This document shows, one piece after another, positions 1 through 64,000 of a DNA stretch of 64,000 nucleotides. The notes beneath the pieces were generated by a model that made no database searches, was not told the origin of the DNA, and worked only from the letters and a program-made list of their open reading frames with translations. The DNA lies in NCBI GenBank assembly GCA_024408855.1, contig JAKSUQ010000001.1, positions 1-64,000 of the forward strand. Direction: 5' to 3'. Numbering within the stretch: the first letter of the stretch is position 1; each line of letters starts with the position of its first letter. Position numbers and translations under genes: made by a program. The DNA is from a bacterium (lineage in GTDB: Bacteria > Cyanobacteriota > Vampirovibrionia > Gastranaerophilales > Gastranaerophilaceae).

Positions 1-136
1 AAAAATAAAACCCAACTTACCTCATGATTTACGGCATTTTGAGGTTAAAACTTTAATGTTTTTGAATAAAAATTTACAAAAATTAATAAATTTTTTGTAT
101 TCTCAAATAAATAATCAATTAACCGTTTGGTTATAA
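1..136 (+). CDS. C-terminal tail of a gene entering from the left edge
   Basis: An open frame runs from base 2 without a start and ends at TAA 134-136, leaving 44 residues that end in NNQLTVWL. The frame is the only one open here and it stops just before a good promoter, as expected for the end of an upstream gene. The fragment is too short and too featureless to assign a family. Confidence 0.5.
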   Translation, partial: KIKPNLPHDLRHFEVKTLMFLNKNLQKLINFLYSQINNQLTVWL

Positions 137-146
137 AATATTATGC

Positions 147-175
147 TTGCAAGAAGTATAGAATTTTTATATAAT
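147..175 (+). promoter_or_regulatory. sigma-70-type promoter of the membrane pyrophosphatase gene
   Basis: A -35 hexamer TTGCAA (147-152) and a consensus -10 TATAAT (170-175) are separated by exactly 17 bp. Transcription would start near 182, giving a leader of about 40 nt that contains GGAGAG (211-216) 7 nt before the ATG. The same TTGCAA-17-TAnnnT pattern occurs at 37531 and 62485. Confidence 0.8.
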
Positions 176-223
176 ACATGGGGGTATTTTGTATAAAATA
201 TGCTTTAAAAGGAGAGAGATATT

Positions 224-2641
224 ATGAAAAAAACATTTTTGAAATCGTTGTTTGCCTTTTTATTAACAATGATTTTTGCAGCTCCTTCTTTTGCCGGTGA
301 AGCATCTCTGGTTGTTCCGAATATTAAGGAAGCAGGTGCGGATGGCTATAACCTTTTATTAATAGGTTTAGGAGTATCCGTAATTGGTGTTATATTCGGT
401 TTAATCGAATTTCTCCGAGTAAAGAAGGTTCCTGTTCACGCAGCAATGGCTGAAGTAGGGAATACTATTTTTGAAACATGTAAAACTTATCTTATTCAAC
501 AAGGCAAATTCTTGTTAGTATTGGAAGTCTTGATCGGTTTATGTATTGCATTTTACTTCTGGTACCTGCAAGGTATGCAGCCTCAATCCGTATTTATCAT
601 TTTAGGTTGGTCTGTGCTCGGCATATTGGGTTCTTATCTTGTAGCATGGTTTGGGATAAGAATGAATACTTTGGCAAACTCAAGAACAGCGTTTACGGCA
701 CTTAAAGGTAATCCTCTTGAAACAATGAATATTCCGTTGAAAGCCGGTATGAGTATTGGTGTTTTATTGGTATCAATTGAATTGATAATGATGTTAACAA
801 TCCTTTTGTTTGTTCCAGGCGAGCTTGCAGGTGCGTGTTTTATTGGTTTTGCAATAGGTGAATCATTGGGTGCGTCGGCACTTCGTGTCGCAGGGGGTAT
901 TTTTACAAAAATTGCTGATATCGGTTCTGATTTAATGAAAATTCAATTCGGTATCAAAGAAGATGATCCTCGCAATCCTGGTGTTATTGCTGATTGTACT
1001 GGTGATAATGCTGGTGATTCAATAGGACCTACGGCTGATGGTTTTGAAACTTATGGGGTAACAGGAGTTGCTCTTGTTTCGTTTATTTTATTGGGCGTAT
1101 TCAAAGATTATCAAGTACAACTACTTGCTTGGATATTCACAATGAGATTTTTAATGATTATTACTTCGGTTGTTGCATATTGGTTTAATGGTTTAATAAC
1201 AAAGATTTATGCAAAAAATACTAAAAAGTTTGATTTTGAAGCTCCTTTAACCAATTTAGTATGGATTACTTCAATTTTGTCAATAATTATGACATTTACA
1301 GTTAGTAATTCTTTATTAAAAGATTTACCTAATAATTTGTGGTTAATTTTATCTGTAATCATTTCTTGCGGTACTTTAGGAGCGGCTTTAATTCCTGAAG
1401 CAACTAAAGTGTTTACAAGTCCAAAGGCAAAACATACCTGTGAAGTAGTAACTGCTTCCCGTGAAGGTGGTGCTTCATTAACAATTCTTTCAGGTATTGT
1501 ATCAGGTAACTTCTCCGGTTTTTGGATTGGAGCCATAGTTGTATTACTTATGGGATTGGCTTATTTTGCAAGCACGTTTATTCCAGAAGAAACAATGATT
1601 TATCCGTCTGTATTTGCATTTGGTTTAGTTGCATTCGGATTTTTGGGCATGGGACCTGTTACAATTGCGGTTGACTCATACGGACCGGTTACGGATAATG
1701 CTCAATCTGTTTATGAGCTTTCTTTGATTGAGGAAATTCCTAATGTAGCTGACGGAATTGAAAAATATTACGGTTTTAAACCTGATTTTGATAATGCGAA
1801 GAGATTCTTGGAAGAAAATGATGGTGCAGGAAATACATTCAAAGCAACTTCAAAACCGGTGTTAATCGGTACTGCTGTTGTTGGTGCTACAACAATGATT
1901 TTTTCTTTGATTCTGGTAATAAAAGAAACTCTTGGTATTGAGCCGGAGCTAATCTTGAACTTATTAAATCCATATACACTTCTTGGCTTTATTGCCGGCG
2001 GAGCAGTTATTTATTGGTTTTCCGGTGCTTCAATGCAAGCCGTTACGACAGGTGCGTACTCGGCAGTTGAGTTTATTAAAAATCACATCAAATTAGGCGC
2101 AGAGGATGATAAATCTGCAAACAGAGCTAACTCAAAGGAAGTTGTAAAAATTTGTACACAATATGCACAAAAAGGCATGTACAATATATTTATTGCACTT
2201 TTTGCTTTTGCTTTAGCACTTGCTTGTTTGTCTGCACCTATGAGTGAAAACCTTTTACCGGTTTCATTTTTTGTAAGTTATTTGCTTGCAATAGCGGTGT
2301 TTGGTTTATTCCAAGCGGTATTTATGGCAAATGCCGGCGGATGTTGGGATAATGCCAAGAAAATTGTTGAAGTTGACTTGGCAGAAAAAGGTACAGACTT
2401 GCATGCCGCAACAGTTGTAGGTGATACGGTCGGAGATCCATTCAAGGATACATCTTCTGTTGCTATGAATCCGATTATTAAATTTACGACTTTGTTTGGT
2501 TTGTTAGCAATGGAAATTGCAATAAATCCTGATTTTCAAAGCTATGCGAGACCGGCTGGTTTAGTATTATTGATTTTAGCATTAATATTTGTAATTCGTT
2601 CATTCTATGCAATGAGAATACCTCAAAAAAAGGGTGAATAA
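224..2641 (+). CDS. hppA: membrane-bound ion-pumping pyrophosphatase (K+-independent type by signature)
   Basis: This 805-residue multi-spanning membrane protein couples hydrolysis of pyrophosphate to pumping of H+ (or Na+) across the cytoplasmic membrane. It recovers the energy of biosynthetic PPi. The family's loops are visible: EDDPRNP followed by GDNAGDSIGPTADGFETYG, and near the C terminus GDTVGDPFKDTSSVAMNP. In the motif GNTFKATSKP the lysine (residue 540) takes the place of the alanine found in K+-dependent enzymes, which points to the K+-independent class. The substrate-site loop differs from the usual GDNVGDxAGMxADLFESY, so the subgroup is divergent and the pumped ion cannot be read off. 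The N terminus resembles a cleavable signal sequence (MKKTFLKSLFAF...). The gene is monocistronic, with its own promoter and terminator. The start is fixed by GGAGAG 7 nt upstream. Confidence 0.93.
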   Translation: MKKTFLKSLFAFLLTMIFAAPSFAGEASLVVPNIKEAGADGYNLLLIGLGVSVIGVIFGLIEFLRVKKVPVHAAMAEVGNTIFETCKTYLIQQGKFLLVLEVLIGLCIAFYFWYLQGMQPQSVFIILGWSVLGILGSYLVAWFGIRMNTLANSRTAFTALKGNPLETMNIPLKAGMSIGVLLVSIELIMMLTILLFVPGELAGACFIGFAIGESLGASALRVAGGIFTKIADIGSDLMKIQFGIKEDDPRNPGVIADCTGDNAGDSIGPTADGFETYGVTGVALVSFILLGVFKDYQVQLLAWIFTMRFLMIITSVVAYWFNGLITKIYAKNTKKFDFEAPLTNLVWITSILSIIMTFTVSNSLLKDLPNNLWLILSVIISCGTLGAALIPEATKVFTSPKAKHTCEVVTASREGGASLTILSGIVSGNFSGFWIGAIVVLLMGLAYFASTFIPEETMIYPSVFAFGLVAFGFLGMGPVTIAVDSYGPVTDNAQSVYELSLIEEIPNVADGIEKYYGFKPDFDNAKRFLEENDGAGNTFKATSKPVLIGTAVVGATTMIFSLILVIKETLGIEPELILNLLNPYTLLGFIAGGAVIYWFSGASMQAVTTGAYSAVEFIKNHIKLGAEDDKSANRANSKEVVKICTQYAQKGMYNIFIALFAFALALACLSAPMSENLLPVSFFVSYLLAIAVFGLFQAVFMANAGGCWDNAKKIVEVDLAEKGTDLHAATVVGDTVGDPFKDTSSVAMNPIIKFTTLFGLLAMEIAINPDFQSYARPAGLVLLILALIFVIRSFYAMRIPQKKGE

Positions 2642-2656
2642 TAATTTTGAATCAGG

Positions 2657-2686
2657 AAAGAGGCGGGTACAAACCGCCTCTTTTTT
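2657..2686 (+). terminator. Rho-independent terminator after hppA
   Basis: A 10-bp stem AAAGAGGCGG/CCGCCTCTTT with a 7-nt loop runs into a T tract, 15 nt downstream of the pyrophosphatase stop codon. Confidence 0.9.
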
Positions 2687-2807
2687 AATATTAATTTTAT
2701 GGTATTCCATAGTGAAAGCTAAAATAAAGTATTTTAAGAGATTTCAACTAAAAGATTGATTGAATAATTTATAAAAGTAGAGTATTCTTTCATGTGTGAG
2801 GTGTTGA

Positions 2808-3041
2808 GTGAATAACAAAGAACAGTTGCAAAAAAGAATACATCAAACTGAACTCCAACTGAAACGACTTACTCAGAATTGTTCCGGAAGTACTATTTGC
2901 GAAGATTTGTATAATTCTTTGATACTTCAAAAAGCTATATTAAAAAAACAATTGGACGATTTGAATAAAAATCCTGTCATTGAAAATATAAAGAAACTTA
3001 TTCCAAGACAAAAAAAACTCATTTGTGATTACTTCGAATAG
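2808..3041 (+). CDS. small coiled-coil hypothetical protein
   Basis: This 77-residue protein starts at GTG with GAGGTG (2798-2803) 4 nt upstream. It is highly charged and predicted mostly helical, with heptad-like leucine spacing over residues 5-52 and a basic C terminus. It has two cysteines but no recognisable metal motif and no signal peptide. It lies alone between the hppA terminator and a promoter-like TACAAT before the transketolase gene. I do not recognise the family. The ribosome site and the intact frame make it a likely real gene. Confidence 0.55.
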   Translation: MNNKEQLQKRIHQTELQLKRLTQNCSGSTICEDLYNSLILQKAILKKQLDDLNKNPVIENIKKLIPRQKKLICDYFE

Positions 3042-3135
3042 GTCTTGTTTTCTGTATACCGACTAATACTTCTCATATTGTTAACAAATTTTTAGTTTTT
3101 TGATATTTGTGGTACAATAACAATATGGTGGTAAG

Positions 3136-4080
3136 ATGTTTGTAATTGATTACGATACGGAAAAATCTATACGAGGAGCTTTTGGCGAAACTCTTGTTGA
3201 GTTAGGAAAGAATTATCCTAATCTTGTTGTGTTGGATTCTGATGTTTCATCTTCCACGCAAACCAAGCTTTTTGCAAAAGAGTTTCCTGAACGATTTTTT
3301 AATATGGGAATTGCAGAACAAGATATGATTGCCACTGCCGCAGGATTGGCGTTAACCGGAAAAATTGCTTTTGCTGCTACATTTGCTGTTTTTGCAACCG
3401 GTAGAACTTATGATCAAATTCGCTCATCCGTATGTTATCAAAAGGCTAATGTAAAGATTATAGGTACTCACGGAGGAATTACGGTAGGTGAAGACGGTGC
3501 TACCCATCAGGCATTAGAAGACATTTCTCTAATGAGAGGACTCCCGAACATGATGGTAATAGTGCCTGCTGATTGTAATGAATGCCGCCAAGCTGTAAAA
3601 TTTGCAGCAGAGTACAATGGTCCTGTATATGTAAGAATACCGAGAAATAATCTTCCGGATATTTATCCTGAAAATTATGAGTTTAATCCTTATAGAGCAG
3701 TTGTTATGCGTGAAGGCACGGACATAACGATTGTATCTAACGGTGATGTATTAAAAGAAGTATTAAAAGCTGTGGATGAATTATGTAAAACAGGTATATC
3801 AGCAGAAGTGGTAAGCTTGCCTGTTGTAAAACCGTTTGATTATCAAACTCTTATACGGAGTGCTGAAAAGACCTCCTTAGTTGTAACGGTTGAAAATCAT
3901 TCAATAAATGGCGGTTTGGGCTCTGCCGTCTGTGAAGTTTTATCCGAAAAACTTCCGACAAAGGTAGTTAGATTAGGTGTCCACGATACATTCGGACAAA
4001 GCGGAACTCCAAAGGAATTGTTAAGTTATTATAAATTGGATTCAAAGAGTATTAGTAGCAAAATAATGGAAATATTATGA
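3136..4080 (+). CDS. transketolase, C-terminal (pyrimidine-binding) half
   Basis: These 314 residues correspond to the second half of a transketolase: the pyrimidine-binding domain (residues about 8-165) with the catalytic glutamate segment FFNMGIAEQDM, and the transketolase C domain (about 190-305). With a separate N-terminal TPP-binding subunit it would move two-carbon units in the pentose phosphate pathway. That N-terminal gene is not adjacent: the upstream neighbour is an unrelated 77-residue protein. Split transketolases are common in anaerobes, but the halves normally sit side by side. A -10 like TACAAT (3113-3118) and GGTGG before the ATG suggest its own promoter. Its last codon overlaps ftsE (ATGA), so the two are translationally coupled. 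A related DXS-type activity cannot be excluded. Confidence 0.85.
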   Translation: MFVIDYDTEKSIRGAFGETLVELGKNYPNLVVLDSDVSSSTQTKLFAKEFPERFFNMGIAEQDMIATAAGLALTGKIAFAATFAVFATGRTYDQIRSSVCYQKANVKIIGTHGGITVGEDGATHQALEDISLMRGLPNMMVIVPADCNECRQAVKFAAEYNGPVYVRIPRNNLPDIYPENYEFNPYRAVVMREGTDITIVSNGDVLKEVLKAVDELCKTGISAEVVSLPVVKPFDYQTLIRSAEKTSLVVTVENHSINGGLGSAVCEVLSEKLPTKVVRLGVHDTFGQSGTPKELLSYYKLDSKSISSKIMEIL

Positions 4081-4754
4081 TTCAATTAAGATCTGTAACG
4101 AAAAAATACAAAAATAATTATGCTTTAAAGAAAATCAATTTGGATATTCTTTCCGGTGAATTTGTTTTTATTACGGGTGCTTCAGGTGCCGGAAAATCGA
4201 CATTGATGAAAATGTTATATAAAGAAGAAACTCCTACGACAGGAACCGTATTAATAGGTGGTATTAACATTGCAAATTTACCGCCGGATAAAGTTCCCAA
4301 TTTGAGAAGATGCATGGGAATTGTATTCCAAGATTACAAGCTTCTTCAAAACCAAACGGTATATGATAATATTGCATATGTAATCAGAACACTTGGGATA
4401 AGTTCTTCTAATATAAGAACAAGAGTTACTGGTGCATTAAAAATCGTAGGGCTTTTGGATAAGATGCATGCAAAACCGTCAGAGTTATCAGGCGGAGAGC
4501 AGCAAAGGGTGAGTATAGCACGAGCATTGGTAAATGGACCTCCTTTGTTAATAGCAGATGAGCCAACCGGAAATTTAGATCCTAAGAACTCATTGGAAAT
4601 TATGCAAATTCTTGAACAAATTAACCAAAGAGGTATCACGGTAATTGTTTCAACTCACGATTTTACTTTAGTGGACAGATTTAGAAAAAGAGTATTAACC
4701 CTTGAAAATGGTGAAATAGTAAGAGATATTCAGGCAGGAACGTATGGACAGTAA
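4077..4754 (+). CDS. ftsE: cell-division ABC transporter ATP-binding protein FtsE
   Basis: This 225-residue ATPase has Walker A GASGAGKST (residues 34-42), a Q-loop in VFQDYKLL, the ABC signature LSGGEQQR and Walker B LLIADEPTGNLDP, then the H-loop histidine in STHD. With FtsX it forms the membrane complex that controls septal peptidoglycan hydrolases during division. Its size and the EPTGNLD motif fit FtsE rather than an importer ATPase, and the next gene is a clear FtsX. The start ATG overlaps the transketolase stop by 4 nt and the end overlaps ftsX by 11 nt. Confidence 0.93.
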   Translation: MIQLRSVTKKYKNNYALKKINLDILSGEFVFITGASGAGKSTLMKMLYKEETPTTGTVLIGGINIANLPPDKVPNLRRCMGIVFQDYKLLQNQTVYDNIAYVIRTLGISSSNIRTRVTGALKIVGLLDKMHAKPSELSGGEQQRVSIARALVNGPPLLIADEPTGNLDPKNSLEIMQILEQINQRGITVIVSTHDFTLVDRFRKRVLTLENGEIVRDIQAGTYGQ

Positions 4755-5655
4755 TAAACAGCAAATAAAAAAACAGGTAAAAAAGCATATCCCAAAAGAC
4801 TGGCTGTGTGAACTGAGAATTTCATACAGAATACTAATGGAAGCTGTAAATGATATAAAAAGAACCGGTGGTGTAGGTAATACCATTATTATAACTACAA
4901 TGACTGCAATTTTGATTTTATTTGGTGTTTTGTTCAGATTTACTCTTTCTTTATCAACGTTAGCAAATGAGTTAGGTGATGTTTTGGAAATATCGGTTTA
5001 TCTGAAATCAAATACAGACGTTTCCGCTATGCAAGACAGAATTCGCACAATTAAGCATGTTAAATCATTAAAACTTATACCAAAAGCTGAGTCTTGGAAG
5101 GCATTGAAAAATGAATTAGGAATGAATGATATTACAAATCCATTGCCTGATACAATAAGAGTTAAGGTCGATAAACCAGAGTTCTTGGAAGAAGTTTCCA
5201 CTCAATTACGCCCTATGAACGGAGTTGAGGATTTGGGATTTTCTAAAGAGTTGGCGAAAAGAATACAGGTGTTGATGCATATTGTAAATACGACAATAGG
5301 ATTTGTTGTTGTTATTTCAGCGATACTAACAATGACTATAATTAATAATACTATTCAACTTGTAATCCAAGCCAGAAAAGACGAAATTGAAATAATGCGT
5401 TTGATGGGTGTTTCTAATTGGTATATTAAATCTCCTTTGTTAATCCAAGGTGCATTTTACGGTATGGTTTCGTCTATGATTGCGGTACTGCCGTTGAACG
5501 GAGTGCAGGGGCTGTTGTTGGAGATGCATAAATTTATGCAAATACCTTCTCCAATGTATGCTCAAAATACAGTAATAATAACTTTGTTATTAATAGGTAT
5601 TGCATTTGGAGCAATAGGTAGCTTATTATCAATTAAAAAGCACTTGCAAGTATAA
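4744..5655 (+). CDS. ftsX: cell-division protein FtsX
   Basis: This is the 303-residue membrane partner of FtsE. One membrane segment lies near residues 40-65 (IIITTMTAILILFGVLF). A roughly 100-residue extracytoplasmic domain follows, beginning ISVYLKSNTDVS. Then come three membrane segments of the FtsX/MacB fold, including the coupling stretch KDEIEIMRLMGVSNWYIK and a final helix IITLLLIGIAFGAIGSLL. The extracytoplasmic domain is where FtsX activates murein hydrolases. The gene begins inside the end of ftsE, so the two are coupled. Confidence 0.93.
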   Translation: MDSNKQQIKKQVKKHIPKDWLCELRISYRILMEAVNDIKRTGGVGNTIIITTMTAILILFGVLFRFTLSLSTLANELGDVLEISVYLKSNTDVSAMQDRIRTIKHVKSLKLIPKAESWKALKNELGMNDITNPLPDTIRVKVDKPEFLEEVSTQLRPMNGVEDLGFSKELAKRIQVLMHIVNTTIGFVVVISAILTMTIINNTIQLVIQARKDEIEIMRLMGVSNWYIKSPLLIQGAFYGMVSSMIAVLPLNGVQGLLLEMHKFMQIPSPMYAQNTVIITLLLIGIAFGAIGSLLSIKKHLQV

Positions 5656-5673
5656 TAATTATTGGAGGAATAT

Positions 5674-6474
5674 ATGGATAAGACAATTGAGCTGGTAAAT
5701 TCTGTTAAAGATGTGCAGGCAATGCCGAGTGTAATAGTAAGGGTCTTAAATGTAATGAAAAAGCCTACTGTAAGTATGAAAGAATTAGGCGATATTGTTA
5801 TGTATGATCAATCTCTTACAATAAAAATATTGGCACTTGTTAATTCGGCATACTATGGATTTTCGCAACAAATCAGCTCTATAAGTATTGCATTATCTTT
5901 ATTAGGTATGATAAAGGTTAAAAACATAATTGTTGCAGTTGCTATGAAACCAATGATGTCTACGGCAGGGGATAAAGAATTATGGAAGCATTCAATAAGA
6001 GTTGCTGCAGGATGTGAATATTTGGCAAATTTAACAAAAATCATGGATCCGGATGAAGCATTTATAGCGGGTTTTATTCACGATATTGGGAAAATTGTTT
6101 TAAATGCTTCAAATCCTCGTATGTATGAGCAGGTGATAGCTAACGTTAATAGTTCACAGGAAGATCTTTTGGATGTCGAAAAGAAGTTTTTTGATAGTGA
6201 TCATGTGAAAACAGGTTCATTGTTGGCAAAAAGATGGCAGCTTCCTATTTTGTTAGCGAATGTTGTATCGTATCATCATGCTCCGTCTTTATCATCAATT
6301 CCTGTTCCGTGTAATTTGGTATGTTTTGTAGATAAGTTAATGCAAATAAATTATAACCAAAACCAATTAGACAAGGATTTCTTGAAGACTCTGTTTATTG
6401 ATCTTGAGGATGTGGATGAATTAAGATCCGTAATTATGCAAAAAGCTGAATTTTTAATCGCTGAATTGACGTAA
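5674..6474 (+). CDS. HDOD-domain signalling protein
   Basis: The 266-residue protein consists almost entirely of an HDOD domain, an HD-related output module without full phosphodiesterase chemistry found in bacterial signalling proteins. Typical stretches are MPSVIVRVL near the N terminus, VNSAYYGF, and FIAGFIHDIGKIVLN. The last keeps the HD pair of the HD superfamily. A later VVSYHH matches the family's conserved histidines. The start is ATG 5674, 4 nt after GGAGG (5664-5668). A longer frame opens at TTG 5662 but overlaps that ribosome site. It follows ftsX by 18 nt and precedes another signalling-type protein, so the pair may act together. Confidence 0.82.
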   Translation: MDKTIELVNSVKDVQAMPSVIVRVLNVMKKPTVSMKELGDIVMYDQSLTIKILALVNSAYYGFSQQISSISIALSLLGMIKVKNIIVAVAMKPMMSTAGDKELWKHSIRVAAGCEYLANLTKIMDPDEAFIAGFIHDIGKIVLNASNPRMYEQVIANVNSSQEDLLDVEKKFFDSDHVKTGSLLAKRWQLPILLANVVSYHHAPSLSSIPVPCNLVCFVDKLMQINYNQNQLDKDFLKTLFIDLEDVDELRSVIMQKAEFLIAELT

Positions 6475-6487
6475 ATCCGGAGTGCTA

Positions 6488-7681
6488 ATGGCTAAAAAAA
6501 TAGTTTTAATCTCTGATGATTCAAATTTTTTTGATTACATGAAAACCAAGCCTGAATTGAGAAAGAGTGATGAACTTTTTTGTTATTCTTTTGATAATAT
6601 TCCGAAAATATCTTCTCAAATCGAGAATGCAGTATTAATTGTTAACAGTGAAAATGCAAATGATAAAGTTTTTGAACTCCTTAATTTATGCAGTAAATCT
6701 TCGGTTGTAATCATGTCTTACAATGAGGATCCGTCTTTTACGAAAAAGTGTTACAGAGCCGGTGCTATGGATTGTATTTCTATATCCCTGCCAGATTCAG
6801 AGTTTAGGGCAAGGTTAATTCCGGTTTTGAGATATGCGGATATTTTAGATAAAAATAGTAGATATCGAGAAATGCTTGTTGATAAAAATATTCTCGATAA
6901 AAATAATGAAGTTTATTTTGATTATAAGAATATTTTGGACAGAGAACTGGAAAAACTCTCAAATACTTCTCAGCAAGCTGTTTTTATGGCCATTTCTCCT
7001 GATGAAAAAAGCAAATTCTTAATAAATTCAAAATTAATAGAAACGATTATTTTGGATAATATGAGAAGAAATGATATTTTAATGAATTATGCTCCAAACA
7101 AATATTTTCTTCTGATGTTTGATATAGAAACGACTTCTGCCGAAAAATATTGGAATAAAATTGAAAAAAAATTACCCAAAGATATATATGTTGGTATGAT
7201 TCGTGTAGCGAATCATACAAGACAAAAATTGATTAATGATGCCCTTTGTAATTTACATGAAGCAATCAATAACCAAACAATAAAAGATAAAAATGTAAAG
7301 AATATTAATATAAAAGGTATGAAACCGACTGAATGTATAAATTTTAAGCTATATCGCCAAGAATTTGAAGGAAAACTTGATAAAATTATTACTCCTGTTT
7401 TTTATCAAATTCAACAAAAGTATTCCAAAATTTTATCAGGAACAATTGAGCAAATTGATGGTGATGGTTTTAAAAGTTTTAATTTTAAGTTTAAAAATTT
7501 TAATGCTACTTTCAAAATTTCATATCCGGGATTTGCAAAAATAAATATAGATGTGTCTATGCAATATGAACCTGAAAATATTGAGTCAAAAAGAATCACG
7601 CTTAATCCGGAAGAGCTGGAAGCCGGAGTGTTGGAAGATTTAATGGAACAATTTATGATAGAAATAAAAAGTAAGATATAA
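6488..7681 (+). CDS. degenerate receiver plus GGDEF-like protein
   Basis: The 397-residue protein starts at ATG 6488, 5 nt after GGAG; the GTG at 6482 lies inside that site. Residues 1-120 resemble a response-regulator receiver (KIVLISDDSNFFDYM, later SYNEDPSFTKKCYRAGAMDCIS) but lack the usual phospho-acceptor LDxxMP. Residues about 130-265 follow a diguanylate-cyclase pattern: RRNDILMNYAPNKYFLLMF aligns with RxxDxxxRxGGDEFxxL, with APNKYF in place of the catalytic signature. A C-terminal domain of about 110 residues has no family I recognise. I infer a non-catalytic signalling scaffold. It follows the HDOD gene by 13 nt and probably shares its transcript. Confidence 0.6.
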   Translation: MAKKIVLISDDSNFFDYMKTKPELRKSDELFCYSFDNIPKISSQIENAVLIVNSENANDKVFELLNLCSKSSVVIMSYNEDPSFTKKCYRAGAMDCISISLPDSEFRARLIPVLRYADILDKNSRYREMLVDKNILDKNNEVYFDYKNILDRELEKLSNTSQQAVFMAISPDEKSKFLINSKLIETIILDNMRRNDILMNYAPNKYFLLMFDIETTSAEKYWNKIEKKLPKDIYVGMIRVANHTRQKLINDALCNLHEAINNQTIKDKNVKNINIKGMKPTECINFKLYRQEFEGKLDKIITPVFYQIQQKYSKILSGTIEQIDGDGFKSFNFKFKNFNATFKISYPGFAKINIDVSMQYEPENIESKRITLNPEELEAGVLEDLMEQFMIEIKSKI

Positions 7682-7698
7682 CCAAGAAAAGGATTTAT

Positions 7699-8235
7699 AT
7701 GGAAATTAGTACCCAAAATACAATATTATTGGTAATTGATATTCAGGAAAAATTATTAAATGCAGTTTTTAATAAAGATTATCTTGAAAGAAAAGCAGGT
7801 ATAATGGCTAAGGTTTCTTCAATATTAGAGCTACCTGTGATATTAACGGAACAATATCCTAAAGGACTCGGAAAAACAGTGGAAAGTTTAGAGTTCCATA
7901 ATGCATCTGTATATGAAAAAAACGATTTTAATGCACTTTTAGTTACTGATTTGTTTTCCAAAATTGAAAAAAACAATCCCCAAAATATTCTTGTTATAGG
8001 GATAGAAACTCATATATGCGTTTATCAAACGGTAAGGGCATTGTTGAATAAAGGTTATAACGTAACCGTTATGAAAGATGCTTGTGGAAGCCGTTCTGAA
8101 TATGAGCATTCTTCCGGATTAGATGCAATGAGAGATCTCGGTGCAAAATTGTCTACCGTAGAAATGACAATTTTTGAACTTTTAAAAACTTCTCGTCATC
8201 CGAATTTTAAAGAAATTCAAGCCTTAATCAAATAA
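7699..8235 (+). CDS. isochorismatase-family cysteine hydrolase
   Basis: This 178-residue cysteine hydrolase has the family triad: the aspartate in LLVIDIQEKL (residue about 13), a lysine in the central region, and the nucleophilic cysteine in GIETHICVYQT followed by a long helix. Family members hydrolyse nicotinamide, isochorismate, ureidoacrylate or related amides, and the substrate cannot be set from sequence. AAGGA lies 7 nt before the ATG. The gene ends 3 nt before the convergent gatB. Confidence 0.85.
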   Translation: MEISTQNTILLVIDIQEKLLNAVFNKDYLERKAGIMAKVSSILELPVILTEQYPKGLGKTVESLEFHNASVYEKNDFNALLVTDLFSKIEKNNPQNILVIGIETHICVYQTVRALLNKGYNVTVMKDACGSRSEYEHSSGLDAMRDLGAKLSTVEMTIFELLKTSRHPNFKEIQALIK

Positions 8236-8238
8236 TTT

Positions 8239-9687
8239 TTAGCTTTCAAGCATCTTTCTTACAAGTTCATTAACTGTTTTTGGATTAGCTCTGCCCTTAG
8301 TTTCTTTCATAACTTGTCCAACAAAGAATCCAAGCAAGTTTGTCTTACCGTTTTTGTATGATTCAATTTCAGCAGGATGTGAATTTACAACCTTTTCGAC
8401 AATTTCTTTGATTGCACCCTCGTCTGATATTTGACTTAAACCCTTTTTTTCAACAATTTCAGAGGCTTTTTCACCATTTGAAATCATATTCTCAATGAGT
8501 ATTTGTTTCCCGATATTGTTTGAAATCACACCTTTTTCGATTAAGTTTATCAATTCAACCAAGTTCTCAGGTGTTAATTTTGTTTCATTAATTTCAATTT
8601 TGTTTTCTTTTAGGTAAGCGGCTATTTCACCCATGATAAAGTTAACTGCTGTTTTTGGATTTCCGCCAAGTTCAAGAACTTTATCGAAAAATAAGGCTAA
8701 CGGCATTTGTTCAACAATAACGCTTGCATCATACTCATTCAGCCCTAATCCTTGATATCTTTGACGTTTAGCTTCAGGTAGCTCCGGCATGGTCTTTCGA
8801 ATATCTTCAACCCATTCTCTTGAAATTTCAAGCGGCATTAAATCAGGTTCAGGGAAATACCTGTAATCGTGGGCATCTTCTTTCCCTCTCATAGAACGAG
8901 TTTCTCTAAGACTATCATCCCATAACCTTGTTTCTTGAACAACTTTACCGCCTTCTTCAACAATTTCAATCTGGCGATCAATTTCGTATTCAATGGCTCT
9001 TTGTAAAGCTGAGAAACTGTTTACATTCTTTATTTCAGCTCTTGTACCAAATTCTTTTGAACCCTTAGGCATAATCGAAATATTAGCATCACATCTCATA
9101 GAACCTTCTTCAAGGTTGCCGTCACAAACACCTAAGTATCTGACAATATTTCGTAATTCTTCCATATAATTACGTGCTTCTTCTGAGGATCTCATATCAG
9201 GTTCGGATACTATTTCTAACAACGGAGTGCCGGCACGATTAAGGTCGACAAGTGAATATGTTGAACCGTTAATACCGGCTGCACCGGCGTGAACTAACTT
9301 TCCTGCATCTTCTTCCAAGTGAGCCCTCGTAATACCGATTCTTTTTCCCCTTACATTGAGCCATCCGTTTATACAAATAGGTTCGTCGTATTGAGAAATT
9401 TGATATCCTTTTGGTAAATCCGGATAAAAATATTGTTTTCTGTCGAATTTACATCTTGCAGGAATTTCACAATTTAGTGCCAAGCCAAGTAAGATACCCA
9501 TATTAACACATTCTTTGTTTAAAACAGGTAAAACTCCGGGCATGCCAAGCGTTATCGTACTTATTTGTGTATTTTGTTCATTCCCGAACTCTGTGCTGTC
9601 AGGAGCAAATATCTTTGATTTTGTTTTTAATTGTGCATGAACTTCCAATCCTATAACGACTTCGTATTTTTCTCTCAAATTTTCCAT
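8239..9687 (-). CDS. gatB: aspartyl/glutamyl-tRNA(Asn/Gln) amidotransferase subunit B
   Basis: This 482-residue GatB activates and amidates mischarged Glu-tRNA(Gln) or Asp-tRNA(Asn) within GatCAB. Diagnostic stretches are the N-terminal YEVVIGLEVHAQLKTKSK, CDGNLEEGSMRCDANIS, KNVNSFSALQRAIEYEI and the C-terminal YqeY-like tail ending GRANPKTVNELVRKML. Length is normal for the family. GAGGA is 7 nt before ATG. gatA and gatC are not adjacent, so this lineage keeps the subunits apart. Confidence 0.97.
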   Translation of the reverse strand: MENLREKYEVVIGLEVHAQLKTKSKIFAPDSTEFGNEQNTQISTITLGMPGVLPVLNKECVNMGILLGLALNCEIPARCKFDRKQYFYPDLPKGYQISQYDEPICINGWLNVRGKRIGITRAHLEEDAGKLVHAGAAGINGSTYSLVDLNRAGTPLLEIVSEPDMRSSEEARNYMEELRNIVRYLGVCDGNLEEGSMRCDANISIMPKGSKEFGTRAEIKNVNSFSALQRAIEYEIDRQIEIVEEGGKVVQETRLWDDSLRETRSMRGKEDAHDYRYFPEPDLMPLEISREWVEDIRKTMPELPEAKRQRYQGLGLNEYDASVIVEQMPLALFFDKVLELGGNPKTAVNFIMGEIAAYLKENKIEINETKLTPENLVELINLIEKGVISNNIGKQILIENMISNGEKASEIVEKKGLSQISDEGAIKEIVEKVVNSHPAEIESYKNGKTNLLGFFVGQVMKETKGRANPKTVNELVRKMLES

Positions 9688-9788
9688 ATCTAATCCTCAT
9701 TAACGGTACATACCAACTTATCATAATACTAACACAAACATGGAAACTTGTAGATTAAAATAATTGTGAAAAAATAAAAATACGTAAC

Positions 9789-11312
9789 TTATGCTTCAAC
9801 TTCTCGGTGATTTTCGTAATCGTAAACTCCAGGAAATGCATCAACACCTGTTGTTTTCCGTGTTACCCAGTATTGGAATTTAGGAATAAGTGTTGATAAG
9901 AATAATGCGGCGACTCCAAATCCTGCTACAAAGTTTAATCCGCTTGCAATGTAGTTATTACGTTTTACCGATTTTAACAATTCGGATGTAATCTTGCCGT
10001 CTTTTGATTTTTTGCAAAGAAGTTCAACATATTCTTCCATATGTTTCTTATAATTATAAAGTTTTTTATTGGAAACATATTTGTACTTATTACTGCTTGC
10101 TCCGTCTGTAAATTTGTTAAATGCTTCAGACAGAAATTCAGGATTATTGATTTCAGATGTATTTATTGTATCAATAATTTGTTGTTTTGTTATAACAGCT
10201 TCCCCAAGTCTTTCAGGTTGCAATTTTGCCATTTTTTCAAGTCTGGTTATTAAGTCGTTATCTTTGATTACTTTTTTCAATTCGCTAATTTTTACAACTT
10301 GTAACGGTTCAACAGGTTTTTTGCGAACTTTGTTCAATAGTTTGTTTATACCGGAAAGTTTTCCTGTTTCAAACGTTATACCTTCCGGCAGTTTAATTTC
10401 ATTTTCAGGTTTTCCTAAGAAGCCTTTTTTAAATTCTTCAATCGACATGCTGTTATTGTGTTTTGAAATGTATTTTTCGAGTCGGTCTTGAAGTACTTGT
10501 GCATCATCAGGGCTGAGTCTGTTAACGTTACCGGTTTCTATATAATTGAGAATATTACGTACATGTCCTTGAGCCCACATGTAGAAGTAAATAGAACCAA
10601 TATCGCGAATTGCAATTTCGCGACGTTCTTCTTTTTTTCGTGCATTTAACATTCTTCCGCCGGCACAACCGATATCAGTAGATAGCAATTTACCGGTATT
10701 TGTATTTTCAATAGCATTTGTAAACCAATTAAGTCCGGCAAATCCGGCACCTTTAAAGGACGGAACGGCAGAATTTGTTTCCTGTTCTATGTTATTTGCT
10801 GCTATAATGTTTTGGTTATTCTTTTCTTCTTCAAATCTCTTGTGGCGGACTTTGTTTGTGAGGGCATGGTTTACCTTAGGTACTAACCATCCGATTATTA
10901 AATTTCCCAAAAGTACACTGGTTACTACTTTTGCACCTTTCATTAATGCAACTTGTTTTGCAGTATATTTCTTAGCACAGCCGTCTTTTATAAAATTGTC
11001 AAACGGTGTTCTTAAAAGCTTATCTGTACCGACATCAAATTCTATTCCGGGTTGTTTAAGGATTTTACCTAAAATTTTATCACCCAAATAATTAAAGAAT
11101 TTAACAGCAAATAACCAGACAATGGATCCCATGCTTTCTTCTATAAGTCTTTCTCTGGCTTCGTCTTGACCGCCTCTCTTATATGCCTGAATAGTTCTGC
11201 CTCCGACAACCGTTACTTCTAACGCAATAATTGGTGCTAATGCGTCAGTTTTAGTCATCTTAGATATGAAGCGAGAAAAGTTTTCGCCTCCATTTCCCGG
11301 AATTCTGGTCAT
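9789..11312 (-). CDS. hypothetical membrane-associated protein, lineage-type
   Basis: I do not recognise this 507-residue protein as a named family. It has two likely membrane segments, near residues 130-152 (VVTSVLLGNLIIGWLVP) and 450-475 (GLNFVAGFGVAALFLSTLIP). Between them lies a long, mostly hydrophilic helical region. The N terminus contains a hydrophobic stretch (ALAPIIALEVTVVGG) but no clear signal peptide. It ends with an acidic tail. The start ATG is preceded by AAGGA at 11 nt. It is divergent from rplS and lies upstream of gatB with a 101-bp gap. Confidence 0.6.
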   Translation of the reverse strand: MTRIPGNGGENFSRFISKMTKTDALAPIIALEVTVVGGRTIQAYKRGGQDEARERLIEESMGSIVWLFAVKFFNYLGDKILGKILKQPGIEFDVGTDKLLRTPFDNFIKDGCAKKYTAKQVALMKGAKVVTSVLLGNLIIGWLVPKVNHALTNKVRHKRFEEEKNNQNIIAANNIEQETNSAVPSFKGAGFAGLNWFTNAIENTNTGKLLSTDIGCAGGRMLNARKKEERREIAIRDIGSIYFYMWAQGHVRNILNYIETGNVNRLSPDDAQVLQDRLEKYISKHNNSMSIEEFKKGFLGKPENEIKLPEGITFETGKLSGINKLLNKVRKKPVEPLQVVKISELKKVIKDNDLITRLEKMAKLQPERLGEAVITKQQIIDTINTSEINNPEFLSEAFNKFTDGASSNKYKYVSNKKLYNYKKHMEEYVELLCKKSKDGKITSELLKSVKRNNYIASGLNFVAGFGVAALFLSTLIPKFQYWVTRKTTGVDAFPGVYDYENHREVEA

Positions 11313-11513
11313 TAATTGTGGTTTCCTTATCTTTCGGCTACGAATTTAAAACCTGTAAATATTCACATTTGCATATATTACATTAAATGTTTACAAAAGT
11401 AAAAAAAAGTTTACAATTCTAAGCATTTTTTAATTTCTACTTGCTTTTAGTTTTTTTTTCAAATATGATTAAGTCTAAATGTACACAATAGTCAAAGTAT
11501 AAGGAATAGCAAA

Positions 11514-11867
11514 ATGAATCCTATTATTAAGAATTTAGAAGCAGAATACACTACAAGAGAATTGCCGGAAATAAATCCCGGTGATACTGTAAAGGTATTT
11601 TGTAAAATCGTTGAAGGTAACAAAGAAAGAATACAGGCATACGAAGGTGCTGTAATAGCTGAACATGGTTCAGGTATCAATAAAACAATAACAGTACGTA
11701 AAGTGTTCCAAGGTGTTGGTGTAGAAAGAGTATTTTTGGTATACTCTCCGAGAATTGAGAAAATTCAAGTATTGCGCAAAGGTGATGTTAAGCGTGCAAA
11801 ACTTTACTATTTAAGAGAACGTTCCGGCAAAGCAACTCGTATTAAGGAAAAAATTGAAAAAAGATAA
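11514..11867 (+). CDS. rplS: 50S ribosomal protein L19
   Basis: This 117-residue protein is L19, which sits at the interface between the large and small ribosomal subunits. Diagnostic sequence is [47 protein letters not shown] and the C-terminal KAKLYYLRE-type segment. AAGGAA precedes the ATG by 7 nt. The usual partners rpsP-rimM-trmD are not upstream. The ribosome-assembly GTPase gene overlaps its end, giving a two-gene ribosome operon. Confidence 0.97.
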
Positions 11868-12705
11868 ATTGCATATACACTGGTATCCCGGTCATATAGC
11901 GAAAGCTGAACGTCAATTAAAAGAACAATTAGGTCTTGTTGATGTTGTGATTGAGGTAAGAGATGCAAGGTTACCTTTGAGTAGTGGTTATACAAACATA
12001 AAGAAGCTGTTGGGTGATAAACCAAGGCTTCTTTTATTGAATAAATCAGATTTGGCGGACAAAAGCATCCTGAAAGACTGGTGTGAATATTTGGAAAAAA
12101 TCACTGACTGCCCTGTAATTATTTCCGAGGCAAAAGGCTCGAGGGATTTGTCCGAAGTCATAAAGATTTCGGTTGAATTAGCGGAACCTAAAATTCAAAT
12201 ACTCATTGCAAAAGGTCTGTTAAGGCGACCGGCAAGAGTTATGGTCGTAGGCATGCCAAATGTTGGTAAATCCAGCATTATTAATAAATTAACAAAGTCT
12301 TCAAAAACAAAAATTGGTGCAAAAGCAGGAGTTACACGGCAACAGCAATGGGTGAGAATAAATCCGAAATTAGACTTGTTAGATACTCCCGGAATCATTC
12401 CGACAAGACAAGATGATCAACTCCAAGCAACAAAATTAGCATTTGTAAGTTCTGTATCTGAAAATGCCTATTCATCTGAGCCTGTTGCACAAGCATTGCT
12501 TGATATACTTGGAGAAAAATATCATTCGTCAGTATCGGAATACTATAAAGTTGAGCATTTAACACTAAGTGACATAGCGATAAGTCGGAATTGGATATTA
12601 AAAGGCGGATCTCCTGATACGGAACGAACTTCAAAATATATTTTGAAAGATTATCGTGAAGGCAGGATTGGGTTGTTTGTATTAGACGACTTGCCAGATT
12701 TTTAA
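11854..12705 (+). CDS. rbgA: ribosome biogenesis GTPase RbgA/YlqF
   Basis: This circularly permuted GTPase (283 residues) acts late in 50S subunit assembly. The G motifs appear in permuted order: G4 NKSD (residues 63-66), then G1 GMPNVGKSS (133-141), then G3 DTPG (177-180). The N-terminal [14 protein letters not shown] is typical of YlqF. The start is TTG inside the end of rplS, with AAGGA 5 nt upstream, so the two are coupled. The stop overlaps that of the convergent radical SAM gene. Confidence 0.94.
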
Positions 12706-14207
12706 GATAATTGAATTAACTTTTTGTATGTATTTTCGAGTGTTTCAGTTTTAGGTGAACATTCGACAATGTCCCATGGCATGATTGGTGATGTTTTATT
12801 TAAAATCGCTTCAGTATTAATGTGGCAAGTTTTTAATGCACTTTTGTACGCAGAATTACGACCTCCCAATTTGTAAACTTCAATCATAAAATCCGATAAT
12901 TTTTCATTTCCGTTAGAAAGTATTGTTTGCCAATAATCCCACTTTGGACTTGAAAATTTTGTTTCAATTCCGATTTTAGCAAATTCTTTTTCCAAATATT
13001 TTTGTTTTTTCTCCAAAGATTTTGTATCTTCTCTTTTGCACCATTGAAAAGGAGTTTTAGGCTTTGGAACAAAAGTTGAAAACGAAAATGATATTTCAAA
13101 ACCCTTGTTGGACTTCTTTAATTCTTTTGCAAGCTCAATAAATGCTTCGATATCCTTATCTGTTTCTGTCGGAATCCCAATCATTGAGTATATTTTTAAA
13201 CCCTTTAAACCATTTTCTCTACAAATTGTAACGGCATCAAATATTTGTTTTTGGCTCAAATTTTTATTGATAACATTTCTCAATCTTTCTGTTGCGCTTT
13301 CAATTGCAATAGTAGAAGTTTTTTGTCCGCCTAAAACAAGGGTTTTTATTAATGTGGGTGTAATTGAATCAGTTCTCAGGGAGGAAATTCCAAATTCAAT
13401 ATTGTTGCCGGTATTAATTTTTTCTTTAAGATAAGTAATTATCTTTTCAAAATCAGGGTGAGCTGTAACTTGAGCACCAAGAAGTGCAATTTTGTTTGTA
13501 TGTTTTAGCCCAAAATCTATTGCTTTAATTATTTTGTCGTAGGGATAGTATCTAATGGGCATATTTAGATAAGAAGCTGTACAAAACGCACATCCGTTAC
13601 TGCAACCTCTTTCAATTTCGATAATAAAAGTGTTTTTAAAGTAACTTTCATCACTTAATATTGGGCTATAAATGACTTCAGAAAGATTTGCCGTATTTTT
13701 TTTAACTTTTTTTGATATATCCGGAACAAATACTCCGTCAATTTGTGAGAGTTCTTCAAGAGTCCTTGTTTTTGGAAGATTTTTAACAAGAATATTTAAA
13801 ACTTTTTCAAAAACATTTTCTCCGTCGCCAATTATCATAAAATCTAAAAGATTTATGTATGGAGCGGGGTTTGTTGTAATTACTGGGCCTCCTGCGAAAA
13901 TAAGAGGTTGATTTTCCGAACGCTCAGTCCTTTTGAAAGGTATTTTGTTAGAATCTAAGATTTTTAATATTCCGATAAAATCAAAATCAAAAGAAACTGA
14001 AAAAGCAACAGATTTAACATTGTTTGTCTTAAAAATCGGTTCGTCTGTGTTTGCGTCAGAAAGATTAATTCCGCTTGTGGTGTCTGCAATTTTGTATAAC
14101 CACATATAGCCCAACGACGATAATCCGAATTCCTTTTTTGCAGGATATGCCATAACAAAATTATAGTTATTATTATCCTTATTTCTTGTATATAAGTATT
14201 TTTCCAT
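12702..14207 (-). CDS. radical SAM protein with B12-binding-like N-terminal domain
   Basis: The 501-residue protein has an N-terminal cobalamin-binding-like Rossmann region (residues about 20-150, with FAGGPVITTNPAPY and DFMIIGDGE). The radical SAM core follows, with its cluster cysteines in RGCSNGCAFC (C202, C206, C209), and then a long C-terminal region. The GGPxxxxNP and GDGE motifs are those of the large B12/radical SAM group that includes methyltransferases. It resembles TIGR03936/YgiQ-like or tRNA- and lipid-modifying members, but the substrate cannot be inferred. GGAAA is 7 nt before ATG. Its 3' end overlaps convergent rbgA by 4 nt. Confidence 0.82.
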   Translation of the reverse strand: MEKYLYTRNKDNNNYNFVMAYPAKKEFGLSSLGYMWLYKIADTTSGINLSDANTDEPIFKTNNVKSVAFSVSFDFDFIGILKILDSNKIPFKRTERSENQPLIFAGGPVITTNPAPYINLLDFMIIGDGENVFEKVLNILVKNLPKTRTLEELSQIDGVFVPDISKKVKKNTANLSEVIYSPILSDESYFKNTFIIEIERGCSNGCAFCTASYLNMPIRYYPYDKIIKAIDFGLKHTNKIALLGAQVTAHPDFEKIITYLKEKINTGNNIEFGISSLRTDSITPTLIKTLVLGGQKTSTIAIESATERLRNVINKNLSQKQIFDAVTICRENGLKGLKIYSMIGIPTETDKDIEAFIELAKELKKSNKGFEISFSFSTFVPKPKTPFQWCKREDTKSLEKKQKYLEKEFAKIGIETKFSSPKWDYWQTILSNGNEKLSDFMIEVYKLGGRNSAYKSALKTCHINTEAILNKTSPIMPWDIVECSPKTETLENTYKKLIQLS

Positions 14208-14281
14208 AAGATATTTCCGATAAAAATCTTATCATAAAATTAACTGTACAGGTATGTATTCATTTTATTAAAAGGAAATGG

Positions 14282-14293
14282 TATTATATAATT
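14282..14293 (+). promoter_or_regulatory. candidate leaderless -10 element of the ABC ATPase gene
   Basis: TATTAT (14282-14287) ends 6 nt before the ATG at 14294, and there is no Shine-Dalgarno site within normal range; the nearest AAGGAA is 16 nt away. The 6-nt distance is the same as at aroC, ispG and the thioesterase gene. An overlapping TATAAT (14287-14292) would start transcription inside the gene. Confidence 0.4.
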
Positions 14294-15082
14294 ATGGCGA
14301 ATATTTTAGAACTTAAACATTTATCAGTTGAGTATCTTGGAATTAATAAATCCAAGTCAGATAAAATAATAGCGGTTAATGATGTTTCGTTGGAAATAAA
14401 AGAGGGAGAAATATATGCTTTGGCAGGTGAATCCGGTTGTGGAAAATCTACAATAGCAAAAAGTATCGTAAAATTAATTCTACCGGCAAAAGGCGATATT
14501 TTATTTTCAGGCGACTCAATATACAGACATGATAAAATTAAAAACAAATTGTATCCTTCAAATGTTCAGATGGTTTTTCAAAATCCATATTCTGCTCTGA
14601 ATCCAAAAATGAAGATAGCGGATATTTTGCGTGAACCTTTAGACGTAAATACTAAATTAACTGCAAAAGAAAAAGGGTTGAAAATTTCTGAGATTATTGA
14701 AGATGTCGGATTGAGAGAAAGTAGTTTAAAACTATATCCTCATGAATTTTCAGGTGGACAAAGACAACGTATTTCAATCGCAAGAGCATTAATTCTTGCT
14801 CCTAAACTTCTCATTGCGGACGAGCCTGTAAGTGCTTTAGATGCAAGTATTCAGGCTCAAATTTTGAACTTATTAAAAGATTTGAAACAAAAGCATTATT
14901 TAACAATACTTTTTATATCTCATGATATGAATGTTATAAGATATATTGCTGATCGAATAGGTATAATGTATCAAGGCAGATTGATAGAAGAAAATTATAC
15001 CGGTACTGTGTTTCGTTACCCAAAAGAAGAATATACAAAAATTTTGCTCAACTCTGTTCCGACATTAAGGTTGTCAAAATAA
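14294..15082 (+). CDS. peptide/nickel-type ABC transporter ATP-binding protein
   Basis: The 262-residue ATPase has Walker A GESGCGKST near residue 50, the signature SGGQRQR, Walker B LLIADEPVSALD and the H-loop SHDMNVIRYIADRI. The EPVSALD motif and the C-terminal FRYPKEEYTKILLNSVP stretch are those of the oligopeptide/nickel-binding DppF/OppF group. No permease, binding protein or second ATPase gene lies nearby, so it either serves components encoded elsewhere or is an orphan. The transcript may be leaderless. Confidence 0.85.
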   Translation: MANILELKHLSVEYLGINKSKSDKIIAVNDVSLEIKEGEIYALAGESGCGKSTIAKSIVKLILPAKGDILFSGDSIYRHDKIKNKLYPSNVQMVFQNPYSALNPKMKIADILREPLDVNTKLTAKEKGLKISEIIEDVGLRESSLKLYPHEFSGGQRQRISIARALILAPKLLIADEPVSALDASIQAQILNLLKDLKQKHYLTILFISHDMNVIRYIADRIGIMYQGRLIEENYTGTVFRYPKEEYTKILLNSVPTLRLSK

Positions 15083-15143
15083 ATGTGATAATTGCAAAAA
15101 CTCATGATTTATGATAAAATCATTAACAGAAAAAGAGGTCTGA

Positions 15144-15359
15144 ATGCAAGTTTCGGCGATATCAGTCAGTAGTGTAAATGTAAATAGTATTCCAAATAAC
15201 GGAAGCAAAGATTTAAATTTTAACGACAGTGTTTTTAAAAGTTTTGGTATTTCAAAGGCTGACGTAAGTTCTGATTTGGATATTTTCGATTGCATAAATA
15301 AGTGGAAATGTTTTTGCCATAAGCAGATAATTAAAAATAATACAGATTATATTGCATAG
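15144..15359 (+). CDS. small hypothetical protein upstream of ribF
   Basis: The 71-residue protein starts at ATG 15144 with AGAGG 5 nt upstream. The N-terminal half is serine- and asparagine-rich (MQVSAISVSSVNVNSI). The C-terminal half holds three cysteines (FDCINKWKCFC), which could bind a metal or form disulphides. There is no signal peptide. I do not recognise the family. It ends 4 nt before the ribF ATG and is probably co-transcribed with it. Confidence 0.5.
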   Translation: MQVSAISVSSVNVNSIPNNGSKDLNFNDSVFKSFGISKADVSSDLDIFDCINKWKCFCHKQIIKNNTDYIA

Positions 15360-15363
15360 TATT

Positions 15364-16245
15364 ATGAGAACTTCTCAAGACAATATTAAAAATTTATCAG
15401 GTATAACATTAATTTTAGGTTTCTTCGACGGGATTCATGTCGGACATAGAAAAGTTATATCATCAGCTGTTGAATATGCAAATAAATATAATACAAAAAC
15501 TCTGCTTTTAACTTTTACAAAATCTCCGGCAGAGTATTTTGGTAAAAATTTTGAGTATATATGTGACAGAGAAGTTAATTATGAGATTATACGGAATTTA
15601 GGAGTAAATTGTATTTGTGATTGTGAGTTCGATACTTTGGCGAAAACTTCTGCGGAGGAATATTTAAAACAAATATGCCATGAATATTCTCCAAGAGCGA
15701 TTTTTACCGGTTATAACTATACTTTTGGTGTGAATAAATCCGGCAATACAAAAATGCTTTTCGATTATGCAAAAAAATTGAATTATGAATATTATGAAAT
15801 TGAAAAAATTTTTTGTTGCAACAAAGAAGTTTCTTCAACAAATATAAAATTTTTTTTGAAATCAGGTGAAATTGAACAAGCAAACTTGATGCTAACAGAA
15901 CCATTTAAACTTAAATCAAAGGTTATAAAAGGAGAACAGCTTGGCAAAACTCTTGGTTTTCCGACGGCAAACATGCTTTATCCGAAAGATATTGTAAAAC
16001 TTCCGCATGGGGTCTATAAAACAAAAGTGTCAGGCATGCCTGCAGTATTAAATTGGGGGATAAAGCCAACTTTCGGAAACAATAATGAAATTCTTGAAGT
16101 ACATATTCTAAATTATACGGAAGATTTGTACGGGCAGGAATTGTGCGTTGAATTTGAAAAAAAACTTCGTGATGAATTGAAGTTTAATACTGTAAATGAT
16201 TTGAAATCTCAAATAAATAAGGATATTGAAGAATGCTTAAAGTAG
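15364..16245 (+). CDS. ribF: bifunctional riboflavin kinase/FAD synthetase
   Basis: RibF turns riboflavin into FMN and then FAD. The N-terminal FAD-synthetase domain shows GFFDGIHVGHRKVI with the HxGH nucleotidyltransferase motif. The C-terminal riboflavin kinase domain shows GKTLGFPTANM and ends in DLKSQINKDIE. I place the start at ATG 15364 (293 residues). A TTG at 15352 is possible and would overlap the preceding small gene. Neither has a clear ribosome site. The 3' end overlaps the next gene by 13 nt. Confidence 0.92.
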   Translation: MRTSQDNIKNLSGITLILGFFDGIHVGHRKVISSAVEYANKYNTKTLLLTFTKSPAEYFGKNFEYICDREVNYEIIRNLGVNCICDCEFDTLAKTSAEEYLKQICHEYSPRAIFTGYNYTFGVNKSGNTKMLFDYAKKLNYEYYEIEKIFCCNKEVSSTNIKFFLKSGEIEQANLMLTEPFKLKSKVIKGEQLGKTLGFPTANMLYPKDIVKLPHGVYKTKVSGMPAVLNWGIKPTFGNNNEILEVHILNYTEDLYGQELCVEFEKKLRDELKFNTVNDLKSQINKDIEECLK

Positions 16246-17192
16246 TTATTATCGGATACGGTGAAATGTTTACAAATTTGATAGCGGCAACAATGGATGC
16301 GGAATGTAAAATTGTCGGCATATTAAGACGTGAAACCATTGAAGGAAAACCTTTTAAAAAGTTTATGAATGATATTTTTAATCCGTCAGTTGAATATAAC
16401 TATATTAAGAGTTATAAGTTGCCGGAAATAAACGGAGTTTCAAGTGTTAATTCCGAAAAATTCAGAAAAAAATTACTAAAACTCAATCCGGACATTATTT
16501 TAGTAGGTTCTTGGGGGGAAAAGATTGAGAAAGCAACATATGATATACCTAAAATTGCAACAATTAACGCTCATCCGTCATTACTTCCAAAATACAGGGG
16601 GCCAAATCCGTATTTTTGGACAATTAACAATATGGAAAAAGAATCGGGGGTAACGTTACATATAGTGGATGAGGGGTATGATACCGGTGCAATACTTGCT
16701 CAAGAAATTGTAAAAATCAATGATGATGATACCGGAGAAAGTCTTAAAAAACGTACTGTACTTGCAGCAAGAGGTTTGACGAGAGAACTCCTAAATTCTT
16801 TAAAAGAGGATATGATTATTCCTTTACAACAAAACAATGAAAAATCATCCTATTATTCTTACCCTAATCAACTTGAATTGAATTTTAATAATTCTGCAGA
16901 ACAAAATTATGCCAAAATGAGAGCAATTTATCCTTGGGGAAATGTATATTTTATGCATAATAATACTTTGTTAGTCCCGTCTTGCAAGTCAACAATAATT
17001 GAAGAAAACACAACTGAATATACCAAAAGTGGTACTATAACTGAATGTGATGCAGATAATAAAATGATTTCGATTCTTTGCGGAGATGACAAAGTTTTAA
17101 AAATGCAGGATGTTATTTTGTATAACTACTTTGATAAACCTTTTACAAAAAATTACATTAATCTTGAATTAAAAAAAGGTGAAATTATATAA
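16233..17192 (+). CDS. formyltransferase-family protein, methionyl-tRNA formyltransferase-like
   Basis: This 319-residue protein has the formyltransferase core with the catalytic Asn-His-Asp: NAHPSLLPKYRG holds Asn and His, and VDEGYDTGAIL the Asp. A C-terminal domain follows (from about residue 205, YPNQLELNF...) like the one that grips the tRNA acceptor arm. It is therefore probably Fmt, which formylates Met-tRNA(fMet) with 10-formyl-THF. The residues after the motif (PNPYFWTINN) differ from the usual AAPIQxAI, so a formyltransferase for a sugar or another substrate remains possible. It starts within the end of ribF and faces the convergent aroB, overlapping it by 8 nt. Confidence 0.75.
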   Translation: MLKVVIIGYGEMFTNLIAATMDAECKIVGILRRETIEGKPFKKFMNDIFNPSVEYNYIKSYKLPEINGVSSVNSEKFRKKLLKLNPDIILVGSWGEKIEKATYDIPKIATINAHPSLLPKYRGPNPYFWTINNMEKESGVTLHIVDEGYDTGAILAQEIVKINDDDTGESLKKRTVLAARGLTRELLNSLKEDMIIPLQQNNEKSSYYSYPNQLELNFNNSAEQNYAKMRAIYPWGNVYFMHNNTLLVPSCKSTIIEENTTEYTKSGTITECDADNKMISILCGDDKVLKMQDVILYNYFDKPFTKNYINLELKKGEII

Positions 17193-18255
17193 ATTCAGCA
17201 AGTTCTGTTTGTGTAAATTCAATTTCTTGCACGGTTTTTTTGCCATTTGGAAGTATAAATATAATTTTATCATGTTGGGCTTTTTTGTCATTTTGCATAA
17301 TTGCAAGTAATTTTTGCTTGTTATATTTGTTCAAATTTAAACTTGCAAACCCGTATTTTTCTAACAAATCTACTGCCATTCTGTAATAAGAATATTTTAT
17401 TAGTTCTTTTTCATAAGCAAGTTTGAGAGCAAAATATAAGCCATATACAACAGCTTCTCCGTGAGTAAATTTTTTATAATTTGTTATTGTTTCAAGAGCG
17501 TGAGCCAATGTATGCCCTAAGTTGAGAATTTTTCTCAATGACACTTCTTTTTCATCAGCGTTAACAACTGCAATCTTTAATTTAAGGCAGTATTCAATTA
17601 TTCTTACCAATGAAATAGAGTCAAATTCATAAACCTTATCACAGCATAATGCCAAGTATTCAAACAGAAATACATGAAAATCTGATGTACAACTGTTTTC
17701 AATGAATGCGTATTTAATTATTTCGCCCAAACCTGAACGGAATTGTCGTTTATCCAAAGTTTTGAGAAAATTTATGTTTATAAAAACAGCTTTAGGTTGA
17801 TAAAAGGAACCTAAAATATTTTTTGCGTAATCCATATTAATGGCTGTTTTTCCTCCGACTGACGAGTCAACTGCTGATAAAAGAGTCGTTGGCACTTGAA
17901 TATAATCAATTCCTCTCATGTATGTAGAAGCTGCAAAGCCGGTAATATCGCCAACTACTCCGCCACCTATTGCAATAAAGACATCTTTTCTCGTAAAACC
18001 TCTTTGGGATGCAAGTTCAATGATTTTTAAATAATTTTTATAATTTTTTTCTTTTTCTCCGTCTTTTAAAATAAAAATTTCACTATTATTAAGGAATAGA
18101 GCTTTTGAATATAATTTATAAACTTTGCTTGAAACTACAAATAATCTTTTTTGATTATTTGTATAATCCATTATATCTTTTATAAATGAATAAAAATTAT
18201 CGTCTGAAATTGTAATGTCGTAATTTTTGATATCAACATGCAAAATTTGCTTCAT
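17185..18255 (-). CDS. aroB: 3-dehydroquinate synthase
   Basis: AroB makes 3-dehydroquinate from DAHP in the shikimate pathway, using NAD and a divalent metal. The family landmarks are GGGVVGDITGF, VPTTLLSAVDSSVGGK, GLGEIIKYAF and NLGHTLAHALE; the last supplies metal-binding histidine. At 356 residues it is of normal length. It is the last gene of an aroC-aroK-aroB operon and begins 23 nt inside aroK. Confidence 0.96.
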   Translation of the reverse strand: MKQILHVDIKNYDITISDDNFYSFIKDIMDYTNNQKRLFVVSSKVYKLYSKALFLNNSEIFILKDGEKEKNYKNYLKIIELASQRGFTRKDVFIAIGGGVVGDITGFAASTYMRGIDYIQVPTTLLSAVDSSVGGKTAINMDYAKNILGSFYQPKAVFININFLKTLDKRQFRSGLGEIIKYAFIENSCTSDFHVFLFEYLALCCDKVYEFDSISLVRIIEYCLKLKIAVVNADEKEVSLRKILNLGHTLAHALETITNYKKFTHGEAVVYGLYFALKLAYEKELIKYSYYRMAVDLLEKYGFASLNLNKYNKQKLLAIMQNDKKAQHDKIIFILPNGKKTVQEIEFTQTELAEFI

Positions 18256-18757
18256 TTACTTTTCCTATAATAAATCTTATAACTTCATCTTCCGAAAGGG
18301 AACTTGTATCTACCGTATAATTTGCTTTTTGATAATTATCTTTTCGTTGCTCGTATATTTTATTAAGAGTTTGAACTGGATTATTTGTGTTCAAGAGTGG
18401 TCTGTCTTTGTTCTCAGACATTCTAATTGATAAAATATCTAAATCGGATTTTAAATAAAATACGGTTCCAAACTTTAATAAAATACTTCTGTTATCCGGA
18501 TTTTCAAAAGCTCCGCCACCAACAGAAACTATTTTGTTTTTTCCTGTACAGATTGTTTTTATTATATCATGTTCTAATTTTCTGAAATAATCTTCCGAAA
18601 ATTTTTCAAAAATTTCCGAAATAGTTAAGCCTGCTGTTTTTTCTATTAAAATGTCTGTATCAACAGGTATAAAGTTTGGAAGTTTTTCTGATAATTTATT
18701 GCAAAAATATGATTTTCCTGAGCAAGGCATGCCTATTAAAACGATATTATTTCCCAT
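18233..18757 (-). CDS. aroK: shikimate kinase
   Basis: This 174-residue kinase phosphorylates shikimate at the 3-OH. It has a P-loop GMPCSGKS (residues 9-16), the shikimate-binding PVDTD (about 31-35), SVGGGA, and RPLL at the lid. It overlaps aroC upstream by 11 nt and aroB downstream by 23 nt, so all three are translationally linked. Confidence 0.95.
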   Translation of the reverse strand: MGNNIVLIGMPCSGKSYFCNKLSEKLPNFIPVDTDILIEKTAGLTISEIFEKFSEDYFRKLEHDIIKTICTGKNKIVSVGGGAFENPDNRSILLKFGTVFYLKSDLDILSIRMSENKDRPLLNTNNPVQTLNKIYEQRKDNYQKANYTVDTSSLSEDEVIRFIIGKVNEANFAC

Positions 18758-19919
18758 AATGTATCCTTATTTCGGATAAACTATCACCACCATACTTTGA
18801 TAGAAATTCATCTACAAGAATTATTGCAGTACGGGCTTCTGCAACAACAGCGCAAGCAGGAACTGCACAAACATCTGATCTTTCAAAATGAGCACTGGCA
18901 GGAGTCATATTCTTAATATCAACCGTAGCTAAACTTTTTCTCATTGTTGGAATAGGCTTCATTGTTCCTTTTATAACAAGGGTTTCACCATTTGTCATAC
19001 CACCCTCTATTCCGCCTGCGTTGTTGCTCTGTCTGTATATATTTTTGCTTTTATCCACAAATATTTCATCATGCATTTGTGAACCTTTAAGACCGGCGGC
19101 ATCAACCCCTGCACCAATTTCTACTGCTTTAACTGCCGGTATGCTCATAATTGCTTGTGCGAGTCTGCCGTCAATCATTCTGTCCCAATGTACATAAGAC
19201 CCGAGCCCAACCGGTAAATTCCCATATATTATCTCAAAACGACCGCCTAAAGTATCCCCGTTCTCACTTGCTTCAGAGATAGCTTTTCTCATTCTGTCGG
19301 CAGTTAAATCGTCAGCACATAACACATCAGATTTCTCTGCTTTTTCTTTAATCAATGTGTATGTTTTCGGATAAAAATCCAATTTAACATTTCCTATTTG
19401 TATGACATGAGCAAAGCCCATTATTCCAAATTCTTTTAAAATTTGTTTAGCAATCGAACCGACCGCAACTTCAATGGCAGTTTTTCTTGCACTTGAACGT
19501 TCCAAAACATCTCTTAAATCTTGATGCCCATATTTAATTGAACCGGCATAATCGGCATGTCCCGGACGAACTTTTGTAAAAGATTTTTCTTCTATTTTTT
19601 TCAAAGCGTTTTCTGTAGGATATTCATAGTCCATTATTGACATAACGTCTTCCCAGTTTTGAAAATCATTGTTTTTGATTTCAAGACAAATGGGTGCTCC
19701 AGTCGTTTTACCGAAGCGAACACCTGATTTGATTTCAGCGGTATCTTTTTCTATATCCATTCTACCGCCACGACCGAACCCTGTTTGTCGTCTGGCTAAA
19801 TCAGCGTTTATTACATCGGGTTTGATTCTAATGCCAGCCGGAACTCCTTCAATAATGGCATTTAAGCATTTTCCATGACTCTCCCCAGATGTTAAAAATC
19901 TAAAATTTTTCGTTGTCAT
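18747..19919 (-). CDS. aroC: chorismate synthase
   Basis: AroC catalyses the final shikimate-pathway step, removing phosphate from EPSP to give chorismate, with reduced FMN as cofactor. Landmarks are the N-terminal SGESHGK, RRQTGFGRGGRM, RPGHADYAG, SSARKTA and GGIEGGMTNGE. Length (390) is normal. It heads the aroC-aroK-aroB operon. The ATG has no Shine-Dalgarno site but a TATAAT lies exactly 6 nt upstream, suggesting a leaderless mRNA. Confidence 0.96.
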   Translation of the reverse strand: MTTKNFRFLTSGESHGKCLNAIIEGVPAGIRIKPDVINADLARRQTGFGRGGRMDIEKDTAEIKSGVRFGKTTGAPICLEIKNNDFQNWEDVMSIMDYEYPTENALKKIEEKSFTKVRPGHADYAGSIKYGHQDLRDVLERSSARKTAIEVAVGSIAKQILKEFGIMGFAHVIQIGNVKLDFYPKTYTLIKEKAEKSDVLCADDLTADRMRKAISEASENGDTLGGRFEIIYGNLPVGLGSYVHWDRMIDGRLAQAIMSIPAVKAVEIGAGVDAAGLKGSQMHDEIFVDKSKNIYRQSNNAGGIEGGMTNGETLVIKGTMKPIPTMRKSLATVDIKNMTPASAHFERSDVCAVPACAVVAEARTAIILVDEFLSKYGGDSLSEIRIHYGK

Positions 19920-19925
19920 AGCTTT

Positions 19926-19953
19926 ATTATATAAAATAAAATTTTTAATACAA
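19926..19953 (-). promoter_or_regulatory. candidate leaderless promoter of the aroCKB operon
   Basis: On the minus strand TATAAT (19926-19931) is followed by AAAGCT and then the aroC ATG. A TTGTAT -35 lies 16 bp further upstream (19948-19953). Transcription would start at or beside the start codon. The -35 touches the base of the adjacent hairpin. Confidence 0.55.
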
Positions 19954-19985
19954 CAACAGACATCTTAACGAAAGATGTCTGTTGT
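19953..19985 (-). terminator. 14-bp perfect hairpin between a small secreted-protein gene and aroC
   Basis: ACAACAGACATCTT and AAGATGTCTGTTGT form a perfect stem with a 5-nt loop. It lies 24 nt after the stop of the upstream minus-strand gene and so is probably its terminator. The following U tract is broken (TGTATTAAAAATTTT), so termination may be partial. Confidence 0.6.
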
Positions 19986-20008
19986 ACAAACTTAAACAAT
20001 GGAATTGA

Positions 20009-20332
20009 TTACAGGTCAGATGAACTTGGTGATAATTTAATATCGTGATGTAATCTGTCAGGAGTTTCAATTGACGGATCAACATAAGACCATATTGACT
20101 TAACACCTCTTATAAAGCTGTTTTGCGGTTTATCATAAAGAGGTTCAATCGGTCTTCCTAAAGATCTGTTTTTTAAAATAAAAACGTCCTCTGCGGTAAC
20201 TTGTGAATAACCAGCATTAATCAAATAATTTGCATCAGTTGATTCTTTAACTGTAATTGAAGCTGACGCTTGTGCTACACTGATAAGTGTAAAAATAAAT
20301 CCAAATAAAAATAATTTTCTCATAATACCCAT
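20009..20332 (-). CDS. small secreted protein of unknown function
   Basis: The 107-residue protein begins with a signal peptide (MRKLFLFGFIFTLISVAQASA, preceded by an optional MGI). The mature part of about 80 residues is polar, with ITVKESTDANYLINAGYS resembling a short alpha/beta segment and a serine-rich end. Two starts are possible, 20332 or 20323; neither has a clear ribosome site. It follows ispG by 2 nt and is probably translated from the same mRNA. I do not recognise the family. Confidence 0.55.
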   Translation of the reverse strand: MGIMRKLFLFGFIFTLISVAQASASITVKESTDANYLINAGYSQVTAEDVFILKNRSLGRPIEPLYDKPQNSFIRGVKSIWSYVDPSIETPDRLHHDIKLSPSSSDL

Positions 20333-20334
20333 TC

Positions 20335-21402
20335 TTATTTAACTGAACTGTACGATTTCATTATAATATTTTCTAATGAATTAATCAAGTCTGCTTCGGG
20401 AACTCTTGCAATAACTTCTCCTTTTCTAAATATATATCCTTCTCCGATAGCACCTGCAATTCCAAAATCGGCATGCTTTGCTTCTCCTGGGCCGTTGACC
20501 GGACATCCCATTACGGCAATTGTCATTGGCGGCAAATTCATTTTTGAAAATTTTTCTTCAACTTTTTTTGCTAATCCTATTAAATCGATTTGCGTTCTTC
20601 CGCAGGTTGGGCAAGAAATAAAATTTATACCTCTTTCTCGTAAATTAAGAGCCTTTAAAATTCCAAAACCTGCTTCAACTTCTTCCGTTGGGTTTTCCGT
20701 AAGAGAGACTCTTATTGTATCCCCTATGCCTTGGCTCAAAAGAGTTCCAAGACCGACAGATGATTTTATCAAACCGGTTTTTAGAGTTCCTGCTTCAGTA
20801 ACGCCCAAGTGTAGCGGATATTCAATTAGTTTTGAAACTTTTTGATATGCTTCAATTGTAGTCAAAACATCCGAAGATTTTAAGGAAAGTTTTATATCAT
20901 AAAAGTTTAAATCTTCCAAAATCTCAATATGACGTAAAGCACTTTTAATCATTTTATCAGATAGTGGAATATCTTGTTCTGCGAATTCTTTTTCTAAAGA
21001 GCCAGCATTAATTCCTATTCTAATGGGAATATTGTGTGATTTTGCGACTTCAACTACTTTAATTGTATGTTCTTTTTTCCCTATATTTCCTGGATTAATT
21101 CTTAGTGCATGAATACCACTTTCGATGCATTGAATAGCCAATCTGTAATCAAAATGTATATCAGCAACGAGCGGAATTTGTGATTTTGCAACAATTTCTT
21201 TGATAGCTGAGGCAGCATCTTTATTTAGTACAGCGAGTCTTGCTATTTCACAACCGGCAGAAGCAAGTTCATTTATTTGTTCAACGGTTTTTTTGACATC
21301 TCTTGTATCAGTATTGCACATTGATTGAACGCTTATAGGTGCATCGCCACCGATTTTAACATTACCTATGCAAATTTGTTTAGATTTTCTTCGATTTATC
21401 AT
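20335..21402 (-). CDS. ispG: 4-hydroxy-3-methylbut-2-enyl diphosphate synthase
   Basis: IspG (GcpE) makes HMBPP in the MEP isoprenoid pathway using a 4Fe-4S cluster. The cluster cysteines are in ISCPTCGRTQ and MGCPVNGPGEAKHADFGIAG. The N-terminal barrel begins VKIGGDAPISVQSM. I choose ATG 21402 (355 residues) because homologues begin just before RRKSKQICIG and because a TATAAT sits exactly 6 nt upstream. Upstream in-frame GTG 21429 and ATG 21417 would extend it. ispH lies 0.9 kb away on the other strand. Confidence 0.95.
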   Translation of the reverse strand: MINRRKSKQICIGNVKIGGDAPISVQSMCNTDTRDVKKTVEQINELASAGCEIARLAVLNKDAASAIKEIVAKSQIPLVADIHFDYRLAIQCIESGIHALRINPGNIGKKEHTIKVVEVAKSHNIPIRIGINAGSLEKEFAEQDIPLSDKMIKSALRHIEILEDLNFYDIKLSLKSSDVLTTIEAYQKVSKLIEYPLHLGVTEAGTLKTGLIKSSVGLGTLLSQGIGDTIRVSLTENPTEEVEAGFGILKALNLRERGINFISCPTCGRTQIDLIGLAKKVEEKFSKMNLPPMTIAVMGCPVNGPGEAKHADFGIAGAIGEGYIFRKGEVIARVPEADLINSLENIIMKSYSSVK

Positions 21403-21414
21403 AGTTGTATTATA
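21403..21414 (-). promoter_or_regulatory. candidate leaderless -10 element of ispG
   Basis: TATAAT (21409-21414 on the minus strand) plus ACAACT leads directly into the ATG at 21402. No Shine-Dalgarno sequence is present. The 17 bases AATACAACTATGATAAA spanning the start are identical to those at the start of the thioesterase gene (25050). Confidence 0.5.
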
Positions 21415-21474
21415 CATCAAATTAATCACGTATAAAATTTATGTTAAAATTATTAAAAAGAGGAGTGATTTTTT

Positions 21475-22218
21475 ATGAAAATAGCAGTTATGTCTGATAT
21501 ACATGGAAATATGGAAGCATTGAACGGAGTTTTACAAGATGCAAGTGAACAAAAATGTGAGCAAATATATTTTTTAGGTGATTATGCAATGGCGGGTCCG
21601 GAACCCATTGCAGCAGTAAACAAAATCATGGAGTTAAGCAAGCTTGCAAATGTAAAATTGATTCAAGGTAATACCGATTTGATGATAGCATCATTTACAG
21701 AAGATTTGTATGCAAATTTACAAAAAAAGGCTCCCGTAATGGCGGAGTCCTTGAAAAATGATAAAGAAATTTTATCTGTTGAACAGAAAGAGTTTCTTAA
21801 AAATTTACCTCAAACTCTTGAAACAGAAGAAAACGGAATAAAAATTCTCTTGGTACACGGTTCTCCAAGGAGAAACAATGAGGATATTTTACCGAATACA
21901 ACCCTCGAAATGTTAGAAGAAATTACTTCCGGAGTTGATGCAGATATAATTCTTTGCGGACATACACATATACCTTGCGGATTTCAGACTAAAAATAAGC
22001 AAACCGTTGTTAATGTCGGAAGCGTTGGCAGACCGTTTACGGAAAATCCTGACTCTTGTTACTTGATATTAACAATTTCAGACAGCAAATTTTTATGCGA
22101 ACATCGTTTTGTTTCTTATGATATAAAAACTGCTTCAGAAAAATTAGCAAAAAGACAGTTTTGTGGAGCGGACAAACTTGCAAAAACGATATTAAATCCA
22201 AAAGAACGGCATTTTTAA
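21475..22218 (+). CDS. calcineurin-like metallophosphoesterase
   Basis: This 247-residue phosphodiesterase has the full metal-binding series: D-x-H in MSDIHGN, GD in FLGDYAM, GNTD in QGNTD, the histidine in LVHGSPR, and GHTH in CGHTHIP. It resembles YfcE/MJ0936-type phosphodiesterases, whose natural substrates are poorly defined. AGAGGAG lies 11 nt before the ATG. It is divergent from ispG. Confidence 0.85.
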   Translation: MKIAVMSDIHGNMEALNGVLQDASEQKCEQIYFLGDYAMAGPEPIAAVNKIMELSKLANVKLIQGNTDLMIASFTEDLYANLQKKAPVMAESLKNDKEILSVEQKEFLKNLPQTLETEENGIKILLVHGSPRRNNEDILPNTTLEMLEEITSGVDADIILCGHTHIPCGFQTKNKQTVVNVGSVGRPFTENPDSCYLILTISDSKFLCEHRFVSYDIKTASEKLAKRQFCGADKLAKTILNPKERHF

Positions 22219-22308
22219 TGTACGGGACTTTACAATAATTAATGTTTATTGTTAAATAAGATTACTGAGGGAAACCTCTAGTTCTCTATGAAAGCGATAC
22301 ACTAATAA

Positions 22309-23181
22309 GTGCCGAATAAAAACATTAAATTAGCAAAATTTGCAGGCTTCTGTTACGGAGTTAAGCGTGCTGTCGAAACGGTAAAACGATTAAAAGAAGA
22401 AAATCCCGACAAAAATATTTGTATATTAGGTGAACTTATTCATAATACAGATGTAATAAATGAATTGGAACATTTGGAAATTAAGACCATATATACAATT
22501 CCTGAAAAAGGGGATGGCATCTGTATAATCAGAAGTCATGGCGAAGCACCGGAAGTTTTTGAAAAATTGAAAAATGCCGGTTTTGAAGTTGTAGACTTAA
22601 CATGTCCGGATGTTAAGAAAGTTCAGCAAAGAGCAATCGAACTTGCCAAAAATGGTTATTATGTAGTTATAGTAGGTAAATCAAATCATCCTGAAGTTAT
22701 TGCGATAAAAGCAAATGCAGATTTATATACAGATAAAGTTGTAGTTGCAGCAACAAAAGAAGATTTGAAACAATACGAAGGCGAAATAAAAACACATAAA
22801 AAAGTTGGTGTTGTTGTTCAAACTACGCAAATGCTTTCGTCTTTAAATTTAATTACAGATTACCTTAATTCAATTGCAAACGAAGTTTTGATTTATAATA
22901 CGATTTGTCAATCAACTGCTAAGAGGCAAAAAGAGGCACAAGAACTTGCAAGTGAGAGTGATTTAATGCTTGTTGTAGGTTCTAAAAAAAGTGCAAATAC
23001 CACACATCTTGCAGAGATAATAAAAAATCATACCCAAACAATTCATATTGAAAACGATGCGGAATTGGATAAATTTGATAATCTTTTAAAATCAGTTCAA
23101 AATATAGGAGTTACGGCTGGTGCGTCAACTCCTCAATCGGTTATAGATAAAGTCATATTACATATAAAAAAGGAGGATTAA
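22309..23181 (+). CDS. ispH: 4-hydroxy-3-methylbut-2-enyl diphosphate reductase
   Basis: IspH (LytB) reduces HMBPP to IPP and DMAPP, the last MEP-pathway step. The three 4Fe-4S cysteines are in GFCYGVKRAVE, VDLTCPDVKKVQ and YNTICQSTAKRQ; active-site SHGE and VVGKSNHPEV are present, as is the AGASTP motif near the end. Length (290) is typical. The start is GTG 22309, without a Shine-Dalgarno sequence; a weak -10 TACACT lies 5 nt upstream. The 5' region shares a motif with the dxs-like gene. rpsA starts 2 nt after the stop. Confidence 0.95.
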   Translation: MPNKNIKLAKFAGFCYGVKRAVETVKRLKEENPDKNICILGELIHNTDVINELEHLEIKTIYTIPEKGDGICIIRSHGEAPEVFEKLKNAGFEVVDLTCPDVKKVQQRAIELAKNGYYVVIVGKSNHPEVIAIKANADLYTDKVVVAATKEDLKQYEGEIKTHKKVGVVVQTTQMLSSLNLITDYLNSIANEVLIYNTICQSTAKRQKEAQELASESDLMLVVGSKKSANTTHLAEIIKNHTQTIHIENDAELDKFDNLLKSVQNIGVTAGASTPQSVIDKVILHIKKED

Positions 23182-23183
23182 TT

Positions 23184-24239
23184 ATGACAACAGCAGAAAA
23201 AACTTTAGATGAGTTTGAAGCATTATTAGAAGAAAGTTTTTCTAAAACAAACAGTGTTGCGGATATCGTAGAAGGTACCGTAATAAAGAAAGAAACAGAC
23301 GGTTATTTGGTAAGCGTTAAAGGTATTAAAATGGAAGCATACTTGCCGTCAAAAGAACTTTCAAGCGAATCTGAGGAACTTGAAATTGGTGATACAAGAG
23401 AATTCTATGTATTAAAAGAAGAAAATAACGAGGATGCTATGCAACTTTCGTTAAAAAGAATTGCATTTGCACAGGCTTGGGCTCAACTTAATGACGCAAA
23501 AATTCAAGGCGATACTATTCTGGCAAAAGTTGTATCTACTGTTAAGGGTGGTGTTTTAGTTGACATTGCTGACCTTAAAGGTTTCATTCCGTCTTCTCAA
23601 CTTAGAACAGGAAGTCCTTTTGAAGGTTTGGTAGACCAAAAAATCGAAGTTAAAGTCTTGGAAGCTGATCCTAAGAAAAATAAACTTATACTTTCTCAAC
23701 GTCAAGCTGTTGCTGAACAAAGAGATCAAGTTGTAGATAACGTTCTTGCATCATTGGAAGAAGAGCAAGTAGTAAAGGGCAACGTTGTAAGAATAACAGA
23801 TTTTGGTGCATTCGTTGATATCAATGGCATAGACGGTTTACTTCCTATTTCTGAAATTTCATGGCAAAGAATTAAACATCCGTCAGACGTTCTTACATTG
23901 GGCGATACGATTGAAGTTAAGATTATCAAGATTGATAATGAATTAAAGAGAATTTCACTTTCATTAAAGAGAATGGGTGAAAATCCATGGCAACAAATTG
24001 AAGGACAATTTGAAGAGGGTCAAGTTGTAAAAGGTACCGTAAACAAGGTTACGACTTTTGGTGCATTTATTAATATTTTCCCTGGAGTTGAAGCATTGTT
24101 ACCGGTTTCTGAAATGTCAGAAGAAAATGTAAATCCTTTCAATATGTTCAAGGTAGGCTCTGAAGTTGATGTTTTAATCAAAAAATTCACTCCGCAAGAA
24201 CACAGAATTGCATTATCTGTAAAAGATATCAAGGCATAG
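23184..24239 (+). CDS. rpsA: 30S ribosomal protein S1 (four S1 domains)
   Basis: This 351-residue S1 protein binds mRNA at the 30S subunit. It has four S1 domains, starting near residues 26, 108, 193 and 277. The last two are the most canonical (VVKGNVVRITDFGAFVDI; VVKGTVNKVTTFGAFINI). It is shorter than the six-domain enterobacterial protein, as in cyanobacteria and Firmicutes. AAGGAGG lies 9 nt before the ATG, within the last codons of ispH. In some Clostridia IspH and S1 are fused; here they are adjacent but separate. Confidence 0.93.
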   Translation: MTTAEKTLDEFEALLEESFSKTNSVADIVEGTVIKKETDGYLVSVKGIKMEAYLPSKELSSESEELEIGDTREFYVLKEENNEDAMQLSLKRIAFAQAWAQLNDAKIQGDTILAKVVSTVKGGVLVDIADLKGFIPSSQLRTGSPFEGLVDQKIEVKVLEADPKKNKLILSQRQAVAEQRDQVVDNVLASLEEEQVVKGNVVRITDFGAFVDINGIDGLLPISEISWQRIKHPSDVLTLGDTIEVKIIKIDNELKRISLSLKRMGENPWQQIEGQFEEGQVVKGTVNKVTTFGAFINIFPGVEALLPVSEMSEENVNPFNMFKVGSEVDVLIKKFTPQEHRIALSVKDIKA

Positions 24240-24262
24240 TTTTTAATTAGTTTTGATACAGA

Positions 24263-24294
24263 AAAACGGCGGTTAAAATTTTAACCGCCGTTTT
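24263..24294. terminator. bidirectional terminator between rpsA and the thioesterase gene
   Basis: A 16-bp perfect inverted repeat AAAACGGCGGTTAAAA/TTTTAACCGCCGTTTT has A and T tracts on both sides, between two convergent genes. It can terminate transcription from either direction. Confidence 0.92.
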
Positions 24295-24306
24295 ATTTCT
24301 ATAAAT

Positions 24307-25050
24307 CTATAAATTTTCCCAAACTATTTTTATGTTACATAAATCTTCCTGATTTTCATTTATCAATTTATGCAGAGTAGTATTATCTTCTTTTAGCTGA
24401 ATTTGTGATGTTACAATATCGCTATATCTGGCTTCTTTTTTATAAACTATATCCAAAAATTTTATTTTTTTGGAGTTTTTAAAATCAAAACTTAACGGTT
24501 CTAATGCCCATACAATATAGTTACTGTTGTTTACATGACCGTTAACATCCAAATCATTATATCTAACGTCAAAGTTTTTTGTCAGGTCAACTTGTTCTAA
24601 GGGTTCAATTTTTTGAAAACTTAAATCATCTTCTTGTTTTTTAAACTGTTGCATATGTGGATTATTAGGTATAGCCTCACTTATTGGTGTCATTGCAAAG
24701 GTTTTTGTGTTAACTATCGCCCATACGCTTGCAATTTTTATTGTCAAAGAATTTTTGTTATAAATTTCAAAATCTCTGTATGCAAATATTTTATTGTAGC
24801 CTCTTGGCTCGGTTACAAGAATAAGTTCTTGAATATCTGTCGGGTATTGATAAAATTCCATTCTGTATTTCAAAAGGTACCAAGCATAGTTATTTGGATG
24901 AATATGTGAATAACCGAAGCCTAAATCTTCCGCATTTTTGCTTGCAATATCTTGCAAAAAATTGAACAGAGCTTGCGGTTTAAGAAACAAATTTTGATCA
25001 AGTTCGGAATATTTAAGTATTAATTTCTCTGAATAGTCTGCTTTTATCAT
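24307..25050 (-). CDS. acyl-ACP thioesterase
   Basis: This 247-residue protein belongs to the FatA/FatB-like bacterial acyl-ACP thioesterases and would release free fatty acids from fatty-acid synthesis. Two hotdog domains are visible: residues 1-135 with the long helix AWYLLKYRMEF region, and 150-245 containing DLDVNGHVNNSNYIVWALE. The last motif holds the conserved Asn-His of the catalytic centre. The gene faces rpsA. The start has no ribosome site but TAAAAT 6 nt upstream. Confidence 0.87.
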   Translation of the reverse strand: MIKADYSEKLILKYSELDQNLFLKPQALFNFLQDIASKNAEDLGFGYSHIHPNNYAWYLLKYRMEFYQYPTDIQELILVTEPRGYNKIFAYRDFEIYNKNSLTIKIASVWAIVNTKTFAMTPISEAIPNNPHMQQFKKQEDDLSFQKIEPLEQVDLTKNFDVRYNDLDVNGHVNNSNYIVWALEPLSFDFKNSKKIKFLDIVYKKEARYSDIVTSQIQLKEDNTTLHKLINENQEDLCNIKIVWENL

Positions 25051-25062
25051 AGTTGTATTTTA
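25051..25062 (-). promoter_or_regulatory. candidate leaderless -10 element of the thioesterase gene
   Basis: TAAAAT (25057-25062, minus strand) plus ACAACT is followed immediately by the ATG at 25050, with no Shine-Dalgarno sequence. It shares 17 identical bases with the ispG start. Confidence 0.45.
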
Positions 25063-25180
25063 GCATAAAAATTTTGGGAACTTTTTTTCAATAAAATCGT
25101 CTTTTATTATGTAAGCAATTTTTTGGAAGTGAAATTTTCTAAAAATCAGACTAAGGGTTTTATAAAGAGGAGATTGGAAT

Positions 25181-26098
25181 ATGGAAAAAGATAGTTATGA
25201 ATTAAATATGCAGGAAAATATATCAGAGCAACCGAGAGTTTTTAGTACGATAGTGAATAATGATGATATTTTGCAGATGTATTTAAAAGAAATCGGTAAA
25301 CGCAAAATGTTGACAAAAGAAGAAGAGATTTCCCTTGGTAAACTTATCAGAGAGGGGAGTGATGAAGAAAAAAAGTATGCAAAGAATAAACTTATACAAG
25401 CTAATTTACGTTTGGTGGTAAGTATCGCAAAAAAATACATAGGACAAGGTGTATTATTTATGGATTTGGTACAAGAGGGCTCGTTGGGTTTGATTAAAGC
25501 TGCTGATAAATTTGATTACAGAAAGAATTTTAAGTTTTCGACTTATGCAACTTGGTGGATAAAACAAACTATTATCAGGGCAATTTCTAATCATTCAAGA
25601 ACAATCAGAATTCCTGTACATATGTTGGATAAAATTCGCAGGTACAAAAAGGCTTGTGCAGATGCAAGTTATAATTGTTATAATGAAAGTGGTGATGAAA
25701 CGGTTGCAAGACTTGCCGGATTAGACGTTCATAAAATTGATGAGATAAAGAATGCAATAAAAACTGAGCCGGTAAGTTTGGACACCCTCGTAACCGAAGA
25801 TTTGTGTATTCAGGATTATGTTCAAGATACAAGCTATGTATCTCCCGAAAAATCTGCTCAAAATATGCTTCAGTCTAAAGATGTTATTAAATTGATAGCA
25901 ACACTTGATAATCGGGAGCAAGAAATTATCAGAAGACGATTTGGAATTGATAATGAAACGCCAAAAACCCTTGAACAAATCGGTAATGTTATGGGGTTTT
26001 CCAAAGAACGAATAAGGCAGTTGGAGAATAATGCAATACAAAAACTTCGAAAAGTTGATAATATTAATAAATTCAAGTCATATCTTGATGTAAGTTGA
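25181..26098 (+). CDS. RNA polymerase sigma-70 family factor (group 1/2)
   Basis: The 305-residue sigma factor has region 1.2 ([21 protein letters not shown]), region 2 with the core-binding [11 protein letters not shown] and the -10-melting [11 protein letters not shown], region 3 (RIPVHM...), and region 4 with the helix-turn-helix [20 protein letters not shown]. Region 1.1 is absent. It therefore looks like a cyanobacterial-style group 2 factor or a short primary factor, and which one cannot be decided here. AGAGGAG is about 8 nt before the ATG. A terminator follows. Confidence 0.92.
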
Positions 26099-26127
26099 TA
26101 AGTGATTTTTTTTTTAACAGCTAAGTC

Positions 26128-26150
26128 ATATCCTTGTAGGATATTTTTTA
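26128..26150 (+). terminator. terminator after the sigma factor gene
   Basis: ATATCCT/AGGATAT makes a 7-bp stem with a 3-nt loop, followed by six T residues, 30 nt downstream of the stop. Confidence 0.75.
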
Positions 26151-26242
26151 TATAAGTTAAAGTTTTGGTATTTAAATCCGTTTTTTCATGTTGATTTATA
26201 AAAAAATAACATTATACATGAATAAAAACAGGAGACACCGCT

Positions 26243-27580
26243 ATGGGAATGGCAGCTTCACAAGCAAGATATCTGGCATTAACTGCGAGAAAGACAAATA
26301 CCGAATATGAAGGTCAGCAAATTAATCAGGCAAGAACGGCTTTGGCAAATCAGAGTGCCAATTTGTTCAACCAGCTGTTGAATTTGGAAGTGCCAACCGC
26401 CCCCAAAACTACTGATTATACCGAACTCCAGTATTCATATTCGGATGGTGCCAATGACTCGGTATTAGATAGCTGGCAGCAACTTTCTACTGCGGATCCC
26501 GAATATAACTATATTGTTAATCACTATTACTATACAAACAGATTTACCGGAGCGGAAAAATTATTGCAAAATCCTGAGGTTCAGGTCGAGGAAAATGTTG
26601 TTTCCGAATATAACTGGGTAGACAGGGCAGCGAGTCAGTTGGGGAGATATGATACACCACCAATTGTTACTATTGATTCTACCACGGGAGACGTTTTTAT
26701 TGACGGAGAGTCTACAAATTATACTTACAAGGAAGTTAATACTACTACGCCCACTCCTACTAATCTTACAGACTTAACAACCGCATTGAGTGCTGCCGGG
26801 TTTGCTCCATTAACTGATGGCGATTATGCATTCCAAGATGTTAACGGTGTATGGCATTTTATGTATAGAAATGAGGTTGATGATTTAGGTAATTTAATCG
26901 GTGCGGATCATGTTATACAACAGTCTGTCCCGAGTTACGTCGGAAACTGTAAGTTAACAGAACTTGTCGGTCTGACTAAAGAGCAAAGAACAGAGCTTAT
27001 GCAAATATTACAAGATTGTCCCGAGTCTGAAATTGCAAGATATTTATCAATAGATGGTGATAGCCTTAGATATACAGGAGAAGGTATTTATACCTTCCAG
27101 ATGAACGGTCAAACTTACTATACTTGTGATGAAGACTTGGCTATCAGTTATAATTCAACAGCAATAAATGATAATCCGATTGAAAATCAAGCAAAGCTCG
27201 CATATTATAATACAGCGTACATAAAAACAAAAGTTGAAGAACAAAATCACGCTCTTATAGAAACAGACGGAAAAGGAAGATTTACCTCTATTAAATTTGA
27301 TGATGACAGTGTTGTATATAGTCTTAATACAGAAACAATTACGGATGAGGCTGCTTATCAAGATGCAATGAATGAATATAACTACAAAATTGAAAAGTAT
27401 GAGAAAACAATAGCAGACATTAATGCACGAACCTCTATTATTCAGCAAGAAGACAGAACTCTTGAATTAAGACTTAAACAACTTGATACAGAACAAAAAG
27501 CACTTTCTACCGAGCTTGATGCAGTACAAAAAGTTATCAAAGATAACGTTGAAAAAACATTTAAGACCTTTGGAGATTAG
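26243..27580 (+). CDS. lineage-type coiled-coil protein (MGMAASQAR family)
   Basis: This 445-residue protein starts MGMAASQARYLALTARK and has a helical N terminus (residues 1-45) rich in Gln, Asn and Ala. A large polar, tyrosine-rich middle follows, then a C-terminal coiled coil (about 375-440, with heptads through DRTLELRLKQLDTEQKALST). There is no signal peptide or membrane segment. I recall multi-copy proteins with the same N- and C-terminal patterns from Gastranaerophilales genomes but no assigned function. Helical termini flanking a variable middle resemble flagellar-type secreted proteins. That is only inference, though it is worth noting beside the giant FliD. GGAG lies 7 nt before ATG. 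Confidence 0.7.
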   Translation: MGMAASQARYLALTARKTNTEYEGQQINQARTALANQSANLFNQLLNLEVPTAPKTTDYTELQYSYSDGANDSVLDSWQQLSTADPEYNYIVNHYYYTNRFTGAEKLLQNPEVQVEENVVSEYNWVDRAASQLGRYDTPPIVTIDSTTGDVFIDGESTNYTYKEVNTTTPTPTNLTDLTTALSAAGFAPLTDGDYAFQDVNGVWHFMYRNEVDDLGNLIGADHVIQQSVPSYVGNCKLTELVGLTKEQRTELMQILQDCPESEIARYLSIDGDSLRYTGEGIYTFQMNGQTYYTCDEDLAISYNSTAINDNPIENQAKLAYYNTAYIKTKVEEQNHALIETDGKGRFTSIKFDDDSVVYSLNTETITDEAAYQDAMNEYNYKIEKYEKTIADINARTSIIQQEDRTLELRLKQLDTEQKALSTELDAVQKVIKDNVEKTFKTFGD

Positions 27581-27664
27581 TAAGCTCATATCAGGTTTAA
27601 CACTGCTGGTGAACAATAAAAATGCAAGTCAGACGTTGACTGTCAAAATTTTCCCTATGTGGAA

Positions 27665-27991
27665 TTATGCATTTTTGTCCAAGTTGTTAAGCATATTTTT
27701 GGCACGTTCTGCGTTTCCCATTTGTCTTAAAAGCCTTTCTTCCGGGGATTTTATTCTAAACAAATTTAAAAACCATATTTTGAACATTCTTAAACCCATT
27801 TTTGTGAATATTGGTGCTGTAACACTTGGACTGTTAGTATTTTTTGCTATATCATAATTTCGAACGGCAAGCTTTGCGTACTCTTTTGAAGCAGCTGTAT
27901 ATTCTTTAAAATTTCCCATTATAACTGCGTATGTTTTATTGTAATTTAATTCACGAAGTTGATTTTCAATACTAATTTTTGGTACGTTCAT
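27665..27991 (-). CDS. small hypothetical protein beside the integration site
   Basis: The 108-residue basic protein starts at ATG 27991 with AAAGGG 7 nt upstream. It is largely helical and has a hydrophobic amphipathic stretch, MGLRMFKIWFLNLF, followed by a basic KSPEERLLRQMG. There is no signal peptide. I do not recognise it. It is chromosomal, just outside the element boundary, and before integration was separated from the tRNA-fMet gene only by the tRNA terminator. Confidence 0.55.
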   Translation of the reverse strand: MNVPKISIENQLRELNYNKTYAVIMGNFKEYTAASKEYAKLAVRNYDIAKNTNSPSVTAPIFTKMGLRMFKIWFLNLFRIKSPEERLLRQMGNAERAKNMLNNLDKNA

Positions 27992-28010
27992 AATTTATCC
28001 CTTTACTATA

Positions 28011-28038
28011 AAAAAGGATGAATAAATTCATCCTTTTT
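28011..28038. terminator. original tRNA-fMet terminator, now stranded at the left element junction
   Basis: AAAAAGGATGAAT and ATTCATCCTTTTT form a 13-bp perfect stem with a 2-nt loop. On the minus strand it ends in a U tract. It lies 6 nt beyond the CCA end of the detached tRNA fragment, where the terminator of an intact tRNA gene would be. Confidence 0.7.
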
Positions 28039-28043
28039 GCAAA

Positions 28044-28089
28044 TGGTTGCGGGGGATGGATTTGAACCAACGACCTCCGGGTTATGAGC
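28044..28089 (-). repeat. attL: 46-bp copy of the 3' part of tRNA-fMet
   Basis: This segment is identical to 37342-37387, covering the CCA end, acceptor 3' strand, T arm, variable loop and half of the anticodon stem-loop including CAT. Sequence beyond it no longer matches a tRNA. It is the left duplicate produced by site-specific integration into the tRNA-fMet gene. Confidence 0.93.
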
Positions 28090-28322
28090 GATTACCTCAA
28101 ACCTTTAAACCAACGGTATCTTTCACGAACTGCCACGACTTTTAACTTATCATCTCAACATTTTCCAAACTGTCACTATCTGATTTATGATTTTCCAACC
28201 TCATGTGCAGATGAATGTGTTGTATTAATCTTAAATAATTAATTTTTAGTTAAGTTTTTCTTTATTCAGAAATAAACAGGGTAATATGAGAACTATAAAA
28301 ACAAGAGTAGGGAAGGTGTAGA
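28090..28322. other. left element end, non-coding, with candidate arm-type integrase site
   Basis: No gene is seen. AATGTGTTGTATT at 28214-28226 is repeated exactly at 37279-37291 near the right end. The start of the TIR cassette, with GGAAGG at 28311-28316, closes the region. Confidence 0.4.
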
Positions 28323-28751
28323 ATGAATGAAAGTAAAATAAACTCTGAAAAGAAAGAACATCTTGTAATGATAGAAGCTATAATTACAAGAATGGCAAAT
28401 AATTCATTTCAATTAAAGAATTGGGCAATTTCTTTAATTTCTGCTATTTTAATATTTGCTGATTATAAAAAAGAATTTTGTTTTATATGGATTGCTTTTT
28501 TGCCAGTTATAGTGTTTTGGGCTTTGGATGCATTTTACTTACAATTAGAACGCAAGTATCGGGAATTATATAAACTTATTCAACAAGATTACATAAATAA
28601 TACAAATAAAGTTCCTTTATTTGATATGAATACTAAGGATATAAATGTTGCTTGTGTGACACGTATAATGATTTCAAAATCTGTATGGCCTATATATGTA
28701 ACAATATTAGGAGCAACCATAGTTGTTTTATTGATAAACTGTTTGAATTAG
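28323..28751 (+). CDS. small three-helix membrane protein of the TIR cassette
   Basis: The 142-residue protein has three predicted membrane helices: about 34-48, 52-72 (IWIAFLPVIVFWALDAFYL) and 121-140. A charged cytoplasmic loop follows helix 2, with the pattern LDAFYLQLERKYRELY. I recall small membrane proteins with this FWxLDxxYLxxERxxRxLY pattern beside TIR genes, but they have no accepted name. GGAAGG is 6 nt before ATG. The two downstream genes encode TIR proteins with short gaps. By analogy with Thoeris and CBASS, where a membrane effector responds to a TIR- or cyclase-made signal, I infer an effector role. Confidence 0.7.
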   Translation: MNESKINSEKKEHLVMIEAIITRMANNSFQLKNWAISLISAILIFADYKKEFCFIWIAFLPVIVFWALDAFYLQLERKYRELYKLIQQDYINNTNKVPLFDMNTKDINVACVTRIMISKSVWPIYVTILGATIVVLLINCLN

Positions 28752-28766
28752 AAAGGAATAAATGGT

Positions 28767-29243
28767 ATGACAAGAAGAACATTTTTTAGTTTTAGATATA
28801 AGAATGATAGTTGGCGAGCAGGTATAGTTAGAAATAGTTGGGTTTGCCAAGGTTGTGAAAGTGCTGGCTTTTTTGATTCTGCTGAATGGGAAGAGGTAAA
28901 GAAAAAGAATGATAGTGAAATAGAAAAATGGATTGATTCACAATTAAAAGGAACTTCTGTTACTGTTGTTTTAATTGGAGCTGATACGTATGATAAAAAA
29001 TGGATAAATTATGAAATCTTATCAAGCTATAATAGAGGAAATGGTTTGCTCGGGGTTTATGTACATAATCTTAAAAACCAAGAGGGAAAAACAACCGCAA
29101 AAGGGAAAAATCCTTTTACGAAATGGGATTGGTCTAAAACTAAAACAGGAATGCCTAAAGTATATGATTGGGTAGAAAATGATGGATATAACAACATTGG
29201 CAAATGGATCGAAGAAGCTGCTCAACAATGCATTAAGGTATAA
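28767..29243 (+). CDS. ThsB-like TIR protein (DUF1863/MTH538 type)
   Basis: The 158-residue protein matches the pattern of Thoeris ThsB: RTFFSFRYKNDSWRAGIVRNSW at the N terminus, GFFDSAEWEEVKKK, SVTVVLIGADTYDKKWINYEI and later GLLGVYVHNLKN followed by KGKNPF. W79 and E83 in KWINYEI are in the position of the TIR catalytic glutamate region. Known ThsB proteins sense phage and make a cyclic ADP-ribose-type messenger from NAD. A ThsA gene (SIR2-SLOG or macro-domain) is not present; the neighbours are a membrane protein and a second TIR. AAAGGA lies 9 nt before ATG. Confidence 0.82.
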   Translation: MTRRTFFSFRYKNDSWRAGIVRNSWVCQGCESAGFFDSAEWEEVKKKNDSEIEKWIDSQLKGTSVTVVLIGADTYDKKWINYEILSSYNRGNGLLGVYVHNLKNQEGKTTAKGKNPFTKWDWSKTKTGMPKVYDWVENDGYNNIGKWIEEAAQQCIKV

Positions 29244-29248
29244 ATAAC

Positions 29249-29806
29249 ATGTTTTTTACAAAATCAAGATTAAAAAATTATTCGTTAAGTGAAACAATTG
29301 TACAAAATTCACTAAACTTTACAAGTTTAGATACAACATTTGATATATTTTTATCTCATAGTTATGATGACAAGGAATACATTGCTGAATTAAAACGGAT
29401 ACTTGAAAAATATGGATATTCAGTATATGTAGATTGGATAACGGATGGTACAACATTATGTCGCAATAATGTATCAAAAGAAACAGCTGAGTTAATAAGA
29501 ATAAGAATGAGACATTCAAAAAGCATGATATTTGCTACGTCATCAAATAGTCCTAATTCAAAGTGGATGCCTTGGGAGTTAGGTTGTTTTGACGGTTTAA
29601 AAAATTCTAAAATTGCGATTTTACCAATAACTGAAAATGCCAATGACAATTTTAAAGGACAAGAATATTTAACTCTTTATCCATATATTACAGAGGAACA
29701 AATATCCGGCAAAGATACAAAAACATTATGGATTAATGAAACTAATACAAAATATGTAAATTTTAGAAAGTGGTTGAATGAGGATAAAAAACCATATCTA
29801 CACTAA
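29249..29806 (+). CDS. second TIR-domain protein of the cassette
   Basis: The 185-residue protein has a TIR fold of the Toll-like subtype: FDIFLSHSYDDKEY (residues 31-44), YSVYVDW, and SNSKWMPWELGCFDG type sequence with E110 as the likely NAD-hydrolysing glutamate. It differs strongly from the preceding TIR protein, so the two are probably not redundant. An N-terminal extension of about 28 residues precedes the domain. It lies 5 nt after the ThsB-like gene with AAGGT 9 nt before ATG. It faces the integrase gene, ending 25 nt before it. Confidence 0.82.
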   Translation: MFFTKSRLKNYSLSETIVQNSLNFTSLDTTFDIFLSHSYDDKEYIAELKRILEKYGYSVYVDWITDGTTLCRNNVSKETAELIRIRMRHSKSMIFATSSNSPNSKWMPWELGCFDGLKNSKIAILPITENANDNFKGQEYLTLYPYITEEQISGKDTKTLWINETNTKYVNFRKWLNEDKKPYLH

Positions 29807-29830
29807 TTTATATCTACTTATCAACAAAAA

Positions 29831-31018
29831 TTATGTATAAATCGTTTCCAACTTTTCCAACTCCTGTTCAACAAAATCTGGTATGACATGTCCGTATATG
29901 TCAAGTGTGATTTGTATGCTTGCGTGCCCGAGAAGTCGTGAAACCACTATCGGTTTTATTCCGCTTTCTAATGCTCTTGTAGCAAAAGTATGCCGCATTG
30001 CATGAACATTACGGTGTGGAATGTCAAGTTTCTTTTGTATTTTACTAAAATTATCCAAAAATGTTGCAGTATCCGTAAAATATCCGTCTTGTCGAGGAAA
30101 TACTAAATTATACTTGTAATAATCTTTACCAATTCTATGTTTTAATTTATCCTGTTCTTTTTTGTATTCTGCAAGTTCCTGCATAATTTGCGGTAATACT
30201 TTTATCGTTCTTGTCGAGGTTTCCGTTTTCGTATTATAAACAAAACCAAGTATAGTTTTATTTTTAGCATTCTCACTAAAATTTTTATTTCTTTGAACCT
30301 GTTTGTTTACACTAATCGTATTATTAGCAAAATTTACACAATCCCATGTCAAACCAAGCAATTCGCCTGCTCGTAAACCTGTATAAAAATCAAACTTAAA
30401 AGCCATTCCATAGTAACAGTTTTTACATTCTTCAATTATTTGTTGCTGTTCTTCTCGTGTAAATGCCTCTACTTCTTTTTTACCCTCTCGCCTTAATCTC
30501 ACGTTCAATAAGGGATTGCGTATAATTATACCCTCTTTTAATGCAAAATTTATTCCGCTACTTATAAGAAGATGTATGTTTTCAACTGTTTTTACTGCTA
30601 AACCGCCTTTTCCGTCAATTCTTCCGTCTGAATATAAATGGTTATAAAATGTTTGCAAATCTCTGCTTGATAATTCTGATAATAAAATATCGCCTAAATG
30701 TGGTTTAATGTGTCGTCTTATAATCATTTCATAACTTTGGCTTGTAGATGTTCTTAATCCGTGTATTACAGAGTTATAAAACCAATCATCAAAAAACTCT
30801 CCGACTTTTAAGCCGTTTGAACTTACATTTATTCCGGCATGATGTTTGTCGGTTAAGTCTTTTAATTTTGCTATAACTTCTTTTTCGGTTTTCCCTCTGC
30901 AAGTTTTGTATTTTCTATTGCCATTTGCGTTATATCCGATTACAAATTTACCAACCCAACGACCTGAACGTCTTTCTTTATACACGCAACCCTCACCATT
31001 ACTTCTGCGTTTTGTCAT
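29831..31018 (-). CDS. tyrosine site-specific integrase
   Basis: The 395-residue integrase (Tn916/phage type) has an N-terminal arm-binding domain (residues 1-60, GEGCVYKERRSGRWVGKF), a core-binding SAM-like domain (70-175) and the catalytic domain. Catalytic residues visible are R216 (TGLRAGE), H339 and R342 (HAMRHTF), H365 (LLGHAS) and the nucleophile Y375. It should integrate and excise the element at the tRNA-fMet site. The start ATG overlaps the stop of the serine recombinase gene by 1 nt (TAATG), and GAGAGG is 7 nt upstream. Confidence 0.95.
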   Translation of the reverse strand: MTKRRSNGEGCVYKERRSGRWVGKFVIGYNANGNRKYKTCRGKTEKEVIAKLKDLTDKHHAGINVSSNGLKVGEFFDDWFYNSVIHGLRTSTSQSYEMIIRRHIKPHLGDILLSELSSRDLQTFYNHLYSDGRIDGKGGLAVKTVENIHLLISSGINFALKEGIIIRNPLLNVRLRREGKKEVEAFTREEQQQIIEECKNCYYGMAFKFDFYTGLRAGELLGLTWDCVNFANNTISVNKQVQRNKNFSENAKNKTILGFVYNTKTETSTRTIKVLPQIMQELAEYKKEQDKLKHRIGKDYYKYNLVFPRQDGYFTDTATFLDNFSKIQKKLDIPHRNVHAMRHTFATRALESGIKPIVVSRLLGHASIQITLDIYGHVIPDFVEQELEKLETIYT

Positions 31019-31599
31019 TACACAACCTCTCTTTCTGCTTTTACAAAGTTATAAAAAGTATTTGTTTTTAAATTCAGCATTTCACAGGCTTTTTTGGCTG
31101 TAATTTTTCTAGTTTTCCATTCACTATAAACTTCTTGCCAATTAGCAGGCTTTGATATTTTCTTTCTGCCTTTATATTTACCCTCTCTTTTAGCAATAGC
31201 AATGCCGTCTTTTTGTCGTTCTAATAGATTTGCTCGTTCAAATTCATAAATTGCACCAAGCATTGTAACCATAAGTTTTCCTGCCGGTGTGCGTGTATCT
31301 AAATTTTCTTTATCGCTGACTAGTTTTACATTTTTCTTTTCAAGAAGTTCTAAAATATTAAGTAAATCTTTTGTACTCCTTGCAAGTCTTGAAAAATCTC
31401 TTACATAGATAGTATCACCCTCTCTAACAAAATCGAGCATTGCCTTTAATTCAGTTCTTTCTGTATTTTTACCACTGACTTTTTCTATATAGGATTTGTC
31501 TATACTGTATTTTTCGTACAATAAATTTTTTTGGCTTTCAGTATTTTGTTCTTCTGTGCTTACTCTGATATAAGCAATGTTTTTTCCTTGTATAGTCAT
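31018..31599 (-). CDS. serine recombinase (resolvase/invertase type)
   Basis: The 193-residue recombinase has the N-terminal catalytic domain with the nucleophile S14 in YIRVSTEEQNTESQ, the RDFSRLARS motif and a long E helix. A C-terminal helix-turn-helix follows (ITAKKACEMLNLKTNTFYNF). Its size is that of small resolvases and invertases, not large serine integrases. It is coupled to the tyrosine integrase through a TAATG overlap. Its job could be resolving element multimers, inverting a segment, or regulation. Confidence 0.93.
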   Translation of the reverse strand: MTIQGKNIAYIRVSTEEQNTESQKNLLYEKYSIDKSYIEKVSGKNTERTELKAMLDFVREGDTIYVRDFSRLARSTKDLLNILELLEKKNVKLVSDKENLDTRTPAGKLMVTMLGAIYEFERANLLERQKDGIAIAKREGKYKGRKKISKPANWQEVYSEWKTRKITAKKACEMLNLKTNTFYNFVKAEREVV

Positions 31600-32086
31600 C
31601 GTTTTACTCCTTTATTTATGTGCGACTTATGTATTATTGGATATTGATGTCCGTTTGTAAAGGGTTTCAGGCAATATTTATTTAAAAATATTAAAATCAA
31701 CCCTAAACAAACAGATTTCAAGCAACATATAACGGTTGGTTTAGGCTATAAGCTATTTAAAGACATTTCTTAATCAATTTTTATAAATTTGGTTGATTAA
31801 AATAGACACCTTATTAACTGAATTATGATAAGTTTTATTTTTTCTTATGAATTACACTTGGTATATAATTTTATTTTCTTCTCGTACCAATCAATAACCT
31901 CAAATGGAATCTTTAAATAGCTTTTATCCGCACTTACTATAAATTTTATATAAAATTTCGTAAAAAAGTGGTGGAATAGTGATTATAACTGCATTTTGTG
32001 ACAGCTCGATTAACAATTTTGTTAATCGAGGCGTACACAACATGTAGGGGTTTTTTCTATAATAAATTAAATTTATTATAATTACA
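31600..32086. other. 487-bp non-coding region downstream of Rep with a 12-bp perfect hairpin
   Basis: No supported gene. It contains a 7-bp inverted repeat CCTAAAC...GTTTAGG (about 31702-31755) and a perfect palindrome (32005-32030). On the minus strand the palindrome lies downstream of the Rep stop codon and is preceded by ACCCCTACATG. This is a reasonable place for a replication or transfer origin acted on by the HUH protein, but no known nick site is recognised. Confidence 0.35.
32005..32030. repeat. perfect hairpin, candidate Rep origin
   Basis: CTCGATTAACAA and TTGTTAATCGAG are separated by only TT. No T tract follows on the plus side and none directly on the minus side, so it is not a typical terminator. 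It lies within 60 bp of the 3' end of the HUH Rep gene. Confidence 0.5.
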
Positions 32087-32746
32087 CTATAAATCCGACA
32101 AATCTCCAGAATTGTATTTATCAAGAGGTTCGATATAATTTTTACGCATTTTTTTGTGAAAATAAGTACGCTTATTTCCAACCTTTAAATTAAGTCTTAC
32201 CTGTCCTTTAAAATCAAAATCAATTTCGTCAGTATAATCTTCTACGTATCTTATAGAACTTGATTGCCTAATTACATACTTTATATAATGCAGTGGGTCT
32301 GTAATCATATAATAATCTGCTGTGGCACTATATCCACGGATATTATTGTTTATATCATAATCATATTCAATATCTTGTCCCCACCAATTTGCGTTACTAT
32401 TTGGATATCTTTCACGAATTCTTGTAATAAGATAGTTTGCTAATGCAGTATAATCTGATTTACAAATTATGATAATATGTAGGTGTGGTTCAATTTGTTC
32501 AGGAATACCGGCTCTCTGTGTTTTGGAAAATATTTCCCTTTTGGGTCTATGTTTACCTTCTTTAACAAGCACTACCTCGGCATTTCTTAAATCTGTTGTA
32601 CTTATACCTATCATTGCAGTACAAGGAATATTATACCTTTTTGAATACCTTATGATATTCATTCTTAAAGTATCCGCTTCCCTTGTTGCTTCCTTAACTG
32701 TATTAAACTTGACAGAATGTTCAATTCTTACAAACGCAAGAGCCAT
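32087..32746 (-). CDS. HUH-type replication initiator-like protein
   Basis: The 219-residue protein has the two signatures of a rolling-circle HUH endonuclease: EPHLHIIII (H88-L-H90, metal-binding) and a tyrosine motif HYIKYVIRQS (Y154, K156, Y157). A WWGQDIEYDY stretch lies between them. It would nick one DNA strand and stay attached through tyrosine, as in small plasmid Rep proteins and replicating integrative elements. Compared with plasmid Rep of 300 or more residues it is short, with no extra domain. It starts 19 nt inside the preceding gene. Confidence 0.7.
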   Translation of the reverse strand: MALAFVRIEHSVKFNTVKEATREADTLRMNIIRYSKRYNIPCTAMIGISTTDLRNAEVVLVKEGKHRPKREIFSKTQRAGIPEQIEPHLHIIIICKSDYTALANYLITRIRERYPNSNANWWGQDIEYDYDINNNIRGYSATADYYMITDPLHYIKYVIRQSSSIRYVEDYTDEIDFDFKGQVRLNLKVGNKRTYFHKKMRKNYIEPLDKYNSGDLSDL

Positions 32747-33120
32747 AAATCTACCTCCTTTTTCTTCACATTGTTTAATTTAAATAACTTTTTATGATTA
32801 TATGCATATGTTTTATACTTTTCGTAGGAAATATATCCTCTGCCAAATTCATCAACTTCAAAAATTTCTTCAAAATCATCTAGCTTATAAATAAAATCTA
32901 TGATTTTTTGCCATAAATATTTGCCCGTTATTTCGCTTAAAGCATAAATTATTTGTAAAATAGAAATTTTATCTGTATTTTTGACGGATCTTGCATATTT
33001 CCATGGAATTTGATTATACTGTCTTGCATAATCAAATAGGCAAGATGTTCTTTTAGTATGAAATCCTAAATTATGCCCAAAATAATTTTCATCAAATGTC
33101 ATATATTTTTCTAAATTCAT
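32728..33120 (-). CDS. hypothetical element protein between xis and rep
   Basis: The 130-residue protein begins at ATG 33120 (MNLEKYMTFDENYFGHN) with GGAAGGTGG about 8 nt upstream, right after the excisionase stop. A longer frame from 33156 would overlap that gene and has no ribosome site. It is rich in aromatic and charged residues, with no membrane segment or known motif. Its end overlaps rep by 19 nt. Position suggests a replication or regulatory accessory role. Confidence 0.55.
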   Translation of the reverse strand: MNLEKYMTFDENYFGHNLGFHTKRTSCLFDYARQYNQIPWKYARSVKNTDKISILQIIYALSEITGKYLWQKIIDFIYKLDDFEEIFEVDEFGRGYISYEKYKTYAYNHKKLFKLNNVKKKEVDLWLLRL

Positions 33121-33122
33121 AA

Positions 33123-33359
33123 TTAAACCACCTTCCCTCGATTTTCTTTTACCCACGCAATAAATTCATCAGCAACAATATAAATTTTTCCGCCGATTTG
33201 AATAAATGGGAAGTCATTTAATTTACATAACCTATAAACCGTATTTATACCGATTTTGTAGGTTTTAGAAAATTCTTTGACCGAATACAAATTTGAGTAT
33301 TGCCGTCCGTTACCATTTTGTTTAATAGCATTGTCTTCGCTATCAAATTCTTTGTACAT
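33123..33359 (-). CDS. excisionase/AlpA-type DNA-binding protein
   Basis: The 78-residue protein has a winged helix-turn-helix of the excisionase/MerR-like type: SVKEFSKTYKIGINTVYRLCKLNDFPFIQIGGKIYI, then EFIAWV. Such proteins direct the integrase towards excision or act as small activators. GGAG lies 7 nt before ATG. It is first in a minus-strand operon with the hypothetical and Rep genes, and its leader contains a 10-bp inverted repeat. Confidence 0.85.
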   Translation of the reverse strand: MYKEFDSEDNAIKQNGNGRQYSNLYSVKEFSKTYKIGINTVYRLCKLNDFPFIQIGGKIYIVADEFIAWVKENRGKVV

Positions 33360-33374
33360 AGAAATCTCCTTTCC

Positions 33375-33462
33375 TTATTGCCCGAAAGTTATTTACACAA
33401 CTCCGTACAAGGAAAGATTAAACAATACTAATCTCTATCAACTAAATATTAGCGGGCAATAA
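33375..33462 (-). promoter_or_regulatory. structured leader of the xis-rep operon
   Basis: TTATTGCCCG (33375-33384) and CGGGCAATAA (33453-33462) are a perfect 10-bp inverted repeat enclosing 68 nt with an inner AGATTA...TAATCT hairpin. On the minus strand the closing arm ends a few nucleotides before GGAAAGGAG and the xis start, so folding could affect ribosome access. It could instead be a protein-binding site. Confidence 0.4.
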
Positions 33463-33642
33463 TTTCTACTTGCTCAACCCCTCAATAACGGAGTAACCTC
33501 TGTTTGATAACCGAGCATGAGGTCAGGACTGCTGGGGGATATTTATGTAATGGAAATACCCAAAACTAATATTCAGTTGTCAATCTGCAATGTATAGTGG
33601 CATATTAACAAGTTTCAAAAGCGCAGTCAAGGGGTTATGACA

Positions 33643-33780
33643 ATGGCAAAAAGTGTGAAAATAAATTTAAAATTCTCTATCGGTGATGTGTTCGATATAA
33701 ATTTATTTTGTTACAAAACTTTATATTGTATATACAAAATTTGTCTTTACCTGCCAAACTACACTAAAATCTCCCCCTAA
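33643..33780 (+). CDS. possible 45-residue peptide (weakly supported)
   Basis: An open frame starts ATG 33643 (MAKSVKINLKFSIGDVFD) with AAGGGG 8 nt upstream and ends TAA 33780. It encodes a short basic N terminus and a cysteine- and tyrosine-rich C terminus. It lies in an otherwise empty 565-bp gap on the element (33360-33924). No family is recognised, and chance is a real alternative. Confidence 0.22.
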   Translation: MAKSVKINLKFSIGDVFDINLFCYKTLYCIYKICLYLPNYTKISP

Positions 33781-33924
33781 AATTTCGGTTTTGAGTGGCA
33801 TCTAGTAAAATGATATGAATTTGTTCAAAATATTCATCAGGGTTTTAAGCAATTCTTTTATAGAGTATATACTGTTATACCTTTAGCAAAAGTTGAAAAA
33901 AGTTTAATTTGCCAATGGCGTATA

Positions 33925-34782
33925 TTAATAATCTTTATATTTTAAATAATTCTCATACTCTTCTTCAAAATCTTTGGCACGAAAATAGTCTTCTTTTTCT
34001 TGTTTGGTCATACCTTTTGTCATATCTACAACACATGCTCCGTTTTTCCACACGCCTTTCCCTATAAAAGGGGAACTACATACCGTTCCATCTTTAGGTG
34101 GTGGTGGATTTTTAATTTTTGCAAGTTTTAATTCATTTTCTGCTTTAACGATAGGGTTAGGATTATCATGCCACAATGAATATTCATTATACTTATTAAA
34201 AATGAGCTTATCTAAATCTATCCAAGTTTCTGTTGGGATTTTTACATCAATTCCTTTTTTATAAGAACTTTTACACGTCATTTTTCTGATATATTGTGAG
34301 TTTTCTTTTCTGTAAACTACATTACACAATAAATCTTTATCATTCTGTTTCATTTTTACATCATACGAATCACCATGCTTAAATATCTGTATCGGCAAAT
34401 CCCTATCAATTTCATATTTTCTTATCATTGTAGCTTTCAATGGTATAAATGTTGTCTTTTTTATTCCCAATAAATTTCTATATTCTGATTTGCGCAAAAT
34501 TTTTATAAAAACTCGGCTGTCTTTTTCTCCTATAATTTTTTTCTTTACATCCTCTAATGATAAATTTTCTGTAGAAACTCCGTCAATTTCTGCAATTATG
34601 TCGCCAGGGCATAAAACATTGAACTCACCTTTTCTACTTGGGGAAAATTTTTCAAATATAATCTGATTGTCTGTTTCTTTAAGTACTATACCTATATCAG
34701 CATTGGGAATATCATTCGCATATACAATTAATGCAATACTTAAAAATAAAATTATAAATATTGATACTTTTCTAATAAACAT
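33925..34782 (-). CDS. exported PDZ-domain protein
   Basis: The 285-residue protein has an N-terminal signal or anchor (residues 1-23, FIIILFL-type core ending VYAND). A PDZ domain follows (about 27-100: NADIGIVLKE, then CPGDIIAEIDGVSTENLSLEDV). The C-terminal part includes two cysteines near GTVCSSPFIGKGVWKNGACV that could pair. No protease domain is present. Cell-surface or periplasmic protein binding is inferred. It is transcribed away from the MerR gene on the mobile element. Confidence 0.65.
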   Translation of the reverse strand: MFIRKVSIFIILFLSIALIVYANDIPNADIGIVLKETDNQIIFEKFSPSRKGEFNVLCPGDIIAEIDGVSTENLSLEDVKKKIIGEKDSRVFIKILRKSEYRNLLGIKKTTFIPLKATMIRKYEIDRDLPIQIFKHGDSYDVKMKQNDKDLLCNVVYRKENSQYIRKMTCKSSYKKGIDVKIPTETWIDLDKLIFNKYNEYSLWHDNPNPIVKAENELKLAKIKNPPPPKDGTVCSSPFIGKGVWKNGACVVDMTKGMTKQEKEDYFRAKDFEEEYENYLKYKDY

Positions 34783-34980
34783 TTTTTATTTCTCCCTGTT
34801 AAAAAATATTTACAATCATGTTATTGAAGCCTATATATCTGCCACTTAAGAACAATTCAATTATATATAAATTATAATACCTATGTTTATTGATGTAAAT
34901 AATGTTTAAAATCTCTTAACTTATAATACCTAAATTTAATTGTAATTACCAAATGATTATAATTGAAAGCGAGGTAATTT

Positions 34981-35328
34981 ATGCAACAAATAGAAGCTAG
35001 TGAACCATTTTATCAAATAAGTCAAGCCGCTAAATTATTAGGTATTACAAGTGACAGGTTAAGAACATATGAAGAGGAGGGGTTAATTAAACCTTATAGA
35101 ACTAAACATTCTCAAGACGGCAAAAGATTATTTAGTCAAAATGATATTGAATGGTTAACTATGATTAGAGATTTAATTAAATTAGGTGTTTCTATCCCTG
35201 CAATTCGTATTTTATTAGTTGCAAAATTTCCTGCAAATAATACAAAACTAAAAGAAAAAGATAAAGAAATTATTTCATTGGTAGAACAATTAAAATCTCA
35301 TGTAGTGTATTCTACAACTTTTAAATAA
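34981..35328 (+). CDS. MerR-family transcriptional regulator
   Basis: The 115-residue regulator has an N-terminal MerR winged helix-turn-helix: FYQISQAAKLLGITSDRLRTYEEEGLIKPYRT, then RLFSQNDIEWLTMIRDLIKLGVSIPAIRIL. It ends in a short coiled coil, with no effector domain. GAGG is 7 nt before ATG. The protein may repress or activate the divergent PDZ gene or other element genes. Confidence 0.88.
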   Translation: MQQIEASEPFYQISQAAKLLGITSDRLRTYEEEGLIKPYRTKHSQDGKRLFSQNDIEWLTMIRDLIKLGVSIPAIRILLVAKFPANNTKLKEKDKEIISLVEQLKSHVVYSTTFK

Positions 35329-35330
35329 AT

Positions 35331-35825
35331 TTAGAAAATCCAATTTTCTTTTTCCATAAATTGTTCTAAATTACAACATTCTACATTAAATTTCTTGCAA
35401 ATATAGGCAACTTTTGGTGCATGTTCTTTTATCTCTCCAGTATTTGCATCAAAACCGTCTGTTATTACGACACAAGCAGAATTAATATGCCCTGAGGCAA
35501 TTATAAATGGGTCTGCTTGATATGAGCCAGCTGTAATTGCTTTTTGTGAAATTAATTGTCTAAAATGAGGAACTTTAAACATTTCACTAATAAATTTCAT
35601 CTCATCTTCACTAGCTGGTAGAAATACATCGTTTTTATGCATTTCAGCCCATTTTAATAAATTATCTTTATCTGAACAATTTTGAATTTCGTTATATACT
35701 TCTTTAACTGAAATAATTTCTTTATTGGCAATATAATCGTCGAATTTTTCCCATAAAGATGGGAAACGGTTTCTATAATAATGTTTAAATAATAAAATTA
35801 AGGCACTAGTATCGAATATATACAT
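35331..35825 (-). CDS. PIN-like ribonuclease toxin (DUF4411 type)
   Basis: This 164-residue PIN-like domain protein starts MYIFDTSALILLF, with D5 the first acidic metal ligand. Further acidic residues are in VKEVYNEIQ, QADPFIIASG and VVITDGFD, as in PIN ribonucleases. It overlaps the upstream ImmA/IrrE gene by 1 nt (TAATG). PIN toxins of this type are often paired with an XRE-ImmA/IrrE protein as a toxin-antitoxin module. It may help stabilise the element. Confidence 0.78.
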   Translation of the reverse strand: MYIFDTSALILLFKHYYRNRFPSLWEKFDDYIANKEIISVKEVYNEIQNCSDKDNLLKWAEMHKNDVFLPASEDEMKFISEMFKVPHFRQLISQKAITAGSYQADPFIIASGHINSACVVITDGFDANTGEIKEHAPKVAYICKKFNVECCNLEQFMEKENWIF

Positions 35826-36982
35826 TAGAAAGCACCTCCATAAACGGTTTTTATATAAAAGCTTTCTAATTTACCAAAATTTTTTGCTTTAATACCACTA
35901 TAATCAACGGCTTGTTCAAATGATATAGCACTAGAATTATATTTATCTAGTATTAACTCTACGTATCTCTTACCTAAATATGCTATTTGGCTGTAATAAT
36001 AATGTCCTTTACCACTTGTATTCTTTTGGACAGCTTCTTTCAGTATATTAGCAATTTTGTTGTAATATGCATTAGTAATGATATTTTTGTCCAAAAGCTT
36101 TCTTGCAATAACTTCTTGGCTTACTACAAATTTATTAGCAAGTTGTTCAATAAAAGCTTCATTTATTCTTTTTCCGGCAATCATTTGATTAAATAGTCTA
36201 TTTGGTACTAAAAAATCTCCCGCAAACTTGTTACATACAATTTCAACACTCTTACTATCATTGGGTAAGTGCTCTACATAATCTCTATCTGCCAAATCAA
36301 CATGATTACCCTTTAAAAGTAAATGAGCTAATTCATGAAATAATGTAAAGATTTGTCTATTTTTAGTTGTAGAATTATTAATAAAAATAACTGGATACAT
36401 TTCATCATATAAACAAAAACCACCGACATTATCATCTTTAAAAGCTTCTTTAAATACATATATGCCATTATCAGCAAACGCATTTCTCCACATTTCAAAC
36501 ATATCTTCTCTTGAATTAGTTTCAAATTGTGTCTCAAAAGAAATACCTAAAAGAGCTCTTATTTTTGTTAGTATTGAAGAATCAAACCTATCAATATCTC
36601 CAATTTGTTCAATAAAGTTAATATAATCAGTATTTTGATTTTCTTTCAATTCTTTAAGGTTTTCTTGCATAGATAAACCTTTTCTAAATAAGAAATTTAT
36701 AGTAGGAGATAGTAAATCCAATTCATATTCCGGTATTGTACGGAATGATTTTTTAGGTGTAATTTCCTTTGGAATCTCAGGGAAAAAGAAAATGGCAAGA
36801 GGTCTTTTAAATTTTGAAGCAATTATTTCTAATTGTGTATAAGTTGGAAAGTCTCTGCCATTTTCCCATTCACTATATTTTTTTAAAGATGAAAATGCAC
36901 AAACATCCTCAAGAGAATAACCTGCAGATTCTCTTGCCCAAGATAAAATTTCAGGATTTATTGATGTACATTTTTCAGTCAT
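35825..36982 (-). CDS. XRE-ImmA/IrrE family metallopeptidase
   Basis: The 385-residue protein has an N-terminal helix-turn-helix (residues about 8-65, SWARESAGYSLEDVCAFSSLKKYSEWENG) and a zinc metallopeptidase domain with HELAH (H216, E217, H220) followed by the third ligand region NKFAGDFLVP. ImmA/IrrE proteins cleave repressors to induce mobile elements, or act as antitoxins. The coupled PIN gene favours the second role, while its place on an integrative element allows the first. Confidence 0.85.
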   Translation of the reverse strand: MTEKCTSINPEILSWARESAGYSLEDVCAFSSLKKYSEWENGRDFPTYTQLEIIASKFKRPLAIFFFPEIPKEITPKKSFRTIPEYELDLLSPTINFLFRKGLSMQENLKELKENQNTDYINFIEQIGDIDRFDSSILTKIRALLGISFETQFETNSREDMFEMWRNAFADNGIYVFKEAFKDDNVGGFCLYDEMYPVIFINNSTTKNRQIFTLFHELAHLLLKGNHVDLADRDYVEHLPNDSKSVEIVCNKFAGDFLVPNRLFNQMIAGKRINEAFIEQLANKFVVSQEVIARKLLDKNIITNAYYNKIANILKEAVQKNTSGKGHYYYSQIAYLGKRYVELILDKYNSSAISFEQAVDYSGIKAKNFGKLESFYIKTVYGGAF

Positions 36983-37341
36983 GATTATCTTCTTATTAAA
37001 AGATTATAGCATTCTTTTATAAATTTACCAACATTTATACCTCTCTTAAATAAAACATTTCACGATGAACCGATGAAAGTGCTCAAATGAAATTTTTGAT
37101 TTGGTTTTTTCAGACCGAGAAAAATTCTACAATGGGAAAACTTGTGTCCGTCACCAGAAAACCACAAAATACAGCTATAGGGGCTATATGGGGTGGCTTT
37201 TTAAAATCGTTACAAAACTTATTCAATTTCACAAAATTCGTTATAACTTTTTAATTCAAATTATTTTATTGTGTTGTAAAATGTGTTGTATTTGCTAAAA
37301 AAGTGACTTTTAACAATTTGCTAAAAGTCACTTATATCAAT
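36983..37341. other. right element end, non-coding
   Basis: No supported gene. It carries the direct repeat TGTGTTGTA (37270-37278 and 37282-37290), with AATGTGTTGTATT also near the left end. A hairpin next to the tRNA end closes the region. Confidence 0.4.
37297..37333 (-). terminator. element-encoded terminator for tRNA-fMet
   Basis: On the minus strand AAGTGACTTTTA/TAAAAGTCACTT makes a 12-bp perfect stem with a 9-nt loop and ends in a run of U. It lies 8 nt beyond the tRNA CCA end and is element DNA. It replaces the original terminator displaced to 28011-28038. Confidence 0.8.
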
Positions 37342-37418
<77 letters not shown>

Positions 37419-37442
37419 ACAAATATTTCTTTTTGTGTATTC

Positions 37443-37471
37443 ATTATGTAATGCTGAAAATGAAAAATCAA
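37443..37471 (-). promoter_or_regulatory. tRNA-fMet promoter
   Basis: On the minus strand a -35 TTGATT (37466-37471) and a -10 CATAAT (37443-37448) are separated by 17 bp, about 25 bp before the tRNA 5' end. Confidence 0.55.
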
Positions 37472-37530
37472 GTCTGTTTTTTCAAAAGCTCAAATGTAGC
37501 TAAAATAGATTTGCATTCTGTTTCTTAATT

Positions 37531-37559
37531 TTGCAATTCGAATATAAAAAGTATATATT
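37531..37559 (+). promoter_or_regulatory. candidate promoter of the TpsB-type gene
   Basis: TTGCAA (37531-37536) and TATATT (37554-37559) are spaced by 17 bp. The leader before the chosen start at 37751 would be about 185 nt, unusually long. A start further upstream cannot be excluded. Confidence 0.45.
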
Positions 37560-37750
37560 GTAATATCTAAACTTATTAATGTAGTAGGCTTTACAAATGA
37601 ATAAAATTGAAGTAATATAATTATGTTGCTTAGTATTTCTTAACATATTGTCAATAATTTTTGTTTTCAATTTTTATTTCAAATATAATATTATTGAACA
37701 AAATGCTTATGAAACAACAACCCATTATTAGAATTAGGAAAACTGATATT

Positions 37751-39523
37751 ATGAAAAAAAGACTTAGTTTTTTAGCTGTAATGCTATTTATCGGTGCTTT
37801 AAGCCAAGCTCAGGCTGATCCGTATTCAATGTCGTCTGCGGCAGAACGCAGTACATATGATGCCGGAGTTTTTAACAGAGCTGATCAACTCCAACTTAAT
37901 GATTATCAACTCGAAAGAAGTTATGTTCAAACGTTGGATCAACTTACAAATGACGAAAGAATTTATGACGGTACTGTTGAAGAAGATATCGCAAGAGAAG
38001 GTGTTTTGTACAATCCGCACTTTCTGTTAGAAAGAATCAACTTCGAAGGCAATACGCAAATTCCTGAAGAAGAACTTCACCATCTGGCTTTAGAAGTTCT
38101 TGGAGAAGATATCTTCTTTGATGAATTATTGGAAGTTTGCTCAAAGGTTACGCAATTGTATCACCAAAAGGGTTATTTGACTTCTTATGCAACTGTTCCG
38201 CCTCAAAGAATCGTTGATGGCGTTGCAACAATTAAGATTGTTGAAAGCAAAGTCGGCGACATGAATATCGAGGGTGAGAAATGGACTCGTGAGTGGTATT
38301 TAAAACATATTATTATGGGTAAGGCAGGTTTACGTGAAGGTGATGTATTTAATGCAAAGAACCTCCAAAGAGCTATGAAAGAAATTAACCGTGAAGCGTA
38401 CGTTCAGGTACAAACTGAAGTTGAACGTGAAGCAACAGGTGATGAAAATACAGAAATTACATTGAACGTAAGAGATCGTTTCCCTGTAAGATTTAGTGCA
38501 GCTTATGACGATTATGGTAGAACTTATACCGGTGATCAGAGAGTATCATTCCTTGTCGGTATGCATAATTTAACCGGTTTAGGAGATAAAATCTATGGCG
38601 GTACAACTTTATCATCAGGTGCAACCGGTTGGATGGCAGGATATTCACTTCCTGTATCTTCATACGGAACAAGATTATCCTTTGACTTTTCAGATTCTGA
38701 TATCAAATTGGGCGGACCATTCAAAAGCTCTAACGTAAAAGGTAATGCTCAAAGTTATTTCTTTAAATTAACTCAACCGTTGGTTCAAACTGCAAAATCT
38801 GATTTGTTCTTATATTCAGGTTATGATTTTGTGAAAGCATATACTTCCGCACAGCCAAGCGGTATTCCGAAATGGTATTTGTCAGACTATGAATTGCATG
38901 TATGGCGTACAGGCTTGTATGGTATGACAGATGACAATTATGGTCGTTGGATTGGAAGTTTAGGTGTTGATTTTGGTATGGGCGGTACCGAAAAAACAGG
39001 TAGATCTACTGCCGATACTTCATTCTTTAAATTGACAGCCGGTGCAACTCGTGTACAGAGATTGTTTAAGAGAAGCATGGGTATTGTGAGATTGAATGGT
39101 CAATATTCTCCTAACGAATTATTTGCAGCTGAACAAATGCAGTTAGGCGGACCTTACACATTAAGAGGTTATCAACCGGCTGAAATTATCGGTGATTACG
39201 GTTTCTCCGGAACGGTTGAATACAGAACTCCGCTTCCTTTGTTGGATAAGATTTGGCCTTGGTTGGATGATCGTTTAAGAATAGCAGCATTCTATGACTT
39301 TGGTTGGTTGGGTTCAAACAACAATGCTATGGATTATCCTGCATCATTCTTGCACAGTGCTGGTTTCGGAGCTTATTTCAACTTGACAGACTGGTTAGTA
39401 GCACAGGTTGGTGTCGGCTTCCCATTTGGCGACAAGTATAATGAAAATACTGCAAGATTTTATTTCAGTGTTAACTCTGACTTAGACAGAATTATACCGT
39501 TGAGAAATCCTGAAAAACTATAA
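37751..39523 (+). CDS. POTRA/beta-barrel outer-membrane protein, TpsB (FhaC/ShlB) family
   Basis: The 590-residue protein, from ATG 37751, begins with a signal peptide (MKKRLSFLAVMLFIGALSQAQA). A POTRA_2-type domain (residues about 75-155, LLERINFEGNTQIPEEEL to KIVESKVG) and a second POTRA follow. Then comes a 16-strand-type barrel with LRGY near residue 480, the motif on loop 6 of Omp85/TpsB proteins. It would move a partner polypeptide through the outer membrane, or insert one there. No TpsA-like substrate gene is adjacent. The frame extends upstream to TTG 37661, but that removes the signal-peptide start. Confidence 0.85.
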   Translation: MKKRLSFLAVMLFIGALSQAQADPYSMSSAAERSTYDAGVFNRADQLQLNDYQLERSYVQTLDQLTNDERIYDGTVEEDIAREGVLYNPHFLLERINFEGNTQIPEEELHHLALEVLGEDIFFDELLEVCSKVTQLYHQKGYLTSYATVPPQRIVDGVATIKIVESKVGDMNIEGEKWTREWYLKHIIMGKAGLREGDVFNAKNLQRAMKEINREAYVQVQTEVEREATGDENTEITLNVRDRFPVRFSAAYDDYGRTYTGDQRVSFLVGMHNLTGLGDKIYGGTTLSSGATGWMAGYSLPVSSYGTRLSFDFSDSDIKLGGPFKSSNVKGNAQSYFFKLTQPLVQTAKSDLFLYSGYDFVKAYTSAQPSGIPKWYLSDYELHVWRTGLYGMTDDNYGRWIGSLGVDFGMGGTEKTGRSTADTSFFKLTAGATRVQRLFKRSMGIVRLNGQYSPNELFAAEQMQLGGPYTLRGYQPAEIIGDYGFSGTVEYRTPLPLLDKIWPWLDDRLRIAAFYDFGWLGSNNNAMDYPASFLHSAGFGAYFNLTDWLVAQVGVGFPFGDKYNENTARFYFSVNSDLDRIIPLRNPEKL

Positions 39524-39540
39524 TTTATAGAGTTGAATAA

Positions 39541-39576
39541 AAAAAATAACGGCAATTATTTGCCGTTATTTTTTTT
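39541..39576 (+). terminator. terminator after the TpsB-type gene
   Basis: AAAAAATAACGGCAA with TTGCCGTTATTTTTT gives a perfect stem around a TTAT loop, ending in a T tract, 18 nt after the stop. Confidence 0.9.
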
Positions 39577-39744
39577 ATGATGTAGATAAATTATTTTAAT
39601 TGCAATAATAATCGACATAATAAAAAATAAAAATGATAGCGAGAATAATGTTGTAATCTGTACTACATTAAAAGTAAAATTATAACCGTGAATAGTATAA
39701 AGTACTGTTATCACAATTTTAATAATTTTAGATAATCCAAACTT

Positions 39745-39772
39745 ATTGATTCTAAATTGTTTGTGTTACAAT
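39745..39772 (+). promoter_or_regulatory. promoter of the acetyl-CoA synthetase gene
   Basis: TATTGA (39745-39750) and TACAAT (39767-39772) are spaced by 16 bp. AAAGGA lies about 8 nt before the ATG at 39826. The rest of the 301-bp gap to the TpsB-type gene holds only the terminator above. Confidence 0.55.
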
Positions 39773-39825
39773 ATTTTTGTGGTATATAAGCCGAATCAGG
39801 TTTTAAGAAAGGAAAGGAATCAATA

Positions 39826-41994
39826 ATGAGTAATTTAGACAAAATTATGAAACCAAAATCAATTGCGGTAGTTGGTGCGTCTACTAAAGAACACACAATC
39901 GGTTCAGACATCATGAAAAGACTTCAAGAGTACAAATTCCCTGGAAAGATTTATCCAATCAATCCCAAGGGTGGAGTTATAGAAGGTCTTCAAGCATATA
40001 CTTCTGTATTGGAAGTTCCCGGTGAAGTTGATTTAGCTATCATTGTTGTTAATGCTAAATTCGTACTTGATACAATTGACCAATGTCATGAAAAGGGTAT
40101 CAAAGGTCTTTGTATTATTACTGCGGGCTTTAAAGAAACAGGTGCAGAAGGTGCTGAAGCTGAAAAACAACTTTTAGCTAAGGTTAAAGAATATGGTATG
40201 AGATGTGTAGGGCCTAACTGTTTAGGTGTTGTAAACACTGAACCATCAGTAAAAATGGATGGTTGTTTTGCTGAATCACTTCCTGAACGCGGTCACATCG
40301 GTTTTGTTTCTCAATCAGGTGCTTTAGGCGGCGGTATTTTGAATATATTGAAAGACCTTAACTTAGGTTTTGCTCAATTCATTTCTATCGGTAATCAAGC
40401 TGATGTTAATGCTGAAACTGCTATTGAATATTGGGAAAATGAAGATGACGTTGAACAAATTTTGTTATATATGGAATCAATTGCTAATCCTTCAAACTTT
40501 AGAAAATTAGCAACCAGAATTTCTAAGAAAAAACCTATTTTAGCTTTGAAAGCCGGTAGATCGGCGGCAGGTGCTTCTGCTGCATCATCTCATACAGGTT
40601 CATTAGCAGGTGCTGATAAAGCTGCCAATGCATTGCTTTCTCAATCAGGTGTTATCAGAGAATATTCTTTGAAAAACTTGTTTGCAACAGCTAAAGTTTT
40701 TGCTAACTGCCCTATTCCAAAAGGGGACAGAGTAGCTATTATTACAAATTCAGGTGGTCCTGGTATTATGGCAACTGATGCTGTTTGTGAATATGGTATG
40801 CAAATGGCTAAGATTACTGATGCTACAAAAGAAAAATTAAGAAGTTTCTTACCTTCTGCTGCATCTGTTAAAAACCCAATTGATATGATTGCATCAGCTC
40901 CTATCGAACACTACAAGCAAACATTAGAAACAGTTATTGCTGATGAAAATGTTGATATGATTATGGTTATTTATTTACCATTCTTAGGCTTGAAGGATAT
41001 TGATGTTGCTAAAGCTGTTATGGAAATTAAGGCTCAACATCCTGAAAAACCTGTAATTGGTGTATTTATGACTAAGTCAGAGTTCTTTACAGCATTATCT
41101 GATATGAATGTTAATATGCCATTCTTTATGTATGCAGAAGAAGCAGCTGATGGTTTCAACAGATTGAACCAACAAAGAAAATGGATTGAAAGACCTGAAG
41201 GTAAAATCCCTACTTTTGAAGTTGATTCAAAACGTGCTTCTGAAATCATTACATCTTCAATCAAAGAAGGCAGAGCACAACTTACAACTCGTGAATCAAT
41301 TGATGTATTAGATGCATACGGCATCAGAGTTTGTAAATCAGGTTTTGCAAAATCAGAAGATGAAGCTATCGCAATCGCTGATTCTATCGGATATCCTGTA
41401 GTTATGAAGATGACTTCAAAGACAACTTCACACAAAACTGATGTTGGTGGTGTAAGAGTTAATATTCAATCTGCTGAACAATTGAGAGCAGAATATCAAG
41501 ACCTTATTTCTAAACTTGAAGCAAAAGGTTTGTTAGACGGTTTAGAAGGTGTAATTATTCAAGAAATGGTTAAGGGTTCAAGAGAAATGGTTTGTGGTAT
41601 TGCAACTGATCCTCAATACGGTCCTATGATGATGTTCGGTTTAGGCGGTGTATTTATCGAAGTTCTTAAAGACGTAACATTCAGAATTGCTCCTCTGACT
41701 GATGTTGATGCTGATGAAATGATTAAATCAGTAAAATCATACAAATTGTTAGAAGGTGCAAGAGGAACTACACCGGCTCAAATGAATCAAATCAAGGAAA
41801 CATTATTGAGATTATCTCAATTAGTTCATGACTATCCGTTCATTGATGAATTAGATATTAACCCTTTATTGATTTCTGAAAAATCAGGTGAAGGTATTGC
41901 TGTTGACGGACGTATCAAGGTAAGAATGGAAGAAGCTCAACATGCTCTTTGCGGTCATTCTTGCGAAAACGGCGTTTGCTCTTGCAGTCTGTAA
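39826..41994 (+). CDS. acetate-CoA ligase (ADP-forming), alpha-beta fusion
   Basis: The 722-residue enzyme would convert acetyl-CoA plus ADP and phosphate to acetate and ATP, giving substrate-level ATP in fermentation. The N-terminal CoA-binding domain starts KSIAVVGASTKEHTIG. A succinyl-CoA-ligase-like domain holds VSQSGALGGG and the phosphohistidine in SSHTGSLAG. The C-terminal ATP-grasp half includes YPVVMKMTS and ELDINPLLI. The tail is cysteine-rich (CGHSCENGVCSCSL), which is unusual for the family and might bind metal. It has its own promoter and terminator, and its codon bias suggests high expression. Confidence 0.92.
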   Translation: MSNLDKIMKPKSIAVVGASTKEHTIGSDIMKRLQEYKFPGKIYPINPKGGVIEGLQAYTSVLEVPGEVDLAIIVVNAKFVLDTIDQCHEKGIKGLCIITAGFKETGAEGAEAEKQLLAKVKEYGMRCVGPNCLGVVNTEPSVKMDGCFAESLPERGHIGFVSQSGALGGGILNILKDLNLGFAQFISIGNQADVNAETAIEYWENEDDVEQILLYMESIANPSNFRKLATRISKKKPILALKAGRSAAGASAASSHTGSLAGADKAANALLSQSGVIREYSLKNLFATAKVFANCPIPKGDRVAIITNSGGPGIMATDAVCEYGMQMAKITDATKEKLRSFLPSAASVKNPIDMIASAPIEHYKQTLETVIADENVDMIMVIYLPFLGLKDIDVAKAVMEIKAQHPEKPVIGVFMTKSEFFTALSDMNVNMPFFMYAEEAADGFNRLNQQRKWIERPEGKIPTFEVDSKRASEIITSSIKEGRAQLTTRESIDVLDAYGIRVCKSGFAKSEDEAIAIADSIGYPVVMKMTSKTTSHKTDVGGVRVNIQSAEQLRAEYQDLISKLEAKGLLDGLEGVIIQEMVKGSREMVCGIATDPQYGPMMMFGLGGVFIEVLKDVTFRIAPLTDVDADEMIKSVKSYKLLEGARGTTPAQMNQIKETLLRLSQLVHDYPFIDELDINPLLISEKSGEGIAVDGRIKVRMEEAQHALCGHSCENGVCSCSL

Positions 41995-42014
41995 TATTTG
42001 ACTGATGTAAGTTT

Positions 42015-42051
42015 AAAAGTCGGATAAAGTTTTAACTTTGTCCGACTTTTT
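42015..42051 (+). terminator. terminator after the acetyl-CoA synthetase gene
   Basis: AAAAGTCGGATAAAGT pairs with ACTTTGTCCGACTTTT (one G-U pair), with a short loop and T tract, 20 nt after the stop. Confidence 0.88.
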
Positions 42052-42296
42052 GTATTCCAAACAACTTTTCTCAAATAAATATTTTATCTGCCGATATTTA
42101 ATCAGAAAATGTTAAGCAAAAAATAAGAATTCTTACAGATAGCTGAAAGAATTGTCCTTTAACAATTTCAAAATATTTAAGAAGTTAGATATGGGTATTA
42201 AAGACTTATTTATGAAATTTAACTTAACGGCTCTAAAAATTTATAGGGATGTTGTAAAATAGCCATTCTATCAATTAATCCACATAATTTATAACA
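42052..42296. other. intergenic gap without a gene
   Basis: I see no gene between the terminators of the acetyl-CoA synthetase gene and the small secreted-protein gene. The stretch is AT-rich, with no repeats of note. Confidence 0.4.
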
Positions 42297-42325
42297 AAAA
42301 AACAGGTGCTTTAATTGCACCTGTT
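42297..42325 (-). terminator. terminator of the lysC transcript
   Basis: On the minus strand AACAGGTGC/GCACCTGTT is a 9-bp stem with a 7-nt loop and a U tract, 31 nt downstream of the secreted-protein stop codon. Confidence 0.85.
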
Positions 42326-42356
42326 TTTCCTATAAATATTTAAGAAATCTATTCTC

Positions 42357-42824
42357 TTATTTAGCATATTTAAGAAATACTTGTTGTCTTGTTTGCATCA
42401 TTTCTTCCGTAATTAACAATTTACCGTTAACTTTGCTTATAATCATATATGTTTTCAAGTTATCATTGTCATTCATTGGAGAACGTATAGCTGAAACTTT
42501 ATAAGAACCATTAGGCAGGGCTGTTACGTTAATATTGGTATAAGTGTTTTTATATTTTCTCATTTTTGCAACAGATTGACTAAGTCTTAACTGTTTCATA
42601 TATGTTGCAGTATCAGTAACAGCATTAGCTGTTGTTCCGTCAGGTTTTATAACTTGTCTTATAATTTTAGCATTTGGTGAATACATACTTGGGATTGCTG
42701 TACTGTATGAATTAGCGGCTTTAACGTAATTGTTAAAGAAATTAAGTGCATCCTGTTTTCCGTCAGCTAAAACCGACAATGTAATTGATGTAAATACTAA
42801 AAGTATTCCTAAGAATTTTTTCAT
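42357..42824 (-). CDS. small secreted protein, ABC-toluene/MlaC- or NTF2-like
   Basis: The 155-residue protein has a signal peptide (MKKFLGILLVFTSITLSVLA) and a mature alpha/beta part of about 135 residues. It begins with DALNFFNNYVKAANSYS, reminiscent of NTF2-like or MlaC-type folds, but no motif proves this. AGGAG is 6 nt before ATG, within the end of lysC, so the gene is expressed from the lysC transcript. A functional link with lysine synthesis is not evident. Confidence 0.6.
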   Translation of the reverse strand: MKKFLGILLVFTSITLSVLADGKQDALNFFNNYVKAANSYSTAIPSMYSPNAKIIRQVIKPDGTTANAVTDTATYMKQLRLSQSVAKMRKYKNTYTNINVTALPNGSYKVSAIRSPMNDNDNLKTYMIISKVNGKLLITEEMMQTRQQVFLKYAK

Positions 42825-42833
42825 GTTTTTCTC

Positions 42834-44099
42834 CTATATATTTGGTAAATCACCTTTAACTTCTGCGATTTCGGAACTATCAAGACCGAATACGCTATGT
42901 AGAGCTGAAACTGCTTCATCAGCATTATCCTTGTCTACTAAGCAGCTTATTTTGATTTCACTTGTAGATATCATTTTAATATTTATTCCCAAATTTGCAA
43001 GTGTTCTGAACATTTTTGCAGCAATACCGGGACGCCCTACCATTCCTGCACCAACAGCAGACAATTTTGCTATTTTATCATCAACAAAGACATTACTATA
43101 ATTAATTGTGGATTTAAGTTTATCCAAAACTTTGAGCGCAGAATTTAAGTCCGCTTTATCAATTGTAAATGCAATATCATTTGTATTCAAATCTTTTCTT
43201 GCGTATGACTGAATAATCATGTCGATAGAAATATTTTCATTTGCTAAACTATCAAACAGAGCAGCCGCAACTCCGGGGTTATCCGGTACGTCGCAGACCA
43301 CAATTCGTAATTGGGACATATCTAATGCCACTCCGGTTACAGGTCTGTGTAATTCCATCTCATCAACTCCTAATATTAGTGTTCCCGCATCTTCTAATTT
43401 AAAAGTGCTACGCACTCTGACAGGGGTTTTATGTATTGTAGCCGTTTCAACGGCTCTTGGGTGCAATACATTAGCTCCGCCGTTTGCAAGTTCCATCATT
43501 TCTTCGTAAGAAATTTCTTTCAAACGTGTAGCATGAGGAACAATTCTCGGGTCAGTTGTATAAACACCATTTACATCTGTATAAATATCACATCTTTTCG
43601 CATTCAAAGCACCGGCAAGAGCAACTGCTGAAGTGTCGGAACCTCCTCTGCCGAGTGTTGTAATTTCAAAGTCGTTTGTTACTCCTTGGAAACCTGCAAT
43701 AACCACAACTTCTCCGTTATCAAGATGCTGATAGATTTTATCTGTTTTTATATCGAGTATTCTTGCTTTCGAATGTACATTCTCCGTAATAATACCGACT
43801 TGCATAGCGTTCATGCTAACAGCATTACATCCTTGTGCTTGCAATGCCATAGCCAAAAGTGCAATAGTTACTCCCTCACCTGTCGAGAGAAGCATGTCCA
43901 TTTCTCTGCCGGACGGATTTGAAGTAATCTCATTTGCAAGTTTTACTAACACATCCGTAGTATGCCCCATAGCTGAAACAACAACTACGACATTATTACC
44001 GAGGCTCTTTTCTCTTATAACAGCTTTCGCAACATTTTTAATTTTATCTGTATCGGCAACGGACGTACCGCCAAATTTTTGTACTACTATATTTCTCAT
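42834..44099 (-). CDS. lysC: aspartate kinase
   Basis: LysC phosphorylates aspartate, the entry step to lysine, threonine and methionine. The kinase domain starts IVVQKFGGTSVAD and has VVVVSAMGHTTDVLV, GRGGSDTSAVALA and GANVLHPRAVE. The C-terminal ACT pair (LRIVVCDVPDNPGVAAALF; KLSAVGAGMVGRPGIA) is the feedback-inhibition module. The start is ATG 44099 (421 residues, MRNIVVQKFGG); a TTG at 44117 would add six residues. There is no clear ribosome site. lysA lies elsewhere in the window. Confidence 0.95.
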   Translation of the reverse strand: MRNIVVQKFGGTSVADTDKIKNVAKAVIREKSLGNNVVVVVSAMGHTTDVLVKLANEITSNPSGREMDMLLSTGEGVTIALLAMALQAQGCNAVSMNAMQVGIITENVHSKARILDIKTDKIYQHLDNGEVVVIAGFQGVTNDFEITTLGRGGSDTSAVALAGALNAKRCDIYTDVNGVYTTDPRIVPHATRLKEISYEEMMELANGGANVLHPRAVETATIHKTPVRVRSTFKLEDAGTLILGVDEMELHRPVTGVALDMSQLRIVVCDVPDNPGVAAALFDSLANENISIDMIIQSYARKDLNTNDIAFTIDKADLNSALKVLDKLKSTINYSNVFVDDKIAKLSAVGAGMVGRPGIAAKMFRTLANLGINIKMISTSEIKISCLVDKDNADEAVSALHSVFGLDSSEIAEVKGDLPNI

Positions 44100-44291
44100 T
44101 TTTGTTTTATTATCCAAACCCAGTCAATTAATATTATATACGTAAACGATATTTTTTAAAAGTCAAATTAGTAAATTTTTGTAAAATTTTAAAAACAGGT
44201 AGCAAAAAATTTTTATTTTTGGTTTTAGTATAAACAGATGGTTAAAAAAAAATAAAATGCTGTATAATTTAACCATAAGTGAGGTAAAATA

Positions 44292-44627
44292 ATGAGTGAT
44301 ATTAATGGTCCTAAAATTAGTGTTAATCAAGTAAATTATAATTCTAAGTTCAATAACCAAAGTATTGAACCTGAACAAGTGCCAGAAGAAAATGTACAAA
44401 TCAAGGATTTTTCTGATTCAAAAGCTGAAGCATTAGGTCGTTCGATGTTGTTTAAGGGAGCTGACAGCACTATTGAAGATTTAAGGGCAATCGTGGAAGA
44501 ACCGCAAATTGTTGAAAATTCAGATAAAATGTTCAATCTGACATACAAACTTGCGGAAGAAAATGGTGCGGAAAATCCTTATGAAATAGCTGCCACAATG
44601 TCTACGGAAGCGAAAATTAAACATTAA
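44292..44627 (+). CDS. small acidic hypothetical protein
   Basis: The 111-residue protein is acidic and polar, rich in Glu, Asn and Asp. It has no signal peptide or membrane segment. TATAAT at 44263-44268 and GAGG 7 nt before the ATG support a real gene with its own promoter. I do not recognise the family. It converges on the giant FliD-like gene, ending 12 bp before that gene's stop. Confidence 0.6.
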   Translation: MSDINGPKISVNQVNYNSKFNNQSIEPEQVPEENVQIKDFSDSKAEALGRSMLFKGADSTIEDLRAIVEEPQIVENSDKMFNLTYKLAEENGAENPYEIAATMSTEAKIKH

Positions 44628-44639
44628 CAATTAACGGAT

Positions 44640-47600
44640 TTAGTTTGTTAAGAAAGAATTGTATTGATTTTTGATATTGGAGATGAGCATGTCCATGGCT
44701 TGGAATTTACTTTCAAGTCTCGCTTGATATCTGTCAACTGCACTTTGAGTTTTTGATATTTTTTCGTTGTAATTTGTGATTTGTTTTTTGAAAGCTGCTT
44801 CTTGGGTTGAGAAATATCCTGAAGCTGATGTGAGGGCTTGTTCCAATATAGTTTCCAAATTGTTGAAAATACCGATATCGCCCGTTTCATCATTGCCGAC
44901 AAAAAGGGTTTTGAGGCTCGCGGGATCACTGTTGAACGCATTTATGAATTTATCTCTGTCGAGAGAAAGTTTTGAAACATCATTTGTTGTGGTGGAAACG
45001 TTCCCTGTTGTAGCGTTTTTCGTAGAAATACCGACTGCTGAAAGATTTTTAAATACAGACGAAGTGGAAATTGAACTTGTCATAAGGCTTCTTATCTGGT
45101 TTCTAATCATTTTCAGTACGGATTGGTCAGAAAGTTTTCCGGTTGAAGCAAGTTCTTTATCAAGATTTTCAATCAGGGTATTATAAGAATCTATAACGTC
45201 ACCGATTGCATTTGCAGCAGTTTCAGAATCTCTTGATATTGTGAGCTCAACGTCTTCATCCTCCGGAGCGGTAACGTTTTTGAGGTTAATTGTTACGCCG
45301 TCAATTCTTGAAATGTCGCTTGTAACTGTATTCGAAGTCGATGTAAAATCTGTTCCGTCGATAGAAAATTTTGCATTCTTACCGATAGTTTGCGCATTAG
45401 TTTGCATCCTGCCTGTTGTATCAGTATATCCCATAATTTCGGTAAAGTTGCTCAAGGTAGCACCATCTGTTTGAGAGCCTTTTTCTATATTAATTAGAGA
45501 AGCACCCGTAATTCTTGAAGTAATCATCAAATTGCCAGAAACAGAATCCCAATAAGCAGTAGCATTAGCTTTGTCGCTTGAATTTATTTGATATACTAAA
45601 TCGTTAACTGTTGTATTTTCGTCAATGGTAAATGTATCATCACCGATAATAAAATCTCCGGCTGTAATTGTTCCCCTTCTGAACAATCCTGCTTCTGTCA
45701 GTTTTGAAGCCCCATTAACCTTATACAATCGTCTTGTTGAAGAAACTGTTCCATCCTCGTTATCCAACAAACCGCAAATTGAAGACAGATTTGTTGTATC
45801 GTTAGTTGTACCAATTTTAATAACGGCATCATCAAGGCTTGAATCTATTGTTAAAATACCGTCATCAAAACTCAAACTTACGTCAGAGAGAACGGATTGA
45901 ATTTTTGAATTGAGTTGGTCAAATGTTTCCTCTGTATCTACCTGAACGACTTTCTTTTCGCCGTTTCTGATTATAGACAGTGATCCTGAAGAAATTCCGA
46001 GAGTGCTGAGTTTCGTGTCAATATCTGCATCATTGGCTACGGAAAGAGCAAGCTCTTCAGTAATTGTGTGAGTTTCAGTTAATGCATCAGAGCTCATGCA
46101 ATATCCGCCCCGAGCCGAATTATAAACTAAGCCCAAGTTGTCTAAAAGATTTGATGTAGAATTTTCTGTATCAATAGAAAAGCTGTTCAAACCGCCATCA
46201 AGGGTAATAACTCCATCGCTGTCAATATTTGCAACAATTCCGATTTGTCTGAATTTATTAAGCATAGAGCCTATGCTGTCAGTTGAAGCTATGTGAACAA
46301 CATGCTGTTCGTCGTTAAAGCTTACAATCAAATCACCGGCACAATCGTCTCCAAACAAATTTAACATTGTCGCTTCGGTCGCACTTACGGAAGTTGTTGT
46401 TTCGTATGAAGCTGTACCGGAATAGTTGTATTGAGTATCTCTTTCATTTGTACCGAACAGTTGAGAGATTACATTTGAGGAGTCGCTTCTTTCTGAAGCG
46501 GTGATATAAGAGTTATCGTTTGCAGAAACAACCAGCTGTCGTCCTGTTTCTGTTGTAATATAGTGAGTTTGCAGTCCTTTATTTTCAAGCAAATTTCTAA
46601 AATCGCCTAAAGTTTGGTCGCTACCAACATATAAAGTCTCTCTTGCGCCGTTTTTGTAAATATAGAATGAGCCGTTTGTAACGCCTAATTCTGATAATCG
46701 AGTATTGTCATCAGCGTTAACTAAATCGGTTGCTTCGGATTGCAAATATACAGTTGTTCCGTTATAATTTGTGTCTATGTCCGTACTTCCGGAAGCACTA
46801 AGTGAACCGGAACCGAGGAGAAATTCCGCCAAAGGACCTCTGAATGAGTATTCTCTGTCGCATTTCGTATTTATTTTGCCGTCATCATCAATATAACCGA
46901 CAATTCCGTATTCCTGCAAGTCTTCTAATATTTTTCCTAATTGTGTATGCGAATTATATGCCAAAATGTGGTCAGTTCCGTCAACCGTAACAGTCAAATT
47001 ATAGCTTGGGCCGGTGTATGCGGAATTATCCGACAGACGTATTTGTCCGATTTCGGTATCAGTTGAAGCGTTTACATAACCTGAATATGTAATTTTATTA
47101 GAGCTTAAATTGCTTACAGTTGTTTCACTGTCAGTTATTGACGGTGCGGTGAAATTAAATGCACCCAAAGGTCCGGAAAGTGTGTAGTCGTCGGTATAAT
47201 CAAGACTTATTGTGCCGTCAGCGTTTAAGGTAGCCCCTATGCCCAAACTATTTAATCCGTTTAACATATCTTGAACGTTTGAATTAGCGGACAAGTATAC
47301 ATTGCCTTTAAGGCTTCCGTTTTGGTAAACTGACAGATTGCCTGCTTCGAAACCGACGATTGATCCTAATCTGGATGACAGTCCAATATCGTCGATATTA
47401 CTTGCCTGTAAGACAGAAGAAGTTGTGTTCATACTAATGACAGAGTTTTGTTGATGATATAAATCATCACCTTCAAGTTCAGTGAAGTGGAATATCGCAT
47501 CCAAATTGTCGTTGAAATCAGTATCGAAGTATGAGCCTGCTGTGCATCCGATGGTAAATCTTCCGTCGTCGATTGATGTAGTAAAGCCGTTGTTTTCGAG

Positions 47601-50600
47601 CCAATCTCTAAAGTCGCCTATTGTAGAGTTTTCTGTCATAGTACGAGTTACAGTTGTACCGTTAACGACAGCGGTAACGCTTTGAGCTTCTGTAATACCT
47701 AATTCGCCGAATGTAGTATCGTTGTTAATATAGCTTTCGACATTTGATTGTAATGTTGTAGTTCCTTGAGTATTGCGAATTTCACCGGAAGAAAGGACTG
47801 AGAATGAGTCATCAACATCAATGTTCAATTTAGCGAGAATGCCGTTATCACCGAGGCTGTCATCAGTAATATAGAATCCATCTGATTGTGTGATGCGAAA
47901 TCTGCCTTGAGACGTGCAAGAAGCAGTAATTCCGTATTCTTCCAATGCATCAATAAAATTACCCATTTCAGTACTGCCGTCATAGAAAATGTTCCGGTTG
48001 CCTGCGGTTGTATGAATTGTGAGAGAACCGCTTTCGGTAATGCCTAATTGAGCGAATGTCGTATTATCGTTAAGTTTAACAATATTTTCCTTTGAGATTA
48101 CACTGTCGCAAGACATAGTTTTGTTGTTAACAATCTGCAAATCGGATGAAGTTGTAGCTCCGATTTGAGCAAGGAAACCGTTCACAGAGTTAGAGTCAGC
48201 ACCTATAAAGTTTTCGCCGGAATTTGTAAAACTCAAATACCCGTTTCTAATGTTATAGTTAATTCCGTAAGAACCTAACCCGTCGAACAAATCTGCGAAA
48301 ATTGTACTTTCGTCATAATCAATAGTACCGACGTTATTGTTGAAAGTATTGTAGATGGTTAAAGTGCCTGAGCCGACGCCAATATCACCGAGGGTTTTTT
48401 CGGACAGCATACCTTCCGTAAGCTGAGTTGTGCCGTTCACTTGTTCAGTCGGATTAAGTTGGGCTGAGGTTGAGGTTGAGAAAGTTGTTTCGCTCAAAAC
48501 GGTAGTTCTTGTACCCAAATTAAACATAGCAGGCATGCCGGTGAGAACATAGTCGTCAGAGTATGTTAAAGACATTGAGCCGTTTCTAAAAGTAGCTTGT
48601 ATACCGTCATAAGCATTCAAACCATCCAAGACATTTTGAATAGTGGTGTTTGCTGCGAGATTAATGCCTCCGACAAGAGTTCCGTTTTGGTAGATATTGA
48701 TATTTCCTGATTCAAATCCTACCATCGTACCTAATTGTGTACCGGTTGTTGTTTCTGCTATATTTGTAACATTGAGGACGTTAGAATTCGTATTATGAGC
48801 AGATGTATTTGTTTCGGTATTGTATAATTGACTGCCTGTTTTTTCTTCAAAGTGGAATATGCCGTCTAAAGTGTCATTGAAGTCATTAACAAAGTATGAA
48901 CCTTCAGAACCGCTGATATTTAGTATTCCGTTGTTTAGAGTGGCGGTAAAACCGTTTGTATTCAAGAATGATTTGAAATCACTGATTGTTTTGGCACTTG
49001 TTGCTGTGAATACTTGTTGTGTACCGTTGTGCATAACGGTTACATATTGGTTAGAAGTTATTCCAAGCTGAGCGAATGTTGTTGCTAAGGTTGCTGTTGT
49101 GGTACCGTTTGCGGTGAATTGGTGTCCGTCGGTAACATTGTATGTATCACCTGCATCACTTATATTGTAGGAAGTATTTATATTAATGTGTAAATTATCG
49201 AGTAAATCACCTGTATCAGATGTTATGTAGGCATTATTGTTTTGATTGATTACAAATGTGCCGCCAGGAGTGCAACTTGCTGTTATGCCATAACTATCAA
49301 GGGCATCAATAAGGTCTCCGATATTATGAACAAGTTCTGTTCCAATATTATCCGGCGAGTATGTTATTGTTTCATCACCACTTGTAGTATGGATAGTTAA
49401 ACTACCGCCATGTATCCCTATATCTCCTAAGCTTGTCGTATCATCAATCGGTGTTGCATTATTCTCTGTCCCCAATACATTGCTTGGAGAATATGAGTAA
49501 GAGTCTTGAACCTTTTGTTGGCTTGGTTGTGTGATGCCGATTGTATTCAAGAAACCGTTTGTAGTATTAGAATCGCCTGAGATAAAGTTTCCGCTTGTAG
49601 AAGTAAAATTCAATGCTCCATCTGTTAAGTCATAATCTATGCCTAAATCGGAAAGTGCATCAAGTACATTCATAAATGTATCGTGATGACCATAATTAAC
49701 GGTTCCGATAACTCCTGTTGTGCTGTTATACACTGTCAGAGTCCCATCTCCAATGCCGGCGTTCCCAATCTCACATTCATATCGCTGACTAACAATAGTA
49801 GGAGAATTTGCTGGAGATAAGTTCAAACAATTAGCGATGTCGGGGTCTAATCCTCCAAGCAGATATTTATTGTCGCTATCGGTTTTAAATACTACACCAT
49901 CATTAGTTAAGAATACAGGTGCACCAAGAACCCTCAGATCGTGAATAGTCGTACTTTGGGTTACGGTTATAACTGAAGATGTGCCGTTACCTACAATCGT
50001 CATATATCTCGTACCGGTTAAGCCCAATTCTCCGAATGTCGTATAATCATCAGCAAGTTGACTGCTTACGTTGTGTTGAGTGTTACTTGTAGTTTGGGCA
50101 TAAGTCGTGTTGCTACCTGTCGCATAGGTGTATCCGGCACCTTGTTGTATGTGCAATTTTGTTGCAAGAGTAGCAGTCATTCCTTTTATATAACTTGAGT
50201 CTGTACCTGCGATAGTAACGGTACCGTTGTTTGTAGTCATAGTTATACCTTTTTGGGATAAAGCACTTGCCATTCCGCCAAGGGTAGTGGAGTTTGTGAG
50301 TGTTACAACAGATTGTGTACCGTTGTTAATAACTGTAACGTATGTCGTTGATGTTACCCCAATACTGCTGAGTTTTGTTGTGGTCGTTGCATTAACTTGA
50401 CCTGATGTCAGAGTTAAAGAAGGATTCTCTTCCAATCCGCCTAAAATATTGGTTAATTCATCCGAAATACTTTTAATATATTTTTGTCCGCCTTGTACTG
50501 TTATGGTACCGTTTGTAGAATCGAATGCCGTTGTAACTCCGGCATTGGTCATTTTTTGGCAGAATTGAGCGATTGTTGTAGATGCCGTTAATGTAACTAT

Positions 50601-53600
50601 CGTATTTGTTGAAGTTCCGGATGTTCCTATCGTTATATATTTAGTACCATTCAAACCTAAATTGCTCAAAGTTGTGGAACTGCTCAATATGTATGAGTTA
50701 GCAGTATTTACTTGAGTTGACATACTTGTGCCGGTCGTACCGCTGCCGGTAAAAATATTAACACCATCAATTGTATATGCTGTACAGTTCGTATCATAAT
50801 GGTTGTTTGTAGTAGTAGTTCCGCCGCTATGAATATTTCCAAAATCTATACATCCTGTGACATTAGCAACCCCTCCTGTACTAGTACCTTTGCTATCGGG
50901 TGCCTTACCTGATTCACCATCGCTACCTCCTTTTATAGTTTGGGATGCCATAATATATGTGGCACTAACATTACAGTTCTGTACAGTACCGCCCATAAAC
51001 ATACCTACCAAACCTCCATTAACAGAACTACCGTTATTAGAAGAGGATACGCTAACGTTAATTGCATTACAACCGGAAAGATTAGATGTACTTCCTTCAA
51101 GGTTTCCTATCAACCCGCCATTATATGCTACATCAGTATACGTTGAAACAGAAGATATTGTTGCATTATAAGCATTAGAAGATGTTATTGTAGCACTCCA
51201 TGATGATCCTGCTATACCACCCGCTCCATTTTGACCTGAAACAGATACATTATGGACTGCACTATTGCTGATTGAACTGCTGTTATGTCCAACTAAGCCA
51301 CCGGCATTATCACCGGATACCTCTGAATTATAAACTTTGCAATAGCTTACGGTACAATTGGTACTGGTAAAACCTGCTATTGCTCCGGCTGATCCTCTAC
51401 TACTTGCTGACGAATCAATAACAGCAACATTATAAATGTTTGCACCATTAACTGTATTACCAGCAATACAACCGGCACAGATCATCGACGACGATGATGT
51501 AATATCAAAATCTTTTATAATTAAGTTCTTAACGGTACCACCCAAATTTCCGATTAGACCGACTCCATTCCCATTACCGGACCAGTTTATAGTTAAATTG
51601 GAGAGTGTGTGTCCGTTACCGTTCAATTCATTAGAATATGTACCTACAAGGCTGCATTGATTTGTTGGAACAGAGCTCAAATCGATATCTGCACCGAGGC
51701 AGATTTTTTGGTTATTTTGTAGTGCTGCTGTTAATTGGGCAGTTGTTGTTACCCAAGTATATCCGTTTGATGTAGCTTGTGCTTGAGTCATAGCTGTAAC
51801 AGATTGGGCCAAACCTCCGTTGGCACCGGTAACTATAAGTTCATCTGTGGTTTCTGTTTGTCCAACAGTTACAGTTGCTACACCTGTATATGTTATAGGA
51901 GTTGTACTTGTTTGTGTTATGCCGATAGTTCCTGTCGTAACATGACTTGTATTACCAAACCCTAAGGCTGTTGCCAAAGCTCCGTCTATATAATTACCGT
52001 TAGGTGCAGATAGGGTGATAATGCCGTTATTCATTGTAGCTGTTATGCCATAATCATCTATGTGGTCAAAAACACTTTGTAAAGTTTCAGCATTTGTGAA
52101 TATTCTAGAAGAATCAGCAATAGTTTGTCCGCTACTGTTTTTGATGAGTAATCTGTAACCGGAAGTGCTTGTAAGCCCTATATCTGCCAATGTGTTGTTT
52201 GCGGAAGCGGTTGTGTTGCCTGAACAATATACAGGATTTGACGAACTCATTTCAGTAATAAGAGAAACAGACCTTGTATCGAGCATCATATCCAACAATG
52301 GGACTCCGTTGTTGAATACTATCGGGTCTGAGGTCTGATCTCCTGCTATGAGTATCGTATTATATGGAGTGTTAGTTACTGATATGCCTAATTGATTTAA
52401 TAGCCCCTGGTCCCCGTGGATATGATTATCGTGAATAAATAGTGTAGGATCATCCGGAGTTAAAGTAATTACTCCGTTTTCCATTGTCATTGTAACATTA
52501 TTATCGCCCATAAAGTCTTGCAAATCTTCAAAAGTCGAAGTCGACGTAACAGAAAAATGATTCGTTTCTATCCTTAAGCCAGCTCCAATATCAACATAAT
52601 CAGACATTAAATCGCTCAATATAGCGTATTCAGTGCTTCCATAGGTTACAGGAGTTGAAGACGACATATTGTTAACAATAGTGGTCGAAGATGCACTGAG
52701 AGAAGTGCTTATACCCAAATTCTCCGCAACAGGTCCGCTTATATAATACCCATCGTCAGAGCTTATATTTATTCTGCCGTCTGCAACAGAAAAATTAATG
52801 CCGTATTCTTCCAAATCTTCCGATATTTGGTTAAGACTTGTTGTTGAAGATACGTTTATTGTTCTTACGCAAGTACCTGTACTATCATTGACATATATTC
52901 TGCTGCCGCTTACTCCGATATCGCCAAGAGTATTTGTTCCGCTTGCATTTACTGTATTCGTGTAAGTAATTGGTGCGGTTGATGTAAGTGTAACACCGGT
53001 TGTCGTTTGTCCGCTTGTCGAATTTACAACAGATATTCCCAGAGCATCAGCCAAACTGCCTGTTACATAATAACCGTTAGGCGAATCAATATCTATAACA
53101 CCACCGCTTATTGATGCACTGTTTTCACCAATGCCGTCAACACTATTGATTTCTGTAATTACATCATCCAAAGTGTTTGATGTCCCAAAAGACAAAGTTG
53201 TTACATAATTGTTGCTACTGTCATAAACATTGAGCTCTGTGTGATTTCCGTCTATTCCCAATCTGAATAAAGTTGTATTTCCGTCTGCTAATACCTGGGT
53301 TGAACAGAATAACTCGCTTGTAGATTCTTGGCTATATGTGTTTTCAATTTCTGTTGTACTCTCGATATCCCACGCTTCAGCGAGCGTTCCGCCTGTTATT
53401 CCGTAGCTTATTCCCTCAACAGGTTCGTTTGTAAAGCTCAATCTGCCATTGTGAATGGACATTGTTATACCATAATTTAACAAATCTGTGGCTATTGTGC
53501 CTATATAGGTTGTAGTATCATAAGTACGAGGAGTACTGCTTCCGTCTGAACCGGTTATTACAAATGTTTGGTCAGAACTGAATCCTAAGTCGGCAAGTGT

Positions 53601-56303
53601 AGTATTTTCATTAAGCGTTCCGGCTGTTGTTCCGCTATAATTTACAAGTACTCTCCCTGAGGAAGATATCGTGTTCGGGCTGTAAAATTCCGTTGAACTT
53701 CCGCTATCTGTTATATTTACACCTAACTCGCTCATTAGGTTTCCGTCAGCATAAATATATCCTGAAGATGCTGTAAGTGCCATTGAACCATTGTTTAATG
53801 ACATTGTTATTCCGTCAGATGAAAGAGTAAGTTTAAGGTCATCAAATGTTGTGGAAGAATTTATTGTATAATTGTGAGTTGTTCCGTCTACAAGATTGTG
53901 AACCGCAAAACTCCAGTTGTCAGAATCTGTAACAAAATCCGATACACGTGATGAGAGTTTTGCTGTTTGTATTTCAGAATAAGTTATCGGTGCAGATGAT
54001 GTTAAAGCATTACCAATAGTCGTATCCGTAGTGGTTGTAACAGTCCCGACTCCTAATGCATCAGCTAACGATCCGTCAATGTAGTTTCCGGAATTTGATA
54101 CCAGTGATACTTTCCCGTCAAACATTGTCGCATTAATACCGTAATTGCCAAGTAAATCAAAAATTTCGCTCAATTTTGCAGTTGATGAAATTTCGTAATT
54201 GTCAATAACTTCACCGTCAGAATCTTTGATGTTCAAGGTGTATGTCGGGCCGTTAAGTCCTAAAGAACTTAAAGTGTTTGCAGAAGTTGCATTTTGCATC
54301 GAGCTGTAAGTAATTGCATCGGAAGATGTAAGTGAAACGCCGGTCGTTACAGTTCCGCCTATACCGTTAACAACACAGATATCAAATTTGTCCGCAAATG
54401 TACCTGCAATATACTTCCCGTCTGTTGATGTGATCGATAAAACTCCGTTTTCAAGGGTTACATTCTCGGCTCCAAATCCGTCAATACCTGCAATAGCATC
54501 CATTACGTCGCCAAGTGTTGTGTTTGTTGCAAACGACATTGTAGTAAAGAGATTTCCATCCGACCCATATATCTCTACATATGCTGTTCGGTCAAATCCT
54601 AATTCTTCAAGTGTATTTTCTGCTGTTGCAGTTGAAGTCGAAATACAATTAAGACTTTCTGAGGACTCTTGATGTATGGTGTTTACGGTCGTGGATTGTA
54701 ATCTGATACCCCAATCGTCTGCAAGTCCACCGCTTGTAATAGCATAAGTTTTTCCGTCCACGTTATGAGCATTGATAAAATTCAATACTCCCTCGTTTAC
54801 TGTCATTGTAATCCCATACTCATCATGTAAAGTATCGGCTATATTCCCCAAATTAGCCGTTGTAACAAAAGTTTCTGTGTATTCATTCCCCTCAGAATCA
54901 ACAATATTTATAACTTGATCTGCGGTATATCCCAAATCGGATAATTTCGTATCAGCAGTAGCATTATGTCCGTTATCATATGTTCGTAATGAATGACTCC
55001 CTAAAAGTGTGTATTCACCGGAAACAGTTTGATGTTTATTCAAACCGAATGCACTAACAGCATCAAATGTACCGCCGGTTACTTCCGCACCGCTTAATGA
55101 TAAAACTCCGTTTGTAAACTCGGCATGTACTCCGTCAAGTTCATTTAATTCGTTTACAAATTCACCGATTTTTGTATCAGCTGATGTTAATGTTATTGTC
55201 TCGACAGTGCCGTTATCAAGTTTGAGCTCAACAGTCTCTCCATCGGTAAGTTGATGATTAGTATCCAAAATGTCGTTGATTTTGTTCTCTGATGTCGCAA
55301 GTATACTATTGCCGGCTTGATGACACTGTAAATTGTTGCTGGTTAATGTTACAGAACTTATTGTACTGCTTAACCCTAAAGCTGATATAATATTGGTATC
55401 GCCCTCATCTGTAATTTCAGCGTTGGTAATAGAAAAAACACCGTTTTCTAATGTCGTACGAATACCATATTCCTCCATTACAGACATTAAATCATCAAAT
55501 TTGTCGCCTTCTTCAACTTGAACTTCATATTGTTCCCCATCATAATCTACATAAAAACTGCCTGTATGTATCCCAACATCTGATAAGTGAGTATTTCTGT
55601 CAGCAAAGTGTGTGGTAACATTGTCAATTTCTAATCCGCCGCTAACGAAAGACGGATTTGTGTTTTCAAGTTTTAATGCGGTTTTGATATTGGTATTACC
55701 TATATCATTTATTGCATCTTTATCAATATTTACCCCAAACTTGCCTGTCTGCACGTTGTACCCTGCATCAACTCCTTTATCCCTGAGTTTTTGTGCGAAA
55801 GTTGAAATTGTATCGTTCTCCTGAATTGTAACACGACTCGTTACATTCCCTACCGTAACTTCAATATCACCTGCATTTACCCCAATGCTCCTTAAGTATG
55901 TATCATATGTAGCTTGTGTTGTTTGATTGTATACTGTTGTCTGTCTGTATGTACTTTCAGCCTTTGTTTTTGTAGCGAGCTGGTCAACTCTTAAATTGTA
56001 TGTAGCTTCTTTTGCATCAGCAGTTGCAGATGCCGTAAGTACTTCCACTCTTGAAGATGTAGCAATGTTTTGTGAAAAAATATCCATTGAAGCAATTTTG
56101 AATTTCGAATCAGTAACCTTTTCCACCATTGAACGGAATGTCGAGAAAAAAGACTTTATCCCCGCCAAAGCATTATTGCTGTCAATTATATTTTCTTTTT
56201 TTTCTTGCAGCGTAGTAACCTTCGCTTGCTTCAATTGAGTAAGCGCAGATACCCATGAAGATGTATCCAGCCCTGAGGCTAATCCGCTGAACGATATTGT
56301 CAT
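44640..56303 (-). CDS. giant FliD-like flagellar cap protein with repeat modules and GLUG insertion
   Basis: The 3,887-residue protein has FliD ends. N terminus: SFSGLASGLDTSSWVSALTQ, then a helical coil and LRVDQLATKTKAESTYRQ (residues about 5-120). C terminus from about 3633: KFSIDGTDFTS, then a helical end with NEKISKTQSAVDRYQARLES and KFQAMDMLISNIKNQYNSFL. FliD caps the growing filament, folds flagellin and can adhere; usual length is about 400-700 residues. Between the ends I count about 28 divergent modules of roughly 110 residues including linkers, with pattern TTLxxLGI...VxV...T..T...DVLDAL..YGI.....NG.L.I....G.YI...LA..LGI, like the Flagellin_IN fold. One GLUG-motif domain lies near residues 1525-1795. 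The frame is unbroken. No ribosome site is obvious: AAAGTGA precedes ATG. Flagellar chaperone genes are not nearby. Confidence 0.87.
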   Translation of the reverse strand: MTISFSGLASGLDTSSWVSALTQLKQAKVTTLQEKKENIIDSNNALAGIKSFFSTFRSMVEKVTDSKFKIASMDIFSQNIATSSRVEVLTASATADAKEATYNLRVDQLATKTKAESTYRQTTVYNQTTQATYDTYLRSIGVNAGDIEVTVGNVTSRVTIQENDTISTFAQKLRDKGVDAGYNVQTGKFGVNIDKDAINDIGNTNIKTALKLENTNPSFVSGGLEIDNVTTHFADRNTHLSDVGIHTGSFYVDYDGEQYEVQVEEGDKFDDLMSVMEEYGIRTTLENGVFSITNAEITDEGDTNIISALGLSSTISSVTLTSNNLQCHQAGNSILATSENKINDILDTNHQLTDGETVELKLDNGTVETITLTSADTKIGEFVNELNELDGVHAEFTNGVLSLSGAEVTGGTFDAVSAFGLNKHQTVSGEYTLLGSHSLRTYDNGHNATADTKLSDLGYTADQVINIVDSEGNEYTETFVTTANLGNIADTLHDEYGITMTVNEGVLNFINAHNVDGKTYAITSGGLADDWGIRLQSTTVNTIHQESSESLNCISTSTATAENTLEELGFDRTAYVEIYGSDGNLFTTMSFATNTTLGDVMDAIAGIDGFGAENVTLENGVLSITSTDGKYIAGTFADKFDICVVNGIGGTVTTGVSLTSSDAITYSSMQNATSANTLSSLGLNGPTYTLNIKDSDGEVIDNYEISSTAKLSEIFDLLGNYGINATMFDGKVSLVSNSGNYIDGSLADALGVGTVTTTTDTTIGNALTSSAPITYSEIQTAKLSSRVSDFVTDSDNWSFAVHNLVDGTTHNYTINSSTTFDDLKLTLSSDGITMSLNNGSMALTASSGYIYADGNLMSELGVNITDSGSSTEFYSPNTISSSGRVLVNYSGTTAGTLNENTTLADLGFSSDQTFVITGSDGSSTPRTYDTTTYIGTIATDLLNYGITMSIHNGRLSFTNEPVEGISYGITGGTLAEAWDIESTTEIENTYSQESTSELFCSTQVLADGNTTLFRLGIDGNHTELNVYDSSNNYVTTLSFGTSNTLDDVITEINSVDGIGENSASISGGVIDIDSPNGYYVTGSLADALGISVVNSTSGQTTTGVTLTSTAPITYTNTVNASGTNTLGDIGVSGSRIYVNDSTGTCVRTINVSSTTSLNQISEDLEEYGINFSVADGRINISSDDGYYISGPVAENLGISTSLSASSTTIVNNMSSSTPVTYGSTEYAILSDLMSDYVDIGAGLRIETNHFSVTSTSTFEDLQDFMGDNNVTMTMENGVITLTPDDPTLFIHDNHIHGDQGLLNQLGISVTNTPYNTILIAGDQTSDPIVFNNGVPLLDMMLDTRSVSLITEMSSSNPVYCSGNTTASANNTLADIGLTSTSGYRLLIKNSSGQTIADSSRIFTNAETLQSVFDHIDDYGITATMNNGIITLSAPNGNYIDGALATALGFGNTSHVTTGTIGITQTSTTPITYTGVATVTVGQTETTDELIVTGANGGLAQSVTAMTQAQATSNGYTWVTTTAQLTAALQNNQKICLGADIDLSSVPTNQCSLVGTYSNELNGNGHTLSNLTINWSGNGNGVGLIGNLGGTVKNLIIKDFDITSSSSMICAGCIAGNTVNGANIYNVAVIDSSASSRGSAGAIAGFTSTNCTVSYCKVYNSEVSGDNAGGLVGHNSSSISNSAVHNVSVSGQNGAGGIAGSSWSATITSSNAYNATISSVSTYTDVAYNGGLIGNLEGSTSNLSGCNAINVSVSSSNNGSSVNGGLVGMFMGGTVQNCNVSATYIMASQTIKGGSDGESGKAPDSKGTSTGGVANVTGCIDFGNIHSGGTTTTNNHYDTNCTAYTIDGVNIFTGSGTTGTSMSTQVNTANSYILSSSTTLSNLGLNGTKYITIGTSGTSTNTIVTLTASTTIAQFCQKMTNAGVTTAFDSTNGTITVQGGQKYIKSISDELTNILGGLEENPSLTLTSGQVNATTTTKLSSIGVTSTTYVTVINNGTQSVVTLTNSTTLGGMASALSQKGITMTTNNGTVTIAGTDSSYIKGMTATLATKLHIQQGAGYTYATGSNTTYAQTTSNTQHNVSSQLADDYTTFGELGLTGTRYMTIVGNGTSSVITVTQSTTIHDLRVLGAPVFLTNDGVVFKTDSDNKYLLGGLDPDIANCLNLSPANSPTIVSQRYECEIGNAGIGDGTLTVYNSTTGVIGTVNYGHHDTFMNVLDALSDLGIDYDLTDGALNFTSTSGNFISGDSNTTNGFLNTIGITQPSQQKVQDSYSYSPSNVLGTENNATPIDDTTSLGDIGIHGGSLTIHTTSGDETITYSPDNIGTELVHNIGDLIDALDSYGITASCTPGGTFVINQNNNAYITSDTGDLLDNLHININTSYNISDAGDTYNVTDGHQFTANGTTTATLATTFAQLGITSNQYVTVMHNGTQQVFTATSAKTISDFKSFLNTNGFTATLNNGILNISGSEGSYFVNDFNDTLDGIFHFEEKTGSQLYNTETNTSAHNTNSNVLNVTNIAETTTGTQLGTMVGFESGNINIYQNGTLVGGINLAANTTIQNVLDGLNAYDGIQATFRNGSMSLTYSDDYVLTGMPAMFNLGTRTTVLSETTFSTSTSAQLNPTEQVNGTTQLTEGMLSEKTLGDIGVGSGTLTIYNTFNNNVGTIDYDESTIFADLFDGLGSYGINYNIRNGYLSFTNSGENFIGADSNSVNGFLAQIGATTSSDLQIVNNKTMSCDSVISKENIVKLNDNTTFAQLGITESGSLTIHTTAGNRNIFYDGSTEMGNFIDALEEYGITASCTSQGRFRITQSDGFYITDDSLGDNGILAKLNIDVDDSFSVLSSGEIRNTQGTTTLQSNVESYINNDTTFGELGITEAQSVTAVVNGTTVTRTMTENSTIGDFRDWLENNGFTTSIDDGRFTIGCTAGSYFDTDFNDNLDAIFHFTELEGDDLYHQQNSVISMNTTSSVLQASNIDDIGLSSRLGSIVGFEAGNLSVYQNGSLKGNVYLSANSNVQDMLNGLNSLGIGATLNADGTISLDYTDDYTLSGPLGAFNFTAPSITDSETTVSNLSSNKITYSGYVNASTDTEIGQIRLSDNSAYTGPSYNLTVTVDGTDHILAYNSHTQLGKILEDLQEYGIVGYIDDDGKINTKCDREYSFRGPLAEFLLGSGSLSASGSTDIDTNYNGTTVYLQSEATDLVNADDNTRLSELGVTNGSFYIYKNGARETLYVGSDQTLGDFRNLLENKGLQTHYITTETGRQLVVSANDNSYITASERSDSSNVISQLFGTNERDTQYNYSGTASYETTTSVSATEATMLNLFGDDCAGDLIVSFNDEQHVVHIASTDSIGSMLNKFRQIGIVANIDSDGVITLDGGLNSFSIDTENSTSNLLDNLGLVYNSARGGYCMSSDALTETHTITEELALSVANDADIDTKLSTLGISSGSLSIIRNGEKKVVQVDTEETFDQLNSKIQSVLSDVSLSFDDGILTIDSSLDDAVIKIGTTNDTTNLSSICGLLDNEDGTVSSTRRLYKVNGASKLTEAGLFRRGTITAGDFIIGDDTFTIDENTTVNDLVYQINSSDKANATAYWDSVSGNLMITSRITGASLINIEKGSQTDGATLSNFTEIMGYTDTTGRMQTNAQTIGKNAKFSIDGTDFTSTSNTVTSDISRIDGVTINLKNVTAPEDEDVELTISRDSETAANAIGDVIDSYNTLIENLDKELASTGKLSDQSVLKMIRNQIRSLMTSSISTSSVFKNLSAVGISTKNATTGNVSTTTNDVSKLSLDRDKFINAFNSDPASLKTLFVGNDETGDIGIFNNLETILEQALTSASGYFSTQEAAFKKQITNYNEKISKTQSAVDRYQARLESKFQAMDMLISNIKNQYNSFLTN
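50930..51730 (-). other. GLUG-type beta-helix insertion within the giant FliD-like protein
   Basis: This part of the giant gene encodes residues about 1525-1795. It has repeated GGLVG-like turns: GVGLIGNLGGTVKNL, AGCIAGNTVNG, GGLVGHNSSS, AGGIAGSSW and GGLVGMFMGG. The period is about 35-40 residues. GLUG repeats occur in surface adhesins and proteases and fold as a parallel beta-helix. The insertion lies between repeat modules 11 and 12 and is unlike the rest of the protein. Confidence 0.75.
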
Positions 56304-56341
56304 TTCACTTTACTTTCGCTACTTTTGGGGTATATGTAATT

Positions 56342-56375
56342 TACATATTTTATGTATTAATTACATACTACATAC
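56342..56375 (-). promoter_or_regulatory. TACATA repeat cluster upstream of the giant FliD-like gene
   Basis: TTACATA and TACATA occur several times and as an inverted pair (TACATATTTTATGTA) within 34 bp, 40-75 bp before the ATG. There is no convincing sigma-28 or sigma-70 promoter. It may be an operator or simply AT-rich sequence. Confidence 0.25.
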
Positions 56376-56510
56376 ATTTTTAATTATATCATATTTATAT
56401 ATACTTTTCAAGTGTATGAAATTTTATAAAATTTTTTACAAAGAAAATTTTTCCATCAGAAAACAAATAATGCCTGATAGGGTGTATATTGGTGTGATTG
56501 ATAATAAAAT

Positions 56511-57410
56511 TTATGCTTTCATTACATCAAAAAAATAATATAGCAATTCTTTGAAAAATCCCATGTTTTTTGGAAGTTCAGGCTTTCTTTGATTAAGAAC
56601 ATATTGAACTCCCGCCATTTTTTTACCATAATCCTTTGCTTGCGGTGCATTTTTAATGTTCTCAATTAATTTATCCTGTTCCTTAATAGACATATTGAGC
56701 AGGCTTTTAATAACTCTGATTGCAGGTTTGTTGTTTACCGGAAAATCGGGTAGTAGCAGAAAACCACCGTAGTCAATATTATACCCTCTTATGCGGTTTT
56801 GAATGGAATAATCAACATATTCCAACCCCTTTTTTAAAAGATTAATTTTTTTCTTCGGACGTTTATCCTTTATGGAAACGTACTTCGTAATCATAAATTG
56901 ATTTTTTTCATTTAAATTCCCAAAATAAAATTTAACCCAATCTGAATTTTCTTTTGCATTTAAGTACAAAGCGTTGTTTTGCTCGGAAAGGTTTCCGAAT
57001 CCTGGGCAATCGACTTCATAAAATTTGTCAAATAATTTTGCAACATAAGTTTTTTCCCCGACTTTCATTTTATATGTGCCGCCAAAACCACCTACTCCTA
57101 AAAAAGTGAATTTTACTTTTTTATCTGGTGAAATTGCCTTATATTTTACTAATCCCGCCTTTATTTTTTTAGCAATTTTCCTGCTTGAATCAACTTCGCC
57201 TATCTTTAATATAGATGCGAACATTTCGAGTACCTTGGGAATATTAGTATCTCTTTCTTCTTTTGGAATATTTTGTATCCATTCATTTGGAAGCGTTCCT
57301 ACAAAGCCTTTAGATTTCGGATGTCGTGCTACCGATCTCAAAATTTCTTCCTTTGTAAGAATATTTTTACGTAAGTCAGCTGTTAAACCTTGAAAAGATA
57401 CATCTTGCAT
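56511..57410 (-). CDS. compact protein-kinase-like protein
   Basis: The 299-residue protein has a kinase N-lobe pattern: LGVGGFGGTYK (residues 104-114, glycine loop), TYVAKLF with K125 as the ATP-binding lysine, and E143 in an alphaC-like helix. The catalytic core is condensed: YVDYSIQNRIRGYNIDYGG gives D200, N205 and D213-Y-G in the spacing of HxDxxxxN...DFG. Residues 1-100 are an extra helical region. No membrane segment or signal peptide is seen. The N terminus MQDVSFQGL resembles other hypotheticals of this lineage as I remember them. Kinase activity is inferred only. It lies upstream of, and in line with, the giant FliD-like gene. Confidence 0.6.
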   Translation of the reverse strand: MQDVSFQGLTADLRKNILTKEEILRSVARHPKSKGFVGTLPNEWIQNIPKEERDTNIPKVLEMFASILKIGEVDSSRKIAKKIKAGLVKYKAISPDKKVKFTFLGVGGFGGTYKMKVGEKTYVAKLFDKFYEVDCPGFGNLSEQNNALYLNAKENSDWVKFYFGNLNEKNQFMITKYVSIKDKRPKKKINLLKKGLEYVDYSIQNRIRGYNIDYGGFLLLPDFPVNNKPAIRVIKSLLNMSIKEQDKLIENIKNAPQAKDYGKKMAGVQYVLNQRKPELPKNMGFFKELLYYFFDVMKA

Positions 57411-57538
57411 ATAGGTATAAAACCGATAAAAAAATCTTTTGCTATTTGTTTATCCGATTAAATTAAATATTTTCTATTTAGAATGTTTTAATTTCCTAAC
57501 ATGAAGTTTATGTTATAATTAACCAAGAGGTCAATAGT

Positions 57539-58858
57539 ATGAGTATAAATCAATCCACAAAACCAGTTACAACAATAAGAAACGGAAATCTGCAAATTGG
57601 CGGATGTAATCTGGTTGAACTCGCAAAACAATATGGTACACCTCTATATGTAATGGATGAGCAAACCATTCGCGGAATTTGCCGTGAATACAAACAAAGT
57701 TTTAGTAATTGTAAAAATATAGTTATGACTTATGCTTCAAAGGCTTTGTGTAATATGACAATCGCAAAAATTATTGCACAAGAAGGTTTTGGCTTTGATG
57801 CGGTTTCTGCCGGAGAACTTTATGTTTTAAATAAAGCCGGAGTAAATATGAAAAAGGTTACTTTTAACGGGAATAATAAAACGGAAGAAGAAATTGACAT
57901 TGCCTTGAGCTATGGTATCGGTTTATTTTCCGTAGATAATTTTCATGAAGCGGAATTGTTGAACAAACTTTCTGCTTCAAAAGGCATAGTAACGGATATA
58001 TTAATTAGGATTACTCCTGGTATTGAATGTCATACGCATGATTACATCAAAACAGGACAAATAAATTCAAAATTCGGGTTTGACTTATCCCAAACAGAAA
58101 AAATTGTTGAACTTATAGTAAAGGAGTATAAAAATCTTAATTTAAAAGGATTGCACGCACATGTTGGCTCGCAAATCTTTGAATCTGAATGTTACAAGGA
58201 TGAAATAGATGTTTTAGTCAGAGAATTGGCAAACATAAATTCAAAATTTGGCTTAAATATGTCAATTCTTAATATCGGAGGTGGCTTAGGGGTTAAATAT
58301 ACAGAAGATGATACTCCATTGTCTGTAGAAAAGTTTAGTAATGCCATTGCAGATGGATTAAGTACTGCTCAAATAAAATACAATATTAGAGATCTTACGC
58401 TGTTTATTGAGCCCGGAAGAAGCATAGTTTCAACTGCCGGTGTAACCTTGTATACAATAGGAAGCTCAAAAATAACTTCTGACGGCAAGAAATATATTGC
58501 GGTTGACGGCGGTATGGCGGATAATCCAAGACCGTCGATGTATCAGGCAAAATACTCTGCTGAAATCGCGAATGATACAGCAGGTAGAATAGAGCAAACA
58601 GTTACAATCGCAGGAAGATATTGTGAAAGCGGAGATATTTTAATAAATGATATTCTCTTGCCGGAGGTATTTGCTGGTGATATCTTATGCGTTTTTAATA
58701 CAGGGGCTTATAACCGCTCAATGGCTTCAAATTATAACCAAACAAGAAAACCTGCTATGGTACTTGTAAATAATTCACAATCTGATATGATAGTAAATAG
58801 AGAGTCCTTTGAGGATTTGATTGCGTTAGAAAAAGTTCCCGATAGGTTGAGTAAGTAA
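57539..58858 (+). CDS. lysA: diaminopimelate decarboxylase
   Basis: LysA makes lysine from meso-diaminopimelate with PLP. The PLP lysine lies in TYASKALCN (near residue 65). HVGSQI, GGGLGVKY, EPGRSIV and YCESGDIL are the usual barrel and C-terminal motifs, the last holding the catalytic cysteine. Length is 439. A TATAAT at 57514-57519 and AGAGG 8 nt before ATG support the start. Its stop overlaps cdaA by 1 nt. Confidence 0.96.
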   Translation: MSINQSTKPVTTIRNGNLQIGGCNLVELAKQYGTPLYVMDEQTIRGICREYKQSFSNCKNIVMTYASKALCNMTIAKIIAQEGFGFDAVSAGELYVLNKAGVNMKKVTFNGNNKTEEEIDIALSYGIGLFSVDNFHEAELLNKLSASKGIVTDILIRITPGIECHTHDYIKTGQINSKFGFDLSQTEKIVELIVKEYKNLNLKGLHAHVGSQIFESECYKDEIDVLVRELANINSKFGLNMSILNIGGGLGVKYTEDDTPLSVEKFSNAIADGLSTAQIKYNIRDLTLFIEPGRSIVSTAGVTLYTIGSSKITSDGKKYIAVDGGMADNPRPSMYQAKYSAEIANDTAGRIEQTVTIAGRYCESGDILINDILLPEVFAGDILCVFNTGAYNRSMASNYNQTRKPAMVLVNNSQSDMIVNRESFEDLIALEKVPDRLSK

Positions 58859-59742
58859 TGCTAAAGAGTTTGTATTCATTTGTACGTAACATTTTAAGCC
58901 CGATACACATATCCTTGAATTGGGTAAATGTACTGCAAATTTTGTCTATTGCTATACTGATTTTTTTTGTTTATAAAAAATTTATACAAAATACTCAGTC
59001 TGAAAAATTCATTAAAGGGTTATTCATCTTATTTTTGGCGTGGATTTTAAGCGAAGTTTTAATTTTGATAAATCTGCAAATATTTGGAGTGTTTTTGAAA
59101 ATGTTGGTTTCCTTGGTTGCACTTAGTCTTATCGTTATATTTCAACCTGAATTAAGACGGTTTTTAGGCTACTTAGGGCAACCCGGATTTATTACAAAGA
59201 CTTTCTTTTCTTGCGGAACTCGTAAACAGCAATCTATTCAGGATGTCGATGTCGTAAAAGAATTGATAGAAGCCGTTAAATACCTTACAAAAACTAAGAC
59301 GGGGGCTTTGATTGTATTAAAAAAATCTTTAAGCTCTCTCGTGTATTCAGAAGTTGGGACTGTATTAAATGCAAGGATTTCAACAGAGTTAATACTCACA
59401 ATATTCCACCCGAACACACCGTTGCATGACGGAGCAATGATTGTTGAAGGAAATAAAATTCTTTCGGCAGGAGTATTGTTACCCTTAACTGAAGATCCTC
59501 AATTAAGTTGGAAGTATGGAACTCGGCATAGAGCTGCTTTGGGTATGTCTGAAGTCTCAGATGCTGCTTGCTTAGTTGTTTCTGAGGAGACCGGTGATGT
59601 CTCAATTTGTATGGATGGGATGTTAAAGAAATATGAAGATTTGGTAACTTTGAAAAATGACTTAAATTCAATATTAGGAATCAAACAACCTGATGCTGAA
59701 AATAACAATAAAAACTTTTTTGATAAATTAAAAGGCGCATGA
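58858..59742 (+). CDS. cdaA: diadenylate cyclase CdaA
   Basis: CdaA makes the second messenger c-di-AMP from two ATP, controlling potassium, osmotic and wall balance. Three membrane helices occupy residues about 22-42, 52-72 and 76-98. The DAC domain has the catalytic DGA (191-193) and RHR (223-225) motifs. The gene is coupled to lysA by a TAATG overlap. The glmM and cdaR partners common in Firmicutes are not adjacent. Confidence 0.95.
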   Translation: MLKSLYSFVRNILSPIHISLNWVNVLQILSIAILIFFVYKKFIQNTQSEKFIKGLFILFLAWILSEVLILINLQIFGVFLKMLVSLVALSLIVIFQPELRRFLGYLGQPGFITKTFFSCGTRKQQSIQDVDVVKELIEAVKYLTKTKTGALIVLKKSLSSLVYSEVGTVLNARISTELILTIFHPNTPLHDGAMIVEGNKILSAGVLLPLTEDPQLSWKYGTRHRAALGMSEVSDAACLVVSEETGDVSICMDGMLKKYEDLVTLKNDLNSILGIKQPDAENNNKNFFDKLKGA

Positions 59743-59777
59743 TATAAGTTTTTCCATGACATAAGAGGGGGTAAAAA

Positions 59778-60674
59778 TTGTTTTTTAGAAAAAAACATAC
59801 GTCTAATATAACTAAGAAAAAGACTAAGAAAGAATTGGTGATTGAATTCATAAAAAGAGCTATATTTTTGATTATAGGGGCTTTTATAGTAGCGGTTGCT
59901 TTGCAACTGTTTTTATTACCAAATAAAATTATTGACGGTGGTGTCATTGGTATTTCCATGATGGCATCATATTTGACAAAGTGGAATTTAGGTTTGTTGA
60001 TTTTTGGTATTAACATCCCGTTTATAATACTGGCATACAGAACACTCGGCAAAAAGTTTGTAATAAATACATTTTTTGCGATAGGTATGCTGTCTATTGC
60101 AACAAATGTGGTATCCCAATTTCATCACATAACGGCAGATTTACTTCTTGCAACTGTTTTTGGCGGAATATTGTTAGGGTTTGGGGTAGGCCTTATATTA
60201 AGAAACAATGCATCCTTGGATGGAACTGAAATGGTTTCTATCAAACTGGCAAAAAAATTAAAAGTAGCCTCTGTTGGTGAATTATTAATGGGTATAAATC
60301 TTTTTATCTATACGGGTGCAGGTTTCCTGTTTGGATGGGACAGAGCTCTTTATTCTATTTTAACTTACTATGTAGCTTCTAAGGTTATTGATACTGTTCT
60401 TGAAGGCTTGGATAAAGCAAAATCCGTACATATTGTATCCGATAGTGCAAGAGAAATCGGTGATGCAATAATAAAAGAGCTTGATATAAGTGTAACATAC
60501 ATAAAAGCAACTGGAGGATATTCAAGACTGGAAAAAGTTATAACTTATTGTGTAGTTAATAAGTTTGACATCCCTAAGCTAAAAGAAGTCGTGCATGAAG
60601 TTGATCCCAATGCATTTATTGTAACGGAGGATGTTCACGAAGTAGAAGGTGTAAGATTTAGAAAAACCAGATAG
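59778..60674 (+). CDS. YitT/DUF161-DUF2179 membrane protein
   Basis: The 298-residue protein starts at TTG 59778 with GAGGGGG 6 nt upstream. It has about five membrane helices (residues 30-200, with FLLPNKIIDGGVIGISMM and LLGFGVGLILRNNASLDGTEM). A cytosolic C-terminal DUF2179 domain of about 80 residues follows (VHIVSDSAREIGDAII to GYSRLEKVITYCVV). YitT-family proteins are common in Bacteria and poorly understood; a transport or sensing role is suspected. It follows cdaA by 35 nt. Confidence 0.85.
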   Translation: MFFRKKHTSNITKKKTKKELVIEFIKRAIFLIIGAFIVAVALQLFLLPNKIIDGGVIGISMMASYLTKWNLGLLIFGINIPFIILAYRTLGKKFVINTFFAIGMLSIATNVVSQFHHITADLLLATVFGGILLGFGVGLILRNNASLDGTEMVSIKLAKKLKVASVGELLMGINLFIYTGAGFLFGWDRALYSILTYYVASKVIDTVLEGLDKAKSVHIVSDSAREIGDAIIKELDISVTYIKATGGYSRLEKVITYCVVNKFDIPKLKEVVHEVDPNAFIVTEDVHEVEGVRFRKTR

Positions 60675-60710
60675 TACTAATAGTGCCGATTATAAGAGGA
60701 GAAAAAATAT

Positions 60711-62468
60711 ATGATATTAGATAAAGTTAATTATCCGAAAGATTTAAAAAATCTTTCCATATCTGAACTTAACTGTTTGGCTGATGAAATTCGTGATTTA
60801 ATTATAAAAAAAGTTAATGTTATGGGCGGTCATATGGCACCTAACTTGGGTTTCATAGAAGCTACGATTGCAATGCATTATGTATTTGATGCGCCTAAAG
60901 ATAAAATGATATTTGATGTTTCGCACCAATGCTACACACACAAGATTTTAACCGGAAGAAAAAACGGTTTTTTAAATCCTGAAGATTATTTGAAATATAC
61001 AGGGTATACCGCACCGGAAGAAAGTGAATATGATTTATTCAAGGTTGGTCATACATCTACTTCCGTTAGTCTGGCCACAGGTGTTGCGAAAGTTAGAGAT
61101 TTGGAAAACGGTAGAGAAAATGTTATAGCAATCTTGGGGGATGGTTCTCTATCCGGTGGAGAAGCTCTTGAGGGATTAAATAATGCCGCTGCATTTAAAT
61201 CAAATTTTATAGTTATATTAAACGATAACGATATGTCTATTGCGGAAAATCAGGGCGGGATGTATGACAATTTGAGGGTATTACGGGAAACGGACGGAAA
61301 AGCGGAAAATAATTTGTTTAAAACATTTGGTTTTGACTATTGCTTTTTAAAAGACGGAAATAATATTGAAAAACTCATTGAAACATTTAAAAATGTCAAG
61401 GACATTAATCATCCTATTGTAGTTCATATTTGTACACAAAAAGGTCATGGATTAGAGGTTGCAGAAAAGAATAAAGAGTTTTTCCATTTTGTAATGCCCA
61501 GAGCTTTAGAGAAAAAAGATGACACAAATGCCGTACCACAAGAAAATTACACTTCACTTATCAAAGAATATCTGTATAATAGAGCAAAAACTGATAACAA
61601 GTTTGTTATTATTAATGCTGCAACTCCCGGTGTGTTTGGGTTTACCCCAGATTTCCGAAAAGAATTGGGCGAGCAATATACAGATGTAGGAATAGCAGAA
61701 GAACATGCAATTGCATTTTCGTCAGCTGTTGCAAAATGCGGAGCAAAACCTGTCTTTACTGTTATGAGTTCTTTTGTTCAAAGAACTTATGATCAATTAT
61801 CTCAGGACTTATGTCTTAATAAATCTCCAATAACTATGTTGGTATATTGGGGCGGAATTTCGGATGCAGATTCAACGCATCTATGTGTTTTTGATATTCC
61901 GCTAATTTCGAACATTCCTAATATGGTGTATCTTGCTCCGACCTGTAAAGAAGAACTTATAGGAATGTTGAATTGGTCAATATCTCAAACAGATCATCCT
62001 GTTGCAATCAGAGTCCCCTCAGGAGATATAAAGGTAACAGATATTGAAGACAAAACAAATTACGCAATGCTTAACAAGTATTCTTTAGAAAACAAAGGAG
62101 AGAAAGTTGCTATAATAGGTTTAGGTAATTTCTTAGAACTTGCACAAAAAACGGCTGAGCTCATAAATAAAAACTTAGGTTTTATGCCGACTATAATTAA
62201 TCCTAAATATATAACAGGAATTGATACAGTTATGCTTGAAAAATTAAAAGAAAATCATAAAATTGTAATTACACTTGAAGACGGAGTTTTAAACGGTGGT
62301 TTTGGTGAAAAAATTTCAAGATATTTAGGAAACTCAGATATCAAAGTTTTAAATTACGGGGCTGAAAAAGAATTCACAGACAGAGTTCCGATAGAAGATC
62401 TATACAAAAGGTACAGATTGACACCTGAACAAATTTGTGAAGATATAACAAAACTGATTAACGATTAA
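60711..62468 (+). CDS. 1-deoxy-D-xylulose-5-phosphate synthase-like enzyme
   Basis: This 585-residue TPP enzyme has DXS architecture: an N-terminal TPP domain (GGHMAPNLG, DVSHQCYTHKILTGR, GHTSTSVSLATGVA, ILGDGSLSGGEALEGLN), a pyrimidine domain (TDVGIAEEHAI) and a transketolase-C domain. DXS condenses pyruvate and glyceraldehyde 3-phosphate as the entry to the MEP pathway; ispG and ispH are in the same window. Several positions differ from standard DXS (LNDNDMSIAENQGG for LNDNEMSISxNVG), and it is about 35 residues short, so a paralogous role is possible. AGAGGAG is 9 nt before ATG. Confidence 0.8.
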   Translation: MILDKVNYPKDLKNLSISELNCLADEIRDLIIKKVNVMGGHMAPNLGFIEATIAMHYVFDAPKDKMIFDVSHQCYTHKILTGRKNGFLNPEDYLKYTGYTAPEESEYDLFKVGHTSTSVSLATGVAKVRDLENGRENVIAILGDGSLSGGEALEGLNNAAAFKSNFIVILNDNDMSIAENQGGMYDNLRVLRETDGKAENNLFKTFGFDYCFLKDGNNIEKLIETFKNVKDINHPIVVHICTQKGHGLEVAEKNKEFFHFVMPRALEKKDDTNAVPQENYTSLIKEYLYNRAKTDNKFVIINAATPGVFGFTPDFRKELGEQYTDVGIAEEHAIAFSSAVAKCGAKPVFTVMSSFVQRTYDQLSQDLCLNKSPITMLVYWGGISDADSTHLCVFDIPLISNIPNMVYLAPTCKEELIGMLNWSISQTDHPVAIRVPSGDIKVTDIEDKTNYAMLNKYSLENKGEKVAIIGLGNFLELAQKTAELINKNLGFMPTIINPKYITGIDTVMLEKLKENHKIVITLEDGVLNGGFGEKISRYLGNSDIKVLNYGAEKEFTDRVPIEDLYKRYRLTPEQICEDITKLIND

Positions 62469-62484
62469 TATTTTTATCATAAAC

Positions 62485-62513
62485 TTGCAAACAAAACTTT
62501 GTTTAATTACAAT
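62485..62513 (+). promoter_or_regulatory. promoter of the two-component genes
   Basis: TTGCAA (62485-62490) and TACAAT (62508-62513) are spaced by 17 bp, about 20 bp before the regulator ATG. This matches the hppA promoter design. Confidence 0.7.
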
Positions 62514-62535
62514 ACTTGTAGGGTAATGGGATTTT

Positions 62536-63243
62536 ATGATTGAGAAAAAAAGAATACTTATTGTTGATGACGATCCGGAAGTGCGTGAACTTCTTGAATT
62601 TGATATTGCTTCAAGCGGATATTTTGTTGATACAGCTGTTGATGGAATGGACGGATTAAATAAAGCATTAAATAACAAGTATGATTTGATATTGTTAGAT
62701 GTTATGATGCCCAAAATGAACGGATTTGATGTTTGCAAAAATATACGACAGGCAAAAATCAATGTGCCGATTCTTATGTTGACTGCAAAAGGTACGATAG
62801 GAGATAAAACTAACGGTTTTGAAAGCGGTGCGGATGATTATCTTGTAAAGCCGTTTGATGTTCAGGAAGTGCTTTTGAGAATAAGAGTCCTATTAAGGAG
62901 ATTTCAACCTCAGGTCGAAACTGTTAATTCTGATGAGATACTTGAAGTCGGAGAAATTGAAATACAACCTGATACTTTAGAATGTATTATTTTAAATAAA
63001 AAAGTTAAACTTACACCGACAGAATTTGAAATTTTATATTGTTTGATGCAACACTTTAATAAACCGGTAACGCTTGCCACATTATTGGACGAAGTTTGGG
63101 GGTATGGAAGTGATGAAGATGTAAGAATGGTTAGGGTTCATGTAGGCGGTTTAAGAAATAAGATTGAATTTGATACAAAATCACCAAAATATTTGCATAC
63201 AGTTACAAATGTCGGTTATAAACTGACACCTTTCGGAGAGTAA
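62536..63243 (+). CDS. OmpR-family response regulator
   Basis: The 235-residue regulator has a receiver with acidic pocket D11-D13, phospho-acceptor D55 (LLDVMMPKMNG) and K105 (YLVKPF). The winged-helix output domain begins near 135 (LEVGEIEIQPDT) and includes the recognition-helix region EDVRMVRVHVGGLRNKIE. It resembles the cyanobacterial RpaB/RpaA group. The downstream gene is its probable kinase. Confidence 0.92.
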   Translation: MIEKKRILIVDDDPEVRELLEFDIASSGYFVDTAVDGMDGLNKALNNKYDLILLDVMMPKMNGFDVCKNIRQAKINVPILMLTAKGTIGDKTNGFESGADDYLVKPFDVQEVLLRIRVLLRRFQPQVETVNSDEILEVGEIEIQPDTLECIILNKKVKLTPTEFEILYCLMQHFNKPVTLATLLDEVWGYGSDEDVRMVRVHVGGLRNKIEFDTKSPKYLHTVTNVGYKLTPFGE

Positions 63244-63244
63244 A

Positions 63245-64000
63245 ATGTCAAGATTTTTCAGCAAAAGACGCCTTAAAATAGCCGAACAAATTATTATTGT
63301 AATGTTTTTTGCTGTAATAATACCTATGACAATAAGCGGTCTATTCATTAACAATATAAACCAACACTCAAACAGAGCCCAATTAAGAGATGCAGCTATT
63401 GTCCTTGCAAATATTGTGGCAGAAGAAGTGGAGATTTTTAAAAATTCGATTGATAATGAACTCTCTCAGATTGGCACAACAGTCGAGTATTATAATTCAC
63501 CAGAATTAACTGATGAATATCTTAATACGATAAAAAAAGATATGCATTTTTATAAAGAATTGAGATTAATCAAACAGAAAGATTTGAAAAATTTTGAAAA
63601 TTACGAATTAAATAATGATTATTTGGTCTATAAAAAAGAACTTTCAAATGGTGATTTTTTAACAGCGGTTATTGATATAAAGATACTAAGAGATAATATC
63701 TATAAAACGGTAGATCAGGATAAGCGACAAATATATGTTTTGGCAGGAACGGATAATAAACTTCTCGCATCAGTCAATTATAAAGAGGATGTTTTTAAAA
63801 GTAGCTTGGAACAGTTACCGAAAAAACTTGTGGATAATAAATCTACAATATTCGGAAAAATAAAAAATCAACCGCTTGCTTATTATAAAAAAACAGATCC
63901 TGATATTACAATTATTGTAAATACGACGGAAGATGTTACAAGACACCTTATTGATAACAACAGAGATAGAATTATTCTTGCGGTATTGCTTACCATGCTC
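63245..64000 (+). CDS. N-terminal part of a sensor (probable histidine kinase), cut by the window edge
   Basis: The frame from ATG 63245 is open to the end of the window (252 codons). GGAGAG lies 4 nt before ATG, overlapping the end of the regulator gene. The protein has a membrane helix at residues about 15-36 (QIIIVMFFAVIIPMTISGLF). An extracytoplasmic sensor domain of about 200 residues follows, and a second membrane helix begins near 246 (IILAVLLTML). This is the layout of a sensor kinase, and the upstream regulator gene supports it; the kinase domain would lie beyond the edge. Confidence 0.75.
   Translation, partial: MSRFFSKRRLKIAEQIIIVMFFAVIIPMTISGLFINNINQHSNRAQLRDAAIVLANIVAEEVEIFKNSIDNELSQIGTTVEYYNSPELTDEYLNTIKKDMHFYKELRLIKQKDLKNFENYELNNDYLVYKKELSNGDFLTAVIDIKILRDNIYKTVDQDKRQIYVLAGTDNKLLASVNYKEDVFKSSLEQLPKKLVDNKSTIFGKIKNQPLAYYKKTDPDITIIVNTTEDVTRHLIDNNRDRIILAVLLTML

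What the first reader, a model, noticed from the sequence alone, without database searches (positions are those of the whole stretch)
44640..56303. A 3,887-codon FliD: flagellar cap protein expanded about sixfold
The sequence directly shows an unbroken frame with canonical FliD ends and a huge middle of repeated modules. FliD is normally about 400-700 residues. The ends imply it is exported through the flagellar export system and sits at a filament tip or on an unusual appendage, while the middle looks like a long surface fibre. This could be a tip adhesin or a cap for a different filament.
Basis: partly seen in the sequence, partly recalled or inferred. Interest (0 to 1): 0.8.

Follow-up and report, generated by a model that had tools for sequence, protein, structure and literature searches.

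The report
Giant flagellar-tip FliD paralogue family
This gut bacterium carries, besides a normal flagellar cap protein, a second one stretched about 6.7-fold by some 26 extra copies of a head module and a beta-helix domain of adhesin type in the middle, and many related gut bacteria carry their own versions, so the flagellum tip has probably been turned into a long grappling arm.

Summary
In detail: one unbroken 3,887-codon frame (44640-56303, minus strand) with FliD ends. It is not an artefact: the ORF has no exact DNA repeat of 20 bp or more, and relatives of 1,200-6,600 aa occur in independently assembled gut MAGs of Candidatus Gastranaerophilales. The flagellated genome also has a normal 579-aa FliD. 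The giant is a FliD paralogue: residues 1-179 and 3409-3885 match the normal FliD at 41-42% identity, with about 3,200 residues inserted between. The insert is 26 extra copies of FliD's own head module plus one GLUG beta-helix. Giants of three genera form one clade (100/98), separate from normal FliDs. AlphaFold of a 1,200-aa family member gives the FliD D0-D3 fold (Z 20.8). Sequence identity is U-shaped along the chain: conserved ends, hypervariable middle. Best reading (inferred): a flagellum-exported alternative cap subunit whose modules form an out-and-back arm presenting a variable adhesive tip. Expression, tip location and ligand are untested. New variant of a known kind; no prior description found in the papers searched.

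The parts
44640..56303 (-). giant FliD paralogue, 3,887 aa
   Evidence: unbroken ORF; FliD_N E 4e-14 and FliD_C E 9e-37
55929..56303 (-). N-terminal D0/D1 segment, residues 1-125 (FliD_N)
   Evidence: Pfam FliD_N 10-112; 42% identity to the genome's own normal FliD over residues 1-179
51960..55904 (-). first module arm: 12 copies of the FliD head module, residues 134-1448
   Evidence: iterated module HMM
50676..51959 (-). mid-chain insert, residues 1449-1876: GLUG-type right-handed beta-helix (best modelled at residues ~1507-1770), followed by a low-confidence linker
   Evidence: Glug motif weak in sequence (E 0.045), strong in homologous inserts (E 2e-19); AF2 model of residues 1369-1960; Z 27.4 to the IgA1-protease beta-helix
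46080..50675 (-). second module arm, residues 1877-3408: the extra modules after the insert
   Evidence: module HMM
48426..49778 (-). four-module block, residues 2176-2626, first copy of an internal duplication
   Evidence: 40.6% identity over 456 columns to residues 2635-3081
47061..48401 (-). four-module block, residues 2635-3081, second copy
44640..46079 (-). FliD-like head (two modules) plus D1/D0 C-terminus, residues 3409-3887
   Evidence: BLASTP 41% identity to residues 110-577 of the normal FliD; the family C-terminal profile hits solved FliD structures, E 5e-19
56383..56411 (-). sigma-70-like promoter TTGAAA-17-TATAAT with extended -10
   Evidence: 11 of 12 matches, oriented into the gene; consensus match only
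56327..56332 (-). TACCCC leader element shared by many giant fliD genes
   Evidence: TACCCC in 15/30 giants' upstreams, 0/34 normal fliD, 7/638 other ORFs

Best explanation
The gene encodes a giant paralogue of the flagellar cap protein FliD. Shown here: its two ends are those of FliD; the residues between them are 26 extra copies of FliD's own head module plus one GLUG beta-helix; it belongs to a conserved clade of giant FliDs, under purifying selection, that is best explained by one duplication of fliD within Gastranaerophilaceae-type relatives; and a normal FliD is retained beside it. Inferred: it is exported unfolded through the flagellar type III channel by its FliD N-terminus and docks by D0/D1 at the filament tip, as a cap subunit mixed with or replacing the normal FliD. 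Both chain ends must meet in D0/D1, so the modules run outwards and back as a long arm that presents the mid-chain segment (beta-helix or variable modules) at its far end. At ~4 nm per module, ~28 modules out and back would reach roughly 50-60 nm (estimate). That apex is the most variable part and probably binds host mucus, plant or microbial polysaccharide, or a partner cell.
For: FliD_N and FliD_C domains. Paralogy to the genome's own 579-aa FliD with one insertion point. 28 modules versus 2 in the normal FliD by the same HMM. AF2 of a complete 1,200-aa member with 7 modules: VIA-align Z 20.8 to E. coli FliD 5h5v and 20.3 to the Salmonella cap 9gnz, with model residues 11-1200 spanning both ends. 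GLUG beta-helix insert: Z 27.4 to the IgA1-protease beta-helix and Z 16.0 to the L. reuteri SRRP adhesin. Non-module inserts lie mid-chain: 32 inserts, median relative position 0.40. U-shaped identity: mean 83% at the N end, 27-36% across the middle, 79% at the C end over 14 pairs; one pair has 95-100% identical ends and 16-36% identical middles. Giants form one clade, 100/98 support. The genome has 7 flagellin_N hits, FliS and FlhA. FliD as an adhesin is precedented: P. aeruginosa and mucin, and Pelotomaculum FliD binding methanogens (PMC4009794).
Against: No expression, secretion or localisation data. The gene is an orphan among lysine-biosynthesis genes, with a sigma-70-like rather than a recognisable flagellar promoter, and no conserved partner gene across giants. 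The structure prediction is of a homologue, not of the 3,887-aa protein itself, with pTM 0.41, so the arm's overall path is not predicted. The out-and-back geometry follows from topology and conservation, not from a structure. Export of a 3,900-residue chain through the flagellar channel has not been shown here. Some same-genus genomes show only one FliD_C match and no giant (for example G127, G020, G011), so the protein is dispensable there.
Confidence: 0.6

Rival explanations
1. FliD-type export and fold, but not a cap subunit: after export it is released or retained elsewhere (cell surface, hook-filament junction) as a secreted or surface fibre.
For: The genome keeps a normal FliD for capping. 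The gene lies outside flagellar operons. A second, FlhA/FliH/FliF-like export locus exists.
Against: The D0/D1 ends, whose job in FliD is to sit in the filament end, are the most conserved part, and the best structural matches are FliD rather than FlgK or flagellin. The second export locus also occurs in genera without any FliD hit, so it is not tied to giants.
Confidence: 0.22
2. Alternative full cap for a subset of filaments built from a particular flagellin (a specialised adhesive flagellum).
For: Several flagellins per genome, 7 here and up to 13 in relatives, and two or more FliD-type genes in many relatives.
Against: No linkage of a giant to a flagellin gene seen among the neighbours, and no evidence of separate filaments.
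Confidence: 0.1
3. The long variable arm is mainly a shield or decoy (immune, predator or flagellotropic-phage evasion) rather than an adhesin.
For: Hypervariable middle and cassette-like exchange between near-identical ends.
Against: Beta-helix domains of adhesin/enzyme type recur mid-chain in many members, and alignable middles are under purifying selection.
Confidence: 0.06
4. Assembly artefact or pseudogene.
For: All data are metagenome-assembled genomes. A few relatives have interrupted frames (L033 with N's; L045, L056, L077, L086, L103).
Against: No exact repeat of 20 bp or more in the ORF. Many complete giants from independent assemblies. Low dN/dS along the length.
Confidence: 0.02

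Closest known systems
FliD / HAP2, flagellar filament cap (E. coli 5H5V, Salmonella 9GNZ, Campylobacter 6SIH)
   Same: FliD_N and FliD_C domains, D0/D1 ends, D2/D3-type head modules; 41-42% identity at the ends to the genome's own FliD
   Different: 28 modules instead of 2; a beta-helix insert; encoded apart from flagellar genes; coexists with a normal FliD and forms its own clade
Campylobacter FliD with an extra D4 domain inserted in D1 (PMC7316729)
   Same: a FliD enlarged by inserted domain material
   Different: one extra domain inserted in the D1 helix, versus ~26 head modules and a beta-helix inserted after N-terminal D1
Giant flagellins (>1,000 aa; PMC6248924)
   Same: a flagellar filament protein enlarged between conserved D0/D1 ends
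   Different: filament subunit, present in thousands of copies, which thickens the filament; here a FliD-type tip protein, up to ~6,600 aa in this clade, built of repeated FliD head modules
GLUG-motif beta-helix proteins (IgA1 protease beta-helix domain 7UVK; B. ovatus 3N6Z; L. reuteri SRRP 5NXK)
   Same: the mid-chain insert's fold, Z 27.4 / 26.8 / 16.0
   Different: carried inside a FliD; no HExxH metalloprotease motif in the protein

Membership tests
FliD (flagellar hook-associated protein 2) | FliD_N domain at the N-terminus | tested here: met
   PF02465, 53.5 bits vs cut-off 24.8, residues 10-112
FliD (flagellar hook-associated protein 2) | FliD_C domain at the C-terminus | tested here: met
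   PF07195, 127.1 bits vs cut-off 25.4, residues 3641-3878
FliD (flagellar hook-associated protein 2) | D0/D1 helical ends packing together with D2/D3 head | tested here: met
   met on a 1,200-aa homologue (L104): Z 20.8 to 5h5v, 20.3 to 9gnz; not predicted for the window protein itself, where sequence homology stands in
FliD (flagellar hook-associated protein 2) | caps the filament and promotes flagellin assembly | not testable with these tools
   needs a mutant or imaging; the genome's normal FliD may do this
canonical FliD of its relatives (orthology) | groups with the canonical fliD products of the same genera | tested here: not met
   giants are a separate clade from canonical FliDs, 100/98: a paralogue within the FliD family, not the orthologue
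canonical FliD of its relatives (orthology) | two-module head, 400-700 aa (usual, not defining) | tested here: not met
   28 modules, 3,887 aa
GLUG-motif beta-helix domain (insert only) | Glug repeat by sequence | tested here: inconclusive
   window insert E 0.045, below the cut-off; homologous inserts E 2e-19
GLUG-motif beta-helix domain (insert only) | right-handed parallel beta-helix fold like the IgA1-protease beta-helix | tested here: met
   Z 27.4, rmsd 3.1 over 272 residues to 7uvk; pLDDT ~90 for the helix
Flagellin_IN (PF07196) as identity of the repeats | Pfam match of the repeats to the family | tested here: inconclusive
   not reported in the whole-protein scan; HMMER filters drop weak hits

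The most novel reading that the evidence does not exclude
Gastranaerophilales have evolved a dedicated class of flagellar-tip 'grappling arms': cap subunits of 1,200-6,600 aa, with more diverged FliD-like relatives up to 11,051 aa in other genera. Each is a hairpin of reiterated FliD head modules with an exchangeable, hypervariable apex. The flagellum thereby becomes a long-reach, target-specific attachment organelle for host mucus or partner microbes.
Probability: 0.4. Interest if true: 0.87.

Novelty: new variant of a known kind. Interest (0 to 1): 0.74.

Why it matters
FliD is usually regarded as a small, constrained cap. A conserved clade of giant FliDs with a conserved-ends, variable-middle design, seen in most genomes of one flagellated gut genus and two more, would show that the filament tip can be elaborated into a long specific binding device. 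It gives an uncultured gut group a concrete candidate for how its flagella contact hosts or partners. It also raises a testable question about how long a chain the flagellar export channel can pass.

Tried and rejected
Assembly artefact: rejected (no exact repeat of 20 bp or more in the ORF, independent MAGs, purifying selection). Giant as the only FliD of the genome: rejected (579-aa FliD on contig C18). Conserved operon partner: none shared by more than 7 of ~45 loci. Sigma-28 promoter pattern upstream of giants: one match among 26 giants. Metalloprotease in the insert: no HExxH in the protein. A dedicated export system linked to giants: the second FlhA-like locus is also present in FliD-less genera. 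The whole-protein genome-contig scan found nothing; the C-terminal alignment worked. Literature: no giant FliD found with FliD+Gastranaerophilales, FliD+giant, giant-gene or Vampirovibrionia+flagell queries; the library is open-access only, so absence there is weak evidence. Giants of g30/g39 have strongly diverged N-termini and were not placed in the tree.

Full report
WHAT IS THERE. The window's minus-strand frame 44640-56303 encodes 3,887 residues without a stop. Pfam finds FliD_N (residues 10-112, E 4e-14) and FliD_C (3641-3878, E 9e-37) and nothing curated between. GC at codon positions 1/2/3 is 0.42/0.44/0.31, and there is no exact DNA repeat of 20 bases or more. A sigma-70-like promoter with 11 of 12 matches and an extended -10 lies at 56411-56383, pointing into the gene. 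The neighbours are aspartate kinase on one side, and an unidentified 299-aa ORF and then lysA and cdaA on the other. It is not in a flagellar operon.

WHOSE GENOME. The assembly is a 1.96-Mb, 110-contig, 97%-complete genome. A search with the C-terminal domain alignment returned named relatives that are Candidatus Gastranaerophilales / Melainabacteria MAGs, many from rumen, yak and horse gut, so the window belongs to that order (inference from nearest relatives). The genome is flagellated: 7 flagellin_N hits, FliS, and a flagellar FlhA with FliP and FlhB beside it. It also has a normal 579-aa FliD on another contig.

ANATOMY. BLASTP of the normal FliD against the giant gives two main matches: 1-172 to 1-179 (42%) and 110-577 to 3409-3885 (41%). 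So the giant is a FliD with more than 3,200 residues inserted after the N-terminal D0/D1 part and before the normal head. An HMM seeded from one repeat and iterated finds 28 modules in the giant and 2 in the normal FliD: the insert holds 26 further copies of FliD's own head module, at a median spacing of 113 aa. Growth was at least partly by block duplication; residues 2176-2626 and 2635-3081 (four modules) are 41% identical. Between modules 12 and 13 sits a non-module stretch, residues 1449-1876. Homologous inserts in other giants match the GLUG motif strongly (E 2e-19; the window's own only E 0.045). AlphaFold of window residues 1369-1960 shows a parallel beta-helix at pLDDT ~90, closest to the beta-helix of IgA1 proteases (Z 27.4 to 7uvk, 26.8 to 3n6z) and like the SRRP adhesin (Z 16.0). 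No HExxH motif is present.

FOLD OF THE ENDS. A complete 1,200-aa family member with 7 modules (L104 = L043) was folded with 14 relatives (pLDDT 75, pTM 0.41). Its best matches are FliD structures: Foldseek E 2e-14; VIA-align Z 20.8 to E. coli FliD 5h5v and 20.3 to the Salmonella cap 9gnz, the latter aligned over model residues 11-1200 and so using both ends. Modules are predicted as small beta-beta-alpha-beta-beta units. By sequence, the C-terminal profile of the family hits solved FliDs at E 5e-19.

A CONSERVED CLADE. FliD domains were searched across relatives, order and phylum. At least 24 of the 32 same-genus genomes have a frame of 1,100-4,950 aa carrying FliD_C; other same-genus giants reach 6,137 aa, and two further genera of the family (g31, g44) have giants up to 6,603 aa. 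Other families of the order, and other classes of the phylum in the sample, have only FliD_C frames of about 800 aa or less. A maximum-likelihood tree of 113 C-terminal domains puts all giants of g1, g31 and g44 on one side of a branch with 100/98 support, away from the canonical FliDs of the same genera (two rows first labelled canonical are fragments of giants). One duplication followed by module growth explains this. Genera g30 and g39 hold even longer, strongly diverged FliD_C proteins, up to 11,051 aa, with many of the same modules; their relation to this clade was not resolved.

SELECTION AND SHAPE. In pairs with alignable middles dN/dS is 0.05-0.13 in the middle (synonymous sites near saturation), 0.23 in one more divergent pair, and lower at the ends: the long middle is maintained as protein. 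Identity along the chain is U-shaped. Over 14 pairs it averages 83% in the first twentieth, 27-36% across the middle (bins 5-12 of 20) and 79% in the last. One pair is 95-100% identical at both ends and 16-36% in the middle, as if a central cassette had been exchanged. Beta-helix and other non-module inserts lie mid-chain (32 inserts, median relative position 0.40). Since the two ends of FliD meet in D0/D1, the middle of the chain should be the part farthest from the filament; it is also the variable part.

HOW IT PROBABLY WORKS (inferred). Export through the flagellar channel, docking by D0/D1 at the filament end with or instead of normal FliD, modules running out and back, and a variable binding apex tens of nanometres from the tip. 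FliD has been implicated in adhesion before: P. aeruginosa FliD and mucin, and Pelotomaculum FliD binding methanogens (PMC4009794). Ligand, location, stoichiometry and expression are all untested.

COMPARISON. It is a member of the FliD family by both domains and by fold, but a paralogue, not the orthologue of canonical FliD, and whether it caps filaments cannot be tested here. Giant flagellins (PMC6248924) are the nearest known idea but concern the filament subunit. No description of giant FliDs was found in the open-access library; that is a limited search.

LIMITS. All genomes are metagenome assemblies; a few relatives have interrupted frames; the structure model is of a homologue; the arm geometry is an inference from topology and conservation.

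Noticed in passing
L162:7751-14717 (G000:C16), second FlhA at C16:29127-31103: A second FlhA-like export gate with FliH- and FliF/SctJ-like genes beside it. In the order sample, the ~730-bit FlhA type also appears in genera with no FliD hit, suggesting that non-flagellated Gastranaerophilales keep a flagellum- or T3SS-like export locus.
   Followed up: partly
L146+L147 (G201:C5), L148, L149, L151, L152, L153: Strongly diverged FliD_C giants in genera g30 and g39, up to 11,051 aa with 38 modules and GLUG-like repeats; in L150 and L152 the giant lies in tandem with a ~480-aa canonical FliD.
   Followed up: partly
window 56327-56332 and upstream of other giant fliD genes: TTACCCC 30-85 nt before the start codon in 12 of 30 giants, 0 of 34 normal fliD and 6 of 638 other ORFs; in the window it is TACCCC, downstream of a sigma-70-like promoter. 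Function unknown.
   Followed up: partly
G003:C74:16077, G015:C24:221, G015:C8:3788, G008:C15:17977: Flagellin_N frames of 1,342-1,801 aa (giant flagellins) in same-genus genomes, besides many normal flagellins.
   Followed up: no
L038/L039 (G013:C36), L041/L042 (G005:C12), L111: Head-to-tail tandem pairs of giant FliDs: a larger, more diverged one (4,940-5,406 aa where complete) followed by one of ~1,300-1,400 aa.
   Followed up: partly
L047 versus L099: Two giants with 95-100% identical ends but 16-36% identical middles, suggesting exchange of the central cassette.
   Followed up: partly
window 37661-39523: BamA/ShlB-type outer-membrane transporter with POTRA domains (two-partner-secretion-like).
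   Followed up: no
window 56511-57410: 299-aa ORF with no Pfam or NCBIfam match; it begins MQDVSFQG and contains a kinase-like glycine-rich stretch (GVGGFGGTYKMKVGEKTYVAKLF).
   Followed up: no
L092: Record titled 'uncultured Acinetobacter sp.' carries a giant FliD of the Gastranaerophilales clade; probably a mislabelled or mixed MAG.
   Followed up: no
L033, L045/L060, L056, L077, L086, L103: Giant FliD genes with interrupted frames (N run in L033, apparent frame breaks elsewhere): assembly errors or decaying copies.
   Followed up: no

Follow-up and report, generated by a model that had tools for sequence, protein, structure and literature searches.

A predicted GLUG-type β-helix within a giant FliD-type protein of the Gastranaerophilaceae, and its relatives in flagellins

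The flagellar cap protein is usually regarded as a conserved assembly factor. A stretch of 64,000 nucleotides from a bacterium of the Gastranaerophilaceae (contig JAKSUQ010000001.1, positions 1 to 64,000; "the window") encodes a FliD-type protein of very unusual length, in which a long series of modules is interrupted by what a first-pass annotation called a GLUG-type β-helix, perhaps the receptor-binding head of a fiber. What is this domain, and what might it do between the modules of a flagellar protein?

The giant FliD-type protein

The gene (44640..56303, minus strand) is an uninterrupted open reading frame for 3887 residues, about 410 kDa. Its ends are those of FliD: FliD_N occupies residues 10–112 (55968..56276, minus; PF02465, 53.5 bits, E 3.9e-14) and FliD_C residues 3641–3878 (44670..45383, minus; PF07195, about 127.1–134.7 bits, E 9.3e-37), both above the Pfam cut-offs of 24.8 and 25.4 bits, respectively. 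NCBIfam FliD models give partial matches far under their cut-offs. Between the ends, a module profile iterated from six segments of the window protein delineates an N-terminal arm of 12 Flagellin_IN-like modules (residues 134–1444; 51972..55904, minus) and a C-terminal arm of 15 (residues 1877–3499; 45807..50675, minus), with one weak further match within FliD_C. A search at E up to 1 lists no match of Flagellin_IN itself (PF07196) in the window protein, and in a related giant FliD (L050) the model scores 22.0 bits against a cut-off of 22.7. A two-module piece of the stalk (53694–54302) is predicted to have a confident fold (mean pLDDT 85.6), for which a fold search gave the D2–D3 region of FliD the highest probability (5xlk, 0.97, E 0.19). 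This is a resemblance only; the search returned no match at E ≤ 0.001.

Residues 1445–1876 are the sole break in the series, with no module matched there by the iterated profile. The break comprises a linker free of module and GLUG matches (residues 1445–1499; 51807..51971, minus; pLDDT about 33–58 over 1449–1498), the GLUG / M26-N-like β-helix domain as defined by profile match, AlphaFold2 model and VIA comparison (residues 1500–1799; 50907..51806, minus), and a C-terminal tail and linker (residues 1800–1876; 50676..50906, minus; pLDDT 30–61) into which the VIA ranges extend to about residue 1872. The first-pass annotation had rightly seen a single break and had located an insert of ~270 residues at 50930–51730. 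The location holds, with a slightly wider profile extent of about 300 residues; by the profile count, the modules flanking it are 12 and 13 rather than 11 and 12.

The window genome (1.96 Mb, 110 contigs) encodes one further FliD, of about 580 residues, and seven flagellin-type proteins of 304–444 residues. The neighbors of the giant gene are non-flagellar (an aspartokinase-type AA_kinase, a PLP decarboxylase and a DisA-type cyclase). At the FliD loci fetched for comparison, the genes at 56511–57410 (upstream) and 44292 have no relatives, and the protein at 42357 has one, at L182. A possible, weak sigma-70 promoter lies at 56383..56411 (minus; TTGAAA-17-TATAAT, with TG before the −10 element), the best site in the scanned region from a scan that returned 40 sites versus 43 expected by chance. 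A phage origin of the giant FliD found no support: when viral contigs were scanned with residues 1–114 of the FliD, a weak test, no relative was confirmed. The window also encodes a ShlB/FhaC-type two-partner secretion transporter (37664–39523; PF03865, E 7.4e-25). Transporters of this type are the usual partners of β-helical exoproteins.

The presence of another, 580-residue FliD and the non-flagellar genes around the giant gene would suit a protein that is not a cap, exported separately by the flagellar secretion apparatus and then released or held at the surface as a fiber. However, FliD_N and FliD_C are both retained, tandem pairs of giant FliDs occur in three genus genomes, and in another genus a giant adjoins a normal-sized FliD (L305). 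A separate fiber of this kind is a possibility, though a rather doubtful one, and the giant protein is treated below as a putative second cap protein.

Relationships and predicted fold of the inserted domain

The GGLVG-like turns noticed at first reading are indeed confined to the insert: the strict motif GG[LI][VIA]G occurs four times in residues 1499–1800 and nowhere else in the protein, compared with a mean of 0.02 in shuffled segments, none of which reached four in 10,000 trials. A looser motif is present six times in the segment and is absent from the remainder. The cut-out segment matches Pfam GLUG (PF07581) over four stretches with a sub-threshold 15.1 bits; GLUG is not listed in a Pfam scan of the whole 3887-residue protein at E up to 1, and an NCBIfam search with the insert segment gave no matches. 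Because 15.1 bits stays under the Pfam cut-off of 20.5, the window domain is classed, by its sequence, as related to GLUG domains and not as a member of the Pfam family.

Its relatives give a clearer picture. Searching 57 related genomes with the segment yielded matches in 17, including the window genome, the others being 27–42% identical. Profile A1 was seeded with sequences chosen for similarity to the window domain. A leave-one-out profile of 19 relatives, with the window copy excluded, matches the window protein at 93.8 bits (residues 1500–1738, E 5e-28 at Z=1000); none of 1,102 shuffled or reversed decoys was reported at E up to 100. Pfam GLUG is matched by 19 of the 20 profile members, the sole exception being the window copy, and Peptidase_M26_N (PF05342) by 14; the window copy has no match to either model at E ≤ 0.001 and is 24–33% identical to the other members. 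All 20 align over a common N-terminal cap (consensus GKYILMNDIDLSG..W..IG....GELNGNGY.I.NLTIN) followed by repeated GGLVG turns. Searched at E up to 10, the window genome has no second match to the domain profile, and GLUG is absent from all seven flagellin-type proteins. With a GC content of 0.40 against 0.39 for the remainder of the gene, the insert bears no compositional mark of a recent foreign origin. Cysteines are enriched in residues 1500–1860 (50724–51806), with 10 in 361 residues versus 17 in 3526 elsewhere (Fisher p 8e-5).

An AlphaFold2 model of 576 residues, including both flanking modules (40 alignment rows, mean pLDDT 75.7), contains a β-strand solenoid with pLDDT values of 88–98 over residues 1499–1688 and about 60–88 over residues 1719–1788. 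The flanking modules are modeled as separate α/β units (pLDDT 75–93), with linkers partly below 50. Foldseek returned five matches at E ≤ 0.001, all called IgA1 proteases, one of them putative. VIA-align likewise placed six IgA1-protease entries at the top (Z scores of 24.9–28.9 over 264–279 residues, 19–21% identity; best entry 7uvk, Z 28.9), above a second tier of lyases, epimerases, adhesins and tailspikes with Z of at most 17.5; a family missing from this list is not thereby excluded as a fold relative. The structural match reaches about residue 1872, in a low-confidence part of the model. Among PDB sequences, IgA1-protease chains are found by the family profile (E 2e-23), and no chain is found by phmmer with the window domain alone. 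From the model, the insert is most likely an independently folding right-handed β-helix of GLUG type, closest to NTD2 of the M26 IgA1 proteases and without the protease. Family profile, fold prediction and structure comparison thus uphold the first-pass reading of a GLUG-type β-helix in FliD, even with the single copy under the Pfam cut-off; the two outcomes that had been named as speaking against it, absence of any GLUG match and a fold that continues the neighboring modules, were not found, given the match by the leave-one-out profile and a fold distinct from the modules.

The accessible text on M26 IgA1 proteases describes this β-helix, NTD2, as a gating domain that moves to admit substrate (PMC9637739, PMC7695701). 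Could the window domain itself be an enzyme, or the remnant of one, whose substrate at the flagellar tip is polysaccharide or protein, in the manner of proteolytic flagellins? Polysaccharide lyase and epimerase β-helices are among its second-tier fold matches (Z 15–17.5), and flagellins with an enzymatic metallopeptidase domain exist, M26 being listed there as enzymatic in the accessible part of the survey (PMC5595980). However, the HExxH zinc motif is absent from all 3887 residues of the window protein. It occurs in two of 130 GLUG-bearing reading frames, which are overlapping copies of one FliD with the motif at residue 259, outside GLUG, and in none of the 68 distinct GLUG / M26-N-type flagellin frames of the genus among the matches listed, some of them cut. 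In addition, the part of M26 that is matched is its non-catalytic N-terminal region, and the lyase and epimerase matches reflect a common fold, with 7–14% identity in nearly all those rows. Because catalytic residues are absent, an enzymatic role is unlikely.

It is tempting to read the structural match as a sign of binding to secretory IgA, by which the flagellum would be coated with host antibody or would carry a decoy. The nearest solved folds are IgA1-protease β-helices, and relatives with a stated source come from rumen or gut. Against this, the β-helix of the enzyme is described, in the accessible text, as the gate that admits the substrate (PMC9637739, PMC7695701), identity is about 20%, and GLUG is also present in control genomes of free-living archaea. 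The idea has no support of its own and is most improbable.

The domain in cap and filament proteins of the genus

Relatives of the FliD N-terminus lie on contigs titled Candidatus Gastranaerophilales, Melainabacteria, Cyanobacteria or bacterium, and the sources named are rumen or gut. In genome sets of one genome per species, FliD_C is present in 62 of 65 genus genomes; 45 of these have a frame of at least 1000 residues, and 40 have both a giant FliD and one of 500–700 residues. The domain profile matches at least 51 of the 65. With protein contexts assigned by small home-made profiles rather than Pfam, at least 33 genomes have the GLUG domain in a flagellin frame and at least 19 in a FliD frame, and the domain is commoner in flagellins than in FliD within the genus. 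The first-pass annotation had noted that GLUG is not known from FliD; no published report of the pairing was found in the open-access PMC literature, yet it recurs in these 19 or more genomes. Architectures in which GLUG lies between the two flagellin ends (flN-GLUG-flC) are present. Of 146 genomes sampled from the whole order, 31 are hit by the domain profile at E ≤ 1e-20, GLUG flagellins also occur in other genera and families, and two FliD-type frames of another genus of the same family carry GLUG (L303, L305).

Several further protein types were observed in this survey. Giant flagellins of 1059–2085 residues (L104, 2613–8867; L137, 635–4366; L143, 741–3917; L127, 969–5411) have Flagellin_IN-like modules on both sides of their GLUG domains, mirroring the giant FliD; in L127 no flagellin C-terminus is matched in the frame. 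A separate family of about 950–1010 residues, found in several genomes (L130, L132, L133, L142, L145) and non-flagellar by the home-made profiles, combines a coiled-coil-like N-terminus, a GLUG region and a similar C-terminal region. Giant FliDs also occur in head-to-tail pairs on one strand (L291, L294, L297, L298), for example 3004 + 1310 and 4942 + 1302 residues, with abutting frames. Two contigs of one genome (L091 and L105; G042, contigs C67 and C68) each consist almost entirely of one frame of modules and GLUG (4052 and 4930 residues), open at the contig ends; if these belong to one gene, its product would be near 9,000 residues.

The 157 non-redundant domains (64 from FliDs, 16 from FliD-like fragments, 64 from flagellins, six from giant flagellins and seven from elsewhere) were placed on a FastTree phylogeny, with the FliD-like fragments scored as FliD and the seven other rows outside the count of context changes. 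At least 14 changes between FliD and flagellin are required, compared with 42–57 in 200 label shuffles; without the FliD-like fragments there are 12 among 134 rows. Context is therefore inherited, but has repeatedly changed. FliD and flagellin copies are up to 69% identical between species (over 205 residues) and 65% identical within one genome (over 217 residues). The closest relatives of the window copy are other FliD-type copies (34–39% identity). One might speculate, tentatively, that GLUG/M26-type cassettes form one pool moving between flagellins, giants included, and a second class of caps with fibers of up to 6148 residues, the flagellum serving as an open display platform on whose shaft and tip each species combines its own binding domains.

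Where the domain sits within FliD bears on its role. Among 95 complete, distinct FliDs, GLUG is found in 16 of the 41 with at least 1000 residues and in none of the 54 shorter proteins. In all 16 giants the GLUG block is central, with at least three modules before it and at least eight after; placement at random junctions would give such centrality with a probability of about 2e-6, a figure for thresholds set after seeing the data and with related proteins counted separately. The central position fits a distal apex. The arms are unequal (12 versus 15 modules in the window protein, 5 versus 11 in L185), and "apex" is therefore only approximate. Several relatives have GLUG domains interspersed with modules, at most over about 2,850 residues (L096), an arrangement that suggests a decorated shaft rather than one head.

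The window insert lies between two whole modules. In relatives, as far as their sequences indicate, GLUG is placed as if nested inside a module: of 50 domain places in the named loci, 38 are followed by a module match that begins no earlier than profile position 8, and a TTLxxLG-like module start is often present in the sequence preceding GLUG. A different nesting was seen in the giant FliD of L173 (G047, 3504–12470), where an acyl-carrier-protein domain (~residues 795–870; PF00550, E 1.3e-11) with an intact DSL motif is itself nested in GLUG, as also in L050 and L107. It is 46% identical to an 84-residue carrier-like protein of the same genome, and is therefore no recent copy of that gene.

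Alternatively, the domain could be a passive spacer or variable antigenic shield that makes the tip fiber longer or stiffer and varies in response to immunity or phages, having no specific ligand of its own. The presence of GLUG in just 16 of 41 giant FliDs, the divergence of the window copy from the other profile members (24–33% identity), the long alternating arrays of some species and the mechanical gating role described in accessible text for the IgA1-protease β-helix (PMC9637739, PMC7695701) all agree with this. The 25 complete giants without GLUG show that the domain is dispensable for the giant protein. But plain modules already supply length, giants of up to 5411 residues existing without GLUG, and flagellins, for which stalk length does not matter, have repeatedly retained or gained the domain. 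A spacer or shield is therefore conceivable without being the likelier role.

The domain is, rather, probably a variable surface-contact cassette shared by tip and filament proteins, carried here by the module arms of a second, giant FliD. After export through the flagellar apparatus, the protein would be anchored at the filament tip by its FliD_N and FliD_C end domains, with two arms of Flagellin_IN-like (FliD D2/D3-like) modules carrying the β-helix outwards. Provided that the chain extends outward and then returns, as it does in known FliD, the β-helix would lie near the far end of each arm, where it may contact host, food or other cells in an adhesive or recognition role. It would be drawn from a repertoire that also serves as the outer domain of flagellins. 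Receptor binding by the β-helix is plausible, the ligand contact being hypothetical; the FliD of Pseudomonas aeruginosa is described as a mucin adhesin in the accessible text of PMC8306008.

Comparison with known systems

Compared with FliDs that have D2/D3 domains, including that of P. aeruginosa, the window protein shares the FliD termini and Flagellin_IN-like modules, a pair of which is weakly like D2–D3. It differs in its length, six to seven times that of the other FliD (580 residues) in its genome, in its number of modules (about 27) and in its foreign β-helix. With the M26 IgA1 metalloproteases (IgA1P of Streptococcus pneumoniae and Gemella haemolysans; Bacteroides ovatus 3n6z) it shares the NTD2 fold and a profile-level sequence relationship. 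In contrast to these, it lacks HExxH, is about 20% identical, and has its β-helix between flagellar modules and not beside a protease. Lacking HExxH and, in the window copy, a PF05342 match, it was rejected as an M26 IgA1 metalloprotease. It was also rejected as a flagellinolysin (NF033876), being no flagellin and giving no match; flagellin L037 matches that model over its first 74 positions only (31.3 bits, cut-off 205).

Flagellins with inserted domains, such as the flagellinolysins, likewise carry a domain of extracellular proteins in the variable outer region of a filament protein. In a 2017 survey, 17 of 26,587 flagellins were listed as having a Peptidase_M26 domain, which was treated there as enzymatic (PMC5595980), and for flagellins the association is thus already known. 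Here the host is FliD and the domain has no catalytic motif; the M26 domain of those 17 may be the catalytic part or the N-terminal β-helix. "Peptidase_M26" labels on flagellar proteins of this lineage may denote a non-catalytic β-helix and not a protease. No report of a GLUG/M26-type domain in FliD, or of giant FliDs, was found in the open-access PMC literature, a search scope with subscription papers and preprints outside it.

The giant flagellins of marine gammaproteobacteria (PMC6248924) are similar in that a flagellar protein is enlarged by duplicated outer domains and an extra insert. These are filament proteins, and the accessible text does not mention FliD. The β-helix may be an exchangeable element with which the flagellum touches its surroundings, and offers a direct handle for binding tests in these gut bacteria. 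Flagellins with foreign outer domains are already known; if the reading proposed here is true, a duplicated FliD of 2,000–6,000 residues, sharing its cassette with flagellins, would mean that the filament tip can specialize for display or contact.
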